From Roseimaritima ulvae (lineage in GTDB: Bacteria; Planctomycetota; Planctomycetia; Pirellulales; Pirellulaceae): a stretch of DNA of 64,000 nt. Every line of letters starts with the position of its first letter. The first letter of the stretch is position 1. The translations under genes and the position numbers were made by a program. The stretch is from positions 3,286,001 to 3,350,000 of the forward strand of contig NZ_CP042914.1 of the NCBI RefSeq assembly GCF_008065135.1, given 5' to 3'. Below, in pieces: positions 1-64,000 of this stretch. Under the pieces are notes generated by a model. It had not been told where the DNA came from. It worked only from the letters and a program-made list of their open reading frames with translations, and ran no database searches.

Positions 1-798
1 GTCGGGTGACTGGCGGGGGCGAATTTTGTTGACCGCCAGCAGACGCGGTACGCCGGGCATCAGGTCGGAGGCGATTCGCAGATGGTCGGCCAGGTCGCGG
101 TCGCGAAACTGTTCGGGCGTCGTGACCACCAGAAACGCCGAACACAGCGTCGCCGCGCGGCCTAACAGATCGCGTCGAGTCTCCGGATCGCCGCGGCCAA
201 ACGAACTGTCCGACACGATATCCGGACAATCCAACAGCCCCACGCCGGCCTCGTCCAAGCCCGGGTCGGTGGCTACCAAGGGCACCGACAACAGCGCCGG
301 GTCGCCGGCGTCGTTGTTGTATTGGCGATGCGCGGTTGCCAGGTCGTCGGACAACATCTCCGGCGGCTGGCCGAGCGTTTCTCCGATCCGGCTGAGCAAC
401 AAGCCCCACAGTTCGGCATCATTCCGCCAGGCTTCGGGCAGCCACAGCACAAAGCGGTGTGTGCCTTCGCGGTTGTTGGCGCCTCGCAGCGAACGCCGCT
501 GCCCTGCAGGGCTTAGAAAACTAGCCACCAAGCTGGTTTTGCCGCTGTTCAACATACCCGCGATCGCCACCGTCGGTTGTTCGGCCAGCGGGGCCGCCCG
601 TTCCAGCTGGCGGCCGGCGGCGAGCACTCCCTCGGCGGCTTGAGCATCGATCCGCCGCAACGCGGTGAGGAAACTTTCGCGTCCCGGATTCGGATACAGC
701 CGTTCGGCCGCCGCTCGCCGGTCATCGTCTTCGAGCAACGGCAACAGCTGCGCCCATCTCACATGTTGCTCGTCGCGAGTTTTTCCGAATCCAAACAT
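1..798 (-). CDS. Dynamin-like P-loop GTPase, C-terminus cut by window edge
   Basis: Reading leftward from ATG 798-796 there is an open frame of 266 codons that runs off the window. The protein begins MFGFGKTRDE and carries a P-loop GMLNSGKTS at about residues 80-88, followed by a conserved-looking segment with REGTHRFVLW, a Walker-B/G3-like strand VGLLDCPD, and VNKIRPR where the G4 NKxD motif of GTPases is expected. The spacing fits a TRAFAC/dynamin-like GTPase domain; the last G4 residue is not canonical, so nucleotide preference is uncertain. No signal peptide or membrane segment is seen in the visible part. It is divergent from the sigma factor gene. The long open frame on the opposite strand is its shadow. 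Function in planctomycetes is unknown. Confidence 0.75.
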   Translation of the reverse strand, partial: MFGFGKTRDEQHVRWAQLLPLLEDDDRRAAAERLYPNPGRESFLTALRRIDAQAAEGVLAAGRQLERAAPLAEQPTVAIAGMLNSGKTSLVASFLSPAGQRRSLRGANNREGTHRFVLWLPEAWRNDAELWGLLLSRIGETLGQPPEMLSDDLATAHRQYNNDAGDPALLSVPLVATDPGLDEAGVGLLDCPDIVSDSSFGRGDPETRRDLLGRAATLCSAFLVVTTPEQFRDRDLADHLRIASDLMPGVPRLLAVNKIRPRQSPD

Positions 799-1109
799 TT
801 CCAACAACCAGTGCGTAATATTCTATAGGGGCTACGAAGTATAAGCGTACCAACGATACGACGCTTTGGCAGCGTCGCCTTGAAATCTCGTGACACTCTG
901 TCGCACGACTGTTTGGTATCAATTCCGCCATAACTATTCGGCACATCACGCAATGGTGACCTACCGTTTAGGGTCCGGCAGCGAACGGCCATGCTCCTTT
1001 TCACAACGATGTTGTTTTTCCGCAACAGTCAATGTTTCGAATAAGCATCGAGCCGGGGCAGAGTCGCAGCCCTCGTATTGACGCAAACTCTTGCCACAGA
1101 ACGACTTCT
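799..1109. other. Divergent intergenic region, no gene seen
   Basis: This gap separates the leftward GTPase from the rightward sigma factor and must hold both promoters. Short open frames here have no recognisable domain and no ribosome binding site. I could not pick a convincing -35/-10 pair. Confidence 0.4.
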
Positions 1110-2786
1110 ATGATTTCTACTTATTCAGCAGGCAGCTTCGGCACCCCGAGTGCATTGATGGTCGGTTCAGTTGACAGCGACGAGAACCAGCACCCCGGGG
1201 AGATGGACGACATGGCAAAACGAATGGGCCGCAGCCTTCAAGATGATGCTTACGATGCTGACGAATCGGTACAACGCCGCAGTCGCGTGATGGGGATGGC
1301 GTTCGCCGATGAACAGGGTTCGCTGTCGGTCGCCGACGATGAACTGGAACCGCGTCGCCGCGAGTTGGTTGGCGACCCCACCGAAGACCCGGTTCGCATG
1401 TACCTGATGCAAATGGGCCAAATCCCGTTACTCAGCCGTGACCAAGAAGTTTCCGCGGCCAAGCAGATCGAAAAGACTCGCGAACGCTACCGGCACTCCA
1501 TGCTGTGCACCGACTTTTTGCTGCAAGGCGCCTGCAAACTGCTCGAACAGGTCCGTGACAAACAGTTGCGTCTCGATCGCACGATCGAAGTCAGCGTCAC
1601 TAACAAAAAAGAAAAAGTCGCGATCATGAAGCGGATCGTGCCCAACGTCCGCACGCTCAAACACCTGCTGGCTGAAAACCAACCCGATTATTTCACGGCC
1701 ATTAATCGCACGTTGCCGATGGCCCGTCGCCGCGCCGCTTGGCGCCGGCTGACCATTCGCCGCAACAAAGCCGTGCGATTGGTCGAGGAAATGAACCTCC
1801 GCACCAATCGTTTGCAACCGCTGTTCGATAAGCTCGAAGAAGCTTCCAAGCGGATGACGGAAATTCGCGATCTGTTGGCTCACCCAGAACTGCTGGGGGG
1901 AGCCGGGATGCCCAGCGATCACGAACTGTACGCCGAACTGCATTATCTGATGCGGATGACCTTCGAATCGCCGCGGACACTGGCTCGCCGTGTGCAACGC
2001 ACCAACGCCTTCCGCGACGATTACGACGCCGCCAAGCGCGTGTTGTCCGCCGGTAACTTGCGCCTGGTGGTTTCGATTGCCAAGAAATATCGCAACCGCG
2101 GATTGTCCTTCCTGGATCTAATTCAGGAAGGCAACACCGGACTGATGCGAGCGGTCGACAAATTCGAACACGCTCGTGGATACAAATTCAGCACTTATGC
2201 CACGTGGTGGATTCGTCAAGCGATCACGCGAGCCATCGCGGATCAAAGCCGGACCATCCGCGTGCCCGTGCACATGATCGACACCATGAACAAGGTCCGT
2301 CAGGTGACTCGCGACTTGGTCCAGGAAATCGGTCGCGAACCGACGGCCGAAGAAGTCTCGCAGCGGATGGATCTGTCGCTGGACGAAACCCGAGTGATTC
2401 TGAAAATGAGCCGCGCACCGTTGTCGCTGGATCAGCCCATCGGCGACCACGAAGACAGCGTGTTTGGCGAATTCCTGGAAGACCACCGCGACGACGATCC
2501 CTTGATGGAAGCCAACCGCGAAGCTCTGAAGATGCAGATCGATCGCGCCATGCAGACGCTGAACTATCGCGAACGCGAAATCCTGCGGCTGCGTTACGGC
2601 CTGGCCGATGGCTACACCTACACGCTGGAAGAGGTCGGCCGGATTTTCCAGGTCACGCGTGAACGCGTCCGTCAGATCGAAAGCAAAGCCGTTCGGAAAC
2701 TGCAGCAGCCCTACCGAGCCAAATCCCTGGTCAGCTTCCTCGACGGAGCCGAATTGTCGGTGGTCGAAGGCAAAGAAGGCGTGTAA
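1110..2786 (+). CDS. RNA polymerase sigma-70 factor, RpoD-like
   Basis: Directs core RNA polymerase to promoters. Region 1.2 is visible ([20 protein letters not shown]), then a non-conserved spacer of about 190 residues, then region 2 with [26 protein letters not shown] and the promoter-melting [10 protein letters not shown], region 3, and region 4 with the helix-turn-helix [20 protein letters not shown] near the C-terminus. The long spacer and full regions 1.2-4 put it in group 1/2 rather than ECF. Region 1.1 is not evident; the N-terminus is short and acidic. Start is uncertain: ATG 1110 is given, but ATG 1212 has GGGGAG about nine bases upstream and may be the real one, and an in-frame ATG also exists at 1032. 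Planctomycetes carry several RpoD-like factors, so I do not claim it is the housekeeping one. Confidence 0.93.
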
Positions 2787-2868
2787 ATCGGCTCTGGGTT
2801 GCTACGAAAAATGGCGAGAGGATTTTCGTTAGGAACCAGGGTAGCGCTTTGGTCCCTTCGATAATTAC

Positions 2869-2934
2869 GGTAGCCGATCTCGCCAGAGATTGATTCTGGG
2901 CGGCAAAAAGATCCAAAGTCTGGCGACTTCGGCG
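2869..2934. repeat. Two stem-loops of the GCCA-loop repeat family
   Basis: After the sigma gene lie ATCTC-GCCA-GAGAT (preceded by GTAGCCG) and, 30 bases on, AAGTC-TGGC-GACTT, which is the same design on the other strand. The loop is constant and the stem differs but stays paired, as in the copies at 12833 and 14512-14610. The pair sits between convergent genes, so it could also end transcription, although no T-tract follows. Confidence 0.6.
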
Positions 2935-2969
2935 ACGGGCAGATCCTAATATCAAATGCAGACACAGCA

Positions 2970-4832
2970 CTAGTCCAACGCTATGTGCAGCCAACCGTCC
3001 ACCGTCGTGGCATAGACGATCTGAAGTCCTTTGACGGCCTCGGGAATTTCGGCTTCCAAGGCCGGTATCGTCAGCTCCAACTGCTCGGGCAGCTCCTGCT
3101 CAAGGGCAGGCTCGACAGCGCCGCGAAGTGCCGCGCCGCCAATCCCAAAGCGAGGCTTCCGCGAGTAACGGGGCGTGGGCAGAATCCGAGGAGCTGCGAC
3201 GCGCTCCAGCCGCCAGGTGTTTCCGGTCACGGCCAGTCGATATTTGATCTCGATCATGGCAGCCGGATACTCAATTCCGCCGGCGACAAATTGACGGCCC
3301 AGCAAATAGAAGGTTAGCTCGTTGTCCGCCAATACGCAGCGCAGCGGCTGAAAATCATCCAGTCGCACCGCAACGTCGCTGGCCGGATCGGCTTCGCCAG
3401 CCGGATCCGAATCATCATCATCGTCTTGCGGGCCGAGCTCATCCAACGGCAGCAACCGACCGGCAAGATAACCCTCGACGGCGTTGTCGAATAAGGATTG
3501 GTGGATCAACACGTTGACCGCGTACTCCGATCGGATCGTTGGCGGCAACGTGGCCGCAGTTGCTCGAGAGCGTCCGTCAAAGCAAATGCTGGTGGTTAAA
3601 TCCGACGCATGCGTTGCCCAGTCCCACCGGACGGGGAACAAGTCGCGTCGCAACAGCGGCAGGCGAAGCCCCTCCTGAAACGCTTGGTCGCCTTCTTGAA
3701 CTTCGGAAACAAGCTCTTCGGTGAACTTCTTTTCGAATGACTTGCGGGCCTTCCAAGACGATTCCCAGTTTGCCTGAGCCTTCTTATCCGCAATTTGTCG
3801 ATGGGCAATCCGTTTCACCAGCCGATCGATGCCGCCCCCATCGCGAAATTTCGTGGACACCCCTTTGGTTCGGCTGTTGGCGGCTGCCTGGACGTTCGAG
3901 CTCAGCAGCTTGAGCCCTTCACCGTTGACTTGCAAAACGGCGTGAGCGTTCAGTCTGGTATGGCCGGCCGAAAAGACTTGCACCGGTCCGCTGTAGCCGA
4001 TCGTGTCCGTTCGCAGCACGCCTTCGAAACGCACAATCAATCGAGCGCCATGGCTGCCAACGCTTTGGTTTCCAGCGTCGGGGCTCAACCAACCCTGGCC
4101 GCTGGTAACTCCGCTTCCGCGCACGGGCGTTCCGACGATGCATTCATTCACATCGGTAGGATCGGCCACGAGGTTAGTGGTCATGTTGCGGATTAAGGGG
4201 GCAGAGATCCGTAAGGTTAGGTTGGGGCGAGACGCGTTGAGGGACGAGGGCGGCGGTGTCTGCAAACGGTCTTCCAGCCAGCGGACGTGCTCCGACCATT
4301 CACTCTGTCGCTGAGCCGTCCACGTCCCGACGTTGATCAGTTCTGCCAAACGTATGCGGCGAGCCGCCGCTTCCGTCGATCCTCGCCGGGTCAAGATCGC
4401 GTTTAACTGTTCAATGCGAGGACGGATCGCCGATCGCAGCGACTGAAACTCCGGCAACTCTAAACTCGGATAGTCATCTGCTAGTCGGTTGTAGACGCTC
4501 AATAGATTCGACATGGCCTGGATTTGCAGAACCGTGTCGTCGTCGACATCATCGGCAATCGCCATCTGCAACGAATCCCATAATAAATAGGTCCGCCAGC
4601 CAGGGCCTTCGGGCGTGCCTTGTAAAAGGCGATCCAATCCCGCCATCGCTTGGCGGATCTTGTCCCGCTGCGCTGCAAGCTGCGACGCGTCCGGTAACGT
4701 CCAGGCGGCGACTGTTTCATCTGCAGCGGCGCGTTGAGCTTGTGCGTGCGATCCGTGCAAATGCAAAAGCAAAGACACGACAATCAAAGCAATCGCAATG
4801 CGAGATTTTGAAGCGGGGGGTGTGAACGGCAT
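2970..4832 (-). CDS. Secreted protein of unknown function
   Basis: 620 residues beginning with a basic N-terminus and a hydrophobic stretch (IAIALIVVSLLLHLHG) ending in AQAQ, a typical signal peptide, so the product is exported. The rest is soluble, with an acidic low-complexity patch (DDDDDSD) around residue 475 and no motif I recognise. It is the last of three leftward genes (kinase, 614-residue secreted protein, this one), with 83 bases between it and the previous gene, so co-transcription is plausible. The family is not recognised; planctomycetes encode many such proteins. Confidence 0.8.
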   Translation of the reverse strand: MPFTPPASKSRIAIALIVVSLLLHLHGSHAQAQRAAADETVAAWTLPDASQLAAQRDKIRQAMAGLDRLLQGTPEGPGWRTYLLWDSLQMAIADDVDDDTVLQIQAMSNLLSVYNRLADDYPSLELPEFQSLRSAIRPRIEQLNAILTRRGSTEAAARRIRLAELINVGTWTAQRQSEWSEHVRWLEDRLQTPPPSSLNASRPNLTLRISAPLIRNMTTNLVADPTDVNECIVGTPVRGSGVTSGQGWLSPDAGNQSVGSHGARLIVRFEGVLRTDTIGYSGPVQVFSAGHTRLNAHAVLQVNGEGLKLLSSNVQAAANSRTKGVSTKFRDGGGIDRLVKRIAHRQIADKKAQANWESSWKARKSFEKKFTEELVSEVQEGDQAFQEGLRLPLLRRDLFPVRWDWATHASDLTTSICFDGRSRATAATLPPTIRSEYAVNVLIHQSLFDNAVEGYLAGRLLPLDELGPQDDDDDSDPAGEADPASDVAVRLDDFQPLRCVLADNELTFYLLGRQFVAGGIEYPAAMIEIKYRLAVTGNTWRLERVAAPRILPTPRYSRKPRFGIGGAALRGAVEPALEQELPEQLELTIPALEAEIPEAVKGLQIVYATTVDGWLHIALD

Positions 4833-4915
4833 GCTTGGCTCATACAGTTTTCGGACAACGACTCGGAGGCAGACTGGTCGATTTCGGGACTGGCCGATTT
4901 TGTTACGGCGTTGAT

Positions 4916-6760
4916 CTAGGGCGTCGCAGGCATCGCTGTGCTCAACGTCATCCCCGAGATTTCGTAGCCGTCGGGTACCACATTCATTTGGATACAGGCC
5001 GGCCCTAAAGCAGGTCGGATGGCGTCGAAAGTCGGCAGCAACTCAAAGGGGATTTTTAAGGTGCTGTCTTTCAGCATCGGCGTGAGCAGCGTTGTATAAA
5101 TCGATTCGGCGCTATCTGCGCGACCGGTACGCAACAACTCGTAAGTGTTTTGAAAGTCGCGATCGGGGAAGGCGATAATCCGCATTGCCGGCTTCTCGCC
5201 CGCAAACGTTTTGAGTTTCGCTTCAAGCTGTTGGAACGTCGGATCGCTGGCGAGCGGTTCCGGTTGTGGTTTGATGGCAACAAATTGCCGCAAGGCCAGA
5301 TAGTTCGAAGCGAAGAACAGCTTCCCATGGGCCACCATCGCACCGGGAGTGCTGAAGCTGGGGCCGCTGTCGCCGACGCGTCGTCCGCTACCCATTTTCC
5401 ATAGTTCAAAGGGGAACCCCGATATCTCCAATGGCGTCGCGCCGTCATCTTCTATTAGGGCGGCAAGCAAGTCGGCGACTTCTCGATCGTTCGACAGTTC
5501 AATGGCAACGATCGATTGTTCAGCGGTTTCAGAGGCCGGTGGCGTAAAGAAACTGATGAATTCGATACGTGGTCCCAGCAACGGCATGAAGTCCTTTTCC
5601 AAGTCGATTCCGGGGCCATCTTCGGCACGGAGTTGCGCGAGAATCGCTTCAAGGGTTTGCTCGCTTTTACCCGTGGTTTCACGAATCACCTCGTCGACCA
5701 AGGGTCCGAGATTTTTCAGAATCGGCTGCAAATTCCAATCGATCGTGACACAGGAACAGACCCTGTCGTTCGGTATCCAGCTCGATGGTGACGGATTCTC
5801 CATGGCTTGCCAACGCAGCAATTGCATTCCGCGATCATGGGGTTGGGGGGCCCAGACACGAAGACGATAGCTGGCGTCGTATTGAGGTCCGCCGATGTTG
5901 ACCCAGCCACCACAAGCGCGAATCGCATCAAAACCATGCCGTGCCCCAAACGTTTCGGCGAAGGACGCGAGTTCCTGTCCGCCGGCACGGCTGTCCAAGT
6001 AATCCAACCGCAATGGGTCGACGAAAACCCAAACGTCTCCTTCGTTTGCGTACTGGCCGCCCATGGGGCCGATGGTATTCGTATATCGCTGATCGTCGAC
6101 CAATCTGGTGGTGGTTGTGGCTGCGGCGACCCATTGCTGCATGCATTCGCGTGACTCGCCAATCACCAACCAGTCTTTGACGCGGAGGATGGCCTGACCG
6201 GTCGCTTGGCCAGGGGACGAGACGAGCCACAACTCGTGTCCGTTTAAGCTCGTTCGTTCGACCTTGGCGCCATCATTTTCGGCTTGGGACACGTACGTCT
6301 TGATCAGCGACCGCCAGTCGTCGTAGTTAGCATCCATTTCCAGCAGGAAGCACCGCTCGGGCAGTTGCTGACTCGTCTCGACAATCACCATGCCGAAACT
6401 GCCATCCCCAAGTAGCTGCCTGGCCTGTTGCTCGGGCAATGGAAATCCGTTGAGCCAATTAGTGGGGACGCGTTGCTGTAGAGCCTTACGAAAGGAGCTA
6501 AACGCGGGGCCGTTAAACGCGCGGACGGGGCCGATTTGCATCAGCTTGTCAAATGCTGGATTCGCTTGGCCGGCAACAATGGCCGCCGCCGTGGAGGCCG
6601 GCAACTGCTGCAAAGCGTGCTTGGGAAGCTGAGCATTCGCGGGTGACGCGCCGAAGGCAAGCGTCGCGAACGCTACCAGCAGGCACAGGGCGATGCGTCG
6701 TTCAGAAAACGTGTGCATGGTTCGTAGCGGCCTATCGCCGATGAGAAAATGACGGATCAT
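4916..6760 (-). CDS. Secreted protein of unknown function, translationally coupled to kinase
   Basis: 614 residues. The ATG at 6760-6758 overlaps the TGA of the kinase gene (ATGA), which supports coupled translation and this start. A second in-frame ATG at 6718 gives a tighter signal peptide (RRIALCLLVAFATLAFGASPANA), so either start is possible; both give an exported protein. The mature part resembles planctomycete secreted proteins that read like DUF3352-type proteins (repeated GMVIVETS, VVAIELSN-type strands), but this is a weak impression. No catalytic motif is seen. The coupling to a membrane kinase suggests a shared envelope process. Confidence 0.8.
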   Translation of the reverse strand: MIRHFLIGDRPLRTMHTFSERRIALCLLVAFATLAFGASPANAQLPKHALQQLPASTAAAIVAGQANPAFDKLMQIGPVRAFNGPAFSSFRKALQQRVPTNWLNGFPLPEQQARQLLGDGSFGMVIVETSQQLPERCFLLEMDANYDDWRSLIKTYVSQAENDGAKVERTSLNGHELWLVSSPGQATGQAILRVKDWLVIGESRECMQQWVAAATTTTRLVDDQRYTNTIGPMGGQYANEGDVWVFVDPLRLDYLDSRAGGQELASFAETFGARHGFDAIRACGGWVNIGGPQYDASYRLRVWAPQPHDRGMQLLRWQAMENPSPSSWIPNDRVCSCVTIDWNLQPILKNLGPLVDEVIRETTGKSEQTLEAILAQLRAEDGPGIDLEKDFMPLLGPRIEFISFFTPPASETAEQSIVAIELSNDREVADLLAALIEDDGATPLEISGFPFELWKMGSGRRVGDSGPSFSTPGAMVAHGKLFFASNYLALRQFVAIKPQPEPLASDPTFQQLEAKLKTFAGEKPAMRIIAFPDRDFQNTYELLRTGRADSAESIYTTLLTPMLKDSTLKIPFELLPTFDAIRPALGPACIQMNVVPDGYEISGMTLSTAMPATP

Positions 6761-9700
6761 TCGATTTCCCTTAATAACGTTTCCGCTAGGCGTTTAAACG
6801 CTGCGGTCGCTCCGAGGCTATCGCGAGCGGTTTCCAACATAATTTGCGCCCGTTGCAAATGTGACTTCTTTTCCAGCTCAACGTCGGTATTCTCAGCTGC
6901 CAGCATCTGAGCCCGACCGGCTACCAACGCTAGTCCGGCAGCCACGTCTTGGCTTAGCTTCGGAGCGAGCGCCCGCCAGGTATCCATGTCCGCTTGGCCT
7001 GACCAAAGCATCACGATCAGCCGCATGTCTTCCTGTTCATTGATACCGCCCGCGTCATAAGTCTTGAAAATTTCCCCGCACGACGCGAGCACATCCGCCA
7101 TCAGTTCGGTGTCAGACCTGTAATCGCGGAAACCATTCAGGACGACGCCCTCGAAGATCATCAACTTGATGGGTTCGCAGAAGAAATCACGAAATCCAAC
7201 GGACCGATAAGCCATCTGTTTGGCCGTTTGCTGACCGTGTGGCGAACGATACAAAGCGTTGGCCAAATCTCGAACCAAAGTCTTGTCAAAGGCCATCTTC
7301 ACGATGGCTCGACCGGAGGCTCCATACACGCCAGCCTCGGGCACGTGAGCATCGAAGCCTGCCTGCGCCTCTTCTTCAGTAAAGCCATTGACCAACGATC
7401 CCAGTGTGCCGTCGATGGTAATGCGAAACTGATGTTCGACCATGCGGGATCCGTGCACCCGAGTGGCCTCGGGATTACGCAGTTTGGGGCGTTGCCCTTG
7501 GAAGGTGCGTCCCCGTTGCCAATAAGCTTCCGCGGCTTCCATGTTGCCACGTTCGGACTCCACGAAACCTGCCAGCAAACACGCATCGGCATGTTGAACC
7601 TGTCGGATGGGGACGCTGCCGTTCAATAATTCCGCAAGCACCTCGGCGGCTGCGTCGAATCGATTTTGATGCGCCGCCAACCGGGCGGTTTCCACCTGGA
7701 TTGTCGCCGGCATGTATTCGGGAAGACTTGTGCGGCCGTCGAATGTGCCGAGCACGGCTTCCGTTTCCGCCAGCCGCTGTCGAGAGAAAAGCAGCCAACA
7801 CAGGTCGCTCAACAAATAAGCGGCCTCCGCCGGTTCGGCCGCCGGATCATCCAGTGCTTCTGCCAGCAGGTCGCGCAATTCCCGTTCGGCTTCGTCCGTG
7901 CGATCGCTCACCCGCCAGACGTCACAGCGACGCCATCGAGTGGCTCGCCGCATGACTGCATTGGGCTCCAAAACTTTGTCAAGCCGCACCGCGGTGTCCA
8001 ACATCTGAGAGTCGCCGGTGGGTTGCGTGGCGACCCGCCAACGACCGCCTAATTTGCGAAATTCACTCAGCAGTCTTTGCCGCATGTCTAGAGGAATGCG
8101 AACGGCGATGTCTTCGATGGAAGTCCCATAGTAAAAGAGCAATTTGTAAACCAGTTCGCGAAACCGTTCCGGATTCTCGTCGTTCAGCTCGATAGCGTCC
8201 AACAGCGCCGGTAAGTACCAGTCGTCAAGAACCACTCCGTTGGCATTGATCTGGGGAGCTTGTCCGAGCAACTCATCCAGCACGAGGAGCCGATCACCGG
8301 GTTGCGTTAGGCAACGCGAACGGAGGAATTTAGAGAATCGATCGGGCCGCTGAGTCAATTTTTCAAGTGCCTCGTCCAGCTGGCCATTGCTCACCAGAAT
8401 CTTAATTTCCTCTAATTCGGTTCGCTCCATCGGCCGCGTCCGGAAGCCAACTTGGACGGACTGAATGCGCGTGGTCGGGCCGATCCAAATCGCGGGTCGA
8501 TTTCCGTGGGCCAGCGGGAGGAAGTCGTGGTATTCAATCTGCGTCGGCACGCTGTCCGCCTGCGATAACGTGCCACGTAGCCGATCGTCGTCACGACGAA
8601 TGCTCAGTGAAAACTCGCGCGGACTGATATGGACGCGAATCTCATTCAGTACTGTCCGGCCGCGGCAGAGGAGCAATCGGACCGCGTCGCCTCGATGGAT
8701 CGCTTCGCTCAACGATGGCAGACGACGCAGCCGCACCGGTGACCACTGCCCCGCGGCAAACCCCTCGACGCACATCACGGCTTGGTAATGGGTGATTTCG
8801 GGACGCGCGTCCTGAGGGCTGATACAGACGGCCACCGCTGGGCCGCCAAGCGAAGCTTCGTCAAACGTTACCGACAGTTGGTGATTCAGGTTGGCAGGAA
8901 GCTGCGACAAGGTTAACGCGTGAAACGCATATCGTGATGCGTCCGCCTGGGCTTTGACCAACCCCTCGTTATCGACCATCAAGTCCTCTCCGCGCTCCAA
9001 GCCGCGGATAAGGGTTTCGCCGGCCAATTCTTCGAGTTGATTCCACGGTGCTTGACGGTTCTTGAGCAGTTCTCGCAGTTCCTGCTCGCGTGCTTGCAGG
9101 GATTCCGCATTGAACCCAATGGCGCGGCGTTCCGCCCAATCGTCAACTTGGACCGCCAAAGCTGCCAATTTGTCTTCGGTCGGGGCCGATTCGGTCAGCC
9201 GCCGCTGAATATCATCCGCTGCCGCTTCCAAAGCGACTTTCTCGCGGCGTGCCGCACGCTCTGGCGCGATCACTTTTAACTGATCGAGCAGCGGGTCGAA
9301 TTCAGTGTCGAAAAACTCTTTGTCCATGGCGGCATTCGCAGCCACCATGCGGTCGACTGTACCTTCGAGCTCCGTCGATATTTGGTTGATGCCTGCCTCG
9401 CGGAGCTGACCAAGTCGGTAGTGATTGATCAACACGGTAGACAGGCTGGCCAGCACAGCCAAAACCAGAAGAGACGAACCCGCCACGAACGCGACCGTCC
9501 GGTGATGTCGGAACCACCGCGCTGCCTTGTCGTACCAAGCTTCCGGAACGGCTTGCACGGGTTCGTCCGCCAACCATCGCTGGATCTCTTGCTTCAACTC
9601 CCTGGCGGACGCGTAACGCTGGTCAGGATCCGTCGCCATGGCCCGTAGGCAAATGGCATTCAGACCCCGGGGAACGCGGGCATTCACTTTGCGCGGTGCA

Positions 9701-10914
9701 GGAAACTCGCCGGATCGTACCCGTTCCAATTTCCCGAACAGAGCTAACTGCTTATCCAGGCCTGAATCGATCGATGCTTTTCGGCTTAACTCTTCGCGGA
9801 TCTCAAATGGCGGGCTATTGGTCAACAAGTGATACAGCGTGGCACCCAAACTGTAGATGTCGCTCCGGCAGCTTAATTGGCTCAGGTTGCCGCTAGCCTG
9901 TTCGGGAGGCATGTAGTCCAGCGTCCCAAGAATACTGCCTTCGTATTCCTTTCCACTGGCACTGCCCGACATCGGCACGATCGCTTCTTCCGGGGTTTGG
10001 GACTTGGAAACTCCTTCGTAAAGCGGTTTCGCCAATCCCCAATCCACAACCAACGTTTCGCCGAACTCGCCCAGCATGATGTTGTGTGGTTTTAAATCGC
10101 GGTGCAGGACGTGACGTTGATGAGCGAATTGCATGGCATCGCAGACGTCCATGAAACGACCTAGCAATTCGCGAAACGCGACCAGCAACTCGCCTTGCCA
10201 CGGATGGTTTTCGGCTTGGTGATGAAAACGCCGAATCGCCATCAGCAAATTGTCGCCCTCGATAAAACGCATCGCGTAAAACGGACGACCATCCGGATAC
10301 GTGCCCAACCCGTAAACCGGCACGATTCCGGGGTGTTGCAATCGTCCGGTTATCTCGGCTTCGACCAAAAAGCGTTCGCGGCTACCCGGCTGATCGGCAT
10401 AGCGGTCGATGATCTCTTTCAGCGCGACGTGGCGATGCAGCGCTTCGTCTTCGGCAAGAGAAACTTGCCCCAAGCCGCCACGGGCGTGCGTCCGCAAAAT
10501 TCGAAAGCGGTTACGAGCGTCGTCGATCGGCTGGCCAGCGAATTCGGGCAGAAAGGTCGTCGCCGGGTCGTAGGTCTCAGGGTCCTGACGATCTGGGCTC
10601 AGGTTCGCTAATGAATCGCCAACGTCGGGGTCGTCGATCTGTTGGAGGATCGTACGAACGGAATCGATCGAACTGAGCGCCGCCAAGCCGTCGGCGGCCG
10701 TGCCGCCGTGGCGATGAACATGTTCCTTCGCAAGATTTTCTAATAATTCCGCTTGGCGTTCGTTCAGCTGCCCCTGTTCGCGGAGAATTTCGACCAGACT
10801 GCGATGCTTGGCCTGGATCCATCGCTGCATCGCGTCCACAAGGGTGTCTCGGTCGATAAAGTCGACCTGCAGGGCGATCACCCCAAGAAGCATGTTTTGG
10901 TCAGCTGCAGACAT
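6757..10914 (-). CDS. Membrane-anchored serine/threonine protein kinase
   Basis: 1385 residues. Residues 1-135 form a planctomycete-type N-terminal helical region; a Hanks-type kinase domain follows from about 136 with a Gly-rich loop (ARGGLGQVSLAE), catalytic Lys in VALKEI, HRDLKPHN near 270, VVDWGLAKP in place of the usual DFG, an activation segment with GTLDYMPPEQ, and SDIYSLGATL. A single membrane helix (FVAGSSLLVLAVLASL) lies near 470-490, placing the kinase in the cytoplasm. The remaining 890 residues lie on the other side of the membrane and look helical and TPR-like in the last third. DWG instead of DFG is common in this family and should not abolish activity. It heads a three-gene cluster with two secreted proteins. 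Confidence 0.93.
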   Translation of the reverse strand: MSAADQNMLLGVIALQVDFIDRDTLVDAMQRWIQAKHRSLVEILREQGQLNERQAELLENLAKEHVHRHGGTAADGLAALSSIDSVRTILQQIDDPDVGDSLANLSPDRQDPETYDPATTFLPEFAGQPIDDARNRFRILRTHARGGLGQVSLAEDEALHRHVALKEIIDRYADQPGSRERFLVEAEITGRLQHPGIVPVYGLGTYPDGRPFYAMRFIEGDNLLMAIRRFHHQAENHPWQGELLVAFRELLGRFMDVCDAMQFAHQRHVLHRDLKPHNIMLGEFGETLVVDWGLAKPLYEGVSKSQTPEEAIVPMSGSASGKEYEGSILGTLDYMPPEQASGNLSQLSCRSDIYSLGATLYHLLTNSPPFEIREELSRKASIDSGLDKQLALFGKLERVRSGEFPAPRKVNARVPRGLNAICLRAMATDPDQRYASARELKQEIQRWLADEPVQAVPEAWYDKAARWFRHHRTVAFVAGSSLLVLAVLASLSTVLINHYRLGQLREAGINQISTELEGTVDRMVAANAAMDKEFFDTEFDPLLDQLKVIAPERAARREKVALEAAADDIQRRLTESAPTEDKLAALAVQVDDWAERRAIGFNAESLQAREQELRELLKNRQAPWNQLEELAGETLIRGLERGEDLMVDNEGLVKAQADASRYAFHALTLSQLPANLNHQLSVTFDEASLGGPAVAVCISPQDARPEITHYQAVMCVEGFAAGQWSPVRLRRLPSLSEAIHRGDAVRLLLCRGRTVLNEIRVHISPREFSLSIRRDDDRLRGTLSQADSVPTQIEYHDFLPLAHGNRPAIWIGPTTRIQSVQVGFRTRPMERTELEEIKILVSNGQLDEALEKLTQRPDRFSKFLRSRCLTQPGDRLLVLDELLGQAPQINANGVVLDDWYLPALLDAIELNDENPERFRELVYKLLFYYGTSIEDIAVRIPLDMRQRLLSEFRKLGGRWRVATQPTGDSQMLDTAVRLDKVLEPNAVMRRATRWRRCDVWRVSDRTDEAERELRDLLAEALDDPAAEPAEAAYLLSDLCWLLFSRQRLAETEAVLGTFDGRTSLPEYMPATIQVETARLAAHQNRFDAAAEVLAELLNGSVPIRQVQHADACLLAGFVESERGNMEAAEAYWQRGRTFQGQRPKLRNPEATRVHGSRMVEHQFRITIDGTLGSLVNGFTEEEAQAGFDAHVPEAGVYGASGRAIVKMAFDKTLVRDLANALYRSPHGQQTAKQMAYRSVGFRDFFCEPIKLMIFEGVVLNGFRDYRSDTELMADVLASCGEIFKTYDAGGINEQEDMRLIVMLWSGQADMDTWRALAPKLSQDVAAGLALVAGRAQMLAAENTDVELEKKSHLQRAQIMLETARDSLGATAAFKRLAETLLREIE

Positions 10915-11075
10915 TGCAATCAGCAGTAGCTTTAGTGATAAACAGGCAGATGCGTCATTGTTGCGGAACCACTCTATGGGTGTAGACGATATCCGCTCGC
11001 GGAGGGCGATGCAAGTTTTGCGACGCTATCAGAGCAGTTTGCGTAGAACGGCGTTGCGTCTCGCGGATCCGGATC

Positions 11076-11100
11076 CCCAGGCTGGAAGCCTAGGCTACGT
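11076..11100 (-). repeat. 25-nt dispersed repeat, second copy at 60116
   Basis: A 25-base sequence containing CCTAGG flanked by GTAG and CTTCCAGCC is found here on the minus strand and again, with no mismatch by eye, on the plus strand at 60116-60140 inside the prophage. Both copies lie in gaps between genes, here just upstream of the peptidase gene. Confidence 0.8.
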
Positions 11101-11153
11101 GAGAGCACGGTATACTGAGCGTCCAGGCATTAAACGTTACTCTCAGGAATTCC

Positions 11154-12824
11154 ATGATCGTGCTTAAGTTTTTCGTTTGCTGTTTCGTTGCCGTGTCCGC
11201 GACCGTTGCGCTGGCTCAGTCTCCTGATGCGGGCGTCGAATTGTCGGTCGCCTCGATCGACGAGGCCGTGGTTCGTGGGCATATCCGGTTCCTGGCCGAT
11301 GACCTACTGGAAGGACGCGGCCCCGGCTCTCGCGGTGATGCCCTAACCCAGCTGTATCTGGCTACTCAGTTTCAAAGCATGGGACTGCAGCCCGCCGGCG
11401 TCGAGGGCGGTTGGACCCAGCCCTTTCCGCTGATCGGCGTGCAAACCCACTGCCCGCCCAGCATCACCTTTCGCGGTCAGCAGTCCGTTACCTTCCAGTA
11501 CTATGACGACTACATCGCCACCACCGGGCGGCCGCAGGCACAAGTCGAAGTCACCGACGCTCCGCTGGTCTTCGTCGGCTACGGTATCCAAGCCCCCGAA
11601 TACGATTGGGACGATTACAAAGACGTCGACGTGCGGGGCAAGATCCTGATCATGATGAACAACGATCCGGCTGACGACCCACAGTTGTTCGAAGGCAAAC
11701 GCCGGCTGTACTACGGTCGTTGGGATTACAAATATGCGATGGCCGCCAAAATGGGCGCCGCCGGCGCATTCATCATCCACACCGAAGCCTCCGCCGGGTA
11801 TCCCTATCAAGTGGTGCAGACCTCCTGGTCGGGCGAAGAGTCGGAACTGGCCGACGAAGGCCAGCCCCGTACCAACGTCCGCGGTTGGTTGACCGAAGAT
11901 GCCGCCAAGAAATTGATGTCGTCGGTGAACCTGGACCTGGATGACCTTCGCGCTCAGGCCCAAAAGTCATCCTTCCGGCCGGTCGAACTGCCCACCAAGC
12001 TGTCTGTTGAGCTGACCGCGGAGGTACGTGAAAATAACACGGCCAATGTATTGGCAATGCTGGAAGGCAGCGATCCGGAACGGGAAGATGAATACGTGAT
12101 CTTCATGGCACATCACGATCACATCGGCATCGCTTCGCAGCGTTCCGAAGATGGCGACAACATCTATAACGGCGCCATCGACAACGCTTCGGGGACGGCC
12201 GCTCTGTTGGCCATCGCACGGGCCTGCACCCAGCTGCCGCAGCGCCCGCGTCGCTCGATTCTGTTCGTCGCCGTAGGAGCCGAAGAACAAGGCCTGTTGG
12301 GATCGAAATTCTTCGCCGCCAATCCCACCGTCCCGCCGGGAAAGATGGCCGCCGTGGTGAACATCGACGGCGTCAATCGGATCGGCCGAACCCACGACGT
12401 GAACATGATCGGGATGGGTAAGTCCAGTCTCGATGAAATCGTGAAACAAGTCGCCCAGTTGCAGAACCGGATCGTCACGCCTGACCATTTTCCCGATCGC
12501 GGCTACTACTATCGCAGCGATCAATTTTCGCTGGCCAAAATTGGCGTGCCCGGCATCTATTTGCACTCCGGCGTCAACGTGATCGGCAAACCCGAAGGCT
12601 GGGGCAAGCAGCAACTCGACCGCTGGGTCAAAGAAGACTACCACCAGCCCAGCGACGAATACGCTGAAGACTGGGACTTAAGCGGTGCAATCGAGGATAT
12701 CCGCTTGCTGTACCGCGCCGGGCTGCGGATTGCCGACGATGACGCCATGCCAAGCTGGAATCCCGGCGACGAATTCGAAGCCGCCCGCAAACAGGCCATC
12801 GCCGAAACGCAACCCGGATCTTAG
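11154..12824 (+). CDS. Secreted M28-family metallopeptidase with PA domain
   Basis: Zinc-dependent exopeptidase (aminopeptidase family M28). A signal peptide (MIVLKFFVCCFVAVSATVAL) exports it. A protease-associated domain occupies about residues 130-235. The catalytic part has the expected metal ligands: MAHHDHIG (about 318-325), IDNASGTAALL (first bridging Asp), GAEEQGLLGS (catalytic Glu and ligand), NIDGVN, and YHQPSDE (C-terminal His ligand). The length of 556 residues fits planctomycete members. ATG 11154 has AGGAA just upstream. It stands alone, divergent from the kinase cluster, and probably degrades peptides in the periplasm. Confidence 0.93.
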   Translation: MIVLKFFVCCFVAVSATVALAQSPDAGVELSVASIDEAVVRGHIRFLADDLLEGRGPGSRGDALTQLYLATQFQSMGLQPAGVEGGWTQPFPLIGVQTHCPPSITFRGQQSVTFQYYDDYIATTGRPQAQVEVTDAPLVFVGYGIQAPEYDWDDYKDVDVRGKILIMMNNDPADDPQLFEGKRRLYYGRWDYKYAMAAKMGAAGAFIIHTEASAGYPYQVVQTSWSGEESELADEGQPRTNVRGWLTEDAAKKLMSSVNLDLDDLRAQAQKSSFRPVELPTKLSVELTAEVRENNTANVLAMLEGSDPEREDEYVIFMAHHDHIGIASQRSEDGDNIYNGAIDNASGTAALLAIARACTQLPQRPRRSILFVAVGAEEQGLLGSKFFAANPTVPPGKMAAVVNIDGVNRIGRTHDVNMIGMGKSSLDEIVKQVAQLQNRIVTPDHFPDRGYYYRSDQFSLAKIGVPGIYLHSGVNVIGKPEGWGKQQLDRWVKEDYHQPSDEYAEDWDLSGAIEDIRLLYRAGLRIADDDAMPSWNPGDEFEAARKQAIAETQPGS

Positions 12825-12832
12825 CCTTTCCC

Positions 12833-12856
12833 GTAGCCGAACTCACCAGAGTTTGG
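12833..12856 (+). repeat. GCCA-loop stem-loop repeat
   Basis: GTAGCCG followed by AACTC-ACCA-GAGTT directly after the peptidase stop codon. It is a one-base loop variant of the family at 14550-14573. Confidence 0.65.
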
Positions 12857-12874
12857 ACATTCACGCACCGCCCG

Positions 12875-12939
12875 GTAGCATGGGTCCCCGGCCTGTGCCT
12901 TATCGAAAACCGCGGACACGGGCCTTAATCCCATGCTAC
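12875..12939. repeat. Palindromic dispersed repeat
   Basis: Outer arms GTAGCATGGG and CCCATGCTAC pair perfectly; inner arms GGCCTGTG and CACGGGCC pair with one wobble; the centre is about 20 bases. It lies between the peptidase and radical SAM genes and has no coding frame. It probably folds as a long hairpin in the RNA. Confidence 0.7.
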
Positions 12940-12991
12940 TTACGGCCCGTGACTTATCCCTTAACACCAAAATCCCCGACCCAGGCCGATC

Positions 12992-14515
12992 ATGGACGCA
13001 CCGAAGCCCTCGCCCTTGCCGGTCGTCGAATCCTCCCGGCCGCCCGCCAGCACTCCAGTTCGGCACGCCGCCAACCGCGACTACACCTTTCTGGGGACCA
13101 CCGACAGCCTGTGCCCGCAGTGCATGCAGGTGGTGCGAGCCAAAATCATCTCACGACGCGGGCGTGTGTATTTTCGCAAACGCTGCCCCGAACACGGGCC
13201 GCGCGAAGATTTCGTCTGTTCGGACGTTTCCTGGTACGACCGCTTAGAAACCGCGCTGCCGGCCAAGCTGCCCAAGCAGGTGGCGATCGAACCCGATAAA
13301 GGCTGTCCCTACGACTGCGGCTTGTGCACCGAACACGAACAGCACACCTGTATCGGCCTGGTCGAAGTCACCTCGTCCTGCAATCTAAAATGCCCGATGT
13401 GTTTCGCGTCCAGCGGTCCCGGGGGGCAGCATCTGGATATGAAACAGGCGCGGGCGGCCATCGATGCGCTGGTAGCCGCCGAAGGGCACGCGGAAGTCTG
13501 TCAGATCTCCGGTGGTGAACCGACCATCCATCCCCAATTATTGGAAATTGTCGACTACGCGCTCAGTCAGCCGATCGACTTCGTGATGATCAACACCAAC
13601 GGGATCCGTTTCGCCAAAGACGCCGAATTGGTGCGGCAATTGGCTGAACGTCGTGAGCGGTTAGAGATCTACTTTCAATTTGATGGTCGGGATTCCGCCG
13701 GCGAGCAACAGTTGCGTGGCGAAGATCTTGTGGCGACAAAACTACGGGCTCTGGATCGGCTGGCCGACGCCGAGTTGAACGTGACCCTGGTCGCCACCCT
13801 GCACGGCCCCGATGATCCGGCCGTCTATCAGCGACTATTCCAGCAAGCCATGTCGCGGCCCAACGTGGTGGGCTTGAGCCTCCAGCCGGCCACGTATAGC
13901 GGTCGGCACGTTCTGCCCAGCGAGCTGGAGCAACGCGTGACCTTTCCCGATGCCATTCGCGGGATCGCCGCGGCCAGTGAGGGGATGTTGAGCGAAACGG
14001 ATTTCACGCCCTTGCCCTGTGCGCATCCCAACTGCCATCAGATCATGCTGGCGATTCGCAACGATTCTGGTTTGTTGCCTCTGTCCCGGGTGATGGATAT
14101 CGAGCGTGATCGCGACCTGTTGGCCAACGGGATCAGTTTTACGCGAGAGCGTTCCAAGGAGTTGATCGCGCAGTATTTGGGTCGCGCGTCAGGATGCGGC
14201 GAAGGCTGTGGGTGTGGTGATCTGCCCACGGGCTCCGCCGTGGATGCGGCCCCTCGTACGGCGGCTCAACAAGCGGTCGCGGAACAGTTTTTCGATCGCG
14301 TGATCAACGGTCAGGCGGGGGCTCGCGACGTGTTCCGGATCACGATCACGAATTTCCTGGACGCCTATAACTTCGACGTGCGGCGGTTGATGAAGTGCTG
14401 CACACACCACGTCTTGCCAAGCGGACATCTGGTGCCGTTTTGCGCCTACAACACGCTGTATCGCCCCGGCCACGTGCAACTGCCGGAGTTGCCATCTGCT
14501 CCACCCACCCCGTAG
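12992..14515 (+). CDS. Radical SAM protein of the tetraether-synthase-like (MJ0619) family
   Basis: 507 residues. The N-terminus has a zinc-ribbon-like CPQCMQ...RCPEHGPRED, then CPYDCGLCTEHEQHTC, then the radical SAM cluster motif CNLKCPMCFASSG (CxxxCxxC), GGEPTIHP for SAM binding and a TIM-barrel region; Cys-rich CGEGCGCG and MKCC follow in the C-terminal part. This arrangement is that of the MJ0619/tetraether lipid synthase family, whose archaeal members couple lipid tails; extra Cys clusters probably hold additional iron-sulfur centres. Bacterial members may act on membrane lipids, but the substrate here is inferred only. There is no signal peptide, and no lipid genes are adjacent. Confidence 0.85.
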   Translation: MDAPKPSPLPVVESSRPPASTPVRHAANRDYTFLGTTDSLCPQCMQVVRAKIISRRGRVYFRKRCPEHGPREDFVCSDVSWYDRLETALPAKLPKQVAIEPDKGCPYDCGLCTEHEQHTCIGLVEVTSSCNLKCPMCFASSGPGGQHLDMKQARAAIDALVAAEGHAEVCQISGGEPTIHPQLLEIVDYALSQPIDFVMINTNGIRFAKDAELVRQLAERRERLEIYFQFDGRDSAGEQQLRGEDLVATKLRALDRLADAELNVTLVATLHGPDDPAVYQRLFQQAMSRPNVVGLSLQPATYSGRHVLPSELEQRVTFPDAIRGIAAASEGMLSETDFTPLPCAHPNCHQIMLAIRNDSGLLPLSRVMDIERDRDLLANGISFTRERSKELIAQYLGRASGCGEGCGCGDLPTGSAVDAAPRTAAQQAVAEQFFDRVINGQAGARDVFRITITNFLDAYNFDVRRLMKCCTHHVLPSGHLVPFCAYNTLYRPGHVQLPELPSAPPTP

Positions 14516-14610
14516 CTACGCTCGCCAGAGCGTGGGAATCGCGCAAACCGTAGCCGAACTCGCCAGAGTTTGGAGGCTTGCGTCCTGCCCACCGTCTGGC
14601 GACGGTAGCC
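14512..14610. repeat. Cluster of three GCCA-loop stem-loops
   Basis: Three copies stand in a row between convergent genes: ACGCTC-GCCA-GAGCGT (14512-14536), AACTC-GCCA-GAGTT (14550-14573) and CCGTC-TGGC-GACGG (about 14592-14610, opposite orientation). Each starts or ends with GTAGC. The loop is fixed while stems change in a compensating way. Confidence 0.75.
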
Positions 14611-14641
14611 ACGACGCGCTTGAGAGATGCGCGCGAAGCGG

Positions 14642-15343
14642 CTAAAGCCTGGATTCCAACTTTTCCACGCGGGCCTTCAGCTCGTCGATCTGCTGCTGCA
14701 GCGCATCGGTGTCCGCCGCCGGCGCGGGAGCCGCTGCCGGAGCACTGGGCTGCGGAGGTAAGGGGGCGGCCGCCGAAGCTACATCCAGCCGCTGCATTTC
14801 GTCGGGCTGGTAGAGCGTATGAGCGAACTGTTGGCCGCGGCCGGGGCGACCCAGCGGGACGACCAGTTTTTTGGCGATCAACTCGTTGACGACTTGGGTG
14901 GTCATTTGCAGGTCGGCCAGCTTTTCCATTCGCGAGGCACGGGAGCGAATTTCGCCGAGAGTCTGCGGGCCGCGGAGCATCAATTCGATCATTACCGCCG
15001 CGTGGGCGCCGCGGACGCCCAACCAGTCGTACGCGTGATGGCGAAATTTATTGACCCGTCCGCCGCCCTGAATTTCCGTTGCCGCTTCTAGGGCTCGCAA
15101 GCCATCCAACGCGATTTGCACATCGTCCGCGTCCAGTTGCATGACCGGATCGCGGTTGGATTTTTGGTTGCAGCCCGTCATGATCGCATTCAGCGTCAGC
15201 GGGTAACTGTCCGGCGTTGTCTTCGCCTTCTCCACCAGCACACCTAACACCCGTCGCTGGTGCGGGTGCAGCGGGGGCAGGGTCTTTTGAGCTTCAGGTT
15301 CGGCTTGGGCGTCGTCGGAATCGGTTGGGGGGTGCTCGTTCAT
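14642..15343 (-). CDS. YceH family protein (DUF480)
   Basis: 233 residues from ATG 15343. The core (LHPHQRRVLGVLVEKAKTTP, LTLNAIMTGCNQKSNR, RVNKFRHHAYDWLG, AAVMIELMLRGPQT, RGQQFAHTLY) matches the tandem winged-helix YceH/DUF480 family. An Ala/Pro-rich linker leads to a C-terminal coiled coil (DALQQQIDELKARVEKLE), a common ending in this family. It is likely cytoplasmic and may bind nucleic acid; the family's role is not established. An earlier in-frame ATG at 15379 lacks a better ribosome site. Confidence 0.9.
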   Translation of the reverse strand: MNEHPPTDSDDAQAEPEAQKTLPPLHPHQRRVLGVLVEKAKTTPDSYPLTLNAIMTGCNQKSNRDPVMQLDADDVQIALDGLRALEAATEIQGGGRVNKFRHHAYDWLGVRGAHAAVMIELMLRGPQTLGEIRSRASRMEKLADLQMTTQVVNELIAKKLVVPLGRPGRGQQFAHTLYQPDEMQRLDVASAAAPLPPQPSAPAAAPAPAADTDALQQQIDELKARVEKLESRL

Positions 15344-15405
15344 GCGGGGGATTATCCGACCGCAGTGTGAGCCTGTCAAACGGGTAAAGGGATCCGGCCG
15401 TGCGG

Positions 15406-16422
15406 CTAGTTCGAGCTCCCGCGACCACCTTTATCGGCGTTCGCTGCGGGCGATTGCGAGGCCGGCACAGATCCTTGCGGCGAGGCGGCTTGTCCGGCAG
15501 GCGGCAGCAGTTGCAATCCGCTGACCTTCTCCGTGGCCAAGCGTTGTAACAGCTCCGCGATCTGTTCATGAGTTTTTCGCGTCGTCGACACGATCAACAG
15601 ATGGTGTTGTTCGTCTTCGCTGGACATGGCTTGAATCGACGAGGGGCCGCCCAATGTTTCCCAGGTATCGGAGTGGATCGAACGGGTGATCAGTTGCCGG
15701 GCGTCGTTGGCCTTTAAGCCCGTGGAGTCCAGGCGGTAGACCACGGTGCTGAGATTCTGTTCGGCGTTTTCCAGCGTGGTTATCTGCAGCACTTCGTCTT
15801 TAAGGATGTAAGTCAAATCCAAATTGGACAACATCAATCGCAGGCAGGATCGCAACGAGATGTTTTTGACATTCAGCGTGATCGGAACGTCCCGTGATAA
15901 GCCGATCTCTTCCAGCGATCGCTCGTCGATCAGGATCGGAATCTGATGTTCTTCGGCCAGCAATTCGATGCATTCGTACAGCGGCGATTCGACGAAGCTG
16001 ACGGACGCCTTGGCTTGCAAAGCTCGCTCGATTTGCCGTTCCACATCCCGGCTGCCGCTGCTCGGAGTGTAGGTGGTCACCGGTTTGCCGGGGGCAGGCG
16101 AATCCGCAGGCTTGAGCGACGGTGCACCAAATGGATCCGCTAGGGCTGGCCGTGGGTCCGCAAAGGGAGCCGCAGGCTTGCCGACCGGCGCAGCGAACGG
16201 ATCCGCTTGCACTTGCTTGGGGGCGTTGAATGGATCGTTAGCATCTCCCGCAGTTCCGCCAAATGGATCCGCCTGCGCCCGGTTCGCTCCACCAAAAGGA
16301 TCGTCCGTGGCGGAGCCGAAGCCTTGAGCGGGGGGCTGTGCAAGTGCGGGCAATGCGAATCCTGTGGCCGCGGCGAACAGGGCCGCAGTCAATCCGCACA
16401 ACATCCATCGTAAGCAACTCAT
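15406..16422 (-). CDS. Secreted protein with secretin-N/STN-like domain and DPFG repeats
   Basis: 338 residues from ATG 16422, chosen because GAGGG lies eight bases upstream and the protein then begins with a good signal peptide (MSCLRWMLCGLTAALFAAA). A low-complexity segment has repeated DPFGG/DPFAAP units (about residues 35-100). Then comes a domain of the STN/secretin N1 type (VSFVESPLYECIELLAEEHQ, ITLNVKNISLRSCLRLML, LTYILKDEVLQITT). Such domains occur at the N-terminus of secretins and in planctomycete envelope proteins that lack a pore. There is no secretin pore domain here. Its partner is unknown. Confidence 0.8.
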   Translation of the reverse strand: MSCLRWMLCGLTAALFAAATGFALPALAQPPAQGFGSATDDPFGGANRAQADPFGGTAGDANDPFNAPKQVQADPFAAPVGKPAAPFADPRPALADPFGAPSLKPADSPAPGKPVTTYTPSSGSRDVERQIERALQAKASVSFVESPLYECIELLAEEHQIPILIDERSLEEIGLSRDVPITLNVKNISLRSCLRLMLSNLDLTYILKDEVLQITTLENAEQNLSTVVYRLDSTGLKANDARQLITRSIHSDTWETLGGPSSIQAMSSEDEQHHLLIVSTTRKTHEQIAELLQRLATEKVSGLQLLPPAGQAASPQGSVPASQSPAANADKGGRGSSN

Positions 16423-16610
16423 CTCAAACCCTCGTACGCGTGTCGTAATGGCGAGAAACCAAAATGGGACAGCCGTCATCCCCCCCGCATCCGACAATGT
16501 AGCCAATCCGAATCCGATCAGGCAAAAAATAAAGTCGCTCTTCAACCGCGCAGTAACCAAGCCGCTTCGTCGCAGAGGCCGCCGTCCAAGCGTTCTCCGC
16601 CGGCCGCGCA

Positions 16611-16640
16611 TAAAAAAAGCCAGCTCGATGGCTGGCTTAG
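16611..16640 (-). terminator. Rho-independent terminator after tRNA-Gln
   Basis: On the minus strand AAGCCAGC and GCTGGCTT form a hairpin closed by a short loop and followed by a run of T. It lies 12 bases beyond the tRNA 3' end, as expected for a tRNA transcript. Confidence 0.8.
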
Positions 16641-16651
16641 TTTTTCGAAAG

Positions 16652-16723
16652 TTACCCCGCTAGGACTTGAACCTAGAATGGCTGAACCAAAATCAGCTGT
16701 GTTGCCAATTACACCACGGGGTA
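16652..16723 (-). tRNA. tRNA-Gln(UUG)
   Basis: The minus strand folds as a 72-nt cloverleaf: acceptor TACCCCG/CGGGGTA, D arm with AATTGGCA, anticodon stem GCTGA/TCAGC with loop TTTTGGT (anticodon TTG, reads CAA), and T arm CTAGG-TTCAAGT-CCTAG. Discriminator base is A; CCA is not encoded. The U-A first pair and TTG anticodon fit glutamine. Confidence 0.93.
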
Positions 16724-16779
16724 TTGGGTTGGCGATGAGCGTATCTTAGCCAAAAAGACCGCTCGGCGTTAACGGGGGT

Positions 16780-17625
16780 TCAGGGATTTTTTTGCGGTTT
16801 TGTGACAGTTTGTTTTTCGAGCTCTTCTGAAGACTCGCGGGTCGACAGCACCGAGAAGGCTAATTGTTGTAATTCGCTGGCCAAGTCGACGTTGGCGACG
16901 CAGGTTTCAGGATCCACCTGCAGGGCCACCGGAGCAAAATTCAAGATCCCCGTGATGCCCGCGGCGCTCAACCGCCGGCCCACATCGGCGGTGGCCGCCG
17001 CCGGGACCGCGATGATCGCCAGATTGGCCTGCCGTTCGGCAATCCGCTGCTCCAGTTCGCGGCTGTGAAACACCGGCACGCCTTCCACCGTCGTGCCGAC
17101 GCGGCTGTCATCCACGTCAAAGGCGGCCACCCAGCGGAAGCCCTGTTCTTGGAAGCCCTGGTAGCGGAGTAGGGCGTTGCCCAGCGAGCCGGCGCCCAGC
17201 AAGACCACATTCCAGACCTGGTTGGAGCCCAGGGTTTGCCGGATCCGCTGGATCAGCGGTTCGATCACGTACCCTACGCCGCGCCGTCCCTGGGGTTTGA
17301 GATAGGCCAGATCGCGACGGACGACCGCGTCGGACACTCCCAGCAACTCTCCTAAACGTTTGCTACTGGCGTGATCGACGCCGCTGGCCGCCAACCGTCG
17401 CAGCTCCCTCAGGTACAGGCTCAGCCGCCCCACGGCCGCCCGCGGGATCTCGCTAGCCGCATCGGCCAGGGGACCACTCGGAGCCGTCGGGACGCATGCC
17501 GCCGGCTGGCTAGTGGGGGCTGATGAGGCGTTTTGGGGCAACGATTGGCCCGCGGCCGGCTTGGGCTTGTCCGAGGGGTTGAGGGCGGCGGGCTGGTTCG
17601 CCCTCGGCGGCCGCTGGTCACTCAT
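16780..17625 (-). CDS. rex: Redox-sensing transcriptional repressor Rex
   Basis: Rex senses the NADH/NAD+ ratio and represses fermentation and respiration genes. Residues 60-120 are the winged-helix DNA-binding domain (SSKRLGELLGVSDAVVRRDL, GRRGVGY); residues 138-265 are the Rossmann domain with GAGSLGNALL at 144-153, AAFDVDD and IIAVPA. The C-terminal domain-swap helix is visible. Residues 1-58 are a Pro/Ala/Ser-rich extension not found in most Rex proteins, so an internal start is possible, although no ATG occurs before the core. It is next to tRNA-Gln but not co-transcribed with any metabolic gene here. Confidence 0.92.
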   Translation of the reverse strand: MSDQRPPRANQPAALNPSDKPKPAAGQSLPQNASSAPTSQPAACVPTAPSGPLADAASEIPRAAVGRLSLYLRELRRLAASGVDHASSKRLGELLGVSDAVVRRDLAYLKPQGRRGVGYVIEPLIQRIRQTLGSNQVWNVVLLGAGSLGNALLRYQGFQEQGFRWVAAFDVDDSRVGTTVEGVPVFHSRELEQRIAERQANLAIIAVPAAATADVGRRLSAAGITGILNFAPVALQVDPETCVANVDLASELQQLAFSVLSTRESSEELEKQTVTKPQKNP

Positions 17626-18042
17626 GTTGGCCCCTCCCCTGGATGGTTTGCTTCGCCAGATGTGGCCATGGTGCGACGAACCGTTGAAAACAGGAAACCT
17701 CTAACCCGCAATACCGGCGCAATCGATACCGATAGCACGGCCTGTCTTTGCTACCCCCCTCAATCATCTCATTTTCTGCTTGCATCATCGTTTCTGTGTT
17801 CAACGTTTACTGCGTAGTCGATGTAGTTTGTGCAAAGGGATTAGTTTCCTAAACCAGGTAGGGCTGCGTAGTACGCCCACTTTGTCAGACGCACCACGGG
17901 GGACAGGCCATACGTAGCGGCCGTAGCCATACCGGTGATGACAACCTTAGGAAAGCAACTCTTTGCATAACCGCCGTACCGCGAAAGGTCGGCGGCGAAG
18001 CTGCGTCCAGCATTTTAGCGTTGTTTACACGGAGAGATGGAA
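17626..18042. other. Divergent intergenic region between rex and the YTV gene
   Basis: About 415 bases without a credible gene. It must contain the promoter and leader of the YTV gene. No repeat of the families seen elsewhere is present. Confidence 0.4.
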
Positions 18043-19830
18043 ATGAAAAGGCTTTGGTTGTTGCCAGCCCTGGTAGCCGCGATGGTTGCCGGAGCAGCCC
18101 AGCAGGTCGACGCCGCATATTGCGGTGCGATCAGCTACGACGGGTGTAGTGGCTGTGGTGGAAGTGTTGTCGCCGATGGTGGCGTGGTCGCTGACGGCGC
18201 GGTAGTCGCTGAAGGTGCCGCAGTCGCCGACGCGGCCCCTGCCGCCGACGGCTCGTACACCGTGATGCGTACGGTTCGCCGTACGGTCATGGAAAAGCGT
18301 CAGGAAACGCGGTACCGCACGCGGTACGAACGCGTCTACGACGAGAAGCAAGTTCAGCGGACTCGGATGGTTCCCGAGCAACGGACTCGCGAAGTCAGCT
18401 ACACGGTCATGAAACCGGTACGCGAAACGCACCAGAAGACGATCAACTACACGGTCATGAAACCCGTGTACGAAACCCGCCAGCGGGTGATCAACTACAC
18501 GGTCAAAAAGCCCGTGTACGAAACGCACCAAAAGACGATCAACTACACGGTCATGAAACCCGTGTACGAAAAGCGTCAACGCGTGATCAACTACACCGTG
18601 CGAGTCCCGCACCGTGAAGTCAAAACGCGTACGATCAACTACACGGTCATGAAACCCGTGCACGAAACTCGTACTCGTACGATCAACTACACCGTGATGA
18701 AGCCTGTTCACGAACAGCGCTCCCGCACGATCAACTACACGGTCTACAACACCGTGAAGGAACAGAAAGTTCGCACCGAAAACTACAGCGTGATGGTTCC
18801 CTACCAGGAAACCAAGACCGTTCAAGTTCGTGGTGGACACTGGGAAACCCGCACCGAAACCGTGCCCGGCCCGATGATTCGTCGGACCGTTCGCGAACCA
18901 GGCTCCTGGAACTACGATCCCAGCACCTGCCGTTGCGTGTACACCCCCGGCTGCTGCCGCGTGATCTGCGAACAGGGTTGCCCCAAGACGATCTGCAAGA
19001 AAGTCTGGGTCCCGACCTGCGAAACCAAGGAAGTCGTCTGCACCAAGTACCGTCGCGAGTGCCGCACTCGTGAAGTGCCTTACACCGTGTGCCGTCGCGT
19101 TCCCGAATGCCGCACCAAGGTTTGCAACTACACCGTTTGCAAAATGGTCCCCGAGTGCCGCACCAAGACCTGCAACTACACCGTTTGCAAAATGGTTCCT
19201 GAGTGCCGTACCAAGACCTGCAACTACACCGTTTGCACCTACACCTGCGAACAGCGTCAGAAAGTTTGCAACTACACCGTCTGCAAGATGGTTCCCGAAT
19301 GCCGCACCAAAGTTTGCAACTACACCACTTGCAAAATGGTCTGCGAGCCTCGCACCAAGACTTGCAACTACACGGTTTGCAAAATGGTTCCTGAATGCCG
19401 TACCAAGGTCTGCAACTACACGACCTGCAAAATGGTTCCCGAGTGCCGTACTCGTACCGAGTGCTACACCGTGTGCCGTAAAGAGTGCTACACCGAAACC
19501 GTGAAAGTGCCTCGCTGCGTCAAAGTCTGCGAGCCCTACACCGTGACGGTTTGCGTTCCCCGCGTCGTTTGCGAACAGGTTCCCGTAACCGTTTGCTGCC
19601 CCGCTCCCGCTTGCTGCGGTGCCCCGGCTTCGGCTTCGGACTGCTGCTGCGGAAACGATGGCTGCAACGGCGGCTGCTGTGGTGAAGCTGCCCCTTGCTG
19701 CGACAGCAGCTGTGGCGGATGTGATCCCTGCTGCCAGCCCCGTCGCAACCGCGTCGGCGGCCTGCTGGACCGCTTGTTCGGCGGTTGCCACCGTGGAAAC
19801 GACTGCTGCGAACCAGCTTGCGGCTGCTAA
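18043..19830 (+). CDS. YTV-repeat cell-wall protein
   Basis: About 595 residues. ATG 18043 is preferred because GGAGAG lies seven bases upstream; ATG 18037 directly touches that site. A signal peptide (MKRLWLLPALVAAMVAGA) is followed by two repeat blocks of period 16. The first has about nine Cys-free units of the form NYTVMKPVYETRQRVI; the second has about nine units of the form NYTVCKMVPECRTKTC. The ends are Cys-rich (CCGEAAPCCDSSCGGCDPCC). YTV repeats are a hallmark of planctomycete cell-envelope proteins, and the regular Cys pairs suggest a disulfide-linked wall. The repeated DNA also produces a long open frame on the other strand, which is a shadow. Confidence 0.93.
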   Translation: MKRLWLLPALVAAMVAGAAQQVDAAYCGAISYDGCSGCGGSVVADGGVVADGAVVAEGAAVADAAPAADGSYTVMRTVRRTVMEKRQETRYRTRYERVYDEKQVQRTRMVPEQRTREVSYTVMKPVRETHQKTINYTVMKPVYETRQRVINYTVKKPVYETHQKTINYTVMKPVYEKRQRVINYTVRVPHREVKTRTINYTVMKPVHETRTRTINYTVMKPVHEQRSRTINYTVYNTVKEQKVRTENYSVMVPYQETKTVQVRGGHWETRTETVPGPMIRRTVREPGSWNYDPSTCRCVYTPGCCRVICEQGCPKTICKKVWVPTCETKEVVCTKYRRECRTREVPYTVCRRVPECRTKVCNYTVCKMVPECRTKTCNYTVCKMVPECRTKTCNYTVCTYTCEQRQKVCNYTVCKMVPECRTKVCNYTTCKMVCEPRTKTCNYTVCKMVPECRTKVCNYTTCKMVPECRTRTECYTVCRKECYTETVKVPRCVKVCEPYTVTVCVPRVVCEQVPVTVCCPAPACCGAPASASDCCCGNDGCNGGCCGEAAPCCDSSCGGCDPCCQPRRNRVGGLLDRLFGGCHRGNDCCEPACGC

Positions 19831-19876
19831 ACAGCGCTCCCTGGATCAGCTTTAAGATCGTTTGAATGCTTCGAAG

Positions 19877-19912
19877 AGGAGGCGAGACCCCACCAGGTTT
19901 CGCCTCCTTTTT
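19877..19912 (+). terminator. Rho-independent terminator of YTV gene
   Basis: AGGAGGCGAGACC and GGTTTCGCCTCCT form a 13-bp stem with one wobble and a short loop, followed by TTTTTCT. It lies 46 bases after the stop codon. Confidence 0.9.
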
Positions 19913-19915
19913 CTA

Positions 19916-20215
19916 TGGTCGTCGTTCGCTCCGCGAACGCAACGTACATTTGATCGCCGTTCGCTCGGGACGTGAAATGTATTAATGCCGGATTCACTTC
20001 ACTCTCCCTCTGGGAGAGTCGAGCGTCAGCGAGGAGAGGGCGACCGCGCCGCTGCAAAAACTATAAAAACCTCACCTCGCTAAGGCTCGACCCTCCTTGG
20101 AAAGGAGGGTGAAGAAAGGGACCCCAAGTTCTAATGTTGCAGTAATACAATCGACGTCCCAAGCGAACGACGACCTTGACGCTGCTTTCGTTGCGTTCGC
20201 GGAGAGACCGACGAT
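19916..20215. repeat. MITE-like dispersed repeat, copy 1
   Basis: A non-coding element of about 300 bases. The core 19997-20114 begins CTTCACTCTCCCTC and ends AGGAGGGTGAAG, so its ends are imperfect inverted repeats, and it is full of internal complementarity. The outer part begins GGTCGTCGTTCGCTCCGCG and ends with the matching CGTTGCGTTCGCGGAG. Closely related copies are at 23314-23572 and, core only, 40311-40424. It has no transposase. Confidence 0.8.
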
Positions 20216-20221
20216 CTTGGT

Positions 20222-20692
20222 CTACAGCTCCGCTACGGCGGCTAGTACGGCCTCGTCGTGGCCGTCCACTCGTACTCGCTTCCAGACCTTGGCGATCCGC
20301 CCCGTGCTGTCGATCAAAAACGTGCTGCGTTGGATGCCCATCGACTTCTTACCGTACATGTTTTTCTCACGCCACGCCCCGTAGGCCTCGCTGACGGCGT
20401 GATCCGGATCGGCTAACAAAGGAAAGTTCAGCTCGTACTTGTCGCGGAACTTTTCATGGCTTTCCACCGTGTCGGGACTGATCCCCAGCACCGCCGCTCC
20501 GGCTTCCTTCAGGTCTTCGCTGCGGTCGCGAAACGCACAGGCCTGCTTGGTGCAGCCCGGGGTGTCGTCGCGAGGATAAAAATACAGCACCACCGGCTGC
20601 CCCTTGTAGTCCGACAGTTTGATCGTCTTGCCGTCGTAGGATTTCAGCCGAAACGCTTTTGCCTTGGTGCCCACTTCCAACCAATCCGCCAT
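20222..20692 (-). CDS. bcp: Thioredoxin-dependent peroxiredoxin, Bcp type
   Basis: 156 residues, the usual length for Bcp/PrxQ. Reduces hydrogen peroxide and organic peroxides with thioredoxin as electron donor, in the cytoplasm. YFYPRDDTPGCTKQACAFRD carries the peroxidatic Cys47 and the resolving Cys52 five residues on, as in E. coli Bcp; the active-site Thr and Pro are present and VRVDGHDE matches the C-terminal loop. It is a single leftward gene whose end touches the dispersed repeat. Confidence 0.95.
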   Translation of the reverse strand: MADWLEVGTKAKAFRLKSYDGKTIKLSDYKGQPVVLYFYPRDDTPGCTKQACAFRDRSEDLKEAGAAVLGISPDTVESHEKFRDKYELNFPLLADPDHAVSEAYGAWREKNMYGKKSMGIQRSTFLIDSTGRIAKVWKRVRVDGHDEAVLAAVAEL

Positions 20693-20868
20693 TTCACGAA
20701 CCTCTACGTTTATTAGTTGTCGTTATATCAGGGAGGCAGCGAGGGTTCTCGCTGCCCTGCACGTTAGCGTGTTGGGGGCTGATTCCAAGGTGCCGTGACA
20801 GAAACGGCCTGGGCGTTAGAATGAGGCCCCCTCCCACCCGTCTGTTTTTAATACTGCTGCGGAAACAA

Positions 20869-21333
20869 GTGACCGACACTCCTGATCAACCCGACTCGCC
20901 TGAAACGCCCGAATCGCCTGAATCGCCAAAGTCCATGCGCCCTCACGGGACCGAGCGGAGCCTGGAGCTGGCTACCGCAGCCGCTAAGGTGGCCCTCGAC
21001 AATCGCGGCCAGGACGTGACGGTTTTGGACGTTTGCAAACAAACCGCCCTGTTCGATTACTTTGTGATCGCTACCGGCACCAGCCGCCGACAGCTGCACG
21101 CGATCAGCGAAGAAATCGACGATGTGCTGGAAAAACAGCTGAATGACCAGCGGTTGGGGATCGAGGGCTATGACGAAAGCCGCTGGATCGTGCTCGACTA
21201 TGGCAACGTGGTGATCCACCTGTTCGACGAAGAAACTCGCTCCTATTACGACCTTGAATCGCTATGGGCCGACGCGACGCCGGTACCGCTGGCCGAACTC
21301 GGGCTGCACGACCCCTCGCAGGAGGGTGAGTGA
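20869..21333 (+). CDS. rsfS: Ribosomal silencing factor RsfS
   Basis: RsfS binds ribosomal protein uL14 and blocks subunit joining when nutrients are short. The family core spans about residues 27-140 (ALFDYFVIATGTSRRQLHAI, WIVLDYGNVVIHLFDEETR, YYDLESLW). Start is uncertain: GTG 20869 has GGAAA seven bases upstream and is given; ATG 20821 in the same frame is an alternative. A low-complexity SPETPESPESPKS leader precedes the core. Three bases separate it from argS, so they are likely one operon. Confidence 0.9.
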   Translation: MTDTPDQPDSPETPESPESPKSMRPHGTERSLELATAAAKVALDNRGQDVTVLDVCKQTALFDYFVIATGTSRRQLHAISEEIDDVLEKQLNDQRLGIEGYDESRWIVLDYGNVVIHLFDEETRSYYDLESLWADATPVPLAELGLHDPSQEGE

Positions 21334-21336
21334 GCG

Positions 21337-23313
21337 ATGCAGATTTCGACGCTGCTGAAACAGCGATTGGCCACTGCGCTGTCCAAGTTGACCGACGACA
21401 CGGACGAACTGGCCCAAATGGTTCGGACCACGCAGGATCCCCGCTTCGGCGACTACCAAGCCAATTGTGCGATGCCGCTGAAGCAACGCCTGGGGCAACC
21501 GCCACGGCAGATCGCCGAACAGATCATTGAGCACCTCGACGTTGGCGATATTTGTGAGCCGCCCGAGATCGCCGGTCCCGGCTTCATCAACTTTCGTCTC
21601 CGCCAGGATTGGCTGGCCAAGTCCACCACGGCCCTGCTCTCGGACGACCGATTGGGCGTCGACGCGCCGGCTTCGCCGCGCACCCTGCTGATTGATTTCT
21701 CTTCGCCGAACGTTGCCAAGCCGATGCACGTCGGGCACATCCGCTCGACCGTCATCGGCGACGCCCTGACCCGCACCTTCCGGTTTCTCGGCCACAACGT
21801 GATCACCGATAATCATCTCGGCGACTGGGGCACGCAGTTCGGGATGATCATCTACGGCTACAAACATTTCGTCGATCAGGCGGCCTTCGAAGCCGGTCCG
21901 GTCGCCGAACTGGTGCGTTTGTACCGCATCGTCAACAGCTTGATCGACTACCACAACGCCGTGGCGGAACTTTCGCACGCTCAAGCTTCGGCGACGCTGC
22001 TCCGCAAGGAAGCCGACGCGGCAGCGGAAATGGCTCAGGAAATGGCCGCTAAGCCGCAAGCGAAAAAACTCAAAAAAGCTGCCGACAGCGCGGCCCGCAA
22101 AGCGACCGCGGCCGCCGCACAGGTCCGCTCACTGCAAGCCAAAATCGACGCCGTCGAAGCCGACCCCCAACTCGCCGGGCGGGCTGCCGAGCACCCCGGC
22201 ATCGCCAACGCCGTGCTGACCGAGACCGCCAAGCTGCATCAGGGCGATGCCGAAAACCGTCAGCTCTGGGATCGCTTTCTGCCCCACTGCAAGGACGAAA
22301 TCAATCGCGTCTATCAGCGGCTAAATATCGAATTTGATCACACCCTGGGCGAAAGCTTTTACCATCCCATGCTGGCCGACGTGGTTGATGAATTAAAGCA
22401 AGCCGGTCTGGCACGTGACAGCGAAGGCGCGGTGTGCGTGTTCTTGCCACAGTTCGACGCCCCCATGATCGTGCAGAAAAAAGACGGGGCCTTCCTGTAC
22501 GGGACCACCGACCTGGCCACGCTGAAGTATCGCGACGAACAGTTCAAGCCCGACGAGATCCTGTACGTCGTCGATTCCCGGCAAAGCGACCACTTTGAAA
22601 AACTGTTCGCCATCGCCCCGCAAATGGGCTTGGGACACATCACGCTGCGGCACGTCAATTTCGGGACCGTGCTGGGCGAAGACGGTAAGCCGCTGAAGAC
22701 CCGCTCCGGCGCCAACGCTGGTTTGGAAGGGCTGCTGGACGATGCCGTCGCGGCGGCGATGGACGCCGTCTGTGATCCGCAGCGAACGGCCAAACTGGAT
22801 CCTCCGTTAAGCGAAACGGAACGGCAGCGAATTGCCAGTGTGATCGGGCACGGTGCCATCAAGTATGCCGACCTGGCGCATCACCGCACCAGCGACTACC
22901 GCTTCAGCTTGAAAAAGATGGTCGCCCTGGAAGGCAATACGATCGCTTACCTGCAGTACGCCTACGCCCGTACCCAAGGCATTCTGCGGGTGGGTGGCAG
23001 CAGCGAACAAGCGGTCTGTGAAGCCGCCGCGGAGATCCAGCCCATCGAGCCTGCGGAGCGAGCGCTCTGCGTGGCGCTGTTGCGGTTTCCCGAAGCCCTG
23101 CAGCAGGTGGCCGACGATTACGCGCCCAGCGCTCTGGTCGATTACCTCTACGACACCGCCCGCAAGTACATGGTGTTCAACGACAATTGCCATGTCTGGA
23201 AAGCGGAAGACGAGCAGACCAAGGCGTCGCGGTTGTCCCTGGTCGTGGCCACCAATCGCATCATCCGCGGCGGCCTATCGCTGCTAGGCATCGAAGTCGT
23301 CGACCGCATGTAA
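21337..23313 (+). CDS. argS: Arginyl-tRNA synthetase
   Basis: Charges tRNA-Arg. 658 residues, longer than the common 550-590. An N-terminal Add1 domain is followed by the class I catalytic domain with HVGH at 131-134, HLGDWGTQFG, and LKTRSG where other class I enzymes have KMSKS (ArgS often lacks that motif); the C-terminal DALR domain includes YLQYAYARTQGI. A charged, Ala/Lys-rich helical insertion lies at about residues 208-290, which accounts for the extra length. AGGAGG stands 12 bases before the ATG. The gene follows rsfS. Confidence 0.97.
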   Translation: MQISTLLKQRLATALSKLTDDTDELAQMVRTTQDPRFGDYQANCAMPLKQRLGQPPRQIAEQIIEHLDVGDICEPPEIAGPGFINFRLRQDWLAKSTTALLSDDRLGVDAPASPRTLLIDFSSPNVAKPMHVGHIRSTVIGDALTRTFRFLGHNVITDNHLGDWGTQFGMIIYGYKHFVDQAAFEAGPVAELVRLYRIVNSLIDYHNAVAELSHAQASATLLRKEADAAAEMAQEMAAKPQAKKLKKAADSAARKATAAAAQVRSLQAKIDAVEADPQLAGRAAEHPGIANAVLTETAKLHQGDAENRQLWDRFLPHCKDEINRVYQRLNIEFDHTLGESFYHPMLADVVDELKQAGLARDSEGAVCVFLPQFDAPMIVQKKDGAFLYGTTDLATLKYRDEQFKPDEILYVVDSRQSDHFEKLFAIAPQMGLGHITLRHVNFGTVLGEDGKPLKTRSGANAGLEGLLDDAVAAAMDAVCDPQRTAKLDPPLSETERQRIASVIGHGAIKYADLAHHRTSDYRFSLKKMVALEGNTIAYLQYAYARTQGILRVGGSSEQAVCEAAAEIQPIEPAERALCVALLRFPEALQQVADDYAPSALVDYLYDTARKYMVFNDNCHVWKAEDEQTKASRLSLVVATNRIIRGGLSLLGIEVVDRM

Positions 23314-23572
23314 TGGTCGTCGTTCGCTCCGCGAACGCAACGTAACGCAACGCAAGGTCGTCTTTCGCTCGGGACGTGAAGTGTGTTAATGCCGGATTCA
23401 CTTCACTCTCCCTCTGGGAGAGTCGAGCGTCAGCGAGGAGAGGGCGACCGCGCCGCTGCAAAAGAACCTCCCCTCGCTAAGGCTCGACCCTCCTTAAAAA
23501 GGAGGGTGAAGCAAGCGGCCCCAAGGTCCAATGCTGCAGTAATACCTTTCACGTCCCCCGCCAACGCAACGC
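23314..23572. repeat. MITE-like dispersed repeat, copy 2
   Basis: Begins one base after the argS stop codon with the same GGTCGTCGTTCGCTCCGCG as copy 1 and shares the core (23401-23511), differing by small indels and a spread of base changes. It ends next to the stop codon of the convergent thioredoxin-like gene, so it fills the whole gap and could end both transcripts. Confidence 0.8.
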
Positions 23573-23574
23573 TG

Positions 23575-24963
23575 TTACCGCTTCGTCGCGTTGGCTTCCA
23601 TGGCGGCTTGCCGCGTGATGTCCATGGCCGAGCGGGTGTAGCGAGCGTGTTCGCGATTGAAGTGGTTCATGGTCTCTTCGTTGGCGAAGAAGAACATGCG
23701 GTTGAACTCTGGGTCGGTCACGCCCCATTCACGGCTGCCCTGGACGAGCCGTCGTTCTTCGAAGAACAGCACCACGTCCATGCCGTTCATCACCGGGGTG
23801 TAAACTTCGGGATCCTGGCGGAACTTGTCCATCGCTTCAGGCGATGAGAATAGGTACAGCTGGCCCAAGTGAATCAGGCCGTTTTGAGGATCGCCGGCGA
23901 CCCATTCGCCCTGGTCCAAGACGGCGACCGGGCAGTAACCCTGCATGGCCAGCGGTGGCGGCTGATGGGCGTTGGCCGCAGCCAGGTCCGCTTCGGCTTG
24001 TTTCGGCGCGGCGAGCTCGGGCGCGGCGTTTTCGGGGGCTGCAAATTCGGGGGCGGCGGGCTGCGGTGCGGCGATCTGTGCGGGTTGCTGCAGCATCATG
24101 CCCTCAGTCCGGTGGCCCACGGTTTGAGCCGGTACGCCCGATGGCATGGATGGCGGCATCGCAAATCCGCCGCCAGCGGGCGCTGCGGCTGGGGCCGCGG
24201 CGAGGTTCCCCATGGGCAGCGACAGCTGAGCGGCTGAGGGTCCGGCCGGCGACGGGGCGGCTGTGTGAGGAGCCGCTGGTGCTGGGGCGGTCGGAGCCGG
24301 TGCGGCAGCGAAGCCGCTATGCGCGGGCAGAGTCGGGGCTTGGGGAGCGTACGGGTTGGTTTGGGCCGGACGCTGGGTTTGCATGGCAAACTGATTGATC
24401 TGCGGAGCCGGTCCGCCGTGGGGAGCCATATTCGCGTAGGGCGTGGCGGCGGGGTAGGTAGCGTTGGCCGGGGCGGCTGCCTGGGGCATCGTCGCAGCGG
24501 CGGGGTTGCCGGCGATCTGAGTGCCGGCGGCCGCGGGGTGCATGGGCTGTGCGGATGCGGGAGCTTGCCCGGAGTAGCGGGCCAGCATGCCGACGTACTC
24601 GGTCGTCGCTTGGGGGCTGACGCCGTGAGCCAGCACGGTGCCATCGGTCGACACGATCACGTCGGTGGGAAAGCGGCTGACTTTGAAGGTTTTGGCGAGC
24701 GTGGGATTTTTGCCGGCATGGATTTTGACCGGCACATAATGGGGGCCGATCGCGGCGGCCAGCTGCGGCGATTGGAAAGCGCCGTCTTCCAGCTTGTCGC
24801 ACCAGTGGCAATTATCGGTGTAGAAGTGCAGCAGTAGCAGTTTGCCCTGCTGCTCGGCCTGTTGGTGAGCCGCTCGCAGGTCTTCGTTCCAGGGGATTTC
24901 CGCCCGGACCGAGGGTGCGGAGAGCAACAGGAAACCGGCAATTGTCAGAATCGTAGATCGCAT
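23575..24963 (-). CDS. Secreted thioredoxin-fold protein with C-terminal YHS-like domain
   Basis: 462 residues with a signal peptide (MRSTILTIAGFLLLSAPSVRA). Residues 25-135 are a thioredoxin-like domain with the redox motif CHWC in YTDNCHWCDKLEDGAF and a cis-Pro context RFPTDVIV. Residues 140-335 are a long Ala/Pro linker, probably unstructured. Residues 340-450 look like a YHS-type metal-binding domain (MQGYCPVAVLDQGEWV, LYLFSSPEAMDKFRQDPEVY). Thus it may handle a metal or a thiol in the periplasm. The combination is known to me only from planctomycetes. It is a single leftward gene. Confidence 0.85.
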   Translation of the reverse strand: MRSTILTIAGFLLLSAPSVRAEIPWNEDLRAAHQQAEQQGKLLLLHFYTDNCHWCDKLEDGAFQSPQLAAAIGPHYVPVKIHAGKNPTLAKTFKVSRFPTDVIVSTDGTVLAHGVSPQATTEYVGMLARYSGQAPASAQPMHPAAAGTQIAGNPAAATMPQAAAPANATYPAATPYANMAPHGGPAPQINQFAMQTQRPAQTNPYAPQAPTLPAHSGFAAAPAPTAPAPAAPHTAAPSPAGPSAAQLSLPMGNLAAAPAAAPAGGGFAMPPSMPSGVPAQTVGHRTEGMMLQQPAQIAAPQPAAPEFAAPENAAPELAAPKQAEADLAAANAHQPPPLAMQGYCPVAVLDQGEWVAGDPQNGLIHLGQLYLFSSPEAMDKFRQDPEVYTPVMNGMDVVLFFEERRLVQGSREWGVTDPEFNRMFFFANEETMNHFNREHARYTRSAMDITRQAAMEANATKR

Positions 24964-25098
24964 TGCGATCCCTCGCGTGCTAGTTATATGGTTTGTCCGC
25001 CCTGGGGAACGGACGTGGTTCGTCGTATAGATCGGCTGTAACGAATCTAGGGCTATAGCGGAAGTTGGAAGTCAGGCAAACTTTTCCGGCTGATTGAG

Positions 25099-25126
25099 TT
25101 GATCGGGGGCCGGCTTAGCCTATAAT
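25099..25126 (+). promoter_or_regulatory. Sigma-70 promoter of rho
   Basis: TTGATC at 25099-25104 and a perfect TATAAT at 25121-25126 with a 16-base spacer. It is the clearest promoter in the window, and it implies a leader of about 465 bases before the rho start codon. Confidence 0.65.
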
Positions 25127-25600
25127 TGCAGATAGTCCGGATCGGTATTGACACGCCGGCAACGGGACGTATATTTGGTAGCAAATCAATAAGGAATCTT
25201 ACTTTTCCACCAACTTGCGTGGAATTCCTGCATCGGACCCCCTATTTGTCCGGTCCTGGGTATGGAACCCAGATCAGCACAACTCACCTCCGGAAGAGGT
25301 CGGTTTGGCTGAACCGGTTTAGACGGGTGCGGGTTAGTTGCAGACGCCTTACAACGGATGACTGGCCGCTTTTCGGCGGCACACCGAATCCTCCAGGGAT
25401 CGGTGATCCACACAGAAGCCATCGTTTACGGGATTTGAAAGCGTCAAGTTTGCCGCTGGCGTATTCAAATTGTTTTTACTTGCAATCTACCTTTCTGGCG
25501 GCATTTCTTTGTTTCCGCGTTGGTGGCCGCCGCTTTAAGAGGGCGGAAAGCCATTGTCGAATTGCGTTCGGCATTCCTACCACGCGTCTTTGGATGACTA
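25127..25600 (+). promoter_or_regulatory. Long leader of rho, possible autoregulatory region
   Basis: No gene here is convincing: an open frame from 25126 overlaps the rho start in another frame and has no domain. The leader contains a short hairpin GCCGC-TTTTC-GGCGGC near 25366-25381. In other bacteria Rho limits its own synthesis by terminating within its leader, and this length would allow that; no direct evidence. Confidence 0.4.
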
Positions 25601-26911
25601 ATGGCTAAGAAAAAACGGACCTATCGGGGCCGCGGCGGTTCAGGCGGCGGCGGGAATAACAATTCCAACAACGGCAGCGGCCCTCCGCGCTCGCGACGAC
25701 GTCGTCGTGGCGGTGGCGGCGGCGGTGGTGGAGGAGGCGGGGAAGGTGACGGCGGTTCGCCCATCGATAACGATGCCCCGCTGACCGAAGGCCAAGGGAT
25801 TCTCGAATTGCATCCCAACGGCTACGGCTTCCTCCGCAGCGCCGACAATAACTACTCCCGCGAACGCAGCGATCCCTTTGTGCCGGGCACAATGATCGAA
25901 AAATTTGGGCTTCGCGAAGGTGTGCTGATCCAAGGCATGGTCCAGGAGGCTCGCCGCCAACAGGGGCCGCGGATCCGCGAAATCACCTCGATCGACGGCA
26001 AAGCCCCCGAGGAATACCTGGATGTCAAAGATTTCGATTCCTTGACCGCGGAAAATCCGGATGAATGGCTGCGACTGGAAGTTGGTCGCCAGCCGATCAC
26101 CAACCGCGTCATCGACCTGCTGGCGCCGCTGGGCAAGGGCCAACGAGCCCTGATCGTGGCCCCGCCCCGCAGCGGCAAAACCGTGATGCTGCAGAACATC
26201 AGCCAAGGCATCACCCAAAACCATCCGGACGTCAAACTGATCGTACTGCTGATCGACGAACGTCCCGAAGAAGTCACCGACATGCGCCGCAACGTGCCCG
26301 GCGGCGAAGTCATCGCCAGCAGCCTGGACATGGATGTGGAAAGCCACGTGCGGCTCAGTCAACTGGTGATCGCCCGCGCCAAACGTTTGGCGGAAATGGG
26401 TCAAGATGTGTTCGTGCTGCTCGACTCGATCACCCGCCTGGCTCGCGCCTTTAATAAATGGGTCGGCCGCGGCGGACGTGGCGGAGCGACGATGTCCGGC
26501 GGTTTGGACATCAAAGCTATGGACATCCCCAAGAAATTGTTCGCCACCGCGCGGTCCTTCCAGGAAGGCGGCTCGTTGACGATCGTCGGTACGGCCTTGG
26601 TCGATACCAACAGCCGGATGGACGAAGCGATTTTCCAAGAGTTCAAAGGCACGGGCAACATGGAAGTCGTGCTCGACCGCCGACTGGCCGATCGCCGCGT
26701 CTGGCCCTCGATCGATATTTCGCAAAGCGGTACGCGGCGCGAGGAATTGTTGCACGACGAAGAGACCTACGAAGCGGTCACGATGCTGCGGCGAACGCTC
26801 AGCTCGATGCATCCCTGCGACGCCATGGAGCAGCTGACGACGCAGCTGGGACGATTCGAAAGCAACGAAGAGTTCATCAAATTGATCAGTGGCGCAAAAC
26901 TCACAAATTGA
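25601..26911 (+). CDS. rho: Transcription termination factor Rho
   Basis: Hexameric RNA helicase that ends transcription. Residues 1-60 are a Gly/Arg/Asn-rich low-complexity extension with RRRRGG and a Gly run. The RNA-binding cold-shock domain follows (EGQGILELHPNGYGFLR), then the ATPase with Walker A APPRSGKTVMLQ, Walker B VFVLLDSITRLARA, the Q/R loops and the C-terminal GTGNMEVVLDR, all conserved. Length 436 is normal. The extension is typical for deep-branching lineages and could increase RNA affinity. ATG 25601. Confidence 0.97.
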   Translation: MAKKKRTYRGRGGSGGGGNNNSNNGSGPPRSRRRRRGGGGGGGGGGGEGDGGSPIDNDAPLTEGQGILELHPNGYGFLRSADNNYSRERSDPFVPGTMIEKFGLREGVLIQGMVQEARRQQGPRIREITSIDGKAPEEYLDVKDFDSLTAENPDEWLRLEVGRQPITNRVIDLLAPLGKGQRALIVAPPRSGKTVMLQNISQGITQNHPDVKLIVLLIDERPEEVTDMRRNVPGGEVIASSLDMDVESHVRLSQLVIARAKRLAEMGQDVFVLLDSITRLARAFNKWVGRGGRGGATMSGGLDIKAMDIPKKLFATARSFQEGGSLTIVGTALVDTNSRMDEAIFQEFKGTGNMEVVLDRRLADRRVWPSIDISQSGTRREELLHDEETYEAVTMLRRTLSSMHPCDAMEQLTTQLGRFESNEEFIKLISGAKLTN

Positions 26912-26973
26912 CCGCGGCGCTGACTTTACGAGGCAAGCCATAGGTAGTTACACTACCGACTGATTTGCCACTC

Positions 26974-27056
26974 GGAGGATAAGCGAATTGGTGAGCGGCC
27001 TCACTGGAACTGAGGTACCCCGCAAGGGGCTGCGGGTTCGAGTCCCGTGTCCTCCG
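26974..27056 (+). tRNA. tRNA-Ser(GGA), left attachment site of the prophage
   Basis: 83-nt class II tRNA: acceptor GGAGGAT/GTCCTCC with a final G-U pair and discriminator G, anticodon stem CCTCA/TGAGG with loop CTGGAAC (anticodon GGA, reads UCC), long variable arm CCCC-GCAA-GGGG, and T arm GCGGG-TTCGAGT-CCCGT. CCA is not encoded. The integrase gene begins seven bases after it in convergent orientation. The D arm is poorly paired, so exact ends may shift by a base. Confidence 0.9.
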
Positions 27057-27062
27057 CTATTT

Positions 27063-28268
27063 TTAACCGTGTTTTGCCGCGTTTTCAGGCTCATCCTGTT
27101 GGTTCTCTGCGAACAGCGAATCGAGCATGTCACCCAAAACGGCACCCTCGACGTTCCACAGGGTGTCCGCGGTACGGTCGGCGTTTTCGCCGACGTAATA
27201 TTTAAGCGTCGTCTCGATCGAGTGATGACGCATCAGCTCTTTCAGAATCAACGGCATCACCTTGGGTGCCCAGCGGGCGCCAAAGCTGCGACGAAAGTCG
27301 TGAGCCGTGGCGTGCTGGACTTCCCCACCGGCGAGGTGCCTTGTGATCACGCCGGCCTTCCTGCCCGCGGCACTAATCCGCTTGCTGACCGTCTTCTCAC
27401 TGATCGAATCGCCACGACTGAGCGTCCAACGAAAGACCGGCCCGCGACGCTGCTTGCGCGGAACATTTCGCAGCAACGCGACGAAATCGGGTGCCATCGG
27501 AATCGTGCGATTCGTAAACCCCTTTTCGGCCTCCGCATCAATCACGATTCGCGGCCGCCGTTCGTCCAGCCGGTCCACGTAGTGACAACCCGGCGATGGC
27601 TCCCAGTGGAAGACGAAGGTTTCGGCAATGCGAAATCCGCTCCGCCAAAGCCCTTCCAGGTTCCAAGCCCATCGCTTGGCATACGCGTCGCCAACAATCT
27701 TCGGCAACACCAAAGCGATCTTCTCCGCCTCTTCGCGAGACAGGGCCCGACCGCGACTCTTCGTACCGGTCGGCACGCGATGGAGTGCCGGCGGGTTCGG
27801 TACCGAACCGATCAAATCCACTTTCTTGGCCCATGCGAGCGCAGCCATCAGGTGATCGCGATACGCCTGAATCGTGGCTTCGCTCTTGCCTTCTTCGCGC
27901 AGCCGCAAGGCGAATCGCGAAAAGGCATTCGCGTCCAATTCGTCGATCGTTTCCACGCGGCAAAGCTGCTCCAGCCGATTGGCCGCAGTACTAAACGCGG
28001 TCCGGGTGCGGACACCGAGTCCGGTCAGGTGCTCGGCATCGTACCGCTTGCGGAACTCAGCCCAGCCATACAGTTCGCGATCACCAGTCTCCTCGGCCAA
28101 AGCAACGATTTTTCTGGCGGCTATTTCCGCCTCGCGCTTTCGTCGACAACCGGTCGATTCCTCTCGCCAGCGATGTCGCCCAGCGAGCATGTATCGACAT
28201 ACCCAATAGGCCCGCCCTTTCCTGCGGGTCAATTTCCACTTTGTTTCGGGTCGCTTCCTTCTTCGCAT
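27063..28268 (-). CDS. Prophage tyrosine recombinase (integrase)
   Basis: 401 residues. Catalyses integration and excision. An N-terminal arm-binding part, a SAM-like core-binding domain (about 95-180) and a catalytic domain with GLWRSGFRI (first Arg), NRTIPM near the Lys strand, HDFRRSFG (HxxR) and RHHSIETTLKYYV (second His and nucleophile Tyr). It converges on tRNA-Ser(GGA) with seven bases between. AGGAG lies ten bases upstream of ATG 28268. Planctomycete integrases of this size are common in integrated elements. Confidence 0.93.
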   Translation of the reverse strand: MRRRKRPETKWKLTRRKGRAYWVCRYMLAGRHRWREESTGCRRKREAEIAARKIVALAEETGDRELYGWAEFRKRYDAEHLTGLGVRTRTAFSTAANRLEQLCRVETIDELDANAFSRFALRLREEGKSEATIQAYRDHLMAALAWAKKVDLIGSVPNPPALHRVPTGTKSRGRALSREEAEKIALVLPKIVGDAYAKRWAWNLEGLWRSGFRIAETFVFHWEPSPGCHYVDRLDERRPRIVIDAEAEKGFTNRTIPMAPDFVALLRNVPRKQRRGPVFRWTLSRGDSISEKTVSKRISAAGRKAGVITRHLAGGEVQHATAHDFRRSFGARWAPKVMPLILKELMRHHSIETTLKYYVGENADRTADTLWNVEGAVLGDMLDSLFAENQQDEPENAAKHG

Positions 28269-28306
28269 TCGACTGCACTCCTAATGCGGGGTAACGGGGA
28301 TGAAAA

Positions 28307-28519
28307 CTACTTAGGCAACTGCTCGCTGCGTTCTACAGCCAGGCGGAACTCGTGCCCCGAGACAAAAGTCCGGGACCCGAAGTGCTTAATGGGGCACTCC
28401 ATCTGCTCTAGCCACAACTCAACAGTGCGAGCCTGCTTGACGCCAAAGATTCGCGCCAATGCCTCGGTCGTATACACCCGGTCGTCGTCCACAATTCCGT
28501 CATGAATCGTGCTTGCCAT
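28307..28519 (-). CDS. Excisionase-like HTH protein
   Basis: 70 residues. A MerR/HTH_17-type helix-turn-helix is visible (YTTEALARIFGVKQARTVEL, then FGSRTFVSGHEF). Position 38 bases upstream of the integrase in the same direction is typical for a recombination directionality factor, which would bend attachment-site DNA. It could also be a small regulator. Confidence 0.7.
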   Translation of the reverse strand: MASTIHDGIVDDDRVYTTEALARIFGVKQARTVELWLEQMECPIKHFGSRTFVSGHEFRLAVERSEQLPK

Positions 28520-29030
28520 GTTTGAATAGAATCCTTGACATAGCCGTCGGCCGGCGTGTACCTTCGTACCTACCTTCAGCGGCTCGCCCTAACGGGCTGG
28601 TTGTTAGAGGGGTAAAGCTGCTTGCTCTTTGACCTGAGAAATCTTGGGAGCTTGCAGCACGATCTACGAAAACGGGCACGCCGGTCGGCGTGCCTTTTTT
28701 CGTGCGCAATTTCAGCCTGGGCGAACCGCGTGGGCAGCGCAGGACGAAGGCATGCGCAACCGCACGCGGAGGAGAAATTGCCATTCGTTGATCGTCCGAT
28801 TCAGCGGGCGAGATTCGTGATGGTGGGCGGTCATGCACGCCAATGCATGATCGCCCCCTTCGTTTTTGGGGCGTCATAGTTGTAAAGCGCTTGATGCGGC
28901 GGAGTCAATTAGTGGCGGGTTCCACCGCTGCTAGCATTTCCTTAACTGTGCAGTGTATGCTTGTTCACTTCCGTGACACGTTAGGTCAACGCAATCCGCA
29001 AAATCGGAACTACCTGAGGATTTTATTGAA
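28520..29030. other. Control region between the excisionase and cargo genes
   Basis: No convincing protein gene; a 125-codon open frame on the minus strand is Arg/Ser-rich and overlaps the excisionase start. It holds a strong plus-strand terminator (28675-28700). An upstream TTGACA at 28534 could drive a short RNA of about 140 nt that ends there, but the -10 box is poor. Confidence 0.35.
28675..28700 (+). terminator. Rho-independent terminator, possibly of a small RNA
   Basis: GGCACGCC-GGTC-GGCGTGCC is a perfect 8-bp hairpin followed by six T. No plus-strand protein gene precedes it in the prophage, so its transcript is unexplained. Confidence 0.75.
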
Positions 29031-29804
29031 ATGAGAATGCAGTTCGTTTGCGTCGCACCCTTCCTGGTAATGGTGCTCACAGTCTGTAACGCCCAAGCAC
29101 AAGTTCGTGGAATTGAAACCGGTTCAGCTGAGGCCGCTAGAGCTATTCAGAAGCATCGCCAGCGATTGACCGATGCTCAACGATCGTGGGAAGAATCCAA
29201 AAAAATTAGTCGCGAATTTCCGATTCCGGAAATGCCTGCAGCGCAAACTCAATGTGTTGGCTTAGATGAACTAAAGGATGGACAAATCGTTTGCCTTGAG
29301 TATTGGCAACTGATCGTTCGCCAAATCGTCGGACCCACCGACATGATTATCGGCATTCAAAACCCGAGGTTGCCTTCGGTATGGCTTGCTGGTTTTCCTT
29401 CAAAGGGCTTTGTGGACGATGAGAAAGTGCGAATTGTGGGCCAAGTAAAAGTCGACGGTACAAAGACCTATGAAACTGTTCTTGGCGGCACAAAGACGGT
29501 TCGCATAATCCGTCTGCTAACCAAAGAAGAGCTGCTGGAACACAAAAATCAACTTGAGCGTGAGGAAGCTGAAAAGAAGAAGGCAGAACATCTCAAGCAG
29601 ATGCGAACCTGGACGTCGGCAGATGGAGCGTTTACTGTCGAGGCTCGCTTTGTTGATTATGCCAAAGGTATGGTCACACTCGCCAAGTTGGACGAAACAC
29701 AGATAGTTGTAAAAGCATCTAGCCTTTCGAGCGGGGATCAGCGTTTCTTTCGCGCTGAGCTACGCGCCCGATTGGAAGCTGCGAAGGCTGCCAAAGAAAA
29801 GTAG
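29031..29804 (+). CDS. Secreted SHD1-domain protein, prophage cargo
   Basis: 257 residues with a signal peptide (FVCVAPFLVMVLTVCNAQAQ). The C-terminus has the SHD1-like pattern seen in many planctomycete secreted proteins (RTWTSADGAFTVEARFVD, then AKLDETQIVVKASSLS). The middle is a charged helix (LEREEAEKKKAEHLKQ). It lies in opposite direction to the genes around it and has lower GC than the host genes, as expected for lysogeny cargo. Role unknown; exported. Confidence 0.75.
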   Translation: MRMQFVCVAPFLVMVLTVCNAQAQVRGIETGSAEAARAIQKHRQRLTDAQRSWEESKKISREFPIPEMPAAQTQCVGLDELKDGQIVCLEYWQLIVRQIVGPTDMIIGIQNPRLPSVWLAGFPSKGFVDDEKVRIVGQVKVDGTKTYETVLGGTKTVRIIRLLTKEELLEHKNQLEREEAEKKKAEHLKQMRTWTSADGAFTVEARFVDYAKGMVTLAKLDETQIVVKASSLSSGDQRFFRAELRARLEAAKAAKEK

Positions 29805-29854
29805 TCGTTCGAGCAAATCTTATGCACGAATGCGCAACCGAGTGCTATAGGGGG

Positions 29855-30433
29855 TTAGTTCCCGACCCACTCGCTAGGTTTGTCGGGCGGCAGCAGCCCC
29901 AAGTCGTATTGGCCGGCTTCTTGAATCGTTGCCGGCGGCGATACCTCAGAAACTTTCCCCAGGTTTGCCAGCCCATATCCCAAGCCGCCGGCCCCCAGCG
30001 CGATACTGCCGGCGACAATCGCCTGCTGCAAGCCGCTCAGTCCTTGGGATTTTTGCTGAGGTTCAGGCCCTTGTTGCGGCTGCGGTGCGGGGTATTGGTG
30101 ATTCACGGTCACGTCGCGCGCTGCCATCACCTCCATCTCTTCACCGCTTTGGCTCTTGCGACTCGAGTTTACGACTTCATCACCCCACAAGTCTCGCTGG
30201 TGAATTTCGGCGTCCTGCTCGACGAGACGATCTTCCGCTTTCATGTTGCGGTGATTCGATTTGATACCCGACATTTTGCCGATCCGCCGCAACCCTTCCT
30301 CAAGTTCCAGTCCCTCCCGGAGTGCCGCCTCCGCTTGAGTCTCCTCCCGGCGTGGCGATTCCGGTAAGTCGGTTGAACTCATCCCAATTTCCTGTGGTTG
30401 ATCCGATTGCGGCTGCGGTACGAACGGCATCAT
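29855..30433 (-). CDS. Prophage protein with C-terminal membrane segment
   Basis: 192 residues from ATG 30433, or 175 from ATG 30382. The middle is polar and Gln/Pro-rich (PAPQPQQGPEPQQ), and one hydrophobic Gly/Ala stretch (QAIVAGSIALGAGGLGYGLA) lies near residue 140. It overlaps the previous gene by 134 bases at the longer start and 83 at the shorter one. It is in the leftward late block, downstream of the terminase and protease; no homologue recognised. Confidence 0.55.
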   Translation of the reverse strand: MMPFVPQPQSDQPQEIGMSSTDLPESPRREETQAEAALREGLELEEGLRRIGKMSGIKSNHRNMKAEDRLVEQDAEIHQRDLWGDEVVNSSRKSQSGEEMEVMAARDVTVNHQYPAPQPQQGPEPQQKSQGLSGLQQAIVAGSIALGAGGLGYGLANLGKVSEVSPPATIQEAGQYDLGLLPPDKPSEWVGN

Positions 30434-30695
30434 TGCGTTCTAAAATGGCTTTGCGCCGAGCGACCATACTGTCTTCGCCAGTCGCGACTCGCAAATAGTC
30501 CAGAGAGTCGGCGGTCGACTCTAAAATCGTGGCGTTGATTTGACCAACGATCGCCATCAGCAAATTGGTAGCGTCCGTTCGCGTCGTGCCGTCTGGCTCA
30601 ACGACCGCACGTATCAATTGCTTGTCGGTGATCAGAGCGTTGGCAAGCTTTCGCTGCTCAACCGCTCGTGACCTCAGTTCGTCTGGAAAACTCAC
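30300..30695 (-). CDS. Small prophage protein, unknown
   Basis: 131 residues from GTG 30695. Mostly helical, with a Gly-rich tail (TPGGDSSGGGTPGGTGT). It is placed between two small genes and overlaps the next gene. The overlap with 29855-30433 is large, so one of the two starts may be wrong. No family recognised; a virion or assembly role is only suggested by position. Confidence 0.55.
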   Translation of the reverse strand: MSFPDELRSRAVEQRKLANALITDKQLIRAVVEPDGTTRTDATNLLMAIVGQINATILESTADSLDYLRVATGEDSMVARRKAILERNDAVRTAAAIGSTTGNWDEFNRLTGIATPGGDSSGGGTPGGTGT

Positions 30696-30705
30696 CGGCT
30701 AGTTC

Positions 30706-30900
30706 TTATTTGGGAAGCCGGAGAATCTTGTCGATCGCCCGCGCCTGTTGCGGCGAGGGTTCGTCGACCATCCGCGCGGCGGAGTGCCGCACGATGTTGT
30801 TGCTGCTCTGAATGTTAGAGCTGCTGTTGTGCATGCGTTGCACATGCGCCCCATGGCTCGACGCCTGGAGCTTGGTTTTTACGTTGGCCGGAATTGCCAT
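30706..30900 (-). CDS. Small prophage protein with NIVRHS motif
   Basis: 64 residues. It shares NIVRHSAAR with NIVRHSGAR in its 86-residue neighbour (30962-31222), followed in both by an acidic/Ala helix ending in an IL-containing stretch. The motif lies in the middle of the protein, which is Asn/Ser-rich before it. The two genes are likely a tandem duplication that diverged. Function unknown. Confidence 0.6.
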   Translation of the reverse strand: MAIPANVKTKLQASSHGAHVQRMHNSSSNIQSSNNIVRHSAARMVDEPSPQQARAIDKILRLPK

Positions 30901-30961
30901 TTGGGGAAACCCTTTTCATTTGAACGGACGAACAAAAATCGGTCACGAACGCCAGCGAGGG

Positions 30962-31222
30962 CTAGACGTTCTTTTGCAAGATCATTTCAGCCGCAGCGGC
31001 CTCAATGGGATCTTCTTGGTTGAACTTGCGCGCACCGCTGTGGCGCACGATGTTGTGAGCGGATTCACTGTTGCCGCGATGCTCTTGCATCATGGCGTCG
31101 TGGGCGCCCATGTCCTGTTCGAGCAGCAGTTCAAGCGTGTCACTGCTCAGGTCACCGTCGGGGTTGTTTGGCATTTCAGCCTCTCCAGGTAAGTCAGAAT
31201 ACCCATCACCAGAAATTGGCAT
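30962..31222 (-). CDS. Small prophage protein with NIVRHS motif, paralog
   Basis: 86 residues from ATG 31222. It has an acidic N-terminus (LLLEQDMGAHDAMMQEH) and the same NIVRHSxAR motif as the 64-residue neighbour at 30706-30900. It starts three bases after the protease stop codon, so it is part of the same leftward operon. Confidence 0.6.
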   Translation of the reverse strand: MPISGDGYSDLPGEAEMPNNPDGDLSSDTLELLLEQDMGAHDAMMQEHRGNSESAHNIVRHSGARKFNQEDPIEAAAAEMILQKNV

Positions 31223-31224
31223 CG

Positions 31225-32613
31225 CTACTCCACAAGGCCATAACGAAGTTTGATAGGCGTTCCGAAAGGGTAGTACTCGGTATCGATCAACTGGTTTTGT
31301 CGATCGTAGGTTTGAACAGGGATCGGTGGTAAACGGGCAAGCACCTGCGCGGCGATGGCGTCGATGTCTAACGTTGGTGAGACGCCATCGCGGCCGTCTT
31401 TTCCCGGTTCACCTTTCAGATTTGAATCGTTGCGAAGCTGATCCGTCACAGCAAAAACTACGCTCTTCAAATGCTGTGAAGTGATTTGTCCCTCGGGACC
31501 GGGATCTCCTTTCGGGCCAGGTTCCCCCTTGTCGCCCTTCTCGCCTTTGAACAGAGCCGAGTGGTTTTTCATCTGATCAAAAAGATGAGCCGCGATTGCC
31601 TCGTCGCTGATCTGTGGAACGGATGGGCTTGCCGATGGTTGCCTTGCAACTCCGCTGGGAACGGGAGTTGGCTGGCCGGTACTGGGAATCGTCTGGCGAT
31701 TGGGGGCGGTGGGTAGCCTTTGTTGCCGTGGTTGTTGGTGCGGAATCTGCGACGGGTAACAAACGCTGCCTTGGCATTGCGACTCTTGCCACGCGGCTAG
31801 CCGGGCATTCCACGGCAACAAAAAGCGGCGGATGCGTCCGCAGTTGCTGGCCATGGTTTCGCGTCCGTCGCCGCCCCAAAGCACTCCACATAGCCGACCT
31901 GTCTCGGTAAAAACGGGCCCTCCACTATCGCCCTCGGTAGCTGAGCCATCGATCGACATCCAGTCGCTGGCTCCCGTGTCGGTGTCCCAGTAGCCAGTCA
32001 CCGGGCCGTGCCACATATCCAGACTGCCTTTGGCGGTACCGGCTAGAAAAGCCATGTCCCCCTGCTGCAGGTTTGCGTCATGCAACGCCACGCAGGGCAT
32101 TTCTGCGCGAATGCTCCCTTGCAGGAGCAGCAAGTCGGCATCTGGATCGGACTTCACGGCAACGGCATGGTCATAGCCGCCATCGCGAAAGGAGACTGTG
32201 CCCTTCCCACTTGTTCCTCGTCCGACGTGGAAGGCGGTCAAGTACAAGCCATCCCCCAGATAGACGCCCGTCCCCACGTTGTCTCCGTTTCCAGCCGGGA
32301 ACCGCACCCGCACGGTAGCGGAGGCCGCCTGAATGACCGATTTCGGAACGGTGGAGAGGGATACCTTCCGCCATTTGTTCGCTCGACCGCTGGGGCCGGC
32401 GTGCAAACGGTCAACCTTCCGCGGATGCTCGATTGTCACTCCAACCAATCGAGGCCCCGCCTCCTGCCCAAAGCAATTCGGCACAGCCCCCGCCAGAATC
32501 CACAAAAATGCCACGACGCCGATCAATGATCCAATTGCATAGGCGAGCTCGGTTGCAATAACACGGCTACGAGCCGGGTGGGGCGAATTCAAATTGGGTT
32601 CGTTGGGTTTCAC
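31225..32613 (-). CDS. Trypsin-like serine protease with collagen-like repeats
   Basis: 462 residues from GTG 32613. That start is chosen because AAGGAG lies eight bases upstream and its GTGA overlaps the lipase stop codon. A membrane/signal segment (AYAIGSLIGVVAFLWIL) is followed by a chymotrypsin-fold domain with a full triad: His in TAFHVGRG, Asp in PDADLLLL, Ser in TEGDSGGPVF. The tail has collagen-like Gly-X-Y blocks (GEKGDKGEPGPKGDPGPEG and GEPGKDGRDG), which form triple helices in phage fibres. It may be a virion fibre or an envelope protein made during lysogeny. Confidence 0.85.
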   Translation of the reverse strand: MKPNEPNLNSPHPARSRVIATELAYAIGSLIGVVAFLWILAGAVPNCFGQEAGPRLVGVTIEHPRKVDRLHAGPSGRANKWRKVSLSTVPKSVIQAASATVRVRFPAGNGDNVGTGVYLGDGLYLTAFHVGRGTSGKGTVSFRDGGYDHAVAVKSDPDADLLLLQGSIRAEMPCVALHDANLQQGDMAFLAGTAKGSLDMWHGPVTGYWDTDTGASDWMSIDGSATEGDSGGPVFTETGRLCGVLWGGDGRETMASNCGRIRRFLLPWNARLAAWQESQCQGSVCYPSQIPHQQPRQQRLPTAPNRQTIPSTGQPTPVPSGVARQPSASPSVPQISDEAIAAHLFDQMKNHSALFKGEKGDKGEPGPKGDPGPEGQITSQHLKSVVFAVTDQLRNDSNLKGEPGKDGRDGVSPTLDIDAIAAQVLARLPPIPVQTYDRQNQLIDTEYYPFGTPIKLRYGLVE

Positions 32614-33386
32614 CTTAGTTGCTCCTTTTCGCACGCGGCAAAAATTGCTTGCTTGTAACGGTCGATCGAGTGACGTTGTGGCGACTGACGCATGCCGCCA
32701 ATGGTTAACCATCCGTGGATAATGTTTTCCCAAACCGCCTTCCAAGGCGATCGTTCCATGCCCACGGTCCCATCGTCACGGAGCTCAATTGCACCGGCGG
32801 AGTGAGCGTACTTTGCTCCGCCGTACAGCTTTCGAAACGAACGCAAGGGAAGATGCGGAACGTAGTCACCGGGCATCACGAACCGGAACTCCTCCCAGCG
32901 TTCTGACGCGTACACAACGGATCGCTGGTGAGAGAACACGCGAGGCGCACCGAAGGTGACGACACACTGCGGTCCGAAGCACTCGGCCAGTAGGTTTGCA
33001 ATGGCACCGCCTGCGGAATGCCCTCCAATAATCACGGGACGGTTTTCCAGAAAACGCCCCAAGTCGCTGGCGGAAAAAGCCTTTTGCAACTGCAGGGCGG
33101 AATTCAAAAATCCCGCGTGGACGTTGATGTGTTGCCGGGCGGATAGGTTTTGCACCCAGTCATGCAAGTCATTGCTGCCACATACCGTGATATGGGCATG
33201 GTCACGAAACGACAGCACGGCCGCACGGATGTACCCGGTTTCATAAAACCTATCCTGGCCTCCGCAAAGCGAGGCGAGATCCCGTACCGCGTCGCGGCCG
33301 CAGTAAACAGCAGCTGCCAGACGCGCATGCATCTTGGCGGTTAATAACAAATCGCGAAAACGCGTGGAGCGATGAGTCCGAGCCAT
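32610..33386 (-). CDS. Class 3 lipase
   Basis: 258 residues with the alpha/beta-hydrolase fold of lipase class 3. The nucleophile elbow is IIGGHSAGGAIANLLAE (GxSxG with Ser), VTFGAPRV follows as in this family, the Asp is in MPGDYVPHLP and the His in AKYAHSAG. No signal peptide is visible. It is upstream of and overlaps the protease gene. In a phage context it may attack host envelope lipids during entry or lysis. Confidence 0.85.
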   Translation of the reverse strand: MARTHRSTRFRDLLLTAKMHARLAAAVYCGRDAVRDLASLCGGQDRFYETGYIRAAVLSFRDHAHITVCGSNDLHDWVQNLSARQHINVHAGFLNSALQLQKAFSASDLGRFLENRPVIIGGHSAGGAIANLLAECFGPQCVVTFGAPRVFSHQRSVVYASERWEEFRFVMPGDYVPHLPLRSFRKLYGGAKYAHSAGAIELRDDGTVGMERSPWKAVWENIIHGWLTIGGMRQSPQRHSIDRYKQAIFAACEKEQLR

Positions 33387-33503
33387 GTTGAGAACAACAC
33401 AAAAGAGTGACCTTGGACCCTGTGGGTCCGAAAGCCTTATTGGCTCGAATCGAATTTTTGCAACCGTTTCAGTTTATGCTCGACCGGGGCCCGTTGGCAA
33501 GCG

Positions 33504-35663
33504 CTACCCATAGACCCCCGACCCGGCAGCCCCGGTCCAGGCGGCGTTTGCGGTCACGCTTGTGGGAGGATCAGTGGCCAGAGACACTGACATCAGCATG
33601 GCAACCACCGGGTCGATGCGTGAAGTACTCGCGTCTTTTACAGGGTATCGGTTTCCAACTCGGTCCGGTTTCGCAAGCACGGCGCCTTCAATGGCTGCAT
33701 CAAGTAGCGGGTTTCCGCCATGTCGCAGTTCGCCATTGTGCAGCAGCTCCACTAAGCGTTTCGTTGGCGGCCCCATGCTCAGAGCCCCCTGTCGGTGCGG
33801 GATACATTCGAGCCCACCGGGATCCAGGTACGGCATCACCAAGAACTGAGAATAGGCCGGGTCATACGCCAGCGATAAGATTTTAAACATCTTGGCAATC
33901 TTCAAAATGTCCTCGCCCACCGTGTCGTACTGAATTGCCCGTGATTCGAAACACCGGCAGAAACCGAACTCACCGAAATTGGACAGCTTTGACAGTCGCC
34001 TGTACGGGACGTTTTCGCGCTCCTCGCGTTTCTCAAACATTTCGTCTGCAACCCATGCGAGTCCCAGCAAGTCGATGCGGGGGGCGACCGACGACTTGTG
34101 GTAGCGTTCGCCCTTGGAGGGGTTCCAGGAAGGGAAAGCGAGCCACAGCGCCGTCAGGTCGGAAGTAAAGGAAATGTCGAGCCCGGCGTAACACTCCCGC
34201 TCTAACAGATCACGCCAACTGAATTTCGACTCGTAGCGATTCCACTCAGCGTGAGTGATCCAGCGGTCCTTGGTCGAACCAGAAACAATGTTCAGCGTCA
34301 GCTGCTTGTACTCGGCTTCCTCTTCCGGATTGTCGAGGGCATTCTCGCGGTCGTCTTGCAATTCCTCCATTTGGCATGTCGATCCCAGCGAAGGGTTGGC
34401 GATCCGAATGGCATGGTCGGTCGTCCAGTCCGTCAGCACCTGGGCTTTGGCGCCAACCGGGATTTCGAGATTGCTTTTCGTTGCGATGAAACGCTGACCG
34501 CGTTTCGCATATTCGCTGAGTTCAACCTCGTAAGTTTTCTTGGGGTTTTTCGGATCGACGAATTTCACCTTCTCGCCAGCCGGCAACGGCGAAAACAGTG
34601 CAGGTACAACGATACGATTCGCCTTTTCCTTTTTGAGTTGTTCAACGGAAACGTGGAACGGTTCGGCTGAAGCAATCATGACCTGGTCGCGCACCCTGAT
34701 TCGTTCGTTCTTTGCGACCAGCATCGCTTTGGAGCGTTCTTCGCCCCAGATGCTTTTCATGGTTTCCCCGGCCGTCGTGATTACGATCCGGATCGGTTGA
34801 CGCCGTGCCCGACCGGCGCGTCTCAGCACCCGCATCATCTTTCGGTTTCGCTGGACGTGAAGCTCGTCGAAGATGATGGCATGGGCGTTTTGTCCTTCAC
34901 TACGGAAAGCGTCCGAGGAAATCACTTCGTACAAACTTCCCGATCGCCAGTGGATCAAACGCTTTTTGCTCTCGATGCATTCGATCTCCTCTTCCTCGGC
35001 GAGCACCGCCTGAGCTTTAACGAAGTCCCTCGCCTCATCGAACACCATGCTCGCTTGCTTGCGGTCCGCCGCGGCCCCGAGAATGCGGGCTTTTCGCTCG
35101 CGATCGGCGCACAGCAAATAAACGGCGATCGCCCCGAGAAGGGTTGTTTTCCCCTGTTTTTTGGCAATTTCCCAGTAGGCTTGGCGATACCTTCGATAGC
35201 CAGAATGAAGTGACCGCCAACCAAATAGTTCCTGCACCCGAATGCGTTGCCACGGCAACAATAAGAACGGGTCACCCGTCCACGGGTCCATGGTGTGACA
35301 GATGAATTTTTCGATGAAGCGGACCGTGTGATCCCCGCGGCCGGCATGTGCTACTTCTTCTTCGTCAACCTCTTCCCATTCGCCACCCGCAAACCGCAAC
35401 CAGCGACCAGCCATCCAGTACAGAGGCCGGCCGTCGTGGTCTCGGCTCAGGTCGTAGTAGTAACCACGCTTGACGGCCTCAACGTCTTGCGGACTGTGGA
35501 TCCAATCTGCCCAGCCTTGATCGATCGCCGCTTTAATGCGTTTCGATCCCTTCGCAAACGCAAAGAGTTCGTTGGCGTCAGGAGGGTAGTACCAGTCTAC
35601 CTCGTACGCAGCGGCAAGCACGGGCGACAGCGGCATATCCGCATCTGCAACGGATGCGATCAC
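33504..35663 (-). CDS. terL: Phage terminase large subunit
   Basis: 719 residues from GTG 35663, which overlaps the end of the small subunit gene by four bases. It packages DNA into proheads. The N-terminal ATPase has a KKQGKTTLLGA P-loop-like Walker A and a Walker B strand HAIIFDELHVQRNR; the C-terminal part is the RNase H-like nuclease with GLDISFTSDLTALWL, in which the Asp is the metal ligand, and a later SRIDPVVA. The family is Terminase_1-like. It is larger than most (500-600), with an Arg/Lys-rich insertion between the ATPase and nuclease. Confidence 0.93.
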   Translation of the reverse strand: MIASVADADMPLSPVLAAAYEVDWYYPPDANELFAFAKGSKRIKAAIDQGWADWIHSPQDVEAVKRGYYYDLSRDHDGRPLYWMAGRWLRFAGGEWEEVDEEEVAHAGRGDHTVRFIEKFICHTMDPWTGDPFLLLPWQRIRVQELFGWRSLHSGYRRYRQAYWEIAKKQGKTTLLGAIAVYLLCADRERKARILGAAADRKQASMVFDEARDFVKAQAVLAEEEEIECIESKKRLIHWRSGSLYEVISSDAFRSEGQNAHAIIFDELHVQRNRKMMRVLRRAGRARRQPIRIVITTAGETMKSIWGEERSKAMLVAKNERIRVRDQVMIASAEPFHVSVEQLKKEKANRIVVPALFSPLPAGEKVKFVDPKNPKKTYEVELSEYAKRGQRFIATKSNLEIPVGAKAQVLTDWTTDHAIRIANPSLGSTCQMEELQDDRENALDNPEEEAEYKQLTLNIVSGSTKDRWITHAEWNRYESKFSWRDLLERECYAGLDISFTSDLTALWLAFPSWNPSKGERYHKSSVAPRIDLLGLAWVADEMFEKREERENVPYRRLSKLSNFGEFGFCRCFESRAIQYDTVGEDILKIAKMFKILSLAYDPAYSQFLVMPYLDPGGLECIPHRQGALSMGPPTKRLVELLHNGELRHGGNPLLDAAIEGAVLAKPDRVGNRYPVKDASTSRIDPVVAMLMSVSLATDPPTSVTANAAWTGAAGSGVYG

Positions 35664-36577
35664 GCTTCATCACCGATATAGATTCGAGTCGTGCGGCGTT
35701 TGGTTTCCGATGGCACAAGCAGTCGACGTCGTGCCGATGGCGTCATACCGAAATCCTTCCAGACATCGCTCGCCAGATCGCTGCTTTTGCGAAACAGAAG
35801 CGACAAAGGGTTCTCGATCGCCCGGCCGGTGGTCTTGCCATCCAGCACCGCAATGGGACTTTTCTGCTGCAGTCGATAAGCCCTCACGCTCATCGAATAG
35901 GCAAAACATCCCACCACGATGGGCGGTCGGTAAATTCCATTGGCCAGCCCCACGGAATCCAGTGCATAAATCATGTCGTGCCAATGCCGAATCCCTTCTT
36001 TACCGAGAATCGATGGGGCGGCTCCAAGCTCAGCGTGGGGTAGCACGTCGCCCGTCTGGGATTCTTCCTCATCCAAGTCCGTACGATTGCTTGGGTTCCC
36101 CCGCATCTTGTGGATCTCACTGGGGATTGCCGGCCGCCCTTTTTCGCTGTGAGTAAGCCAAACGGTGCGAGGCGAGAAGCCAAACTGCCGCGAAAGGTTC
36201 AGCAACTGCAGGCCGTAACGAATCCCGATGATGGCCAACGTCGAAGGACGCGGATTGCCGCGGAGCGTCACGCCCACCAGCGGCGCCGGTTTTCCGGGCG
36301 TGCGTTCCATCTCACAACACAGCTGCTTGACCGTCCGGCAGAAGATCCCCCAGGTTCGGCAGTAAGTTTCGAGTGCCTGGACGTCCAGCAGCGTCGATCG
36401 GTCCAGCGTCAGCAGCATCGGAGCAACACGTCGCCACTCGGCCACTGCGTCCGGCTCCAAACCGTCTGGCATCTCCAGCGCGACGGAGTCGGCGGCAAGT
36501 CCATGAACCAGTCGCGTCTGGCCGCCAGATTCAGCGCTACGCCGCTCGTCTGACTTCTTTTTGCGCCCTCGCTTCAT
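35660..36577 (-). CDS. terS: Phage terminase small subunit, P27-like, apparently duplicated
   Basis: 305 residues, about double the usual 150. The first half has a P27-type core (LDRSTLLDVQALETYCRTWG, then GIRYGLQLLNLSRQFGFSPR), and the second half repeats the layout, with a matching loop and a C-terminal MTPSARRRLLVPS. It binds pac or cos DNA and recruits the large subunit. The first copy ends in FGFSPRTV, the second in FGMTPSARRRL, as in the typical P27 ending. A P27 domain fused in tandem is unusual. Confidence 0.8.
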   Translation of the reverse strand: MKRGRKKKSDERRSAESGGQTRLVHGLAADSVALEMPDGLEPDAVAEWRRVAPMLLTLDRSTLLDVQALETYCRTWGIFCRTVKQLCCEMERTPGKPAPLVGVTLRGNPRPSTLAIIGIRYGLQLLNLSRQFGFSPRTVWLTHSEKGRPAIPSEIHKMRGNPSNRTDLDEEESQTGDVLPHAELGAAPSILGKEGIRHWHDMIYALDSVGLANGIYRPPIVVGCFAYSMSVRAYRLQQKSPIAVLDGKTTGRAIENPLSLLFRKSSDLASDVWKDFGMTPSARRRLLVPSETKRRTTRIYIGDEA

Positions 36578-36816
36578 GCAATTTCACCTTCAAAACGCCC
36601 AACGCGCGCAAAACGTCGATTTTCCCAAAATTGCGCTGCCGCGAGTCAACAACGATCTGCCCGGCATCGTGGATTTTTTCGACCCTGCCCCCTCCCCCTG
36701 GAGATGCCCTCGGTTTGTCACCAGGGGACGCTGGGTCGATGCTGCCGCGTTTGGCGACAGGGGTGCGCTTGATGCGTCGTGAATAGAAGAAAGCCCGGTA
36801 GGGGACGGCTCAACCG
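36578..36816. other. Gap between terS and the ASCH gene
   Basis: About 240 bases in the leftward late block. It probably contains a promoter or the packaging site for the terminase, which often lies next to terS; no repeat is visible by eye. Confidence 0.3.
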
Positions 36817-37269
36817 TTATCGTATGCCATCGGCCATCTGACGGGAAACGGCGTTGACGGTTTCGGCGTTTGGGGTCCAGAGGCCCAGCTGTCCCTTGCA
36901 GGGCACCGGCTGGGGAAGCTTGATCACGTTGGCGAGACGGAAGCAATAGGGACCAAACGCCCACGGATCGGCAATCGGGACGGGGGAGGGATCAAGCAAC
37001 GATGGGGCAGGGCAGAACGCTTCGCAACGAACCATGTCGACGACCGCGACGATTGCACCCCCGGGGATCTGCTCAAATGGCGAGCCATCGATACCGATGG
37101 ACCGCATGAACTCCACCGCCGTGACGTCGGAGCCTTTCGACTTGCCCGCATGAATCAGCAGACGGCCGGTGTAGTCCGAGTGCCAAGGTCGGTTCTCGAT
37201 TGTCTTCAGGCCCTCGGCGATGGCCCAGGCCCACGGACGGTGAATTGTGATCGCTCTCATTGCATCCAT
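36817..37269 (-). CDS. ASCH-domain protein
   Basis: 150 residues. ITIHRPWAWAIAEGLKTIEN, GRLLIHAGK and CFRLANVIKLPQP fit the ASCH/PUA-like fold, which binds RNA or modified nucleosides. The domain is common in phage gene blocks next to methyltransferases, as here. Start 37269 or 37260. It may act in RNA-coupled or DNA-modification work. Confidence 0.75.
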   Translation of the reverse strand: MDAMRAITIHRPWAWAIAEGLKTIENRPWHSDYTGRLLIHAGKSKGSDVTAVEFMRSIGIDGSPFEQIPGGAIVAVVDMVRCEAFCPAPSLLDPSPVPIADPWAFGPYCFRLANVIKLPQPVPCKGQLGLWTPNAETVNAVSRQMADGIR

Positions 37270-37271
37270 TC

Positions 37272-37697
37272 TTAAAACGGTACCGGTTCTGCGGTGTTGT
37301 TCAACTCGGTCAGTGCATCGGCCAACGCCTGCCGGCGTGTCAGCAGACGCTCACACGGATGGAACAGGAACTCAAATAAGCGATCCTCGCCGCCGTCGCC
37401 ACTGTATTCGGGGAACTCGGCCGCCACGCGTTCGTGAATGATGTCGTATCGCGGGATCGCCGTTTGGTCGCCCTGTTCGTATCGTCGACCATCACGTTTG
37501 GCAAACCCATGTCGCCAGAATCCCCAGCAGCCCCGCGAACCACCGCAGCGGACCTGCCAGGCAAGTTGGCGGATCTCTCGATCGCGCCCCTTCGTTTCGC
37601 GGTCGATCTCCTGCAGGTAGTCGGCCAGATTTTGCACGTCTCGCCAAGCGATGCCCACGACGCGGGCATCGCGTTTCAGTTCGTCAATCGTACTCAT
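37272..37697 (-). CDS. Prophage protein of unknown function
   Basis: 141 residues, highly charged, with a Trp/Cys/Gly-rich patch (CGGSRGCWGFWRHGFA) and a Leu-rich helix near the end. It overlaps the methyltransferase gene by four bases (ATGA) and ends three bases before the ASCH gene, so it is in one operon with them. No family recognised. Confidence 0.6.
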   Translation of the reverse strand: MSTIDELKRDARVVGIAWRDVQNLADYLQEIDRETKGRDREIRQLAWQVRCGGSRGCWGFWRHGFAKRDGRRYEQGDQTAIPRYDIIHERVAAEFPEYSGDGGEDRLFEFLFHPCERLLTRRQALADALTELNNTAEPVPF

Positions 37698-39166
37698 TCG
37701 GCTGGCTCCTCGATCACCACAATTCGCGTGGCGACTTTGGTAGGCCTCACCGCGTCGGGGCCATCGAAGGCGTTGTCGGGCAGCTTGAATGAGTAACCAT
37801 CGACCTCATCGAGCCATTCCCGGAATTCCTTTGCCTTGCGATCGCGGCGATAGAACAGCCCTTCGCTGACGATGGCCACCAGTCGGCCGCCGGGCTCCAA
37901 GAAGTCCGCCGCGGCCATCACGTGCTCGGCGTCCTGCCCGTTTTCGAAGGGCGGATTCATCAGGATGCGGTCAAACAGTCCGACGTCACAGGGATCGATC
38001 TCGAGGAAGTCGTGGACACCGTCCTCACTGAGCGCCTGGCAGCGGGGGTAGTCGATCGACGTGCCGATAAACTCGCGGCATTCGGCGTTGATCTCACACC
38101 AGCGAATGTCGATCGAGCCCATGGCGTATCGAATCGTCGGCAGGGGATCGGCGACCAGAGCACGGATGATGTGCCCCATGCCGGCCGACGGTTCAAGAAT
38201 TCGATCACCAGGCTGAATGTCAGCCCGCCGGAGCATTTCAGCGATCACGCTATCGGGCGTGGGGAAGAACCCCGGACGTGAGCACAACCGCAGTTCGTTT
38301 TCTCGGCTGGTCAGTTGTTCGGCGGCCTCGACTTCTTCGGCACGTCGAGCCGCGTCCGCATCCCCGGCGAGGAACCGTCGCAGCGTTTGAGCCGTCTCGC
38401 TGTTGTCTCGGTACTCATCGGTGCGGCGAGCCGAATAGTAGCCGGACGTGTCGACGCCCTTCGAAACCATCCGCAGAATCGCATACCGCTGTCGAACGGC
38501 TTTGAGCGACTCGGGGATGGTCCCCGCTTCCCAAGCGTCTGCCAGCGCGTGCATGGCGTGCTGAGTCTTCAGCATGTCCTGGCCTTCGAATTGTCGCTGG
38601 ATGTAGTGCCAATTACGGCGAGCAGTCGGACGTTGGGTCATCGGTCGCAGTTTGTGTTCAATCTGCTTGGTGAGCACATCGGCGGATCGCCGCAGTTGGG
38701 CCGCGATGCGCTGAGCATCGGGTTTGCGTGGCGTGGGGGCCTGGTTGTCGTCGCCATCGGGAGCGACCGGCAGTGGCTGGCCTGCATCGTCGCTGCCGAT
38801 CTCAAACGTCTGGGAGATGTGAAACACAACGGCGCGGCGGCCGACAGTTCGCTTCGCCTTCTTGCCGTCGGGCGTGGCTGGCTTTGTGTCTGCCGGTTTC
38901 GATTCGTCGACGGGCACACGGACAAAGATTTTCACTCCGCGTTCACCACGCCGAACCTGCCGGCCCTTGGCTTGCCATGCGGGATAAGTGAAAACGTTCT
39001 CGCGTGGTCTGATGTCTTCAGCCTTCAGGCCGCGAGCCACAAAGCCGTCGATGATCGGTTGGTAGTTCGCGTGGCTGTCATTTTCGACGGCTCGGGCGAG
39101 TGCCTCGGCGGCCTGAGCAGATCGTTCGGACTTGGTTCGTCGCTTTTTGCGCGTGGCGGTAGCCAT
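37694..39166 (-). CDS. ArdC-like domain fused to N6-adenine DNA methyltransferase
   Basis: 490 residues. Residues 1-135 resemble the ArdC N-terminal ssDNA-binding domain of antirestriction proteins (FTYPAWQAKGRQVRRGERGVK, FHISQTFEI). A helical linker follows. The C-terminal half is a gamma-class SAM methyltransferase with the cofactor-binding LEPSAGMGHII at about 323-333 and the catalytic NPPF at about 402-405. The enzyme likely methylates adenine in phage DNA and may shield it from restriction. AGGAACCAT lies just before the start, the same leader as the AAA+ gene at 41634. Confidence 0.87.
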   Translation of the reverse strand: MATATRKKRRTKSERSAQAAEALARAVENDSHANYQPIIDGFVARGLKAEDIRPRENVFTYPAWQAKGRQVRRGERGVKIFVRVPVDESKPADTKPATPDGKKAKRTVGRRAVVFHISQTFEIGSDDAGQPLPVAPDGDDNQAPTPRKPDAQRIAAQLRRSADVLTKQIEHKLRPMTQRPTARRNWHYIQRQFEGQDMLKTQHAMHALADAWEAGTIPESLKAVRQRYAILRMVSKGVDTSGYYSARRTDEYRDNSETAQTLRRFLAGDADAARRAEEVEAAEQLTSRENELRLCSRPGFFPTPDSVIAEMLRRADIQPGDRILEPSAGMGHIIRALVADPLPTIRYAMGSIDIRWCEINAECREFIGTSIDYPRCQALSEDGVHDFLEIDPCDVGLFDRILMNPPFENGQDAEHVMAAADFLEPGGRLVAIVSEGLFYRRDRKAKEFREWLDEVDGYSFKLPDNAFDGPDAVRPTKVATRIVVIEEPAE

Positions 39167-39249
39167 AGGATGGTTCCTTTTTCGGGGGAGTTGCTTGGGA
39201 TTTGCGGCACGGGCGGCGTCTGCAAACGCCGCCCGATCAGACGGTCAAA

Positions 39250-40113
39250 CTAAGCGGCGGCCGAGGCAACACCGATGGCATTGCGGACAGCGTTGCCGGC
39301 ATCGCTACGGGTGTAGCAATTTTCGATGATGATCCGACGTGGGTCGGAGCAAACGCGGTTGATCAGCGTCGGCATGCTTTCGAGCGATGCATGCCGGCCG
39401 AGTCCTTCGCTGCAGTCGTCTGCAGGCAAGGTGTGAGCCGAGAAGAAAACGTTGCGGAAGAACCAAGGCGACGTGGCCGCGATCAGCGCGTCGCGATCAA
39501 GCGGGTCGCTGGCCGCTTTGACTTGCATCGAAAACACGCCGCCGCGGGTGCAGTTGTTCCAGCATCGTGAAACCGCGTCGCAAACGAACACTTCGGCACG
39601 AATGCCGGCGGCTTCGAGTACTTCCACGGTGGAGATGCCCGCACTGGCGGCCCACAGCAGTTCGTCGGCAGTTCGTCCACCGTTCCCACCGATGTTGATC
39701 AACACCGAGACGGGTTTGAGCGACGTCCGCAACTGGCGGCGTGTGGTTCGCCAGAACGGGTTGCCTGAGCGAAGGCGGTCGTAGCAAATCTCCGCGCCAT
39801 CATCTTCGCTAAATCGTACGCGTCGGCGATGGCTCTTGGGTTTTTCGATCGTCAGTCCTTCAAGGTCGCGATGCATCCGATCGACAACGTTTTGTCCGTA
39901 GGTCCAAGGGCGGTGCATGGCCTGGATCAGATCAGCAAAATTCGCCAGATCGGTTCGCCCGTGCCACTCGGCAAAGCGTTCAGCATTCGCCAAGCGGTTC
40001 TCATACTTTTCGCGAAAGAGGTTGCCCGGGCGATCAATCACGGCCGGGGCGTCGTGCAGTCCGTCCATTTGGATCAGCCAATTGTTTTCGATCAGCGTGG
40101 TGGAGATGGTCAT
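39250..40113 (-). CDS. vWA-like protein partnered with AAA+ ATPase
   Basis: 287 residues. The strand VSVLINIGGNGGRTADELLW followed by a long helix and VEVLEAAGIRAEVFVCDAVS matches the start of a von Willebrand A fold, and the gene sits downstream of a MoxR/CobS-like AAA+ ATPase, the usual pairing. The metal-site DxSxS is not conserved (GNGGR instead), so it may not bind metal. It likely works as a substrate adaptor. The family is uncertain. Confidence 0.5.
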   Translation of the reverse strand: MTISTTLIENNWLIQMDGLHDAPAVIDRPGNLFREKYENRLANAERFAEWHGRTDLANFADLIQAMHRPWTYGQNVVDRMHRDLEGLTIEKPKSHRRRVRFSEDDGAEICYDRLRSGNPFWRTTRRQLRTSLKPVSVLINIGGNGGRTADELLWAASAGISTVEVLEAAGIRAEVFVCDAVSRCWNNCTRGGVFSMQVKAASDPLDRDALIAATSPWFFRNVFFSAHTLPADDCSEGLGRHASLESMPTLINRVCSDPRRIIIENCYTRSDAGNAVRNAIGVASAAA

Positions 40114-40140
40114 CGTTTTTCGTCTCGCGTTTGCGTGCCG

Positions 40141-40208
40141 TTCGTTTGCGTCAGTGATGTCTGACGGTCGAACTATCGTCTGCCGTTTTCACCGAGTGAA
40201 GGTCAGTG
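40141..40208. promoter_or_regulatory. Conserved upstream element A (GTCAG-6-CTGAC operator)
   Basis: A 68-base stretch, 28-95 bases upstream of the vWA-like gene, that recurs with the same length at 41705-41772 upstream of the AAA+ gene; 55 of 68 bases match by my hand alignment. Both contain the inverted repeat GTCAG-N6-CTGAC, with the N6 different. This suggests a shared repressor or activator site. Confidence 0.6.
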
Positions 40209-40310
40209 GCGCGGAATTTCACGCGGGAAGTAATGGGACTCACAACCGGCAATTGCCAGCGTTTGCCGATGCGTCAAAAGTTTTTTCCTGCTCTGTTTGA
40301 ATGGACATGA

Positions 40311-40424
40311 GCTTCATTCTCCCTCTAGGAGAGTCGAGCCCCAGCGAGGAGAGGGCGACCGCGCAACGGACAAAGAACCTCCCCTCGCTTAGGCTCTTCC
40401 CTCCTTGAGAAGGGAGGGTGAAGG
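40311..40424. repeat. MITE-like dispersed repeat, core copy 3
   Basis: Begins CTTCATTCTCCCTC and ends GGGAGGGTGAAG with the same internal GAGGAGAGGGCGACCGCG block as the host copies at 19997-20114 and 23401-23511. It lies in the prophage, between the AAA+ and vWA-like genes, so the repeat moves between host and prophage DNA. Confidence 0.75.
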
Positions 40425-40512
40425 GGGCACGAAGCCAAAACTGTATTCGCAATGCACGCCCGCGGCGTTTCGCTGGTGTCTCACCAGCTCGTCAGTGGGC
40501 TTGGCTACCGGG

Positions 40513-41634
40513 TTAGCCGGTGATGCGTTGTCGCTCATCGTCAGACCAGCCGGCGAACAACTGGTTGTCGATGTCGTCAAGCGACCAGTCGTATAGCGTT
40601 TTCATTTCGTAGGCGTCTCGCATGAAGCGGCTGCTGATCGTCCGTTCCAGTCGCGATTCGATCACCCGTTCCCGGTACATCAGCAGTCGGTTGCGGAGCG
40701 AATCGTCGGGGCACAGTGCCGCTTCCACGTCGGCGTCGTATTCCATCGGCACGGTGCCGATGCGGAAGCGGTCCAGCGTCGCATCGTCCAACTCGTTGCG
40801 TCCCACGTAGAGGCGATCGGCACCGCGGCCGAAGGTGTTCGCCGCCGCAATGCAAACGAAGTCAGGGTGGCGTTTAGCAGTTGGGTTCTCCGGGCGGTTC
40901 GCGACGGTGACGAACCCGTTTGCCAATGCCGCGTTGATCACGAGCAGGACGTTGGGATCGGCGGCGTCGATTTCATCGAACAGGAACACGCCGCCGTTTT
41001 CAAAGCAATCCAGGAACTCGGTACCGACAAACTGAAATTGTCCGTTCTCACCGCGTGGAACCAGCCGGCCGAGCAGCTGGGCTTCGCTCATTCCGGCCGA
41101 GCAACTGATCGACGCAAACCGCAGCTCGAGCGCTTCGGCGACTTGGCCGCCGAGATGACTTTTTCCGCAGCCCGACGGGCCGGGCAAGAATACAGGTTTG
41201 CGGGCGGCGGCCAATTGCAGCACCCGAGGGAATACGCTGTGGGTTTTGCCTTCGATGCGGATCAAGCGGTCATCGGGCTGGCGGATTTCAATCGACTCCG
41301 CTGCGGGTCGGTTTTCCAGTTCGGTGATTCGCTTCACCAGGTCGGCAATCAATTGGCTCGAAACGTCCGAGGCGGCCGGCGTCGCGGGTGACGGCGTCGT
41401 CGGTTGATTCGGTTTCCCGGCCGACGTGCAATCCGCATGCTTCCAGCGATTGCGTTTGCCGGGGCGGGAGTAGATTTCGATCTTGTCGCCCTGTTCGATC
41501 ATTTTTTTGCAGGCGGGGCACTTTGCACGATAGCGGGACGTTCCGTAGCCGGTATCGCCGGGGCGACGACCTTGGCAGAGGACTTCGGTTTCGTTGACGT
41601 TTTCGGGGTTCGTCGGTAGCATGATGTCGCTCAT
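40513..41634 (-). CDS. AAA+ ATPase (MoxR/CobS-like) with zinc-finger N-terminus
   Basis: 373 residues. Residues 35-70 have a Cys/His zinc-finger-like segment (CPACKKMIEQGDKIEIY, then WKHADC) close in form to PARP-type fingers. The AAA+ domain has Walker A GPSGCGKSH near 151-158, Walker B VFLFDEIDAAD near 213, sensor 1 CIAAANTFGRGADR and Arg finger region LDDATLDRFRIG. It resembles the dynein-related AAA_5 family that drives vWA partners, here the gene downstream. Start at 41634, preceded by AGGAACCAT. Confidence 0.8.
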   Translation of the reverse strand: MSDIMLPTNPENVNETEVLCQGRRPGDTGYGTSRYRAKCPACKKMIEQGDKIEIYSRPGKRNRWKHADCTSAGKPNQPTTPSPATPAASDVSSQLIADLVKRITELENRPAAESIEIRQPDDRLIRIEGKTHSVFPRVLQLAAARKPVFLPGPSGCGKSHLGGQVAEALELRFASISCSAGMSEAQLLGRLVPRGENGQFQFVGTEFLDCFENGGVFLFDEIDAADPNVLLVINAALANGFVTVANRPENPTAKRHPDFVCIAAANTFGRGADRLYVGRNELDDATLDRFRIGTVPMEYDADVEAALCPDDSLRNRLLMYRERVIESRLERTISSRFMRDAYEMKTLYDWSLDDIDNQLFAGWSDDERQRITG

Positions 41635-41704
41635 TGAATGGTTCCTATTGCTTGGGTGCGGTTCAGAGCATGACCGGCAGCGACTGCAATCGCTGTCGGT
41701 CTCT

Positions 41705-41772
41705 TTCGTTTGCGTCAGTTGCGTCTGACACTCAAACCATCGTCGACCGATTTGCCCGAGTGAAGGTCAGCG
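41705..41772. promoter_or_regulatory. Conserved upstream element B (GTCAG-6-CTGAC operator)
   Basis: Second copy of the element at 40141-40208, here 71-138 bases before the AAA+ start codon. It keeps the inverted repeat GTCAG-TTGCGT-CTGAC at 41714-41729 and the end CGAGTGAAGGTCAG. Confidence 0.6.
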
Positions 41773-42516
41773 AGACGCTTTTTCCGTTGCCAACAGCGCA
41801 GCAAAAATGCCGGTAAACACCGGCATTGAGCATTCCCCAAGAAAAACTTTCGGCATTTTCTTACTAGTGCAGCGCGGCGGGCGTTGGCGCGTCTTCAAAC
41901 GCAATCGTGAATACGGCGTGACACGCTGTGTCGAAGGAAATCGATTACGGTCGTTCGCGGCACGTAAAGTTTGGTTCTCCGCTATCCAGGAAAAATTCAC
42001 CAGGAACCAGAGGACTTTAAGACAACCGAAGCGACAAGTTGACCGAGAAACTCAACGACGCCGAAGTTCTCTCGCGGAAGCTAGAGCAGCACTAAACGGA
42101 ACGTTAGAAAAGAAGGGTTTACGAATCTTAAGTGATCGGACTCAGTGTCAAGTGCCTGCGTGTTTAGGTATTTGGTTACAGACATCCCAACGGAACACAC
42201 GCACAGTAATTGCTTTCACTTTGCCAACTTGATACGAAATATAGCCGGCGCGACGGTGGCGGGTAGGACTGGCGGTGGAGCTGCGTTTCCTGCCGCCAAA
42301 ATCGGCCACTCCAACCACGTTTGTTAGCGCTCTGCTGCAAAACGAAGTGAGCAGTTCTGCTCCAAGAACTTGCATTGAGCACCTTCCGACCAGTTTCGAA
42401 AGCCATCCCGAAATCACGCTCGCGGACCCTCACAATTCCTGTCCGTAGAATTGTTGCTAAATTAAGCGCGCTCGCCTCACCGTGACTATTCTCGAACCGA
42501 TGCAGAACGTCTTGTC
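41773..42516. other. Divergent region between AAA+ and PHP-ATPase genes
   Basis: No reliable gene. The plus-strand open frame from 41807 is Arg-rich without a domain. A stretch at 41888-41970 resembles the end of the Mom-like gene on the minus strand (listed separately). AT content rises toward the PHP-ATPase gene. Confidence 0.35.
41888..41970 (-). pseudogene. Possible second decayed 3' end of the Mom-like gene
   Basis: The minus strand ACGATTGCGTTTGAAGACG matches the intact gene ACGGTCGCGTTTGAATACG at most positions, and preceding bases can be read as TLRAANDRNRF against TFRTGKNNSDRY. The match is short and shifts frame, so it may be chance; it gains weight only from the clear remnant at 45095-45232. 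Confidence 0.3.
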
Positions 42517-44661
42517 ATGAAGATAGATATTCACACGCATACAAAAAAGTGCAAGACAGGTGATGCCCATACTAGAGAAGTCTCCGCCGAGGTGTTTTGC
42601 CAGACCATCCTGTCTTCGGATGTAGGGATCGTTGCGATCACTAATCACAACGTATTCGACCGAGAGCAATTTTTCGAAATTCAAGGCGGCCTTTCACCGG
42701 AAGCACAAGTTTGGCCTGGGATAGAGTTAGATGTCTTGGAAAATGGCGCAAGAGGGCACCTGCTAGTAATTGTTTCGCCGACGAAGACGCATGAATTTTC
42801 AGAAGTGGTCGATCAGATCACCCGCTCTTTTACCCCCGATACATTCACGGCTACAATTGCCGAAGTTATAGAAAACTTTGATGCACTTAGCCCACTCTAC
42901 GTAGCGCACTACAAACAGAAGAAGCCCAACATCTCTGACGACGCATTGGAGAAGTTAGTGGCGAATACCGAAAATCCCGGGCGGGTTATCAAAGAGGTAA
43001 CGAACTCAATATCGGCCGGGATCTACATTTCGCATGGACATGCATCGATCTACGGGTCCGATGTTCAGGACTGGGCAACCTATGAAAAACTTTCACGCGA
43101 ACTTCCAGATCTTCGACTTCCTGTCGATAGTTTTGAGCATTTTTGTCTGCTACTGGAAAAAGATCCGACGACAATCAATACGGTTCTGGATAGAAAAACA
43201 TCTGAAGACTTGTCGTTGCGGCCGTTTGACGACAATTCTTGCCTAGATCTGAAAGTTTACAACGACATTAACGTCTTTTTTGGCCCAAAGGGGACCGGGA
43301 AGTCCTGCATACTTAAGGCAATTGCAAAGCACTACTCCACACACGGAACCGACGCCAGAGTCTACGAGTCAGCAAGTGACCGGTTAGACCAAATTTTCGA
43401 CACGAAAGGCAAAGATCTTTCGATTAACCTCAATAATCACGGCATCAACTACTGCTCGAACGAAATTGAACATTTGCGCAGCGTCGTCGAAGTAAATGTT
43501 ACAAATGTCAGCAAGTATGTCTCCTTCTTTAAAGCAAAGAGCACAAACAAAAACGCAAAGAAACTGCTTCTCAAAGACATTACCCCAGAGGAGGAGGGTA
43601 CGTTAAAACGCGAGTTTATAGACTTCAATGATGCTGCAGTAGCGACCGAAAAATTTCTTGAGTTTCTATCTGAAAATTCTTCAGTAAAAAAAGAGCTTGA
43701 CGAAGATGAGCTCGAGGATGTTGTTCGGATCCTAACCCGGCTGAATCAGCGGTTACATGCAAGGGATTGGACCAGTTTCTCTCGATGGAAGGAGGTTTGG
43801 TTTCTCAACTGTGCAATTGCAACTTTTCGAAAAGAGGTAGAGCGCAAGACTGGAATACCGGCCAAACCAACCACAACAGGATTTCGCGAATACGCATTGA
43901 ATCGGGTCGAAATCGAAATCAATGCAGCCGAGATTATTAGAAATGCAGATACCAAAATTCCAATTCAAACTGAAAGTCTTGGGAGTCTCGGTTCCAACAA
44001 AGGAAGCTTGGAGTTTCGGACTGAATTTAAATTTCAGGATGGGGGTATTACCTCCGGTGCCTTGTCCAGCCTGACTGGAGTCAAGAAGGGCACGCAGAAA
44101 AAGTTCATTAAACTCGTGCGGGCAATTCTTGCTAACGCGTATTCTGACGAACTGTTTCATCATATTGCCGCACTCAATGCAACGGAGGACGTCGAAGAAG
44201 TTCACACTGTCTATGAGTTGCTGTTGTTTGAAAGATACTTCGCATTAGACGGGCAGCGGTATACGCCCTCTAGCGGAGAGGCTTCAATGGTTATGCTGCA
44301 GAGGGAATTAGGGGAGGACAAGGAAATATACATACTGGACGAACCGGAGAGAAGTTTGGGGAACGAATACATCAATGATGTGATTGTACCTCTCGTGAAG
44401 GAACACGCTCGCGTCGGAAAAAAGGTTTTCATTTCTACCCATGATGCCAATATCGCGGTGCGAACACTACCCTACAGCTCGGTCTATCGCTGCCATGGCG
44501 CCTCGGGGTACAGCACTTACTGCGGTAACCCCTTCTCAAATAATCTTGTAGATTTAAACAATGCCAACGATCACCTGGACTGGAAACAGATCAGCATGAA
44601 AACTCTTGAAGGTGGCGAGGAAGCTTTTGGAGAGCGAGGGAAAATTTATGGAAATTATTAA
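42517..44661 (+). CDS. PHP-phosphoesterase/ABC-type ATPase fusion, candidate defence effector
   Basis: 714 residues. Residues 1-220 form a PHP domain: HTHTK at 6-10, ITNHN in place of TDHD, a GIEL Glu, and SHGHAS later; these ligands would hold metals for a phosphoesterase or nuclease. From about 252 comes an ABC/SMC-type ATPase with Walker A FFGPKGTGKS, an SSGEAS signature-like motif near 585, Walker B IYILDEPE near 604 and H-loop STHD near 640. The central part is helical. PHP plus AAA fusions such as the TrlF family recur near defence genes. Lower GC and the opposite strand mark it as cargo. No ribosome site is seen before ATG 42517. A 99-residue gene overlaps its end. Confidence 0.85.
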   Translation: MKIDIHTHTKKCKTGDAHTREVSAEVFCQTILSSDVGIVAITNHNVFDREQFFEIQGGLSPEAQVWPGIELDVLENGARGHLLVIVSPTKTHEFSEVVDQITRSFTPDTFTATIAEVIENFDALSPLYVAHYKQKKPNISDDALEKLVANTENPGRVIKEVTNSISAGIYISHGHASIYGSDVQDWATYEKLSRELPDLRLPVDSFEHFCLLLEKDPTTINTVLDRKTSEDLSLRPFDDNSCLDLKVYNDINVFFGPKGTGKSCILKAIAKHYSTHGTDARVYESASDRLDQIFDTKGKDLSINLNNHGINYCSNEIEHLRSVVEVNVTNVSKYVSFFKAKSTNKNAKKLLLKDITPEEEGTLKREFIDFNDAAVATEKFLEFLSENSSVKKELDEDELEDVVRILTRLNQRLHARDWTSFSRWKEVWFLNCAIATFRKEVERKTGIPAKPTTTGFREYALNRVEIEINAAEIIRNADTKIPIQTESLGSLGSNKGSLEFRTEFKFQDGGITSGALSSLTGVKKGTQKKFIKLVRAILANAYSDELFHHIAALNATEDVEEVHTVYELLLFERYFALDGQRYTPSSGEASMVMLQRELGEDKEIYILDEPERSLGNEYINDVIVPLVKEHARVGKKVFISTHDANIAVRTLPYSSVYRCHGASGYSTYCGNPFSNNLVDLNNANDHLDWKQISMKTLEGGEEAFGERGKIYGNY

Positions 44662-44947
44662 GGCTCGCGTGGAATCGGTGGATGCTGCGTACTTCATTGA
44701 AATTGCGGTGGGCTCCGATTCGATCCGGATTCCGATGTCGGAAGACAAGCCGATTGAGGTGAAGAGCGCTTTCAACAAGCTTATCGCACGAATAAAAGTG
44801 GGCGAGTTTCAAATTGAACTCGAGAAAGTTGGGGACGACTTGTTCTCACAGGTTGCGAAGGAATACGTTACACAGCTAAACAGTGAAATTAGCGAGGTGT
44901 TTGGCGAGATGCAACAGAAAGGTTTAGTGCAAAGAGATTCAGCGTAG
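44648..44947 (+). CDS. Small partner of the PHP-ATPase, unknown
   Basis: 99 residues from ATG 44648, with GAGGG upstream. It overlaps the PHP-ATPase gene by 14 bases, so translation is likely coupled. It is acidic and helical in the second half (ISEVFGEMQQKGLVQRD). No family recognised. Its tight linkage suggests it is the regulator or subunit of a two-gene system. Confidence 0.7.
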   Translation: MEIIKARVESVDAAYFIEIAVGSDSIRIPMSEDKPIEVKSAFNKLIARIKVGEFQIELEKVGDDLFSQVAKEYVTQLNSEISEVFGEMQQKGLVQRDSA

Positions 44948-45495
44948 GTAGAGTCTCATTGCAACAACGATGGCGGCGCTGAGCTAGTTTGTCGCGATCC
45001 TTTTGATAATGTTTTTTGTGAAGTAGCCCCTGCGAGTATTGGGAGCGTCGCCTTTCAACTGACTGCAAATATTCTGAGTGGCTTTTCTTTGCTGTTAAGG
45101 CGTCGTGAGGACTTCCAACACGTGCTCAAACGCGACAGTGGCGAAATCTAAAGCGCCTAGGTATTAATTCGGATTGTACTTGCCGGTCTTGAAGGTTTCT
45201 GTTGGTGGATTACTGTGCCTTCTGACAGAATGGGCAGGCAATACGTTCTGTGGTAACTTTTTTCTGAAACACGCTCTAAAGTACGGTGCCACGAATTAAC
45301 ATCACAGAAAGCCGTCCGAATGGTACTTTCCAGCCATGGAAACTGCCGTTTGAGTTGACGAAGTGGAAACGCTAGCCGCATCGCGCGTTTACGCTCGAAT
45401 TTTTCCTACGTGTATGTTGCGGCTATGACCCGGACCGTAATTACCTCCTCCGACTAAGAATCTCAGTACGCAGCGCTTCACGGAGAAAGAAACCC
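44948..45495. other. Intergenic region holding a Mom remnant
   Basis: Apart from the remnant at 45095-45232, no gene is convincing. A 74-codon minus-strand frame (45157-45381) lies in a different frame and has no domain. Confidence 0.4.
45095..45232 (-). pseudogene. Decayed copy of the 3' end of the Mom-like gene
   Basis: On the minus strand, 46 codons read HSVRRHSNPPTETFKTGK, a stop at 45166-45164, then GALDFATVAFEHV. The intact Mom-like protein (residues 337-372) has HSVSRHGKPPTATFRTGK and GALNRATVAFEYV. About 25 of 38 residues match, with the reading frame kept except for the stop. The sequence upstream no longer matches. It lies between the PHP-ATPase pair and the GYF_2 gene. Confidence 0.85.
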
Positions 45496-46668
45496 ATGGC
45501 CAACTCTTGGTTCTACGAAATCTTGGGGGACGAGTTCGGTCCTGTATCATCTGCTGAGCTGAAGAGGCTCGTTGCCGACAATAAGATTGATCGAGATACT
45601 ATCGTCCGCCTCGCAAATGGGACGAGGCGAGCCCCAGCGTACCGGATTAAGGGGCTTTTTCCTGCTGAGCAAACGGTGGCGGAACCGATCTCGACTGTTC
45701 CTGTGGCAGCAATGGTTCAGCCGGCCGGTTCTTTGCCCGCGTCGAAACATCCTCGCCGAAAGCTCGATGCACTTACTCTAACGCTCGCCGGTGGGTTGTG
45801 TGTTTTCGCGATCACCTCGATTGTTCTTTTGTTACTCGTGATCTTGAGGCCAGCTACTCCAAAGCCGGTGGCGACTACGAATCAACCACAGCCTCCCGCG
45901 CCTTCCCCACAATCAACCGTAGAGGCGACCGCTCATACTCAGCCTAGGGTTGAAGAAGGGAAGGAACCGGTTTCGGAAATTGCTGCAGAATCTAGCCCCG
46001 TTACTTCGCCGGATGTGTTGATTACCGAAACTGCGAAACGGCTTGGTGTCGAAGCAATGTACGTGAAAGATATTGGCGACATCACCCTGCTTGTTGGCGT
46101 TGATCAGATGCGCGCTTACGTCCCTCAGAACCACAACTATCCCTTGATAACCGGAACTGACATTGGATTTAAAATTCGATTTCTTACGGCTGACGAGAGA
46201 GTAGAAGAGCCGAGTGCCGGGTTCATTCCCGTAAACGGAAGACCTGAACAGGTGAAGCTTTCTTCAAGTGACCCGAGTTTGATTGAGGTTTTTGACGATG
46301 GAAGTGCGGGTGTTCGAGGCGCCGGAAAAGCAATCGTTTCCGTTGAATGTGCTGCTGCACGAATCTCAATTCCGATTCAAGTCGCCAAAGTTCCATTTAA
46401 CGTCGGCTATGGCAAATCGGATCCTAAGACGATAATTGCCACGCTAGGGATTCCGCAACGAAAACGAGCTTACGTCGTTCGTTGGCCTCAATCGAAAATC
46501 ATTGACCAAATGTACTATGGACCCGATGCCGGATCACAAGAGGTTGGCGAGCACTGGGAGTACGACAAGCTTCCGGGACTTTCGATACGTGTGATCGGTA
46601 CCTTCGTCGAAGATATTGGAATGCGTGACCGGCCACCAGGTTTCACACCTGTAACTGTTAGGCGTTGA
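45496..46668 (+). CDS. GYF_2-domain membrane protein, prophage cargo
   Basis: 390 residues. Residues 1-55 form a GYF_2 domain (WFYEILGDEFGPVSSAELKR), followed by a Pro-rich stretch, one membrane helix (LAGGLCVFAITSIVLLLLVI at about 98-117), another Pro-rich linker and a C-terminal part with an Ig-like stretch (GRPEQVKLSSSDPSLIEVFD). GGAGA lies upstream of ATG 45496. GYF_2/membrane proteins are common in planctomycetes; the role in the prophage is unknown. It may be part of the cargo inserted next to the Mom-like gene. Confidence 0.75.
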   Translation: MANSWFYEILGDEFGPVSSAELKRLVADNKIDRDTIVRLANGTRRAPAYRIKGLFPAEQTVAEPISTVPVAAMVQPAGSLPASKHPRRKLDALTLTLAGGLCVFAITSIVLLLLVILRPATPKPVATTNQPQPPAPSPQSTVEATAHTQPRVEEGKEPVSEIAAESSPVTSPDVLITETAKRLGVEAMYVKDIGDITLLVGVDQMRAYVPQNHNYPLITGTDIGFKIRFLTADERVEEPSAGFIPVNGRPEQVKLSSSDPSLIEVFDDGSAGVRGAGKAIVSVECAAARISIPIQVAKVPFNVGYGKSDPKTIIATLGIPQRKRAYVVRWPQSKIIDQMYYGPDAGSQEVGEHWEYDKLPGLSIRVIGTFVEDIGMRDRPPGFTPVTVRR

Positions 46669-46793
46669 GCCAATGGCGAGGGCGGCGTTCAGTCTAATAC
46701 GTTGGATGGCGACGCAACGCACCCGATCCGCGAAGTTGTGTTATTTTCACAGAATAATCTGTCGTCGTAGCCGAATGATTTTAAGCGTTTATG

Positions 46794-47933
46794 CTAACTG
46801 GCTGTGTCTGCTGCCGGCACGTATTCAAACGCGACCGTGGCACGATTTAAGGCGCCGACGTAGCGATCCGAGTTGTTCTTTCCCGTTCTGAAGGTTGCCG
46901 TCGGCGGCTTGCCGTGACGGCTGACGGAATGAACTCTCCACCGTGGAGAACGTTGTCGCTTCGCGATCATCGCGGGATTTCCCGTGGTGGCTGCAACACG
47001 TTTGCCTGACGCGGCAAACCGGGCCGCCGTCCAGTCGCTGAGCGTCGAACCTATTCCCACTCCCTGAAAGTCAGGCAGCACGACGGTACGGGTGAGTCTT
47101 ACAAAATTCTTCCGGCCGAGCATCGGACCGCCCGCGCAAAACGCTACCGGCTGATCGTCGATGAAGGCGACGTAGGCAGCGATGCAAGGTCCGAGGCTAC
47201 CGCTTAAATAGTGATGACGCTTAAACAGGGGCCATGCTGATTTTGGTTTGACCCGTCGGATACCGAGTTCGATGCAGGGTCGCCTAAGGCACCCCCTTGC
47301 GAGCTTGCCGCTCGCCATGTCTAGCACCCAGTCCGGCGTCAACCATTCTAGGATGTCGTAGTGACACGTTACCGCAACGAACTTCTTCGCGACAATGCCC
47401 TTACGGATGGACTTCGCCACCGCCGCTGAACCGATCTTCGCGACTGTACGATCGACCACACTGGTGAACTCGTCAAACGCAATCAGCTCGTGATTCGACA
47501 ACAGAGCCCGAGCCAGGTCGCAGCGGAACTTTTGCCCGTTGCTCAGTACGTGATACGGTCGAACCCAAGCCGGTACCGTTGAGAACCCCACAGCCGTCAG
47601 CATCTGCGTGATTTCTTTGACGTCGTTCGATTTGTCGAATCCGTCGAGCAACGATTTACCACGCGGCCAGCGAGCTCCCTCCCACAGCTGCTTGCCGTAC
47701 GCTTCACGCGCGACGGTACTCTTACCGCTTCCTGAAGGTCCCACGATGGCGCCGATTTGCCAATCCTCCGTAGGTTTCGGGACTTGGACCTTGAACGTTT
47801 CCGCAGAACGCTCGGCTACCGATACATCGAACATCGACGCTACCGATTCGACGCGAAACGTCTGGTCAATCTCACAGTTTACCGATACCTCGATGCGGTC
47901 GGTCGCCAGCGTTACAGGGTCACTACTTTGCAT
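46794..47933 (-). CDS. ABC-ATPase/GNAT fusion, Mom-like DNA modification protein
   Basis: 379 residues. The first half is an ABC ATPase with Walker A GPSGSGKST at 65-73, signature LSNGQ at 130-134, Walker B LIAFDE at 150-155 and His191. The second half (about 225-372) is a GNAT-type acyltransferase with WPLFKRHHYLSG and motif A VVLPDFQGVGIGSTLSDW. Mu Mom, which modifies adenine in phage DNA, has a GNAT fold, and ATPase-linked versions next to ParB-like and HNH genes fit that idea. No transmembrane helices, so it is not a transporter. It overlaps the ParB-like gene by 22 bases. Modification of phage DNA is inferred, not shown. Confidence 0.75.
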   Translation of the reverse strand: MQSSDPVTLATDRIEVSVNCEIDQTFRVESVASMFDVSVAERSAETFKVQVPKPTEDWQIGAIVGPSGSGKSTVAREAYGKQLWEGARWPRGKSLLDGFDKSNDVKEITQMLTAVGFSTVPAWVRPYHVLSNGQKFRCDLARALLSNHELIAFDEFTSVVDRTVAKIGSAAVAKSIRKGIVAKKFVAVTCHYDILEWLTPDWVLDMASGKLARGCLRRPCIELGIRRVKPKSAWPLFKRHHYLSGSLGPCIAAYVAFIDDQPVAFCAGGPMLGRKNFVRLTRTVVLPDFQGVGIGSTLSDWTAARFAASGKRVAATTGNPAMIAKRQRSPRWRVHSVSRHGKPPTATFRTGKNNSDRYVGALNRATVAFEYVPAADTAS

Positions 47934-48499
47934 TTCTTCCCTTCCGTTTTGAGCCGTTCAAACAGTTCTTGCTGTTCCGATTCATTTTCCAGCGTCACGA
48001 TGACCTGAAACGATGCCTCGACGGTCTCAAGGCCGCCGCCGCCGTATTCGTCCTCTTCATCCTCTTCCTCAAAATCTGCCGCCTCGAATCCGGTGAATTC
48101 CTGAAACTCGGCTGGCAACGCATCGAATTGCATCGCAACCAGGTCCTCATCGGTCTCGCCCAGCTGCGAGGCTCGGTTGTCGCCGATGCTGAACGCAACG
48201 CCCTGGGGGCTGGTCGATGCAAATGGTTGCCGCTCGATCCAGGCTTCCGTCAGGCCGGCCTGTTGCATCGCCTGATAGGTGCCGTTCCCCTTCAGGATCA
48301 CGTTGTCACTGGCCACCTGAAGCGGTGCATACTGCCCGAATTGGCGGATTCGCGCGACAAGGAACGCGATCTGCGAAGCCGGATGCTGCTGCGTGTTTGC
48401 CGGGTTGGGACTGATCGAGTCCATCGGGACAAACATCTTGTCGACATCCGCGGCAGCATCGACGCTGGGCGACGTGGCGGCGGGTTTCTTCTTAGCCAT
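47912..48499 (-). CDS. ParB-like nuclease-domain protein
   Basis: 195 residues from ATG 48499, chosen because it overlaps the HNH stop codon by eight bases. A Lys-rich start (MAKKKPAATSP) precedes a ParB/Srx domain with VPMDSISPNPANTQQHP, IRQFGQYAPLQVA and ILKGNGTYQAMQQAGL (the GNxR-like motif is GNGT). The C-terminus is acidic (FEEEDEEDEYGGGG). In phages such proteins occur next to Mom-like and methyltransferase genes, with a proposed role in nucleotide or DNA modification. Confidence 0.82.
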   Translation of the reverse strand: MAKKKPAATSPSVDAAADVDKMFVPMDSISPNPANTQQHPASQIAFLVARIRQFGQYAPLQVASDNVILKGNGTYQAMQQAGLTEAWIERQPFASTSPQGVAFSIGDNRASQLGETDEDLVAMQFDALPAEFQEFTGFEAADFEEEDEEDEYGGGGLETVEASFQVIVTLENESEQQELFERLKTEGKKCKVVTL

Positions 48500-48863
48500 A
48501 GACTTTCTTCTCCCATCGAGTTTTCTTGGCGTGGCAATAGTCGCAAGCGCTGCGCAGGTTGTCTGCGTCCAGCGCCAGCTCAGGAAATTGTTTGCGCGGT
48601 TTGACGTGGTCGCATTGCGTGGCCAGCTGTGGAGGTCGCTTGTTGCCCTCGCAGTATTCGCACACTGGATCTTGAGACAGTTTCCACTGAGCAAGATCCT
48701 TCCAAACCTTCGAATTCAGAAACTTTTTCGATTCGCGTTCCCACTCGGTTTGGTCTTCGACGGGTTTGGCTGCCTGTTTCCGTGCCGTACGTTTGTGCTC
48801 GTCACAGCGGCCACTGACCACCAAAACACGGCAGCCGAGCTCGGGGCAAAATTTTCGAATCAC
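48492..48863 (-). CDS. HNH endonuclease
   Basis: 123 residues from GTG 48863. The HNH/zinc pattern is clear: CEYCEGNKRP, CDHVKPRKQFPELALDADNL, then CDYCHAKKT. An extra Cys pair is at the N-terminus (CPELGC, CDEH). It is a phage-type HNH nuclease, often near terminase, though here it is in the modification operon; it overlaps both neighbours by a few bases. Confidence 0.88.
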   Translation of the reverse strand: MIRKFCPELGCRVLVVSGRCDEHKRTARKQAAKPVEDQTEWERESKKFLNSKVWKDLAQWKLSQDPVCEYCEGNKRPPQLATQCDHVKPRKQFPELALDADNLRSACDYCHAKKTRWEKKVYG

Positions 48864-50116
48864 CGTGCCACCTCATCGATCAGGTGTTGCCATGATTCGG
48901 CAAACGCTTGCACGCGGTCAATCTTTCGTTGAGCGATGTTCGCGCGGCGGCGTTGCGCCTGTGGGTTGGCAAAATCGGTGTGGATGGCCGTTACCCAGTC
49001 CGTCGCTGTGCCGTTGATGGGGACCAGTCGGGCAAGCTCCGGGGAATCCTCCAGCAGGCCAACGGGAGTAGACACAACCGGCACGCCGGCCAACATGGCT
49101 TCCGCTGCTGACAATCCATACCCTTCGCATGCAGAAGCGGAAACGAATGAGTCTGCTGCCCGCAAAAGACGCCCAGGATGTTCCACAGAACCCACGAACT
49201 GGACGCGGTTTCCCGCCAAGCCTCGCAGGTAGCCTTCATAGGCTGAGTCGTTGCCGGTCCCCGCCAACACAAACCGATAATTTGCCGGCAATTGGTTGGC
49301 GGCACGAATCAGAACGTCCAATCGCTTTTCCGGTGCCAACCGCGAAATGCTGACCAGCATCCGTTGCTCAGGTAGAACGCCCAACTCTTGGCGAATCAGA
49401 TGACGTGGTTGATCGGCTTGAATGCGTTCCGGTGCGGGAGCGTTGGGAATGTAGCACGCGTCCGTTCCACAAACATTCCGGCCAGACTTGCAAAGATGAA
49501 CGAACCGGTCGGCATGCGGCTCTGCTTCTTGCAAAAGTCGATTGTTCCAATCCGCACGGTCATCGAAGTGATTGACGACAACCACCTTGGGGGTCGCTCG
49601 TGTAAGGATTTCCGACAACTGGCTGCCAAGCCCCCAGACGACAAGCACATCCACACACCAGGCCAACTGTCGTGCCGCTTCGAGTCCAATGCCAGTGGTG
49701 CAGGGCAATTTTGCCAGATCCCCACGGGTCATGGCCCCATTGAACGATACGAATCCAACCACATCGCGAAGCCGCGGCAACAAGGTTTGGTGCCACACCT
49801 CGGTACCGCCAACGGGCATGTAACATTCGGAAAGAAAACCCACTCGCCCCCGGACGAACGGTCCCGCCCACTCGTGATCGGGGCAATAGGCGTTTGGGTT
49901 CGGCAGGCCTTTCGCACCCTCGATGTAGTTGCGGCCTTCCGGCAGCAGACCGCAGCGGTCGCGAGGTTTGCGGTGTTGGCAGCCGTCGCAAATCGGCCGC
50001 CGGATCGATCGAACATCCACGTCCGGCGTTTTAATACCGGCAAGCTCACCGCAAACACATGTGATAGGCAGTGCCAAACGAGACGGGTAGGAGCGGCCAC
50101 AACTGCAAGCAAGCAT
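48860..50116 (-). CDS. GT4-family glycosyltransferase with Cys-rich N-terminus
   Basis: 418 residues from ATG 50116, chosen because it overlaps the previous stop codon as TAATG. Residues 1-85 are Cys-rich (MLACSCGRSYPS, CVCGELAG, CDGCQHRKPRDRC), a zinc-binding extension. The rest is a GT-B enzyme with the GT4 C-terminal domain (LISISRLAPEKRLDVLIRAA, FVSASACEGYGLSAAEAML, EGYGLSAAE for sugar-nucleotide phosphate). The substrate is unknown; in an operon with Mom-like, ParB-like and HNH genes it may glycosylate phage DNA or a virion protein. Confidence 0.85.
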   Translation of the reverse strand: MLACSCGRSYPSRLALPITCVCGELAGIKTPDVDVRSIRRPICDGCQHRKPRDRCGLLPEGRNYIEGAKGLPNPNAYCPDHEWAGPFVRGRVGFLSECYMPVGGTEVWHQTLLPRLRDVVGFVSFNGAMTRGDLAKLPCTTGIGLEAARQLAWCVDVLVVWGLGSQLSEILTRATPKVVVVNHFDDRADWNNRLLQEAEPHADRFVHLCKSGRNVCGTDACYIPNAPAPERIQADQPRHLIRQELGVLPEQRMLVSISRLAPEKRLDVLIRAANQLPANYRFVLAGTGNDSAYEGYLRGLAGNRVQFVGSVEHPGRLLRAADSFVSASACEGYGLSAAEAMLAGVPVVSTPVGLLEDSPELARLVPINGTATDWVTAIHTDFANPQAQRRRANIAQRKIDRVQAFAESWQHLIDEVAR

Positions 50117-50748
50117 TACACGAACTCGACAGTTAGCGGATCGGTTGCAACGTAACAATTGACGTGTGGGTTGCCCGAAGTTGGGCATTCGTAGTCGTTT
50201 CCGTCGAAAGGGACGTCGTAACTGTTTCCCACTTGTGGATGGCCGGTGAAGTTACCGAACCAGCGATAGCTCACCTGGAAATTTTGGAAGGTGTTATGCG
50301 GGATCTTCGCTTGGGTGATGATCGCCAAAACGGTGATTCCGATCTTGGCGGTTTTGGCACACTGTCCCGTTGTGGAAAACTCAACCTTGTAGGTGATGGC
50401 AGACGGCCAATAATCACAACCAAAAGGGCTCGGTCCTGCCGGTGGATCGTAGGGCGATCCGACCCCATTGGAGCCTTCGCAGATTCCTTGAAACTGTCCG
50501 GGACCGATAGCAATGGCGATGGTCCCTGGAGCGCCTAATGCGCTGCAGTAGTCTTTGGCGTACGGTCCAGTGTTGCACCATTGGTGGTCCAGGACGCATT
50601 GCGTGATCACCGGTTTCTCTACCGCGACCGTGAAGTCGCAGCTATCGGTCGGCGGGCAGCACAGCGGTCCACCGGATGCGATTGCCGAAGGGTTGCCTTT
50701 GATCCTCCCCCAGCCATCTGCAAAGCCGCTCATTGATCCTACTGTCAT
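50116..50748 (-). CDS. Prophage protein, likely minor tail protein
   Basis: 210 residues, Cys- and Gly-rich, with few charged residues and beta-rich character (CPTSGNPHVNCYVATDPLTV). It overlaps its neighbours by one and four bases in the leftward operon downstream of the tape measure, where minor tail genes lie. No family recognised. Confidence 0.55.
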   Translation of the reverse strand: MTVGSMSGFADGWGRIKGNPSAIASGGPLCCPPTDSCDFTVAVEKPVITQCVLDHQWCNTGPYAKDYCSALGAPGTIAIAIGPGQFQGICEGSNGVGSPYDPPAGPSPFGCDYWPSAITYKVEFSTTGQCAKTAKIGITVLAIITQAKIPHNTFQNFQVSYRWFGNFTGHPQVGNSYDVPFDGNDYECPTSGNPHVNCYVATDPLTVEFV

Positions 50749-51539
50749 GCTTCCGCTTCACAATCGTAGAGTGATGCAATTACTTCCCAAGCGTCAACGT
50801 CGCTGACTGGCAAGTGCGTCGACGACTTGCGACGCATGGACAATCCGTCCCCATCCCATTTCGTGTCAATCTGGACGGTCGCAGATTCGGTGGTCCAAGG
50901 CATTGGCGACGCTACGTACAAACCGCCCGCGATCGGCCAGCCGAGGCAATACATCGCTCCGCCGGCCTCATTCGGGTTGGTTCCCTCGATTTTGTTGGGA
51001 CTGATGTTGTGCAGCAGGCGAGTGACGGCCGGTGATGCATCGGCCAGCGTTCCGTCGGTCAAGGTCTGCAGTGTGCAGAGGGCGGAGCTGACCGTCTCAT
51101 CGCTGCGAGCCGCGATGCCGCTAGGATGAACCTTGTAGATGCTCACGCTGCCGGCGGTTGGCTTCGCTACGATGAACATCCCGGTGCTCAATCGATGCGC
51201 CATCGTCAATTCCGTGGGGATCGGCGAATCCCAGGGATTGGCGAGCGTAACCTGCAGGTTCGTCGCGTTGACCTTTCGCTCGGCCAGCGAGTACTCGAGC
51301 TGTTCGCTGACGTTGAGCGAGAGGTCGATCGCCCACACGTCGGCAAGGGCCGTCGACAGCGTCACTTCATCGAATGCGGGAATCGACTCCACCGGTTTGA
51401 CGAGCAGCTTGGTTGCAGCGCGAAGCACGTCGTCCGGCTGTTGGCCAGCAATGCGACGTTCAGCGGCCTCAAACGACTCGACTGTGTTTTTGACTCGCTG
51501 ATCTTGCGACACGGAGAGAAAGCGGCCTTGGGTACTCAT
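50745..51539 (-). CDS. Prophage protein of unknown function
   Basis: 264 residues from ATG 51539, chosen for its ATGA overlap with the previous gene. No domain recognised; helical N-terminus, beta-rich C-terminus. It lies in the tail gene operon. Confidence 0.6.
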   Translation of the reverse strand: MSTQGRFLSVSQDQRVKNTVESFEAAERRIAGQQPDDVLRAATKLLVKPVESIPAFDEVTLSTALADVWAIDLSLNVSEQLEYSLAERKVNATNLQVTLANPWDSPIPTELTMAHRLSTGMFIVAKPTAGSVSIYKVHPSGIAARSDETVSSALCTLQTLTDGTLADASPAVTRLLHNISPNKIEGTNPNEAGGAMYCLGWPIAGGLYVASPMPWTTESATVQIDTKWDGDGLSMRRKSSTHLPVSDVDAWEVIASLYDCEAEA

Positions 51540-51955
51540 TCGGGTGCTCGCCCCCTCTCGGCGACGATCACCAATGCTTCGACCGACGTCGCACCTTCGC
51601 AACTTAGGCCGATCGGTTCACCTCGCCAATGCACTGCCAATTGTTCGCCGGCCCCCAGAGCGAAAACATGGGTCTTTGCGGCGGTACCGATCCACAGCAA
51701 CGGCTGAGCGGACGTCGCCACAACATCTCGCTTCGGTTCGGTATTTTTCACGATCAGCCGACCTGGTTGTTGAACCCATCCCGATTCGATCGGCACGAAT
51801 TCGCTGCCAATCATCAGCGTTCGCCGATAGGGTTCTTCCCCTACCAGTGCGGCGTCGCCCTGGCGTGTCTCGATCGTCTCCGCCGCATGCCGGCCGACTT
51901 GCAGTGTGATCTGGGAAACAATCGTCAAACGTTGTTCGCGCATCGGGGAACTCAT
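51536..51955 (-). CDS. Prophage protein of unknown function
   Basis: 139 residues, overlapping both neighbours (TAATG upstream, ATGA downstream). It is beta-rich (LMIGSEFVPIESGWVQQPGRL), like small tail or baseplate proteins, but no family is recognised. Confidence 0.6.
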   Translation of the reverse strand: MSSPMREQRLTIVSQITLQVGRHAAETIETRQGDAALVGEEPYRRTLMIGSEFVPIESGWVQQPGRLIVKNTEPKRDVVATSAQPLLWIGTAAKTHVFALGAGEQLAVHWRGEPIGLSCEGATSVEALVIVAERGRAPE

Positions 51956-52881
51956 TAGAAAAGCGGGTCAGGAATGCCGAGCAGCAGCAGGTTCTTCTTG
52001 GGCGGGATTTGAAACGTCAGTTTGACCGGTTCGGCATCCGTCCCCACGATTTCACTGCCATTGCCGTCCAACCAGATTTTGCGTTCGTTACCCGCCTTGT
52101 CCGTCGCTTTGACAAAGTGGTCGGGATTCGTTTTGTCGCCGCCGGGGATCAGCTTCATCGTTCCCTCATCGGTCAGCACCGTCGCCCATGTCGAAAGGCT
52201 GATGTCGAACCGCATCGCGACCGGGAAGTACTTGAAACAGGAACCGTACAACAACTCCTCCCAGCTGAAGTCCGTGAAGGCGATCGTGTTTTCGGCCAGT
52301 CCCCACATCGCCGCGACGTTGGTCGATTCAAGCAGGCCGGCGACTAACGTCAGGTTGATCGATGCGTAGTTGGCTTCCAGCTCGATATACGGCTGACCTT
52401 TGCGGCGTGTAAGCAGCTCGCCCTTGAAGAATTCGTGAGCACTGTTGGTGATCGGCTTTGGCGGATCGTCCGACGTGTACTGGGCCTCTTCTGATGTCTT
52501 GGTGAAGCCGCCCTTGACTGAACGCGGCTCGGTCAGCGGATTGTCGAACGTGGTGGTTCCGCAGCGGCGCTGCGTATTCCGCTTCGTCGGCGTTGAAAAC
52601 GTGCGGGAAACCACCCACTGTTCTTGGGCACCGGGGTCACCAGTATTCCGCCGGCGGATACGCTGTTGAGGCTGACAAAATGCGTTCAGGTCCACCTCGT
52701 CGGGCAGATTCAGTGCATCGCCGGTCTGGGGAATGCCAACAACCGTCGCGACACTCGACGGGCGGTAAAGAGTTTCATCATCGTCGGTGCGTTCAACGAG
52801 AAAATCGACCGCATAATTGCGTGATCGATCCTCACCGTCGGTACGTTCGAGATTCAGAACGCCTGAATATACAAGTCCCAT
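51955..52881 (-). CDS. Prophage protein, likely tail-associated
   Basis: 308 residues. It follows the tape measure gene in the leftward operon, where siphoviruses have distal tail genes. No domain is recognised; it is beta-rich with TRRKGQPYIELEANY and ILNAEN-like strands. Planctomycete-phage-specific by appearance. Confidence 0.6.
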   Translation of the reverse strand: MGLVYSGVLNLERTDGEDRSRNYAVDFLVERTDDDETLYRPSSVATVVGIPQTGDALNLPDEVDLNAFCQPQQRIRRRNTGDPGAQEQWVVSRTFSTPTKRNTQRRCGTTTFDNPLTEPRSVKGGFTKTSEEAQYTSDDPPKPITNSAHEFFKGELLTRRKGQPYIELEANYASINLTLVAGLLESTNVAAMWGLAENTIAFTDFSWEELLYGSCFKYFPVAMRFDISLSTWATVLTDEGTMKLIPGGDKTNPDHFVKATDKAGNERKIWLDGNGSEIVGTDAEPVKLTFQIPPKKNLLLLGIPDPLF

Positions 52882-52994
52882 GCTGGCCCTAACGCGGCTG
52901 CGTTGTGCTGCTACTGCGGCGGTCCTTGATGGACCAGACTGGGATTGTGCGTGTCTGCGTATAGCCTAGCACAGCATTTGCAGACCGGCGAGCC

Positions 52995-55900
52995 TTAGAT
53001 GTCGGACCCCGACAATGCGGGAATTTTATCGACCAAGACGCGAATCCCATCATTGATCGAAGTCAGCAACCGGTTCGACTCTTTCCCTTCGGTGCCATCG
53101 TTTTGAAGTGCAGGCACTACTTCCGTATGGATGGTGACCTCCCGCCTGGGAGGTTGTCGCATCGGTTGGTTAACTTTGGCCTCTCGGGCAGCTTGCTGGC
53201 GCTCGAGTAGAAGTTGCTGGCGGCGGGCAGCCACCGACCGGACCATCTCTGCCGAACCGAATTTCACTGCGTCGATGCCATCAACCGTTCCCAGAGTGAG
53301 CGGTTTTTCAAACTCTTCTCGCACCTGTTTCATCAGCTTCATTGCATCCACCATCGTGACCATGCCGCGTTGCAGCCAACCACGGATCTCCTGAATCTTT
53401 TCGGCGCGTTTTTCTTCAGGTGTTTTTGTCGATTCCAAAGCCTGTTGGATGCGGGCCCGCTCAGCTTCCTCTTTCCTAAGCTTCGCGAGTTCCGCTTGCA
53501 ATTTCTTGACCTGAGCGATTTCCTCGGTACTTGCACCGAGAGCCATCATGCGATGAATACGCTTTTGTTCGGCACTCATGCCGTAGGTGGCGACTTCCTC
53601 CTTCATCGTGTCGATCAGTTTTTTTGTCTGTTCGACGCGATCCCGAGCTGCGTTGGCTTGATCGTCCCTCGCTTTTGCGACGGCCTCAGCAGCCGTCTCG
53701 GCAGCTTCACGCTCTGCCGCCAATCGTGAAAGCTCCTTCTGTGCAGCTTGGTCGGCCTCGTCCGGTCCGTTGACTCCCTGGGCTGAGTCCAGCGGTTCAC
53801 GCATCCGACGAAGTGACTCCAGGTATTTTTCGCCGGCTGATTGGGGTGCCATAAACTTTTCGCTCAGCCCGTCGATGATGGTGTCCGTTTCATCCAGAAA
53901 CGCTTTGTTTTCTCGTTTGAATTCCTCAATTTCGCCAAGGACGGCCAACCGGGTCTGTCCGCTGACTAATCCCAGCGAATAGAGCCAATCATGAACGTAC
54001 GCCTTCCCCACAAGAATCATCATGTTGACCGAAGCAAGCGGATTCATAAGTGCCTTCACACCCAGCGACGCCAGATCCCAGCCCATCCCGAAGACTTCCA
54101 GTAGATCCAAGGTCTTTGCAAAGGCAGTGTTCAGCATACCCACTTCCTCTTTCGTGCCCGCCATAGAATCAATAAACGGCGCCGCCAGCTCGCTGGCCCC
54201 ATCGGAAAATAGTGACCAGCTGGCCTTCAACCGTTCCAACGCGGCCGTCAGTGCCGGGATCTGCTTGTCCGCAACTTCCTGGGTGGCGTTTCCCGCGCTC
54301 CGCAGCTCTTCCTCGTATTTGCGAATCTGATCACTCGTACCGATCAACTGAGTGGTGAACGCCATCGACTTGTCACTGAAGCCGAGTTCGAGCAGCAATT
54401 CCTTCTTGGCCTGGTCGGACAGTCCCACCATGCGTTTTTCAAGATCCGTGATGATGTCAGCTAGTTTTCGCATCTCCCCGCCGGCATCGAACACTGCGAC
54501 TTTGTTTTTTGCCCAGGCGTCAGCGTTCTTAATCGCCTGCGTCTGCAGGTCGCGAAGTACGATTGCGATCGCGGTACCGGCCACCTGGGCTTTCAAACCT
54601 TGGTCAGCGTAAACGGCCAGAACGGACACCATTTCCTCGATGTCTTTGCCAACCAGTCGCGCTGCGGGGCCGGCCTTGTTGGTCAATGCCAAGCTGAATT
54701 CTTCAACGGATGCATTCGCCAACTGGGCCCCACGAACCAGCACATCCGTCACTCGGGCCAGACCGGCCAAGTTCTTCGTGGCATCGTCCGAACGCAAACC
54801 GAGAGCTGATTGAGCGTCCGTCGCCAGATCCGTTGCCTGGGCCAAGTCAAACATCCCGGCTTGAGCGAATTTCGCCACCTGCGGCATCGCCTTCAGCGCA
54901 CCGGCCGCATCCATTCCCGCTGAGAACAAGTAGTAATAGGCTTGCCCAGCCTCGGCGGTGGAGAATTTAGTTTGGTAGGCCACCTGACGGGCCGTCAGCT
55001 CCATCTCTTTGCGGATCTGGGGGCTGACATCCTTGGTGATCGCTAGACTGCTGGCCATGGACTGTTCAAACGCTTCGTTGGTCGTGATCAGGCTGCGGGT
55101 CGCCATCACGGCACCGAAGATCCCCACGCTGTACCCGGCAAACGACAACGGAGGCATCCGCATTCCCAACATCGCCCGGCCCGTCCGCCGCAACATCGAT
55201 TCCGTTCGCGGCAGCATCGCGTTCAACTCACGAACGCGGCGGTTGTAGTTTCCCTGCGACAGATAGCCTCGCCGCAGCATTTCGTTCAGCTTTCGCAGCT
55301 CCGCAATGTGACGTGCTTCGGCACTGACCATACGGCTGGTGATTGCGGCCGCCTCCTGTTGAAGCTTTCTCCGCCGTTCTTCCTCGCGTCGCACGGCGGG
55401 CAGTTCACGTTTCAGTTGTTGCAGATGGCGAAGGTACTGCTGCCGAGTGATGTCGCCGCGTTTTAGTGCCGACCGTGCCTCTAAAACGTTTTTCCGGTAC
55501 CGCTCCGTCGCGGTCGTGACGCCGTGGATAATTTGGCGAGCGGCCAACAACTGTTTGTTTCTCGCCGCCTCGGCAGCGATCACCGACGGCATCTGTGCCA
55601 CCAGTTCCTTGCGGTAGCGGTTGTATTCGGCTTGCGTCAACGTGCCAGCCTTCAGCGCTTCGCGAGCCTCCTTGGCTTCGCGTGCCAGTTTTCGTTCCGT
55701 GGTCATCGTCTTTTCACGGATCGAAGCGGCCTTTTGTTCGGCCTTGATCGTCGCCTCCCGGGCCGCCACATTTTTGGGTTGCTCGGCGTACAATGCCGCC
55801 TCGGCTCGGCGGTACGTTTCCACGCTGATCGTGTTTTTGTTGAGCAAGCTCCGCAGCTGACTCAGTTGCTCGCCGAATTTCTCTTGCGGCGTGGTCATCT

Positions 55901-56009
55901 GCTCGGTGACCTTGCGAGCGGCAGCCAACTCCCGGCGCGTGACGGTCAAACCCTCGGTAAATTTGCGAGGGTCGGCGACCAGTTTCCAAACGGTGGGGCC
56001 GATGGCCAT
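52995..56009 (-). CDS. Tail tape measure protein, TP901 type
   Basis: 1004 residues. It sets tail length. Long charged coiled coil at about 20-280 (EELRSAGNATQEVADKQIPA later), then the TP901 core with EQSMASSLAITKDVS, ARQVAYQTKFSTAEAGQAYY and NLAGLARVTDVLVRGAQLAN, a hydrophobic part (GMGWDLASLGVKALMNP), and a second coiled coil at the end. It is directly downstream of the tail-assembly chaperone genes, the expected order. Confidence 0.93.
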   Translation of the reverse strand: MAIGPTVWKLVADPRKFTEGLTVTRRELAAARKVTEQMTTPQEKFGEQLSQLRSLLNKNTISVETYRRAEAALYAEQPKNVAAREATIKAEQKAASIREKTMTTERKLAREAKEAREALKAGTLTQAEYNRYRKELVAQMPSVIAAEAARNKQLLAARQIIHGVTTATERYRKNVLEARSALKRGDITRQQYLRHLQQLKRELPAVRREEERRRKLQQEAAAITSRMVSAEARHIAELRKLNEMLRRGYLSQGNYNRRVRELNAMLPRTESMLRRTGRAMLGMRMPPLSFAGYSVGIFGAVMATRSLITTNEAFEQSMASSLAITKDVSPQIRKEMELTARQVAYQTKFSTAEAGQAYYYLFSAGMDAAGALKAMPQVAKFAQAGMFDLAQATDLATDAQSALGLRSDDATKNLAGLARVTDVLVRGAQLANASVEEFSLALTNKAGPAARLVGKDIEEMVSVLAVYADQGLKAQVAGTAIAIVLRDLQTQAIKNADAWAKNKVAVFDAGGEMRKLADIITDLEKRMVGLSDQAKKELLLELGFSDKSMAFTTQLIGTSDQIRKYEEELRSAGNATQEVADKQIPALTAALERLKASWSLFSDGASELAAPFIDSMAGTKEEVGMLNTAFAKTLDLLEVFGMGWDLASLGVKALMNPLASVNMMILVGKAYVHDWLYSLGLVSGQTRLAVLGEIEEFKRENKAFLDETDTIIDGLSEKFMAPQSAGEKYLESLRRMREPLDSAQGVNGPDEADQAAQKELSRLAAEREAAETAAEAVAKARDDQANAARDRVEQTKKLIDTMKEEVATYGMSAEQKRIHRMMALGASTEEIAQVKKLQAELAKLRKEEAERARIQQALESTKTPEEKRAEKIQEIRGWLQRGMVTMVDAMKLMKQVREEFEKPLTLGTVDGIDAVKFGSAEMVRSVAARRQQLLLERQQAAREAKVNQPMRQPPRREVTIHTEVVPALQNDGTEGKESNRLLTSINDGIRVLVDKIPALSGSDI

Positions 56010-56019
56010 CGATCAATCC

Positions 56020-56819
56020 TTACGCGTGGTTGTGACGCATCGTCTGCATCTGCTGTTCGGCTGTTTGCTGCCGCTCGCGTCGCTCAAAGGCAAACCGTGC
56101 CATGCACTTTTCGGGGTGCTTGAACATTTCCTCAGGAATTTTCACTCCCATTAGCATGCCCAACACCATCACGGCATTGTGCACAGCGGCTTCGATTCTG
56201 GCGGTTTCGGCATTGGAGGCGTCGCCCCAGCCCTCGATCTGGGCCAGAGCCACCAATCGCCGCAGGCCGTCCTCCCCCAACGAGTTCTCCAGCTCTTCCG
56301 GCGATCGCCCCGACTGCGCGACCACGCGCCAGAGGGCGCGCTCGTCGGGGTGCCGGATTAGTTTTTTACTTCGTCCTCGGGGTCCACCGGATCGGGGGCA
56401 CCGGCGGCAGCCGCGTTCCCGTTCAACCGGTTCGCGGCAGATTCCAGGCATTCCATCCGCCGAGAACCGAACGAATTGAAGGCGCCGGCCAACACATCCT
56501 TGTCGCTGTACATCCGCCGGCCGGCTTCGTCTCGCAGCGACCGCGCCACCAACAACTCGGTGGCGAACAGCAGCACATTGGGATCCAGCTCACCATCCTT
56601 CTTCCGCATCGCCCGACGATAAGCCCGCAACTCATGCACGGACAATTCATGCATCGTCACCTTGATGCGACCACAGGGCAGCGTCACCATTTCACGTCCC
56701 AACGTCTCCTGTTGGTCCAGCAAAGCTCGGGTGCCCATCAGCGGATCATTGGTGTCGCCATGAACCAAAGAAGGTTTGGGGTGTACGCTGGCAAATTCTT
56801 CTTTCGCGATCGAACTCAT
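56020..56819 (-). CDS. Tail assembly chaperone G-GT fusion made by -1 frameshift
   Basis: The G frame (56819-56358) ends in VKN and a stop; slippage at A-AAA-AAC (56367-56361) shifts into the frame that ends at 56020, giving about 266 residues (153 from G and 113 from T). T-part residues after the shift are LIRHPDERALWRVV. This G/GT arrangement directly before the tape measure gene is nearly universal in siphoviruses, where it builds the tape measure scaffold. The T frame has no good start of its own. Confidence 0.82.
56358..56819 (-). CDS. Tail assembly chaperone G
   Basis: 153 residues. Contains MHELSVHELRAYRRAMRKKD and a helix region LLFATELLVARSLRDEAGRR; no other domain. It is the unshifted product of the G/GT pair and ends at a slippery site. 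It lies two genes downstream of the tail tube gene. Confidence 0.75.
   Translation of the reverse strand: MSSIAKEEFASVHPKPSLVHGDTNDPLMGTRALLDQQETLGREMVTLPCGRIKVTMHELSVHELRAYRRAMRKKDGELDPNVLLFATELLVARSLRDEAGRRMYSDKDVLAGAFNSFGSRRMECLESAANRLNGNAAAAGAPDPVDPEDEVKN
56361..56367 (-). other. Slippery heptamer for -1 frameshifting
   Basis: A-AAA-AAC in phase with the G frame (GTA AAA AAC), directly before its TAA stop codon. This is a strong -1 slip sequence. The next frame continues without interruption into the T part. Confidence 0.8.
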
Positions 56820-56849
56820 AAATCACCTCAAAACAGTAAAGGAAGGCAT

Positions 56850-56910
56850 GGTCGCACTTCGCTCCGCGAAATTAGCGAGTCTCGTTACTTTCGCGGAGCG
56901 GAAGACGACC
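56850..56910. repeat. Inverted repeat matching the ends of the dispersed repeat
   Basis: Arms GGTCGCACTTCGCTCCGCGAA and its near complement at 56890-56910 flank a 19-base centre. They resemble the outer end of the element at 19916 (GGTCGTCGTTCGCTCCGCG). This lies in the phage structural operon between two genes, and the hairpin has no T-tract. Confidence 0.6.
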
Positions 56911-56915
56911 TAGGA

Positions 56916-57398
56916 CTAGTACTCGTCGGATTCATCCGGATCGCCAAGCGTCGCAGCCGCTTGAGCCCCCAGCTCGTCACCGGTTGCATCTTCGGGATCG
57001 GCGGCCTCCAGCGTGCTTTCCGCTTCGCTGGTCGGCGTGTTCAATTCAGCCGACTCGGGAAACATGACGGGGAAGAAGACGCGGCGGTTCTGGGCGCCTG
57101 CGCCGTCCCGCTTAAGCATTTCCCGCTGAACGTGGCGAGCGACCTCGACCCGGACGTTGGGCGGTAGGTCCATAATTTCCGCAGTGAAGTTGATGGCCTC
57201 CCGGCGGTGGCGAGTGCCCACAAAGCCGACTCGCATTCGGTCGGCTTCGTGGGGATTGTCCCGCATCATTTGACTGGTCAAGTAAATGCACAGCTGGGGA
57301 ATGGCCTGGGCGACGACACCAAGACGCGTTTGGCGGTTGGCCACATGCGGTGCCAGTTCGATTTCGATCGAGGCGGTTTTTTCGTTCACGTTCGACAT
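56916..57398 (-). CDS. Prophage structural-region protein, unknown
   Basis: 160 residues, beta-rich N-terminus and acidic C-terminus (ESTLEAADPEDATGDELGA). It lies between tail tube and chaperone genes, so it may be a second tail protein. No family recognised. Confidence 0.6.
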   Translation of the reverse strand: MSNVNEKTASIEIELAPHVANRQTRLGVVAQAIPQLCIYLTSQMMRDNPHEADRMRVGFVGTRHRREAINFTAEIMDLPPNVRVEVARHVQREMLKRDGAGAQNRRVFFPVMFPESAELNTPTSEAESTLEAADPEDATGDELGAQAAATLGDPDESDEY

Positions 57399-57466
57399 GG
57401 GATCTTTGATTGGAGTGATGGGGGTGTTGTAGACAAGGACAATGGCAGACAGCGGTAGCGAGCGTG

Positions 57467-57877
57467 CTACGAGGCCGCCGGTTCGGTGTGGACGATTGGC
57501 GTCTCACCATCGAACTGGAAAACAATCTCTTTTGTCTCGAGGGCTTCGCTCTCGGCGTTGAACTCGGGCGATTGCACGTCCACCACGAAACCGCTGCCCA
57601 CCCAGGTTTCCCCCGTTGCCATGCCCTCGGGCGTTGCCGCCGTCAGCGTCAGCGTTTGCGATTCCCCTTTGGTCGGTTCGGTGCCGTCGTTGAAAATCGT
57701 GATCGTGATCGATTGCGGATCTTCGAGCTTGCCGGGCTTCTTCTTGCGCTGGCCCGTCGTGCTGGTGGCCGTCGAATCCAGGACGGGAATCGGCCGCGGA
57801 ATTCGCGGGATGTTTTTCACTTCGAAACTGCCGCCGCCGCTCAGGGTCAGCGTGGCGCCTTGGGTCGATTGCGACAT
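57467..57877 (-). CDS. Major tail (tube) protein, probable
   Basis: 136 residues, beta-rich: ATLTLSGGGSFEVKNIPRI, then ITITIFNDGTEPTKGESQ and GSGFVVDVQSPEFN. Position after the tail terminator and before the chaperones is that of the tail tube gene, and the length and strand pattern fit. Not proven by a motif. Confidence 0.65.
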   Translation of the reverse strand: MSQSTQGATLTLSGGGSFEVKNIPRIPRPIPVLDSTATSTTGQRKKKPGKLEDPQSITITIFNDGTEPTKGESQTLTLTAATPEGMATGETWVGSGFVVDVQSPEFNAESEALETKEIVFQFDGETPIVHTEPAAS

Positions 57878-57920
57878 TGGGGGTTCTCCTCACAAACGGT
57901 ACAAAAATGAAAGTTGTCGG

Positions 57921-58382
57921 TTACTCCGCCACCTGGGCGGCATGCGTCAGGCGAACGGCCAGCAAACACCAGAACCGGCGACTGGCATCGATGCCCTCCT
58001 TTGGCGAATCGGCCCCCGAATCCACCGCAAACCCGTTGCAGCGATCGACCCAGGTGCCGGCATCTTCGCTGACGGTCGCACGCATGCGACCGCGGCGGAA
58101 CTGTTTGAATGCCTCGCGCACATGCAACGCCAGGTGGTTCGCGTTGCCCGGCGTATCGCTGTAACAGTAGATCTGCAGAATCGAATTTTCGCGGTCCGTC
58201 TGGCCGACTAGGTGATCGATCGACTCGTTACTGCCGACCGTCAGCCGCAGGTAGGGCGTGTCCACGCCGCCTTTAACCTGCTCCCAGAACACGGCCGCAT
58301 CGTCGCCCGTGCCCAGCTGCGGCGTCAGCAGCGGATTGGTGGCCAGCCATTTGATCAGGTCGCCATCTTCGCCGTAGAACAT
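57921..58382 (-). CDS. Tail terminator-like protein (DUF3168 type)
   Basis: 153 residues from ATG 58382, which overlaps the previous stop codon as TGATG; the in-frame TTG one codon upstream is less likely. DLIKWLATNPLLTP, YLRLTVGSNESIDH and a helix with HVREAFKQFR fit the tail completion family that caps the tail tube. Its place between gp10-like and tail tube genes agrees. Confidence 0.7.
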   Translation of the reverse strand: MFYGEDGDLIKWLATNPLLTPQLGTGDDAAVFWEQVKGGVDTPYLRLTVGSNESIDHLVGQTDRENSILQIYCYSDTPGNANHLALHVREAFKQFRRGRMRATVSEDAGTWVDRCNGFAVDSGADSPKEGIDASRRFWCLLAVRLTHAAQVAE

Positions 58383-58837
58383 CAAGCCACCTTCTGCTGT
58401 ACGCGGGACTCGACAAACCGCACGACGTGCAAGTTCACTTCCGCTTCGGTTTGTTCAACGGACTTGGCCAAGTACTTCTTGGCTTCGCTGATCTTGCCCG
58501 TATCGACGCCGCGGATCACGATTCGGTGGCCATCTTCAGGAAGATGGCCGTGGGCTCCCTCGGGCCAGCGGTACCCGATCATCCCCACCACGATTCCACT
58601 GGGATAGGTTTTCACCCTGATCTGCACCGCATCACGCAACGGAGCCAATCCCGGCTTGTCGCCTGGGTAACCAGGTTTCGGCAGGATCGCTTTCGCCACG
58701 CGTCGCGTGATGGTCAGCCCCGAGCGAAGGGATCGGGAAAGCAAGCTTTGCCGCACTTCGATTTCTACTTCGGCGAGCAGCTTGTCGATCTCCTCGATCG
58801 TCGTACCCGTCAACTGTACGAATTGTGTTGCACTCAT
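58382..58837 (-). CDS. HK97 gp10-like head-tail protein
   Basis: 151 residues from ATG 58837. A helical N-terminal half (IDKLLAEVEIEVRQSLLSRS) and a beta C-terminal half with RVKTYPSGIVVGMIGYRW and PEDGHRIVIRG fit the HK97 gp10 family. The gene overlaps both neighbours. Confidence 0.72.
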   Translation of the reverse strand: MSATQFVQLTGTTIEEIDKLLAEVEIEVRQSLLSRSLRSGLTITRRVAKAILPKPGYPGDKPGLAPLRDAVQIRVKTYPSGIVVGMIGYRWPEGAHGHLPEDGHRIVIRGVDTGKISEAKKYLAKSVEQTEAEVNLHVVRFVESRVQQKVA

Positions 58838-59184
58838 CGGCCGGCCTCCAGCTCTTTGCAACCGATCAGCAGCTGCGGGGGACTCGCCGGTTCTTCCACT
58901 GGCTGTACCCGAACAATGTCCAGGGTTTGCCCAGCCAATAGCCCGCCGTCAGCACGGACGCGCATGTTTGCGAGGATGCGAACGTCGCGCGGGTAGTTGA
59001 TCTGCACCACGTATTGCACGTCGGCTTCCATCTGGAAGCCGCGTAGCTTTTCCGTGCCGCGGGAATTCGCCGTCACGCTAGCCGGCACGTTTTGCAGTAC
59101 CTCACGCGTAAATTCCGGTTGTGGGGCTCGTCTCGCACTTCCATCGGCCAGGATCGTGACACGATCACGTTTTGCTTGAGTCAT
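58834..59184 (-). CDS. Head closure/head-tail adaptor protein
   Basis: 116 residues from ATG 59184 (ATGA overlap with the connector gene). The pattern VTILADGSA, YVVQINYPRDVRILANMRVR and LDIVRVQPVEE fits the small beta-barrel head-closure family (SPP1 gp16 type). It overlaps the gp10-like gene by four bases. Confidence 0.7.
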   Translation of the reverse strand: MTQAKRDRVTILADGSARRAPQPEFTREVLQNVPASVTANSRGTEKLRGFQMEADVQYVVQINYPRDVRILANMRVRADGGLLAGQTLDIVRVQPVEEPASPPQLLIGCKELEAGR

Positions 59185-59804
59185 CGTGCCCTCTCCACCC
59201 ACCCTGCGGTACGGCACATCCGATGCAGGGAATTGGCTTGTTTCTTGTCCATGTCGCGGGCTGCGAACGCGTCGCGGTGATTCCACCAATATGTGGAAAG
59301 CGACAGAACGGCTTGGGACCACAAAGCCGTGCATTTGCGCGGCGCATAGCCGGTTGTGTAGTCCACCCAGAAACTGGCGGGTTCCCCCGAGACGGCGGGC
59401 CAGCCCGTGGCAAGTGAGGGAATCAACCGGCCAGGATGGCTGTTGCGGTCGATTCGCCATGTCTCCGCGTCGGCTACCACCTCGTCACCGCTGGGCGTCA
59501 AGTACGTCACCGCCTCGACACTCTCCAGCGGCCAACGAAGCTCCAACCAACGCCGGCCCGCTGGCCCGCCGTCCAACGTCAGCCGGCGCGTCTGCCGCGT
59601 CAGCGCGACATCGCAGCGGCCTTCCACAAACTCAGTCGCCGCAGGCAGCACGCCCAGCTCATCAGATTCCAGCATCCCATCGTCAGCATCGTGATGCACT
59701 TGCGCGTGCAACTTCAGCTGATCCAACGCAACAGGCCAAACGATCCGGCCATTTTCGCCGAGCCGTTCGACCAATCGGTCACTGATGCGGTTTGCTTCTG
59801 ACAC
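59181..59804 (-). CDS. Head-tail connector protein (gp6/gp8 type)
   Basis: 207 residues from GTG 59804. LDQLKLHAQVHHDADDGML opens the helical part; the middle has LELRWPLESVEAVTYLTP and a C-terminal helical bundle (LSTYWWNHRDAFA). This matches the family of small connector proteins (phiE125 gp8-like) that bind the portal. It follows the capsid gene by one small gene. Confidence 0.75.
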   Translation of the reverse strand: MSEANRISDRLVERLGENGRIVWPVALDQLKLHAQVHHDADDGMLESDELGVLPAATEFVEGRCDVALTRQTRRLTLDGGPAGRRWLELRWPLESVEAVTYLTPSGDEVVADAETWRIDRNSHPGRLIPSLATGWPAVSGEPASFWVDYTTGYAPRKCTALWSQAVLSLSTYWWNHRDAFAARDMDKKQANSLHRMCRTAGWVERAR

Positions 59805-59855
59805 GGTGTTGGTGACTACCTTTCTTCTTTTCCGCGGCGGTGCGCGGCCTGGCGA

Positions 59856-60083
59856 CTACTTGGTTTCCGGACCGCCGGCTTTCACTTCGGCCGGAGTCAG
59901 CACGCGGGCGATCTTCTGTTTGACCAGGTTCTCCGCCGTCTCAGCGGGGAACCCAGCCACTTCGCCCGCGTTGTAAGGCGGCGACTTCTTCAGGAACACA
60001 ATCGGGACCTTATCGAGCTTGACCTCGACGGTGCTCCGCTGGGCGACCGGCGGCGGCCCAGCTTCGGTTTTCTTTTCTGCCAT
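59856..60083 (-). CDS. Small prophage protein between capsid and connector
   Basis: 75 residues from ATG 60083, with GGAG nine bases upstream. Lys/Pro-rich, with VEVKLDKVPIVFLKKSPPY and VKQKIARVLTPAE. It may be a capsid decoration or assembly protein; no family recognised. Confidence 0.6.
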   Translation of the reverse strand: MAEKKTEAGPPPVAQRSTVEVKLDKVPIVFLKKSPPYNAGEVAGFPAETAENLVKQKIARVLTPAEVKAGGPETK

Positions 60084-60115
60084 GGGGAACTCCAAATCGG
60101 AAAGTAAAAAATCAG

Positions 60116-60140
60116 ACGTAGCCTAGGCTTCCAGCCTGGG
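60116..60140 (+). repeat. 25-nt dispersed repeat, second copy at 11076
   Basis: The same 25-base sequence with a CCTAGG centre as at 11076-11100, in the opposite orientation. It lies between the capsid gene and the small gene 59856-60083. Confidence 0.8.
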
Positions 60141-60171
60141 ACCCTTATTCGCTGCGCTCCACCGACCGTGA

Positions 60172-61617
60172 CTAGCTGCCCCAGGTCACCCCGGTCATAA
60201 CGGCGATCGATTCCGGATAGCGGGTGTTAAAATCGTGCTCAGCGATGACGCGGATAACCGTTTCGTCATTGCTGAACGCCGACTGCATATCGACGCCATC
60301 CCAATAGGCGGCTTCGCTGGAAGCTTCCATCCGGAACCGCGGATCTTCGGCGATCACCTGGTCCTCTGCATTCAGGAAGTAGATCTCCGATTCGTCCGTA
60401 CCCACGCCCAGGTTCGCTGGCACCATCGTGGTCTTGAAGGCCGGAAAACCCTTCAGCCGGTTCTGAGACAGTTCGGGATAAACAAAATTCCCGTTGCCAT
60501 CGCGAAGCGAAGCTAGAAACGCCCACGTCCGCGGGTTCATCAACCAGCCGGGCGATGTGATGTCGACGTTCGCCATCTCGAGCGCCAGCACCAACGAAGT
60601 CAGAGCCGTTTCGATGTCCTGCAACGTCACGCCGCCCGGGGCCGCAATCACATTGGCCGGGGCGACCAGATACCGCAATCCCATCGGCGTATCGCTCGAC
60701 CCGTCGCTGCGAATGAACGCGCCGTTCTCCGCCTGAGCGATCGCGCGGAACAAGTCGTTCCGGATCAAGCCATCCGCCGCCGGCATGCTCCATGCCAGCA
60801 GGTCGTTCGTTACCGGCACAATCGCCGACAGTTTCTTCGCCGACCAGCTGACGCTGCCCGTGGTCATCCCGGTAACGCCAATCGGTCCGCGTTCACCGGT
60901 GTAGGTGGCCGTGGTCCCGCTATTGATCTTCGGCAGCTTCAGCTTGCCACTGATCAGCGGGCCGGTGGTGACGCCCATCTGGCGAATGGGGGTACGCGGC
61001 CGCAGGTTTTCGATCACCAGCGGCACATACGGATCGGGCAGCAACGCACCGCCTTTCGCGACGTCGCCGGCTTCCATCAGCCGAGCGTTCAGCTCGTCGC
61101 CGTGGTCATTCGCCAGCTCGATCATGTGGCTGCGGGTGCCGTTGCTGTTGGCGATGATGCGGATGAAGTTCGCCAAGCCGTGGCTCAGTTGAGCCTGGTT
61201 GGGCTCGGCGATCACGATGCGGCTTTCCGGCTCCGTGGTCCCCGGCTGCGGCTGGGCGCCGTGCGGCACGTGGCGGCCCGTCGACTGCTGCAGCCGTTCG
61301 GTTTGGGTATTGTGTTCGGTGCGGGAATCAAACCGTTGCAGCAGCTCGGCGAGCTTGTCGTTCTCTTTGCGGATTTCATCTGAGCGGATGCGAGCCAATT
61401 TTTCCTGATCGGCGATCTGGCCGGGCAGGTCATCGATTTCGGCTCGTTGTTCGGCGGAAAGTTTTTTCGGCTCCAGCTTGGACAGTTCGTCCAGCCGTTC
61501 GGTCAGCTTGTCCGACTCGGTGAACGCAGCTTCGCGTTCATCGGAAAGTTTGGCGATATGTCGCCGCAGGTCACCAATTTTCTCGGCCAACCCAGCGACT
61601 GCGATCGTAGCAGGCAT
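60172..61617 (-). CDS. HK97-type major capsid protein
   Basis: 481 residues from ATG 61617, with AGGAG 11 bases upstream. Residues 1-105 are a coiled coil (LRRHIAKLSDEREAAFTESD) of the scaffold kind that a prohead protease removes. The rest has HK97-fold strands, among them GGALLPDPYVPLVIENL, AKKLSAIVPVTNDLLAWS, TDTPMGLRYLVAP-like loop and WDGVDMQSAFSNDETVIRV at the end. No protease gene is found in the window, so processing would need one from outside or be absent. Confidence 0.88.
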   Translation of the reverse strand: MPATIAVAGLAEKIGDLRRHIAKLSDEREAAFTESDKLTERLDELSKLEPKKLSAEQRAEIDDLPGQIADQEKLARIRSDEIRKENDKLAELLQRFDSRTEHNTQTERLQQSTGRHVPHGAQPQPGTTEPESRIVIAEPNQAQLSHGLANFIRIIANSNGTRSHMIELANDHGDELNARLMEAGDVAKGGALLPDPYVPLVIENLRPRTPIRQMGVTTGPLISGKLKLPKINSGTTATYTGERGPIGVTGMTTGSVSWSAKKLSAIVPVTNDLLAWSMPAADGLIRNDLFRAIAQAENGAFIRSDGSSDTPMGLRYLVAPANVIAAPGGVTLQDIETALTSLVLALEMANVDITSPGWLMNPRTWAFLASLRDGNGNFVYPELSQNRLKGFPAFKTTMVPANLGVGTDESEIYFLNAEDQVIAEDPRFRMEASSEAAYWDGVDMQSAFSNDETVIRVIAEHDFNTRYPESIAVMTGVTWGS

Positions 61618-61674
61618 ACTTGAAGAAACTCCTAGGCCGGCAGCGTGGCGCAAGGAATTTCAGAGTCGCAGCCC

Positions 61675-61718
61675 AAAAAAAAACGGCTCGCCGAAACCAT
61701 GCATCCATCTCCAGCCGT
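61675..61718 (-). terminator. Terminator-like hairpin upstream of the capsid gene
   Basis: ACGGCT and AGCCGT pair over a long loop and are followed on the minus strand by nine T. It stands upstream of the capsid gene, so it could be an attenuator or the end of a gene to the right. Another stem (CCACCG-TCAGC, GCTGGCGGTGG) follows at about 61785-61813. Confidence 0.5.
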
Positions 61719-62203
61719 GTTTGGGGCAGTAAACACGTCCGAGGAAAGAGGCAAGCAAGGGCAAGCCGCATATCCAGTCACAGAACCACCGTCAGCAATG
61801 GCTGGCGGTGGTCTGTTTCAGTTAGTTTGTTCTACGCGACATACATGCGGAAAGTCAAGCGTCGACGCTCAGTAAATCGAACCAATCGCTCCTTCGTTTG
61901 GCTTTCGCATATATTGCTCGCAACTCTTAAATTTGGACTTTGGGTGGTGCTTTTGGAGGACTTTAGTTGCAACATGGCTATCGACTTGAATGCAACGAGC
62001 GATGTCGGAATACTTTGAGATCCAAAGCAAAACACACGAAGGTGAAAAGCAATATGCGCCTACCATCGCCGATATTCGCTTGTAATTGGTATTGCTATAT
62101 TGAGTTTTCTGAAGAAAAATTTTTGTCGTACCTACCGACTCAAGCCAAAACCAGAGATGCGACGCATGTCGCTTGGTACTTGATTTTATAGTTGGCCCCG
62201 AAT
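61719..62203. other. AT-rich gap to the right of the capsid gene
   Basis: About 480 bases with no credible gene and lower GC than the phage genes. In many siphophages the portal and protease genes stand here, but none is seen. A palindrome lies at about 61785-61813. Confidence 0.45.
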
Positions 62204-63037
62204 TTATTTCACCTCATTTAGCTCTATCGGCAATGCCCCACCCATCCAGCCTTCAACGTAAACGACTACGCGCTGATCGAGAAACGTTCCATCGGCATTG
62301 TATGTTTTGTTAGGATTGACCTCCGCGATAACGTCTAAGCAGGCCCAATTTTTTCCATCGATTGACTGCGGGGAAATTTCTGTACGGACAAACATGGCTG
62401 ATGTTTGTTCAAACACATACTCCTTGGTGCCATTCTCCTTCACTGTGACCGGGGTGCCATCGGCGTCTTTCTTTTTGCCGGTGACGATTCCCAACTTTTC
62501 AACTTTTTCCCAGCGTTTGCTTTGATGGAAGGTGTGCATGTACCAAGTGTCACGAATTCCTTGGCCTGAAGACTCGTGTCCGGTAGCAACGGTGAGCTCG
62601 AAAAAAGACAGCTTGTCCAAAGGGGCAATTTTGTACCGGGCCCTCGGATGCTGTTCTGTGAGCGTTCCAACATCGTAGACACGGGATGCCCAGGTCTGGG
62701 CACGTAAAGAATCCAATACTCTTTCCGCCTCCGTTTTCATTGAATCGATCGTTTTTCTGTCGGCATCAGATTGCTCCTTCAAATCGGCGACAGCAATCGC
62801 CGCTGTTCCTAGAACCGACTTTTCGACAAGTGCGGGGATCTGTATCCAACTGGTTACACCAAGCCATGCCAAAGTACCAAGCAGAAGAAACGAAAAGACA
62901 GCTGTGCCCGCAGTCCAAATATTGGATGTCTTGCCACTAATATTAGCTGTAGTGATCTCGAGTCGTCTCGTAAGCTCCTCCAATTCTTTGATGCGTGCTT
63001 CTGTACGATCTACGTTAGGTGGTGACTCTTCAGACAT
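62204..63037 (-). CDS. Membrane-anchored protein with coiled coil, unknown
   Basis: 277 residues from ATG 63037. An N-terminal charged helix (VDRTEARIKELEELTRRLEI) precedes one membrane helix (AGTAVFSFLLLGTLAWLGV) and a second helix region. The C-terminal domain (about 130-277) is beta-rich (YDVGTLTEQHPRARYKIAPL, FVRTEISPQSIDGKNWACLD). No family recognised. It may be prophage cargo or host. Confidence 0.7.
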   Translation of the reverse strand: MSEESPPNVDRTEARIKELEELTRRLEITTANISGKTSNIWTAGTAVFSFLLLGTLAWLGVTSWIQIPALVEKSVLGTAAIAVADLKEQSDADRKTIDSMKTEAERVLDSLRAQTWASRVYDVGTLTEQHPRARYKIAPLDKLSFFELTVATGHESSGQGIRDTWYMHTFHQSKRWEKVEKLGIVTGKKKDADGTPVTVKENGTKEYVFEQTSAMFVRTEISPQSIDGKNWACLDVIAEVNPNKTYNADGTFLDQRVVVYVEGWMGGALPIELNEVK

Positions 63038-63420
63038 AGTGATGTCCTGGACGCAAATACTGGAAAGGTGTGGGCGGCGGTTGTGCCCCCCCAATAGTAT
63101 TGTGGCGATTGACTTTGGACAAAACAAGTAGCCCGCATCGGCCGTTCCTTCTTCTTGTTACCGCAGTGCTGCATTCGTTCGATACTGCACGCGAAGACGT
63201 ACTTGGTTCATGTGCTGCAGTAGAGAGAAACACTGATGATTGAAAATGCCAGGGACAGGATTAGTAGGGGGTTGGACACGCTTCGCCGCTACAATTTGCT
63301 CACGTAATTGCTGAGACCTTCAGCCGTTTCCAGCTGATGGATAAGCAGCCATTTCCGTCTCCTGACTTTGGTTCACTGCGTACTTAAGCCAAACGTCTTG
63401 CAACAAAGGATCATGAGAAA
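63038..63420. other. Divergent intergenic region, no gene seen
   Basis: About 380 bases between the leftward membrane protein and the rightward gene at 63421. No copy of the tRNA-Ser 3' end was found here. Confidence 0.35.
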
Positions 63421-63927
63421 ATGATTCAGTGGCAGTACTTTCCCAAATCCGATGCGGCACCGCCCATCGCCGCCGATGTGATTGCTGCGTTCGAGTCTGC
63501 CACCAGCTCGATTGATTCGTCACGACACACTCTCGGCAGCAACTCGGTTCTTGCAGCGATCACTCCTCAGCTGCAGGCCGCTGGCTTTATGGTTGAAACC
63601 GGGAAGAAGGCAGCCGACAAAATCTCTGTACCGGTCCTTTTCGGCCTCAACGGTCAGCTCGAGAAATCTTTCGACGCAGATGCTTATCACGCTGACTCTG
63701 GGCTTGTTCTTGAAGTCGAAGCCGGGCGTGCGGTTGCCAACAACCAGTTTCTCAAAGATCTGTTTCAGGCCTGCATGATGCATAACGTCTACTATCTTGC
63801 CATCGCCGTCCGCAACGACTATCGCGGCTCATCCGATTTCGACGCTGTTCTTCGATTCTTCGACACGATGTACGCCAGCAACCGGTTGAGCTTGCCGCTG
63901 AAAGGGATTCTCGTAATCGGCTACTGA
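63421..63927 (+). CDS. Possible PD-(D/E)xK-type nuclease, weakly supported
   Basis: 168 residues. The segment LEVEAGRAVANNQFLKDLF (E-x-E, as in a PD-(D/E)xK core) following a hydrophobic strand SGLVLEVEAG suggests a restriction-endonuclease-like fold, with a helix FESATSSIDSSRH before it. The lysine of the motif is not certain. It may be a cargo nuclease of the prophage or a host gene. Confidence in the function is low; the gene is likely real. Confidence 0.6.
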   Translation: MIQWQYFPKSDAAPPIAADVIAAFESATSSIDSSRHTLGSNSVLAAITPQLQAAGFMVETGKKAADKISVPVLFGLNGQLEKSFDADAYHADSGLVLEVEAGRAVANNQFLKDLFQACMMHNVYYLAIAVRNDYRGSSDFDAVLRFFDTMYASNRLSLPLKGILVIGY

Positions 63928-64000
63928 TTCCTGAAGGCTGCCAGCTTGGGAGGCATCCCACCGACCGGTTTGGTAGAATCCTGCCGTCTTGCGGAGTCAG
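63928..64000. other. Window end, no feature
   Basis: 73 bases after the last gene. No feature is seen here and no attachment-site copy. Confidence 0.5.

Follow-up and report, generated by a model that had tools for sequence, protein, structure and literature searches.

Closest described systems

PADLOC-DB 2.0.0 lists a two-gene candidate, PDC-M49, consisting of PDC-M49A and PDC-M49B. The prefix PDC is expanded as phage defense candidate in a passage of PMC11514479, and searches of the main texts in an open library found no paper that names PDC-M49. Ppl of E. coli is, in the account given by a review (PMC12904381), a single-gene PHP 3'-5' ssDNA exonuclease kept inactive by NTPs bound to its PHP and NTPase domains; the trigger described there is nucleotide loss together with 3'-OH ends. 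Lamassu/ABC-3C systems are described in PMC10586767 as having a separate LmuA effector, an SMC-like LmuB and often LmuC. These are the systems against which we compare a pair of genes from Roseimaritima ulvae, found in a stretch of 64,000 nucleotides that is called the window in what follows.

A two-gene cassette within a prophage

An earlier note, made from the letters of the window, had described a two-gene cassette as prophage cargo. Its frames were re-read and the cassette is real, with genes A and B, their lengths and their overlap as given in Table 1. Gene B is a true gene by its pattern of divergence: against 4 relatives, outside the overlap, mismatches run at 0.58-0.68 in third codon positions and at 0.12-0.25 in first and second positions. 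The cargo setting is likewise borne out. Prophage genes on the minus strand flank the plus-strand cassette on either side, so the pair does lie opposite to the late genes, and its GC content of 0.460, compared with 0.581 in the rest of the window, is the lowest among 1232 stretches of equal length taken by stepping along the window every 50 bases. Promoter and terminator scans around the cassette found no excess over shuffled sequence, and the repeats around it are short.

Table 1. Features of the window discussed in the text, with coordinates counted from its first base
Feature	Position	Strand	Remarks
tRNA-Ser(gga)	26974-27057		
phage integrase	27063-28268		adjoins tRNA-Ser(gga)
likely prophage integration site	26974-28268		tRNA-Ser(gga) beside integrase
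terminase large subunit	33504-35663	-	prophage gene
terminase small subunit	35660-36577	-	prophage gene
methyltransferase-like gene	37694-39166		
AAA gene	40513-41634		just left of cassette
gene A	42517-44661	+	ATG at 42517, stop at 44661, 714 aa; PHP phosphoesterase + ABC/SMC-type ATPase
A end / B start overlap	44648-44661	+	14 bases
gene B	44648-44947	+	ATG at 44648, stop at 44947, 99 aa; small partner, no known family
ABC-ATPase fused to GNAT acetyltransferase	46794-47933		second gene downstream of cassette
tape measure	52995-56009	-	prophage gene
major head protein	60172-61653	-	prophage gene

The tRNA-Ser region has no exact repeat of at least 14 bases elsewhere in the window or in the 19.5 kb downstream, and this exact-repeat search over the window and those 19.5 kb did not locate the second prophage end. 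Searching by way of the terminase gave no relatives of the prophage among the viral contigs; of 60 genomes searched at E <= 1e-60, the 59 besides the window's own had none either. Several neighbors of the cassette can be placed individually. The AAA gene has a relative at positions 805-1671 of viral contig L090 (50%), the sole viral contig that it matches. The ATPase-acetyltransferase fusion matches the uncharacterized phage family phrog_11143 at 1.8e-102. The methyltransferase-like gene has a weak match to the MADS protein mad2 at 5.4e-14, and also matches phage methylase and anti-restriction families.

Gene A joins a PHP domain to an ABC/SMC-type ATPase

The gene A product divides into an N-terminal PHP part, approximately residues 1-230, and an ABC/SMC-type ATPase, approximately residues 230-714. 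Pfam recognizes the second of these as ABC_tran PF00005 with 31.5 bits against a cut-off of 25, and does not report PHP up to E = 1; we infer the PHP domain from matches to the PDC-M49A and TrlF models and from a fold match to the PHP domain of RNase AM. The latter is the best PDB match of the structure model (E = 3.5e-5 over 151 columns with 18% identity), the model having a mean pLDDT of 80.7. When the PHP part was compared by sequence with solved structures, only chance matches came up. For the ATPase part the nearest solved structures by sequence are AriA of PARIS at 6.8e-8 and PtuA of retron I-A at 8.2e-4. By fold, it matches the heads of RecN, SMC and retron I-A at E < 0.001 and AriA at 1.0e-3, and it also resembles Rad50 heads, the fold matches superposing poorly over the full length with an rmsd mostly above 20. 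The model is weak (pLDDT < 50) in the PHP metal loop at residues 163-182 and at the C-terminus, residues 699-714, and since that loop is poorly modeled the PHP active site is uncertain.

Conservation bears on both parts. In 31 of 31 aligned rows, the PHP ligand-type residues H6, H8, H44, E70, H81, H131, H173 and D182 are invariant, as are the ATPase residues K262, S585, G587, D608, E609 and H642, which we take to be the Walker A lysine (K262), the signature (S585, G587), the Walker B pair (D608, E609) and the H-loop (H642). D16 is replaced by E in one of the 31 rows. Residue 184, presumably the place of the last canonical PHP metal-binding histidine, is His in 16 rows, Gln in 11 with the window among them, and something else in 4; that the window has Gln here, and that no more than 16 of the 31 rows have His, counts against the function proposed below. 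The motif TNHN is found in 9 of 10 aligned A-type proteins, including PDC-M49A and TrlF, the S. equorum copy reading TNHD; PHP proteins commonly have Asp where TNHN has Asn. A is probably an enzyme that cuts nucleic acids or nucleotides, fused to an ATPase.

Gene B is a small partner of no known family

The model of B has a mean pLDDT of 87.4 and is predicted to run beta-beta-beta-alpha-beta-alpha with a long last helix. Window B matches no family of Pfam or NCBIfam up to E = 1, and has no significant match in the PDB. Its conservation is sparse, with 11 invariant columns in 32 rows. A reading of B as an RNase H-like domain was considered and dropped. Among the best 50 of 1130 Foldseek matches, E is 0.02 or worse and TM is below 0.45; these are mostly integrase cores, with an rmsd mostly above 13, and TsaB-like proteins, and the likeness amounts to just the common strand-strand-strand-helix-strand-helix order.

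The best PADLOC match of window B is LmuC at 0.0018, and 10 of 32 B proteins match that model, the best at 7.1e-5. This would suit a shortened relative of Lamassu/ABC-3C in which B is the middle component LmuC and the effector has been fused to the ATPase. We regard such an origin as highly improbable: the LmuC matches are weak and are outnumbered by those to the unrelated REase_II model, which takes 14 of the 32 B proteins with a best value of 4.1e-4, no LmuB appears among the 25 listed of the 40 PADLOC families matched by A, and the pair has no separate effector gene.

A and B are inherited together

Patterns built from A only, run over genome contigs, found 34 loci at 46-74% identity, L034 and L035 sharing an assembly. 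In all 32 of these loci that can be assessed, B lies directly after A, L028 and L050 being left out of the count because A is cut near the contig end. Where the 3' end of A and the B start are both readable, in 31 of the genome-contig loci and a Photobacterium plasmid, the overlap is 14 bases in 28 of 32 rows and 11 bases in 3, with a 2-base gap in the remaining one; for L033-L035 the B start was taken at the ATG that aligns with the other rows. Pairwise distances of A and B correlate with r = 0.94 over 31 rows, a value reached in 0 of 2000 permutations. In a set of 392 Planctomycetota genomes, 2 carry A (E <= 1e-20), and B (E <= 0.001) is confined to those same two, of which one is the window's own. 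The absence of conserved co-occurrence, which the earlier note had named as what would speak against a joint system, is therefore the opposite of what is seen. That B acts on A is suggested by how strictly the two are paired, by their coupled start and by their having evolved in parallel.

A small overlapping partner, strictly paired and carried on plasmids and prophages, is also what a toxin-antitoxin module would look like, with A as a toxic nuclease or phosphatase, B as its antitoxin, the pair serving to retain the prophage or plasmid, and defense as a by-product. At one locus, L030, the A frame is broken and B is kept, as expected if B alone is harmless. Antitoxin genes often come first, whereas B comes after A, and decay goes both ways, as locus L056, described below, retains only a fragment of B, and the 3.1 kb examined there contain no A. 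All 31 rows retain the ATPase motif residues that were checked, which fits a regulated machine over a simple toxin. We think a toxin-antitoxin module unlikely, and continue to prefer B as a subunit that acts on A.

The distribution of the pair is patchy. Searching 98 genomes near the window's own, we find no A orthologue in the 97 others; in 12 of these, portions of the ATPase half are weakly matched, with E no better than 6.7e-5. Of 295 genomes from the order to which the Shewanella locus belongs, 2 have a PDC-M49A match at 1e-30; one is the seed, and the other carries B as well. In a search of 397 genomes from the family to which the Flavobacterium genome belongs, B is present in the seed genome and as a decayed copy (L056, positions 1510-1602), a scrap of about 31 residues with stops. 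Two further weak B matches in that 397-genome search were rejected as chance, lying inside 427-aa frames that read as argininosuccinate lyase. The tree of A has one supported nine-row set made up of the window, 3 Planctomycetota, 4 Pseudomonadota and 1 ungrouped row, and it tracks phyla closely, with 7 label changes where the minimum possible is 6. Rarity and scattered presence suggest that the pair is mobile, and wide recent transfer between phyla is not supported by the tree.

Plasmid, viral and defense-gene settings

The cassette is found in prophage, viral-contig and plasmid settings in several phyla. The Photobacterium plasmid (L014) carries the pair with an Eco57I-type methylase and a BsuBI/PstI endonuclease annotated as adjoining. 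In the viral contigs, a query with the single A protein found no match and a query with the alignment found two. The first (L091) has A at 48% and B with a 14-base overlap, among genes that, read from their sequence, are a putative methylase, a helicase and others that are defense-like. The second (L092) has A at 35% identity together with B, placed between a putative ParB-methyltransferase gene with a further gene and terminase genes directly after, these labels again being read from the sequence. The window B profile matches frames of the two contigs at 6.7e-13. Neither window A nor the Rhizobium PDC-M49A matched anything in a set of 50,697 phage records.

The position beside putative terminase genes in L092, and the resemblance of the ATPase half to RecN, SMC and Rad50 heads, raise the question of whether the pair is a helper for the phage's own DNA metabolism, a RecN/Rad50/SbcC-like head with a nuclease that serves replication or packaging and is not directed against rivals. 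We judge this to be a distinctly slim prospect, more so than a toxin-antitoxin role, given that 34 loci come from genome contigs as against 2 from viral contigs (by different searches), that the phage records hold no match, and that in the window the late genes occupy the other strand and the pair differs in GC content. A defense against other viruses is the reading that we keep.

The earlier note had also placed proteins of this type near defense genes, and here the result is divided. A wide set, composed of 135 neighbors of 26 loci (9 of 35 rows having been dropped for short flanks or cut copies, and frames having been called mechanically), matches 122 PADLOC families at 1e-15, a count of redundant models rather than of 122 proteins, and the 25 of these 122 that are listed include restriction enzymes, methylases, Drt8, PD-T7-3 and PDC-S35. 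That richness does not persist when genomes are matched: the pair's 48 neighbors in 8 genomes match 2 PADLOC families, and 124 control proteins from 20 random stretches of the same 8 genomes match 7, so this test shows no defense enrichment. Because the neighbors there match PADLOC no more often than random stretches do, we count this against the defense reading.

Proposed function

From the gene and homology evidence, the pair is probably a defense against other viruses. In favor of this are the pairing, the patchy distribution, the mobile settings, the homology of A to PDC-M49A with its layout, the AriA/PtuA-like ATPase, and Ppl as a relative that works in a like manner. The specific form that we favor, with somewhat better than even confidence, is that of a prophage-borne antiviral system of two subunits, in which the ATPase would gate the PHP hydrolase and B would be an obligate regulatory subunit. 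The ABC/SMC-type ATPase heads of A may oligomerize and sense a change brought by infection, such as a drop in the nucleotide pool, the presence of DNA ends or a phage protein; in response they would gate the PHP domain. The freed PHP phosphoesterase would then degrade nucleic acid or nucleotides, and the infection would be stopped. B, presumably made by translational coupling, would bind A in a fixed ratio and either hold the PHP domain off or pass the signal on. Such a scheme carries the logic of Ppl over to A, with B added as a putative fixed subunit. Intact pairs are present in cultured environmental species, namely Shewanella gaetbuli (L033) and Flavobacterium (L039, L041 and L042), which makes the role of the small subunit directly testable.

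Comparison with known systems

The nearest listed candidate is PDC-M49. The earlier note knew of no described system with this small partner, a statement that needs correction to the extent that PADLOC-DB lists a pair of the same layout, though window B has no match to PDC-M49B up to E = 1. Window A aligns over nearly its whole length with the models PDLC04680 (1.4e-37, 127.6 bits) and PDLC04678 (3e-22). Four listed PDC-M49 members score 650-862 bits compared with those 127.6 bits, PADLOC's own score limits standing outside this comparison. Matches to PDC-M49A at 1e-195 to 7e-260 come from the A proteins of the Rhizobium, Phaeobacter, S. capitis and E. faecalis plasmids, the E. faecalis protein being scored as its annotated 558-aa piece, and the B proteins of the same four match PDC-M49B at 1e-22 to 4e-31.

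The two pairs share their layout. In PDC-M49, as in the window, A is followed by B on the same strand with an overlap wherever A is whole, of 20 bases in L063 and L064 and 38 bases in L061 compared with 14 in the window; in the E. faecalis copy (L065), the annotated A ends before B. The pair of L066, a locus outside the PADLOC run, overlaps by 23 bases. In either pair A carries its PHP domain at the N-terminus, joined to an ABC ATPase, and is of similar length, and B has about 98-102 aa. Window A and the Rhizobium PDC-M49A are 23% identical over 745 columns, which is nearly full length, and PDC-M49A and window A have a like C-terminal motif, LE(G/A)G..(A/T)(F/Y).ER...Y.

The small partners are another matter. 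PDC-M49B is absent from the six PADLOC families matched by any of the 32 B proteins. Homology of B to PDC-M49B was put forward by a mixed profile at 62.7% probability, and was rejected; that profile included B proteins that group with the window's, namely those of S. epidermidis, S. aureus and E. faecium. With those three removed the score is 11.5 compared with up to 19.0 in 60 column-shuffled controls, and a wider profile scores 13.0 compared with up to 19.6 in 60 controls. As these scores lie below the controls, we claim no homology between the two, and in our reading of the sequence they appear to have a like order of strands and helices. The three plasmid B proteins, of which those from S. 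epidermidis and S. aureus are identical, match the window B profile at 1e-12 to 4e-14 in a search of 12 sequences. A further form of the pair is seen on these enterococcal and staphylococcal plasmids (L015, L016 and L062), where A is annotated as short, in pieces or absent, and the B-like gene is intact. The match patterns of PDC-M49B and of window-type B, with the profile comparison, indicate at least 2 branches whose partners are not detectably related. By sequence comparison, then, the window pair is a distant sister of PDC-M49, and PDC-M49 represents a single branch within a broader family of cassettes that pair a PHP-ATPase with a small partner.

TrlF resembles A at both ends. The PHP start and the ATPase end align in part, and the ITNHN and C-terminal motifs are alike; against NF045780, the model of the TrlF family AAA-like ATPase, A reaches 82.9 bits where the curated cut-off is 350. 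TrlF is longer, the model having 944 positions and the Yersinia ruckeri copy 875 aa, compared with 714 for A, and the Yersinia ruckeri gene overlaps a different, larger partner annotated as RNA-binding. On that plasmid (L067, positions 3962-7716) the overlap of the TrlF-family ATPase gene with the RNA-binding domain gene is 22 bases. One may imagine a single PHP-ATPase core with interchangeable small subunits, in which B, PDC-M49B and the larger partner of TrlF would be different regulators at the same gene-end overlap, each retuning the sensing, and the window clade would count as a system type of its own, with a distinct sensor, on prophages and plasmids of several phyla. We offer this as a tentative and somewhat doubtful extension.

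AriA (PARIS) and PtuA (Septu/retron I-A) are both the nearest solved ATPase sequences to A and among its fold matches. Their effectors are separate proteins with other folds, and these systems are not known to have a PHP domain. As far as the composition described for Lamassu/ABC-3C goes, the pair departs from it in having two genes only, with the effector domain fused to the ATPase and a weak LmuC match. Ppl, compared by description only, is like A in uniting a PHP hydrolase and an NTPase in one protein, and differs, on the review's account of it as a single gene, from A with its B partner in 32 of 32 assessable loci. The pair is also relevant to a question familiar from Ppl: how a PHP nuclease is turned on by an ABC-type ATPase.
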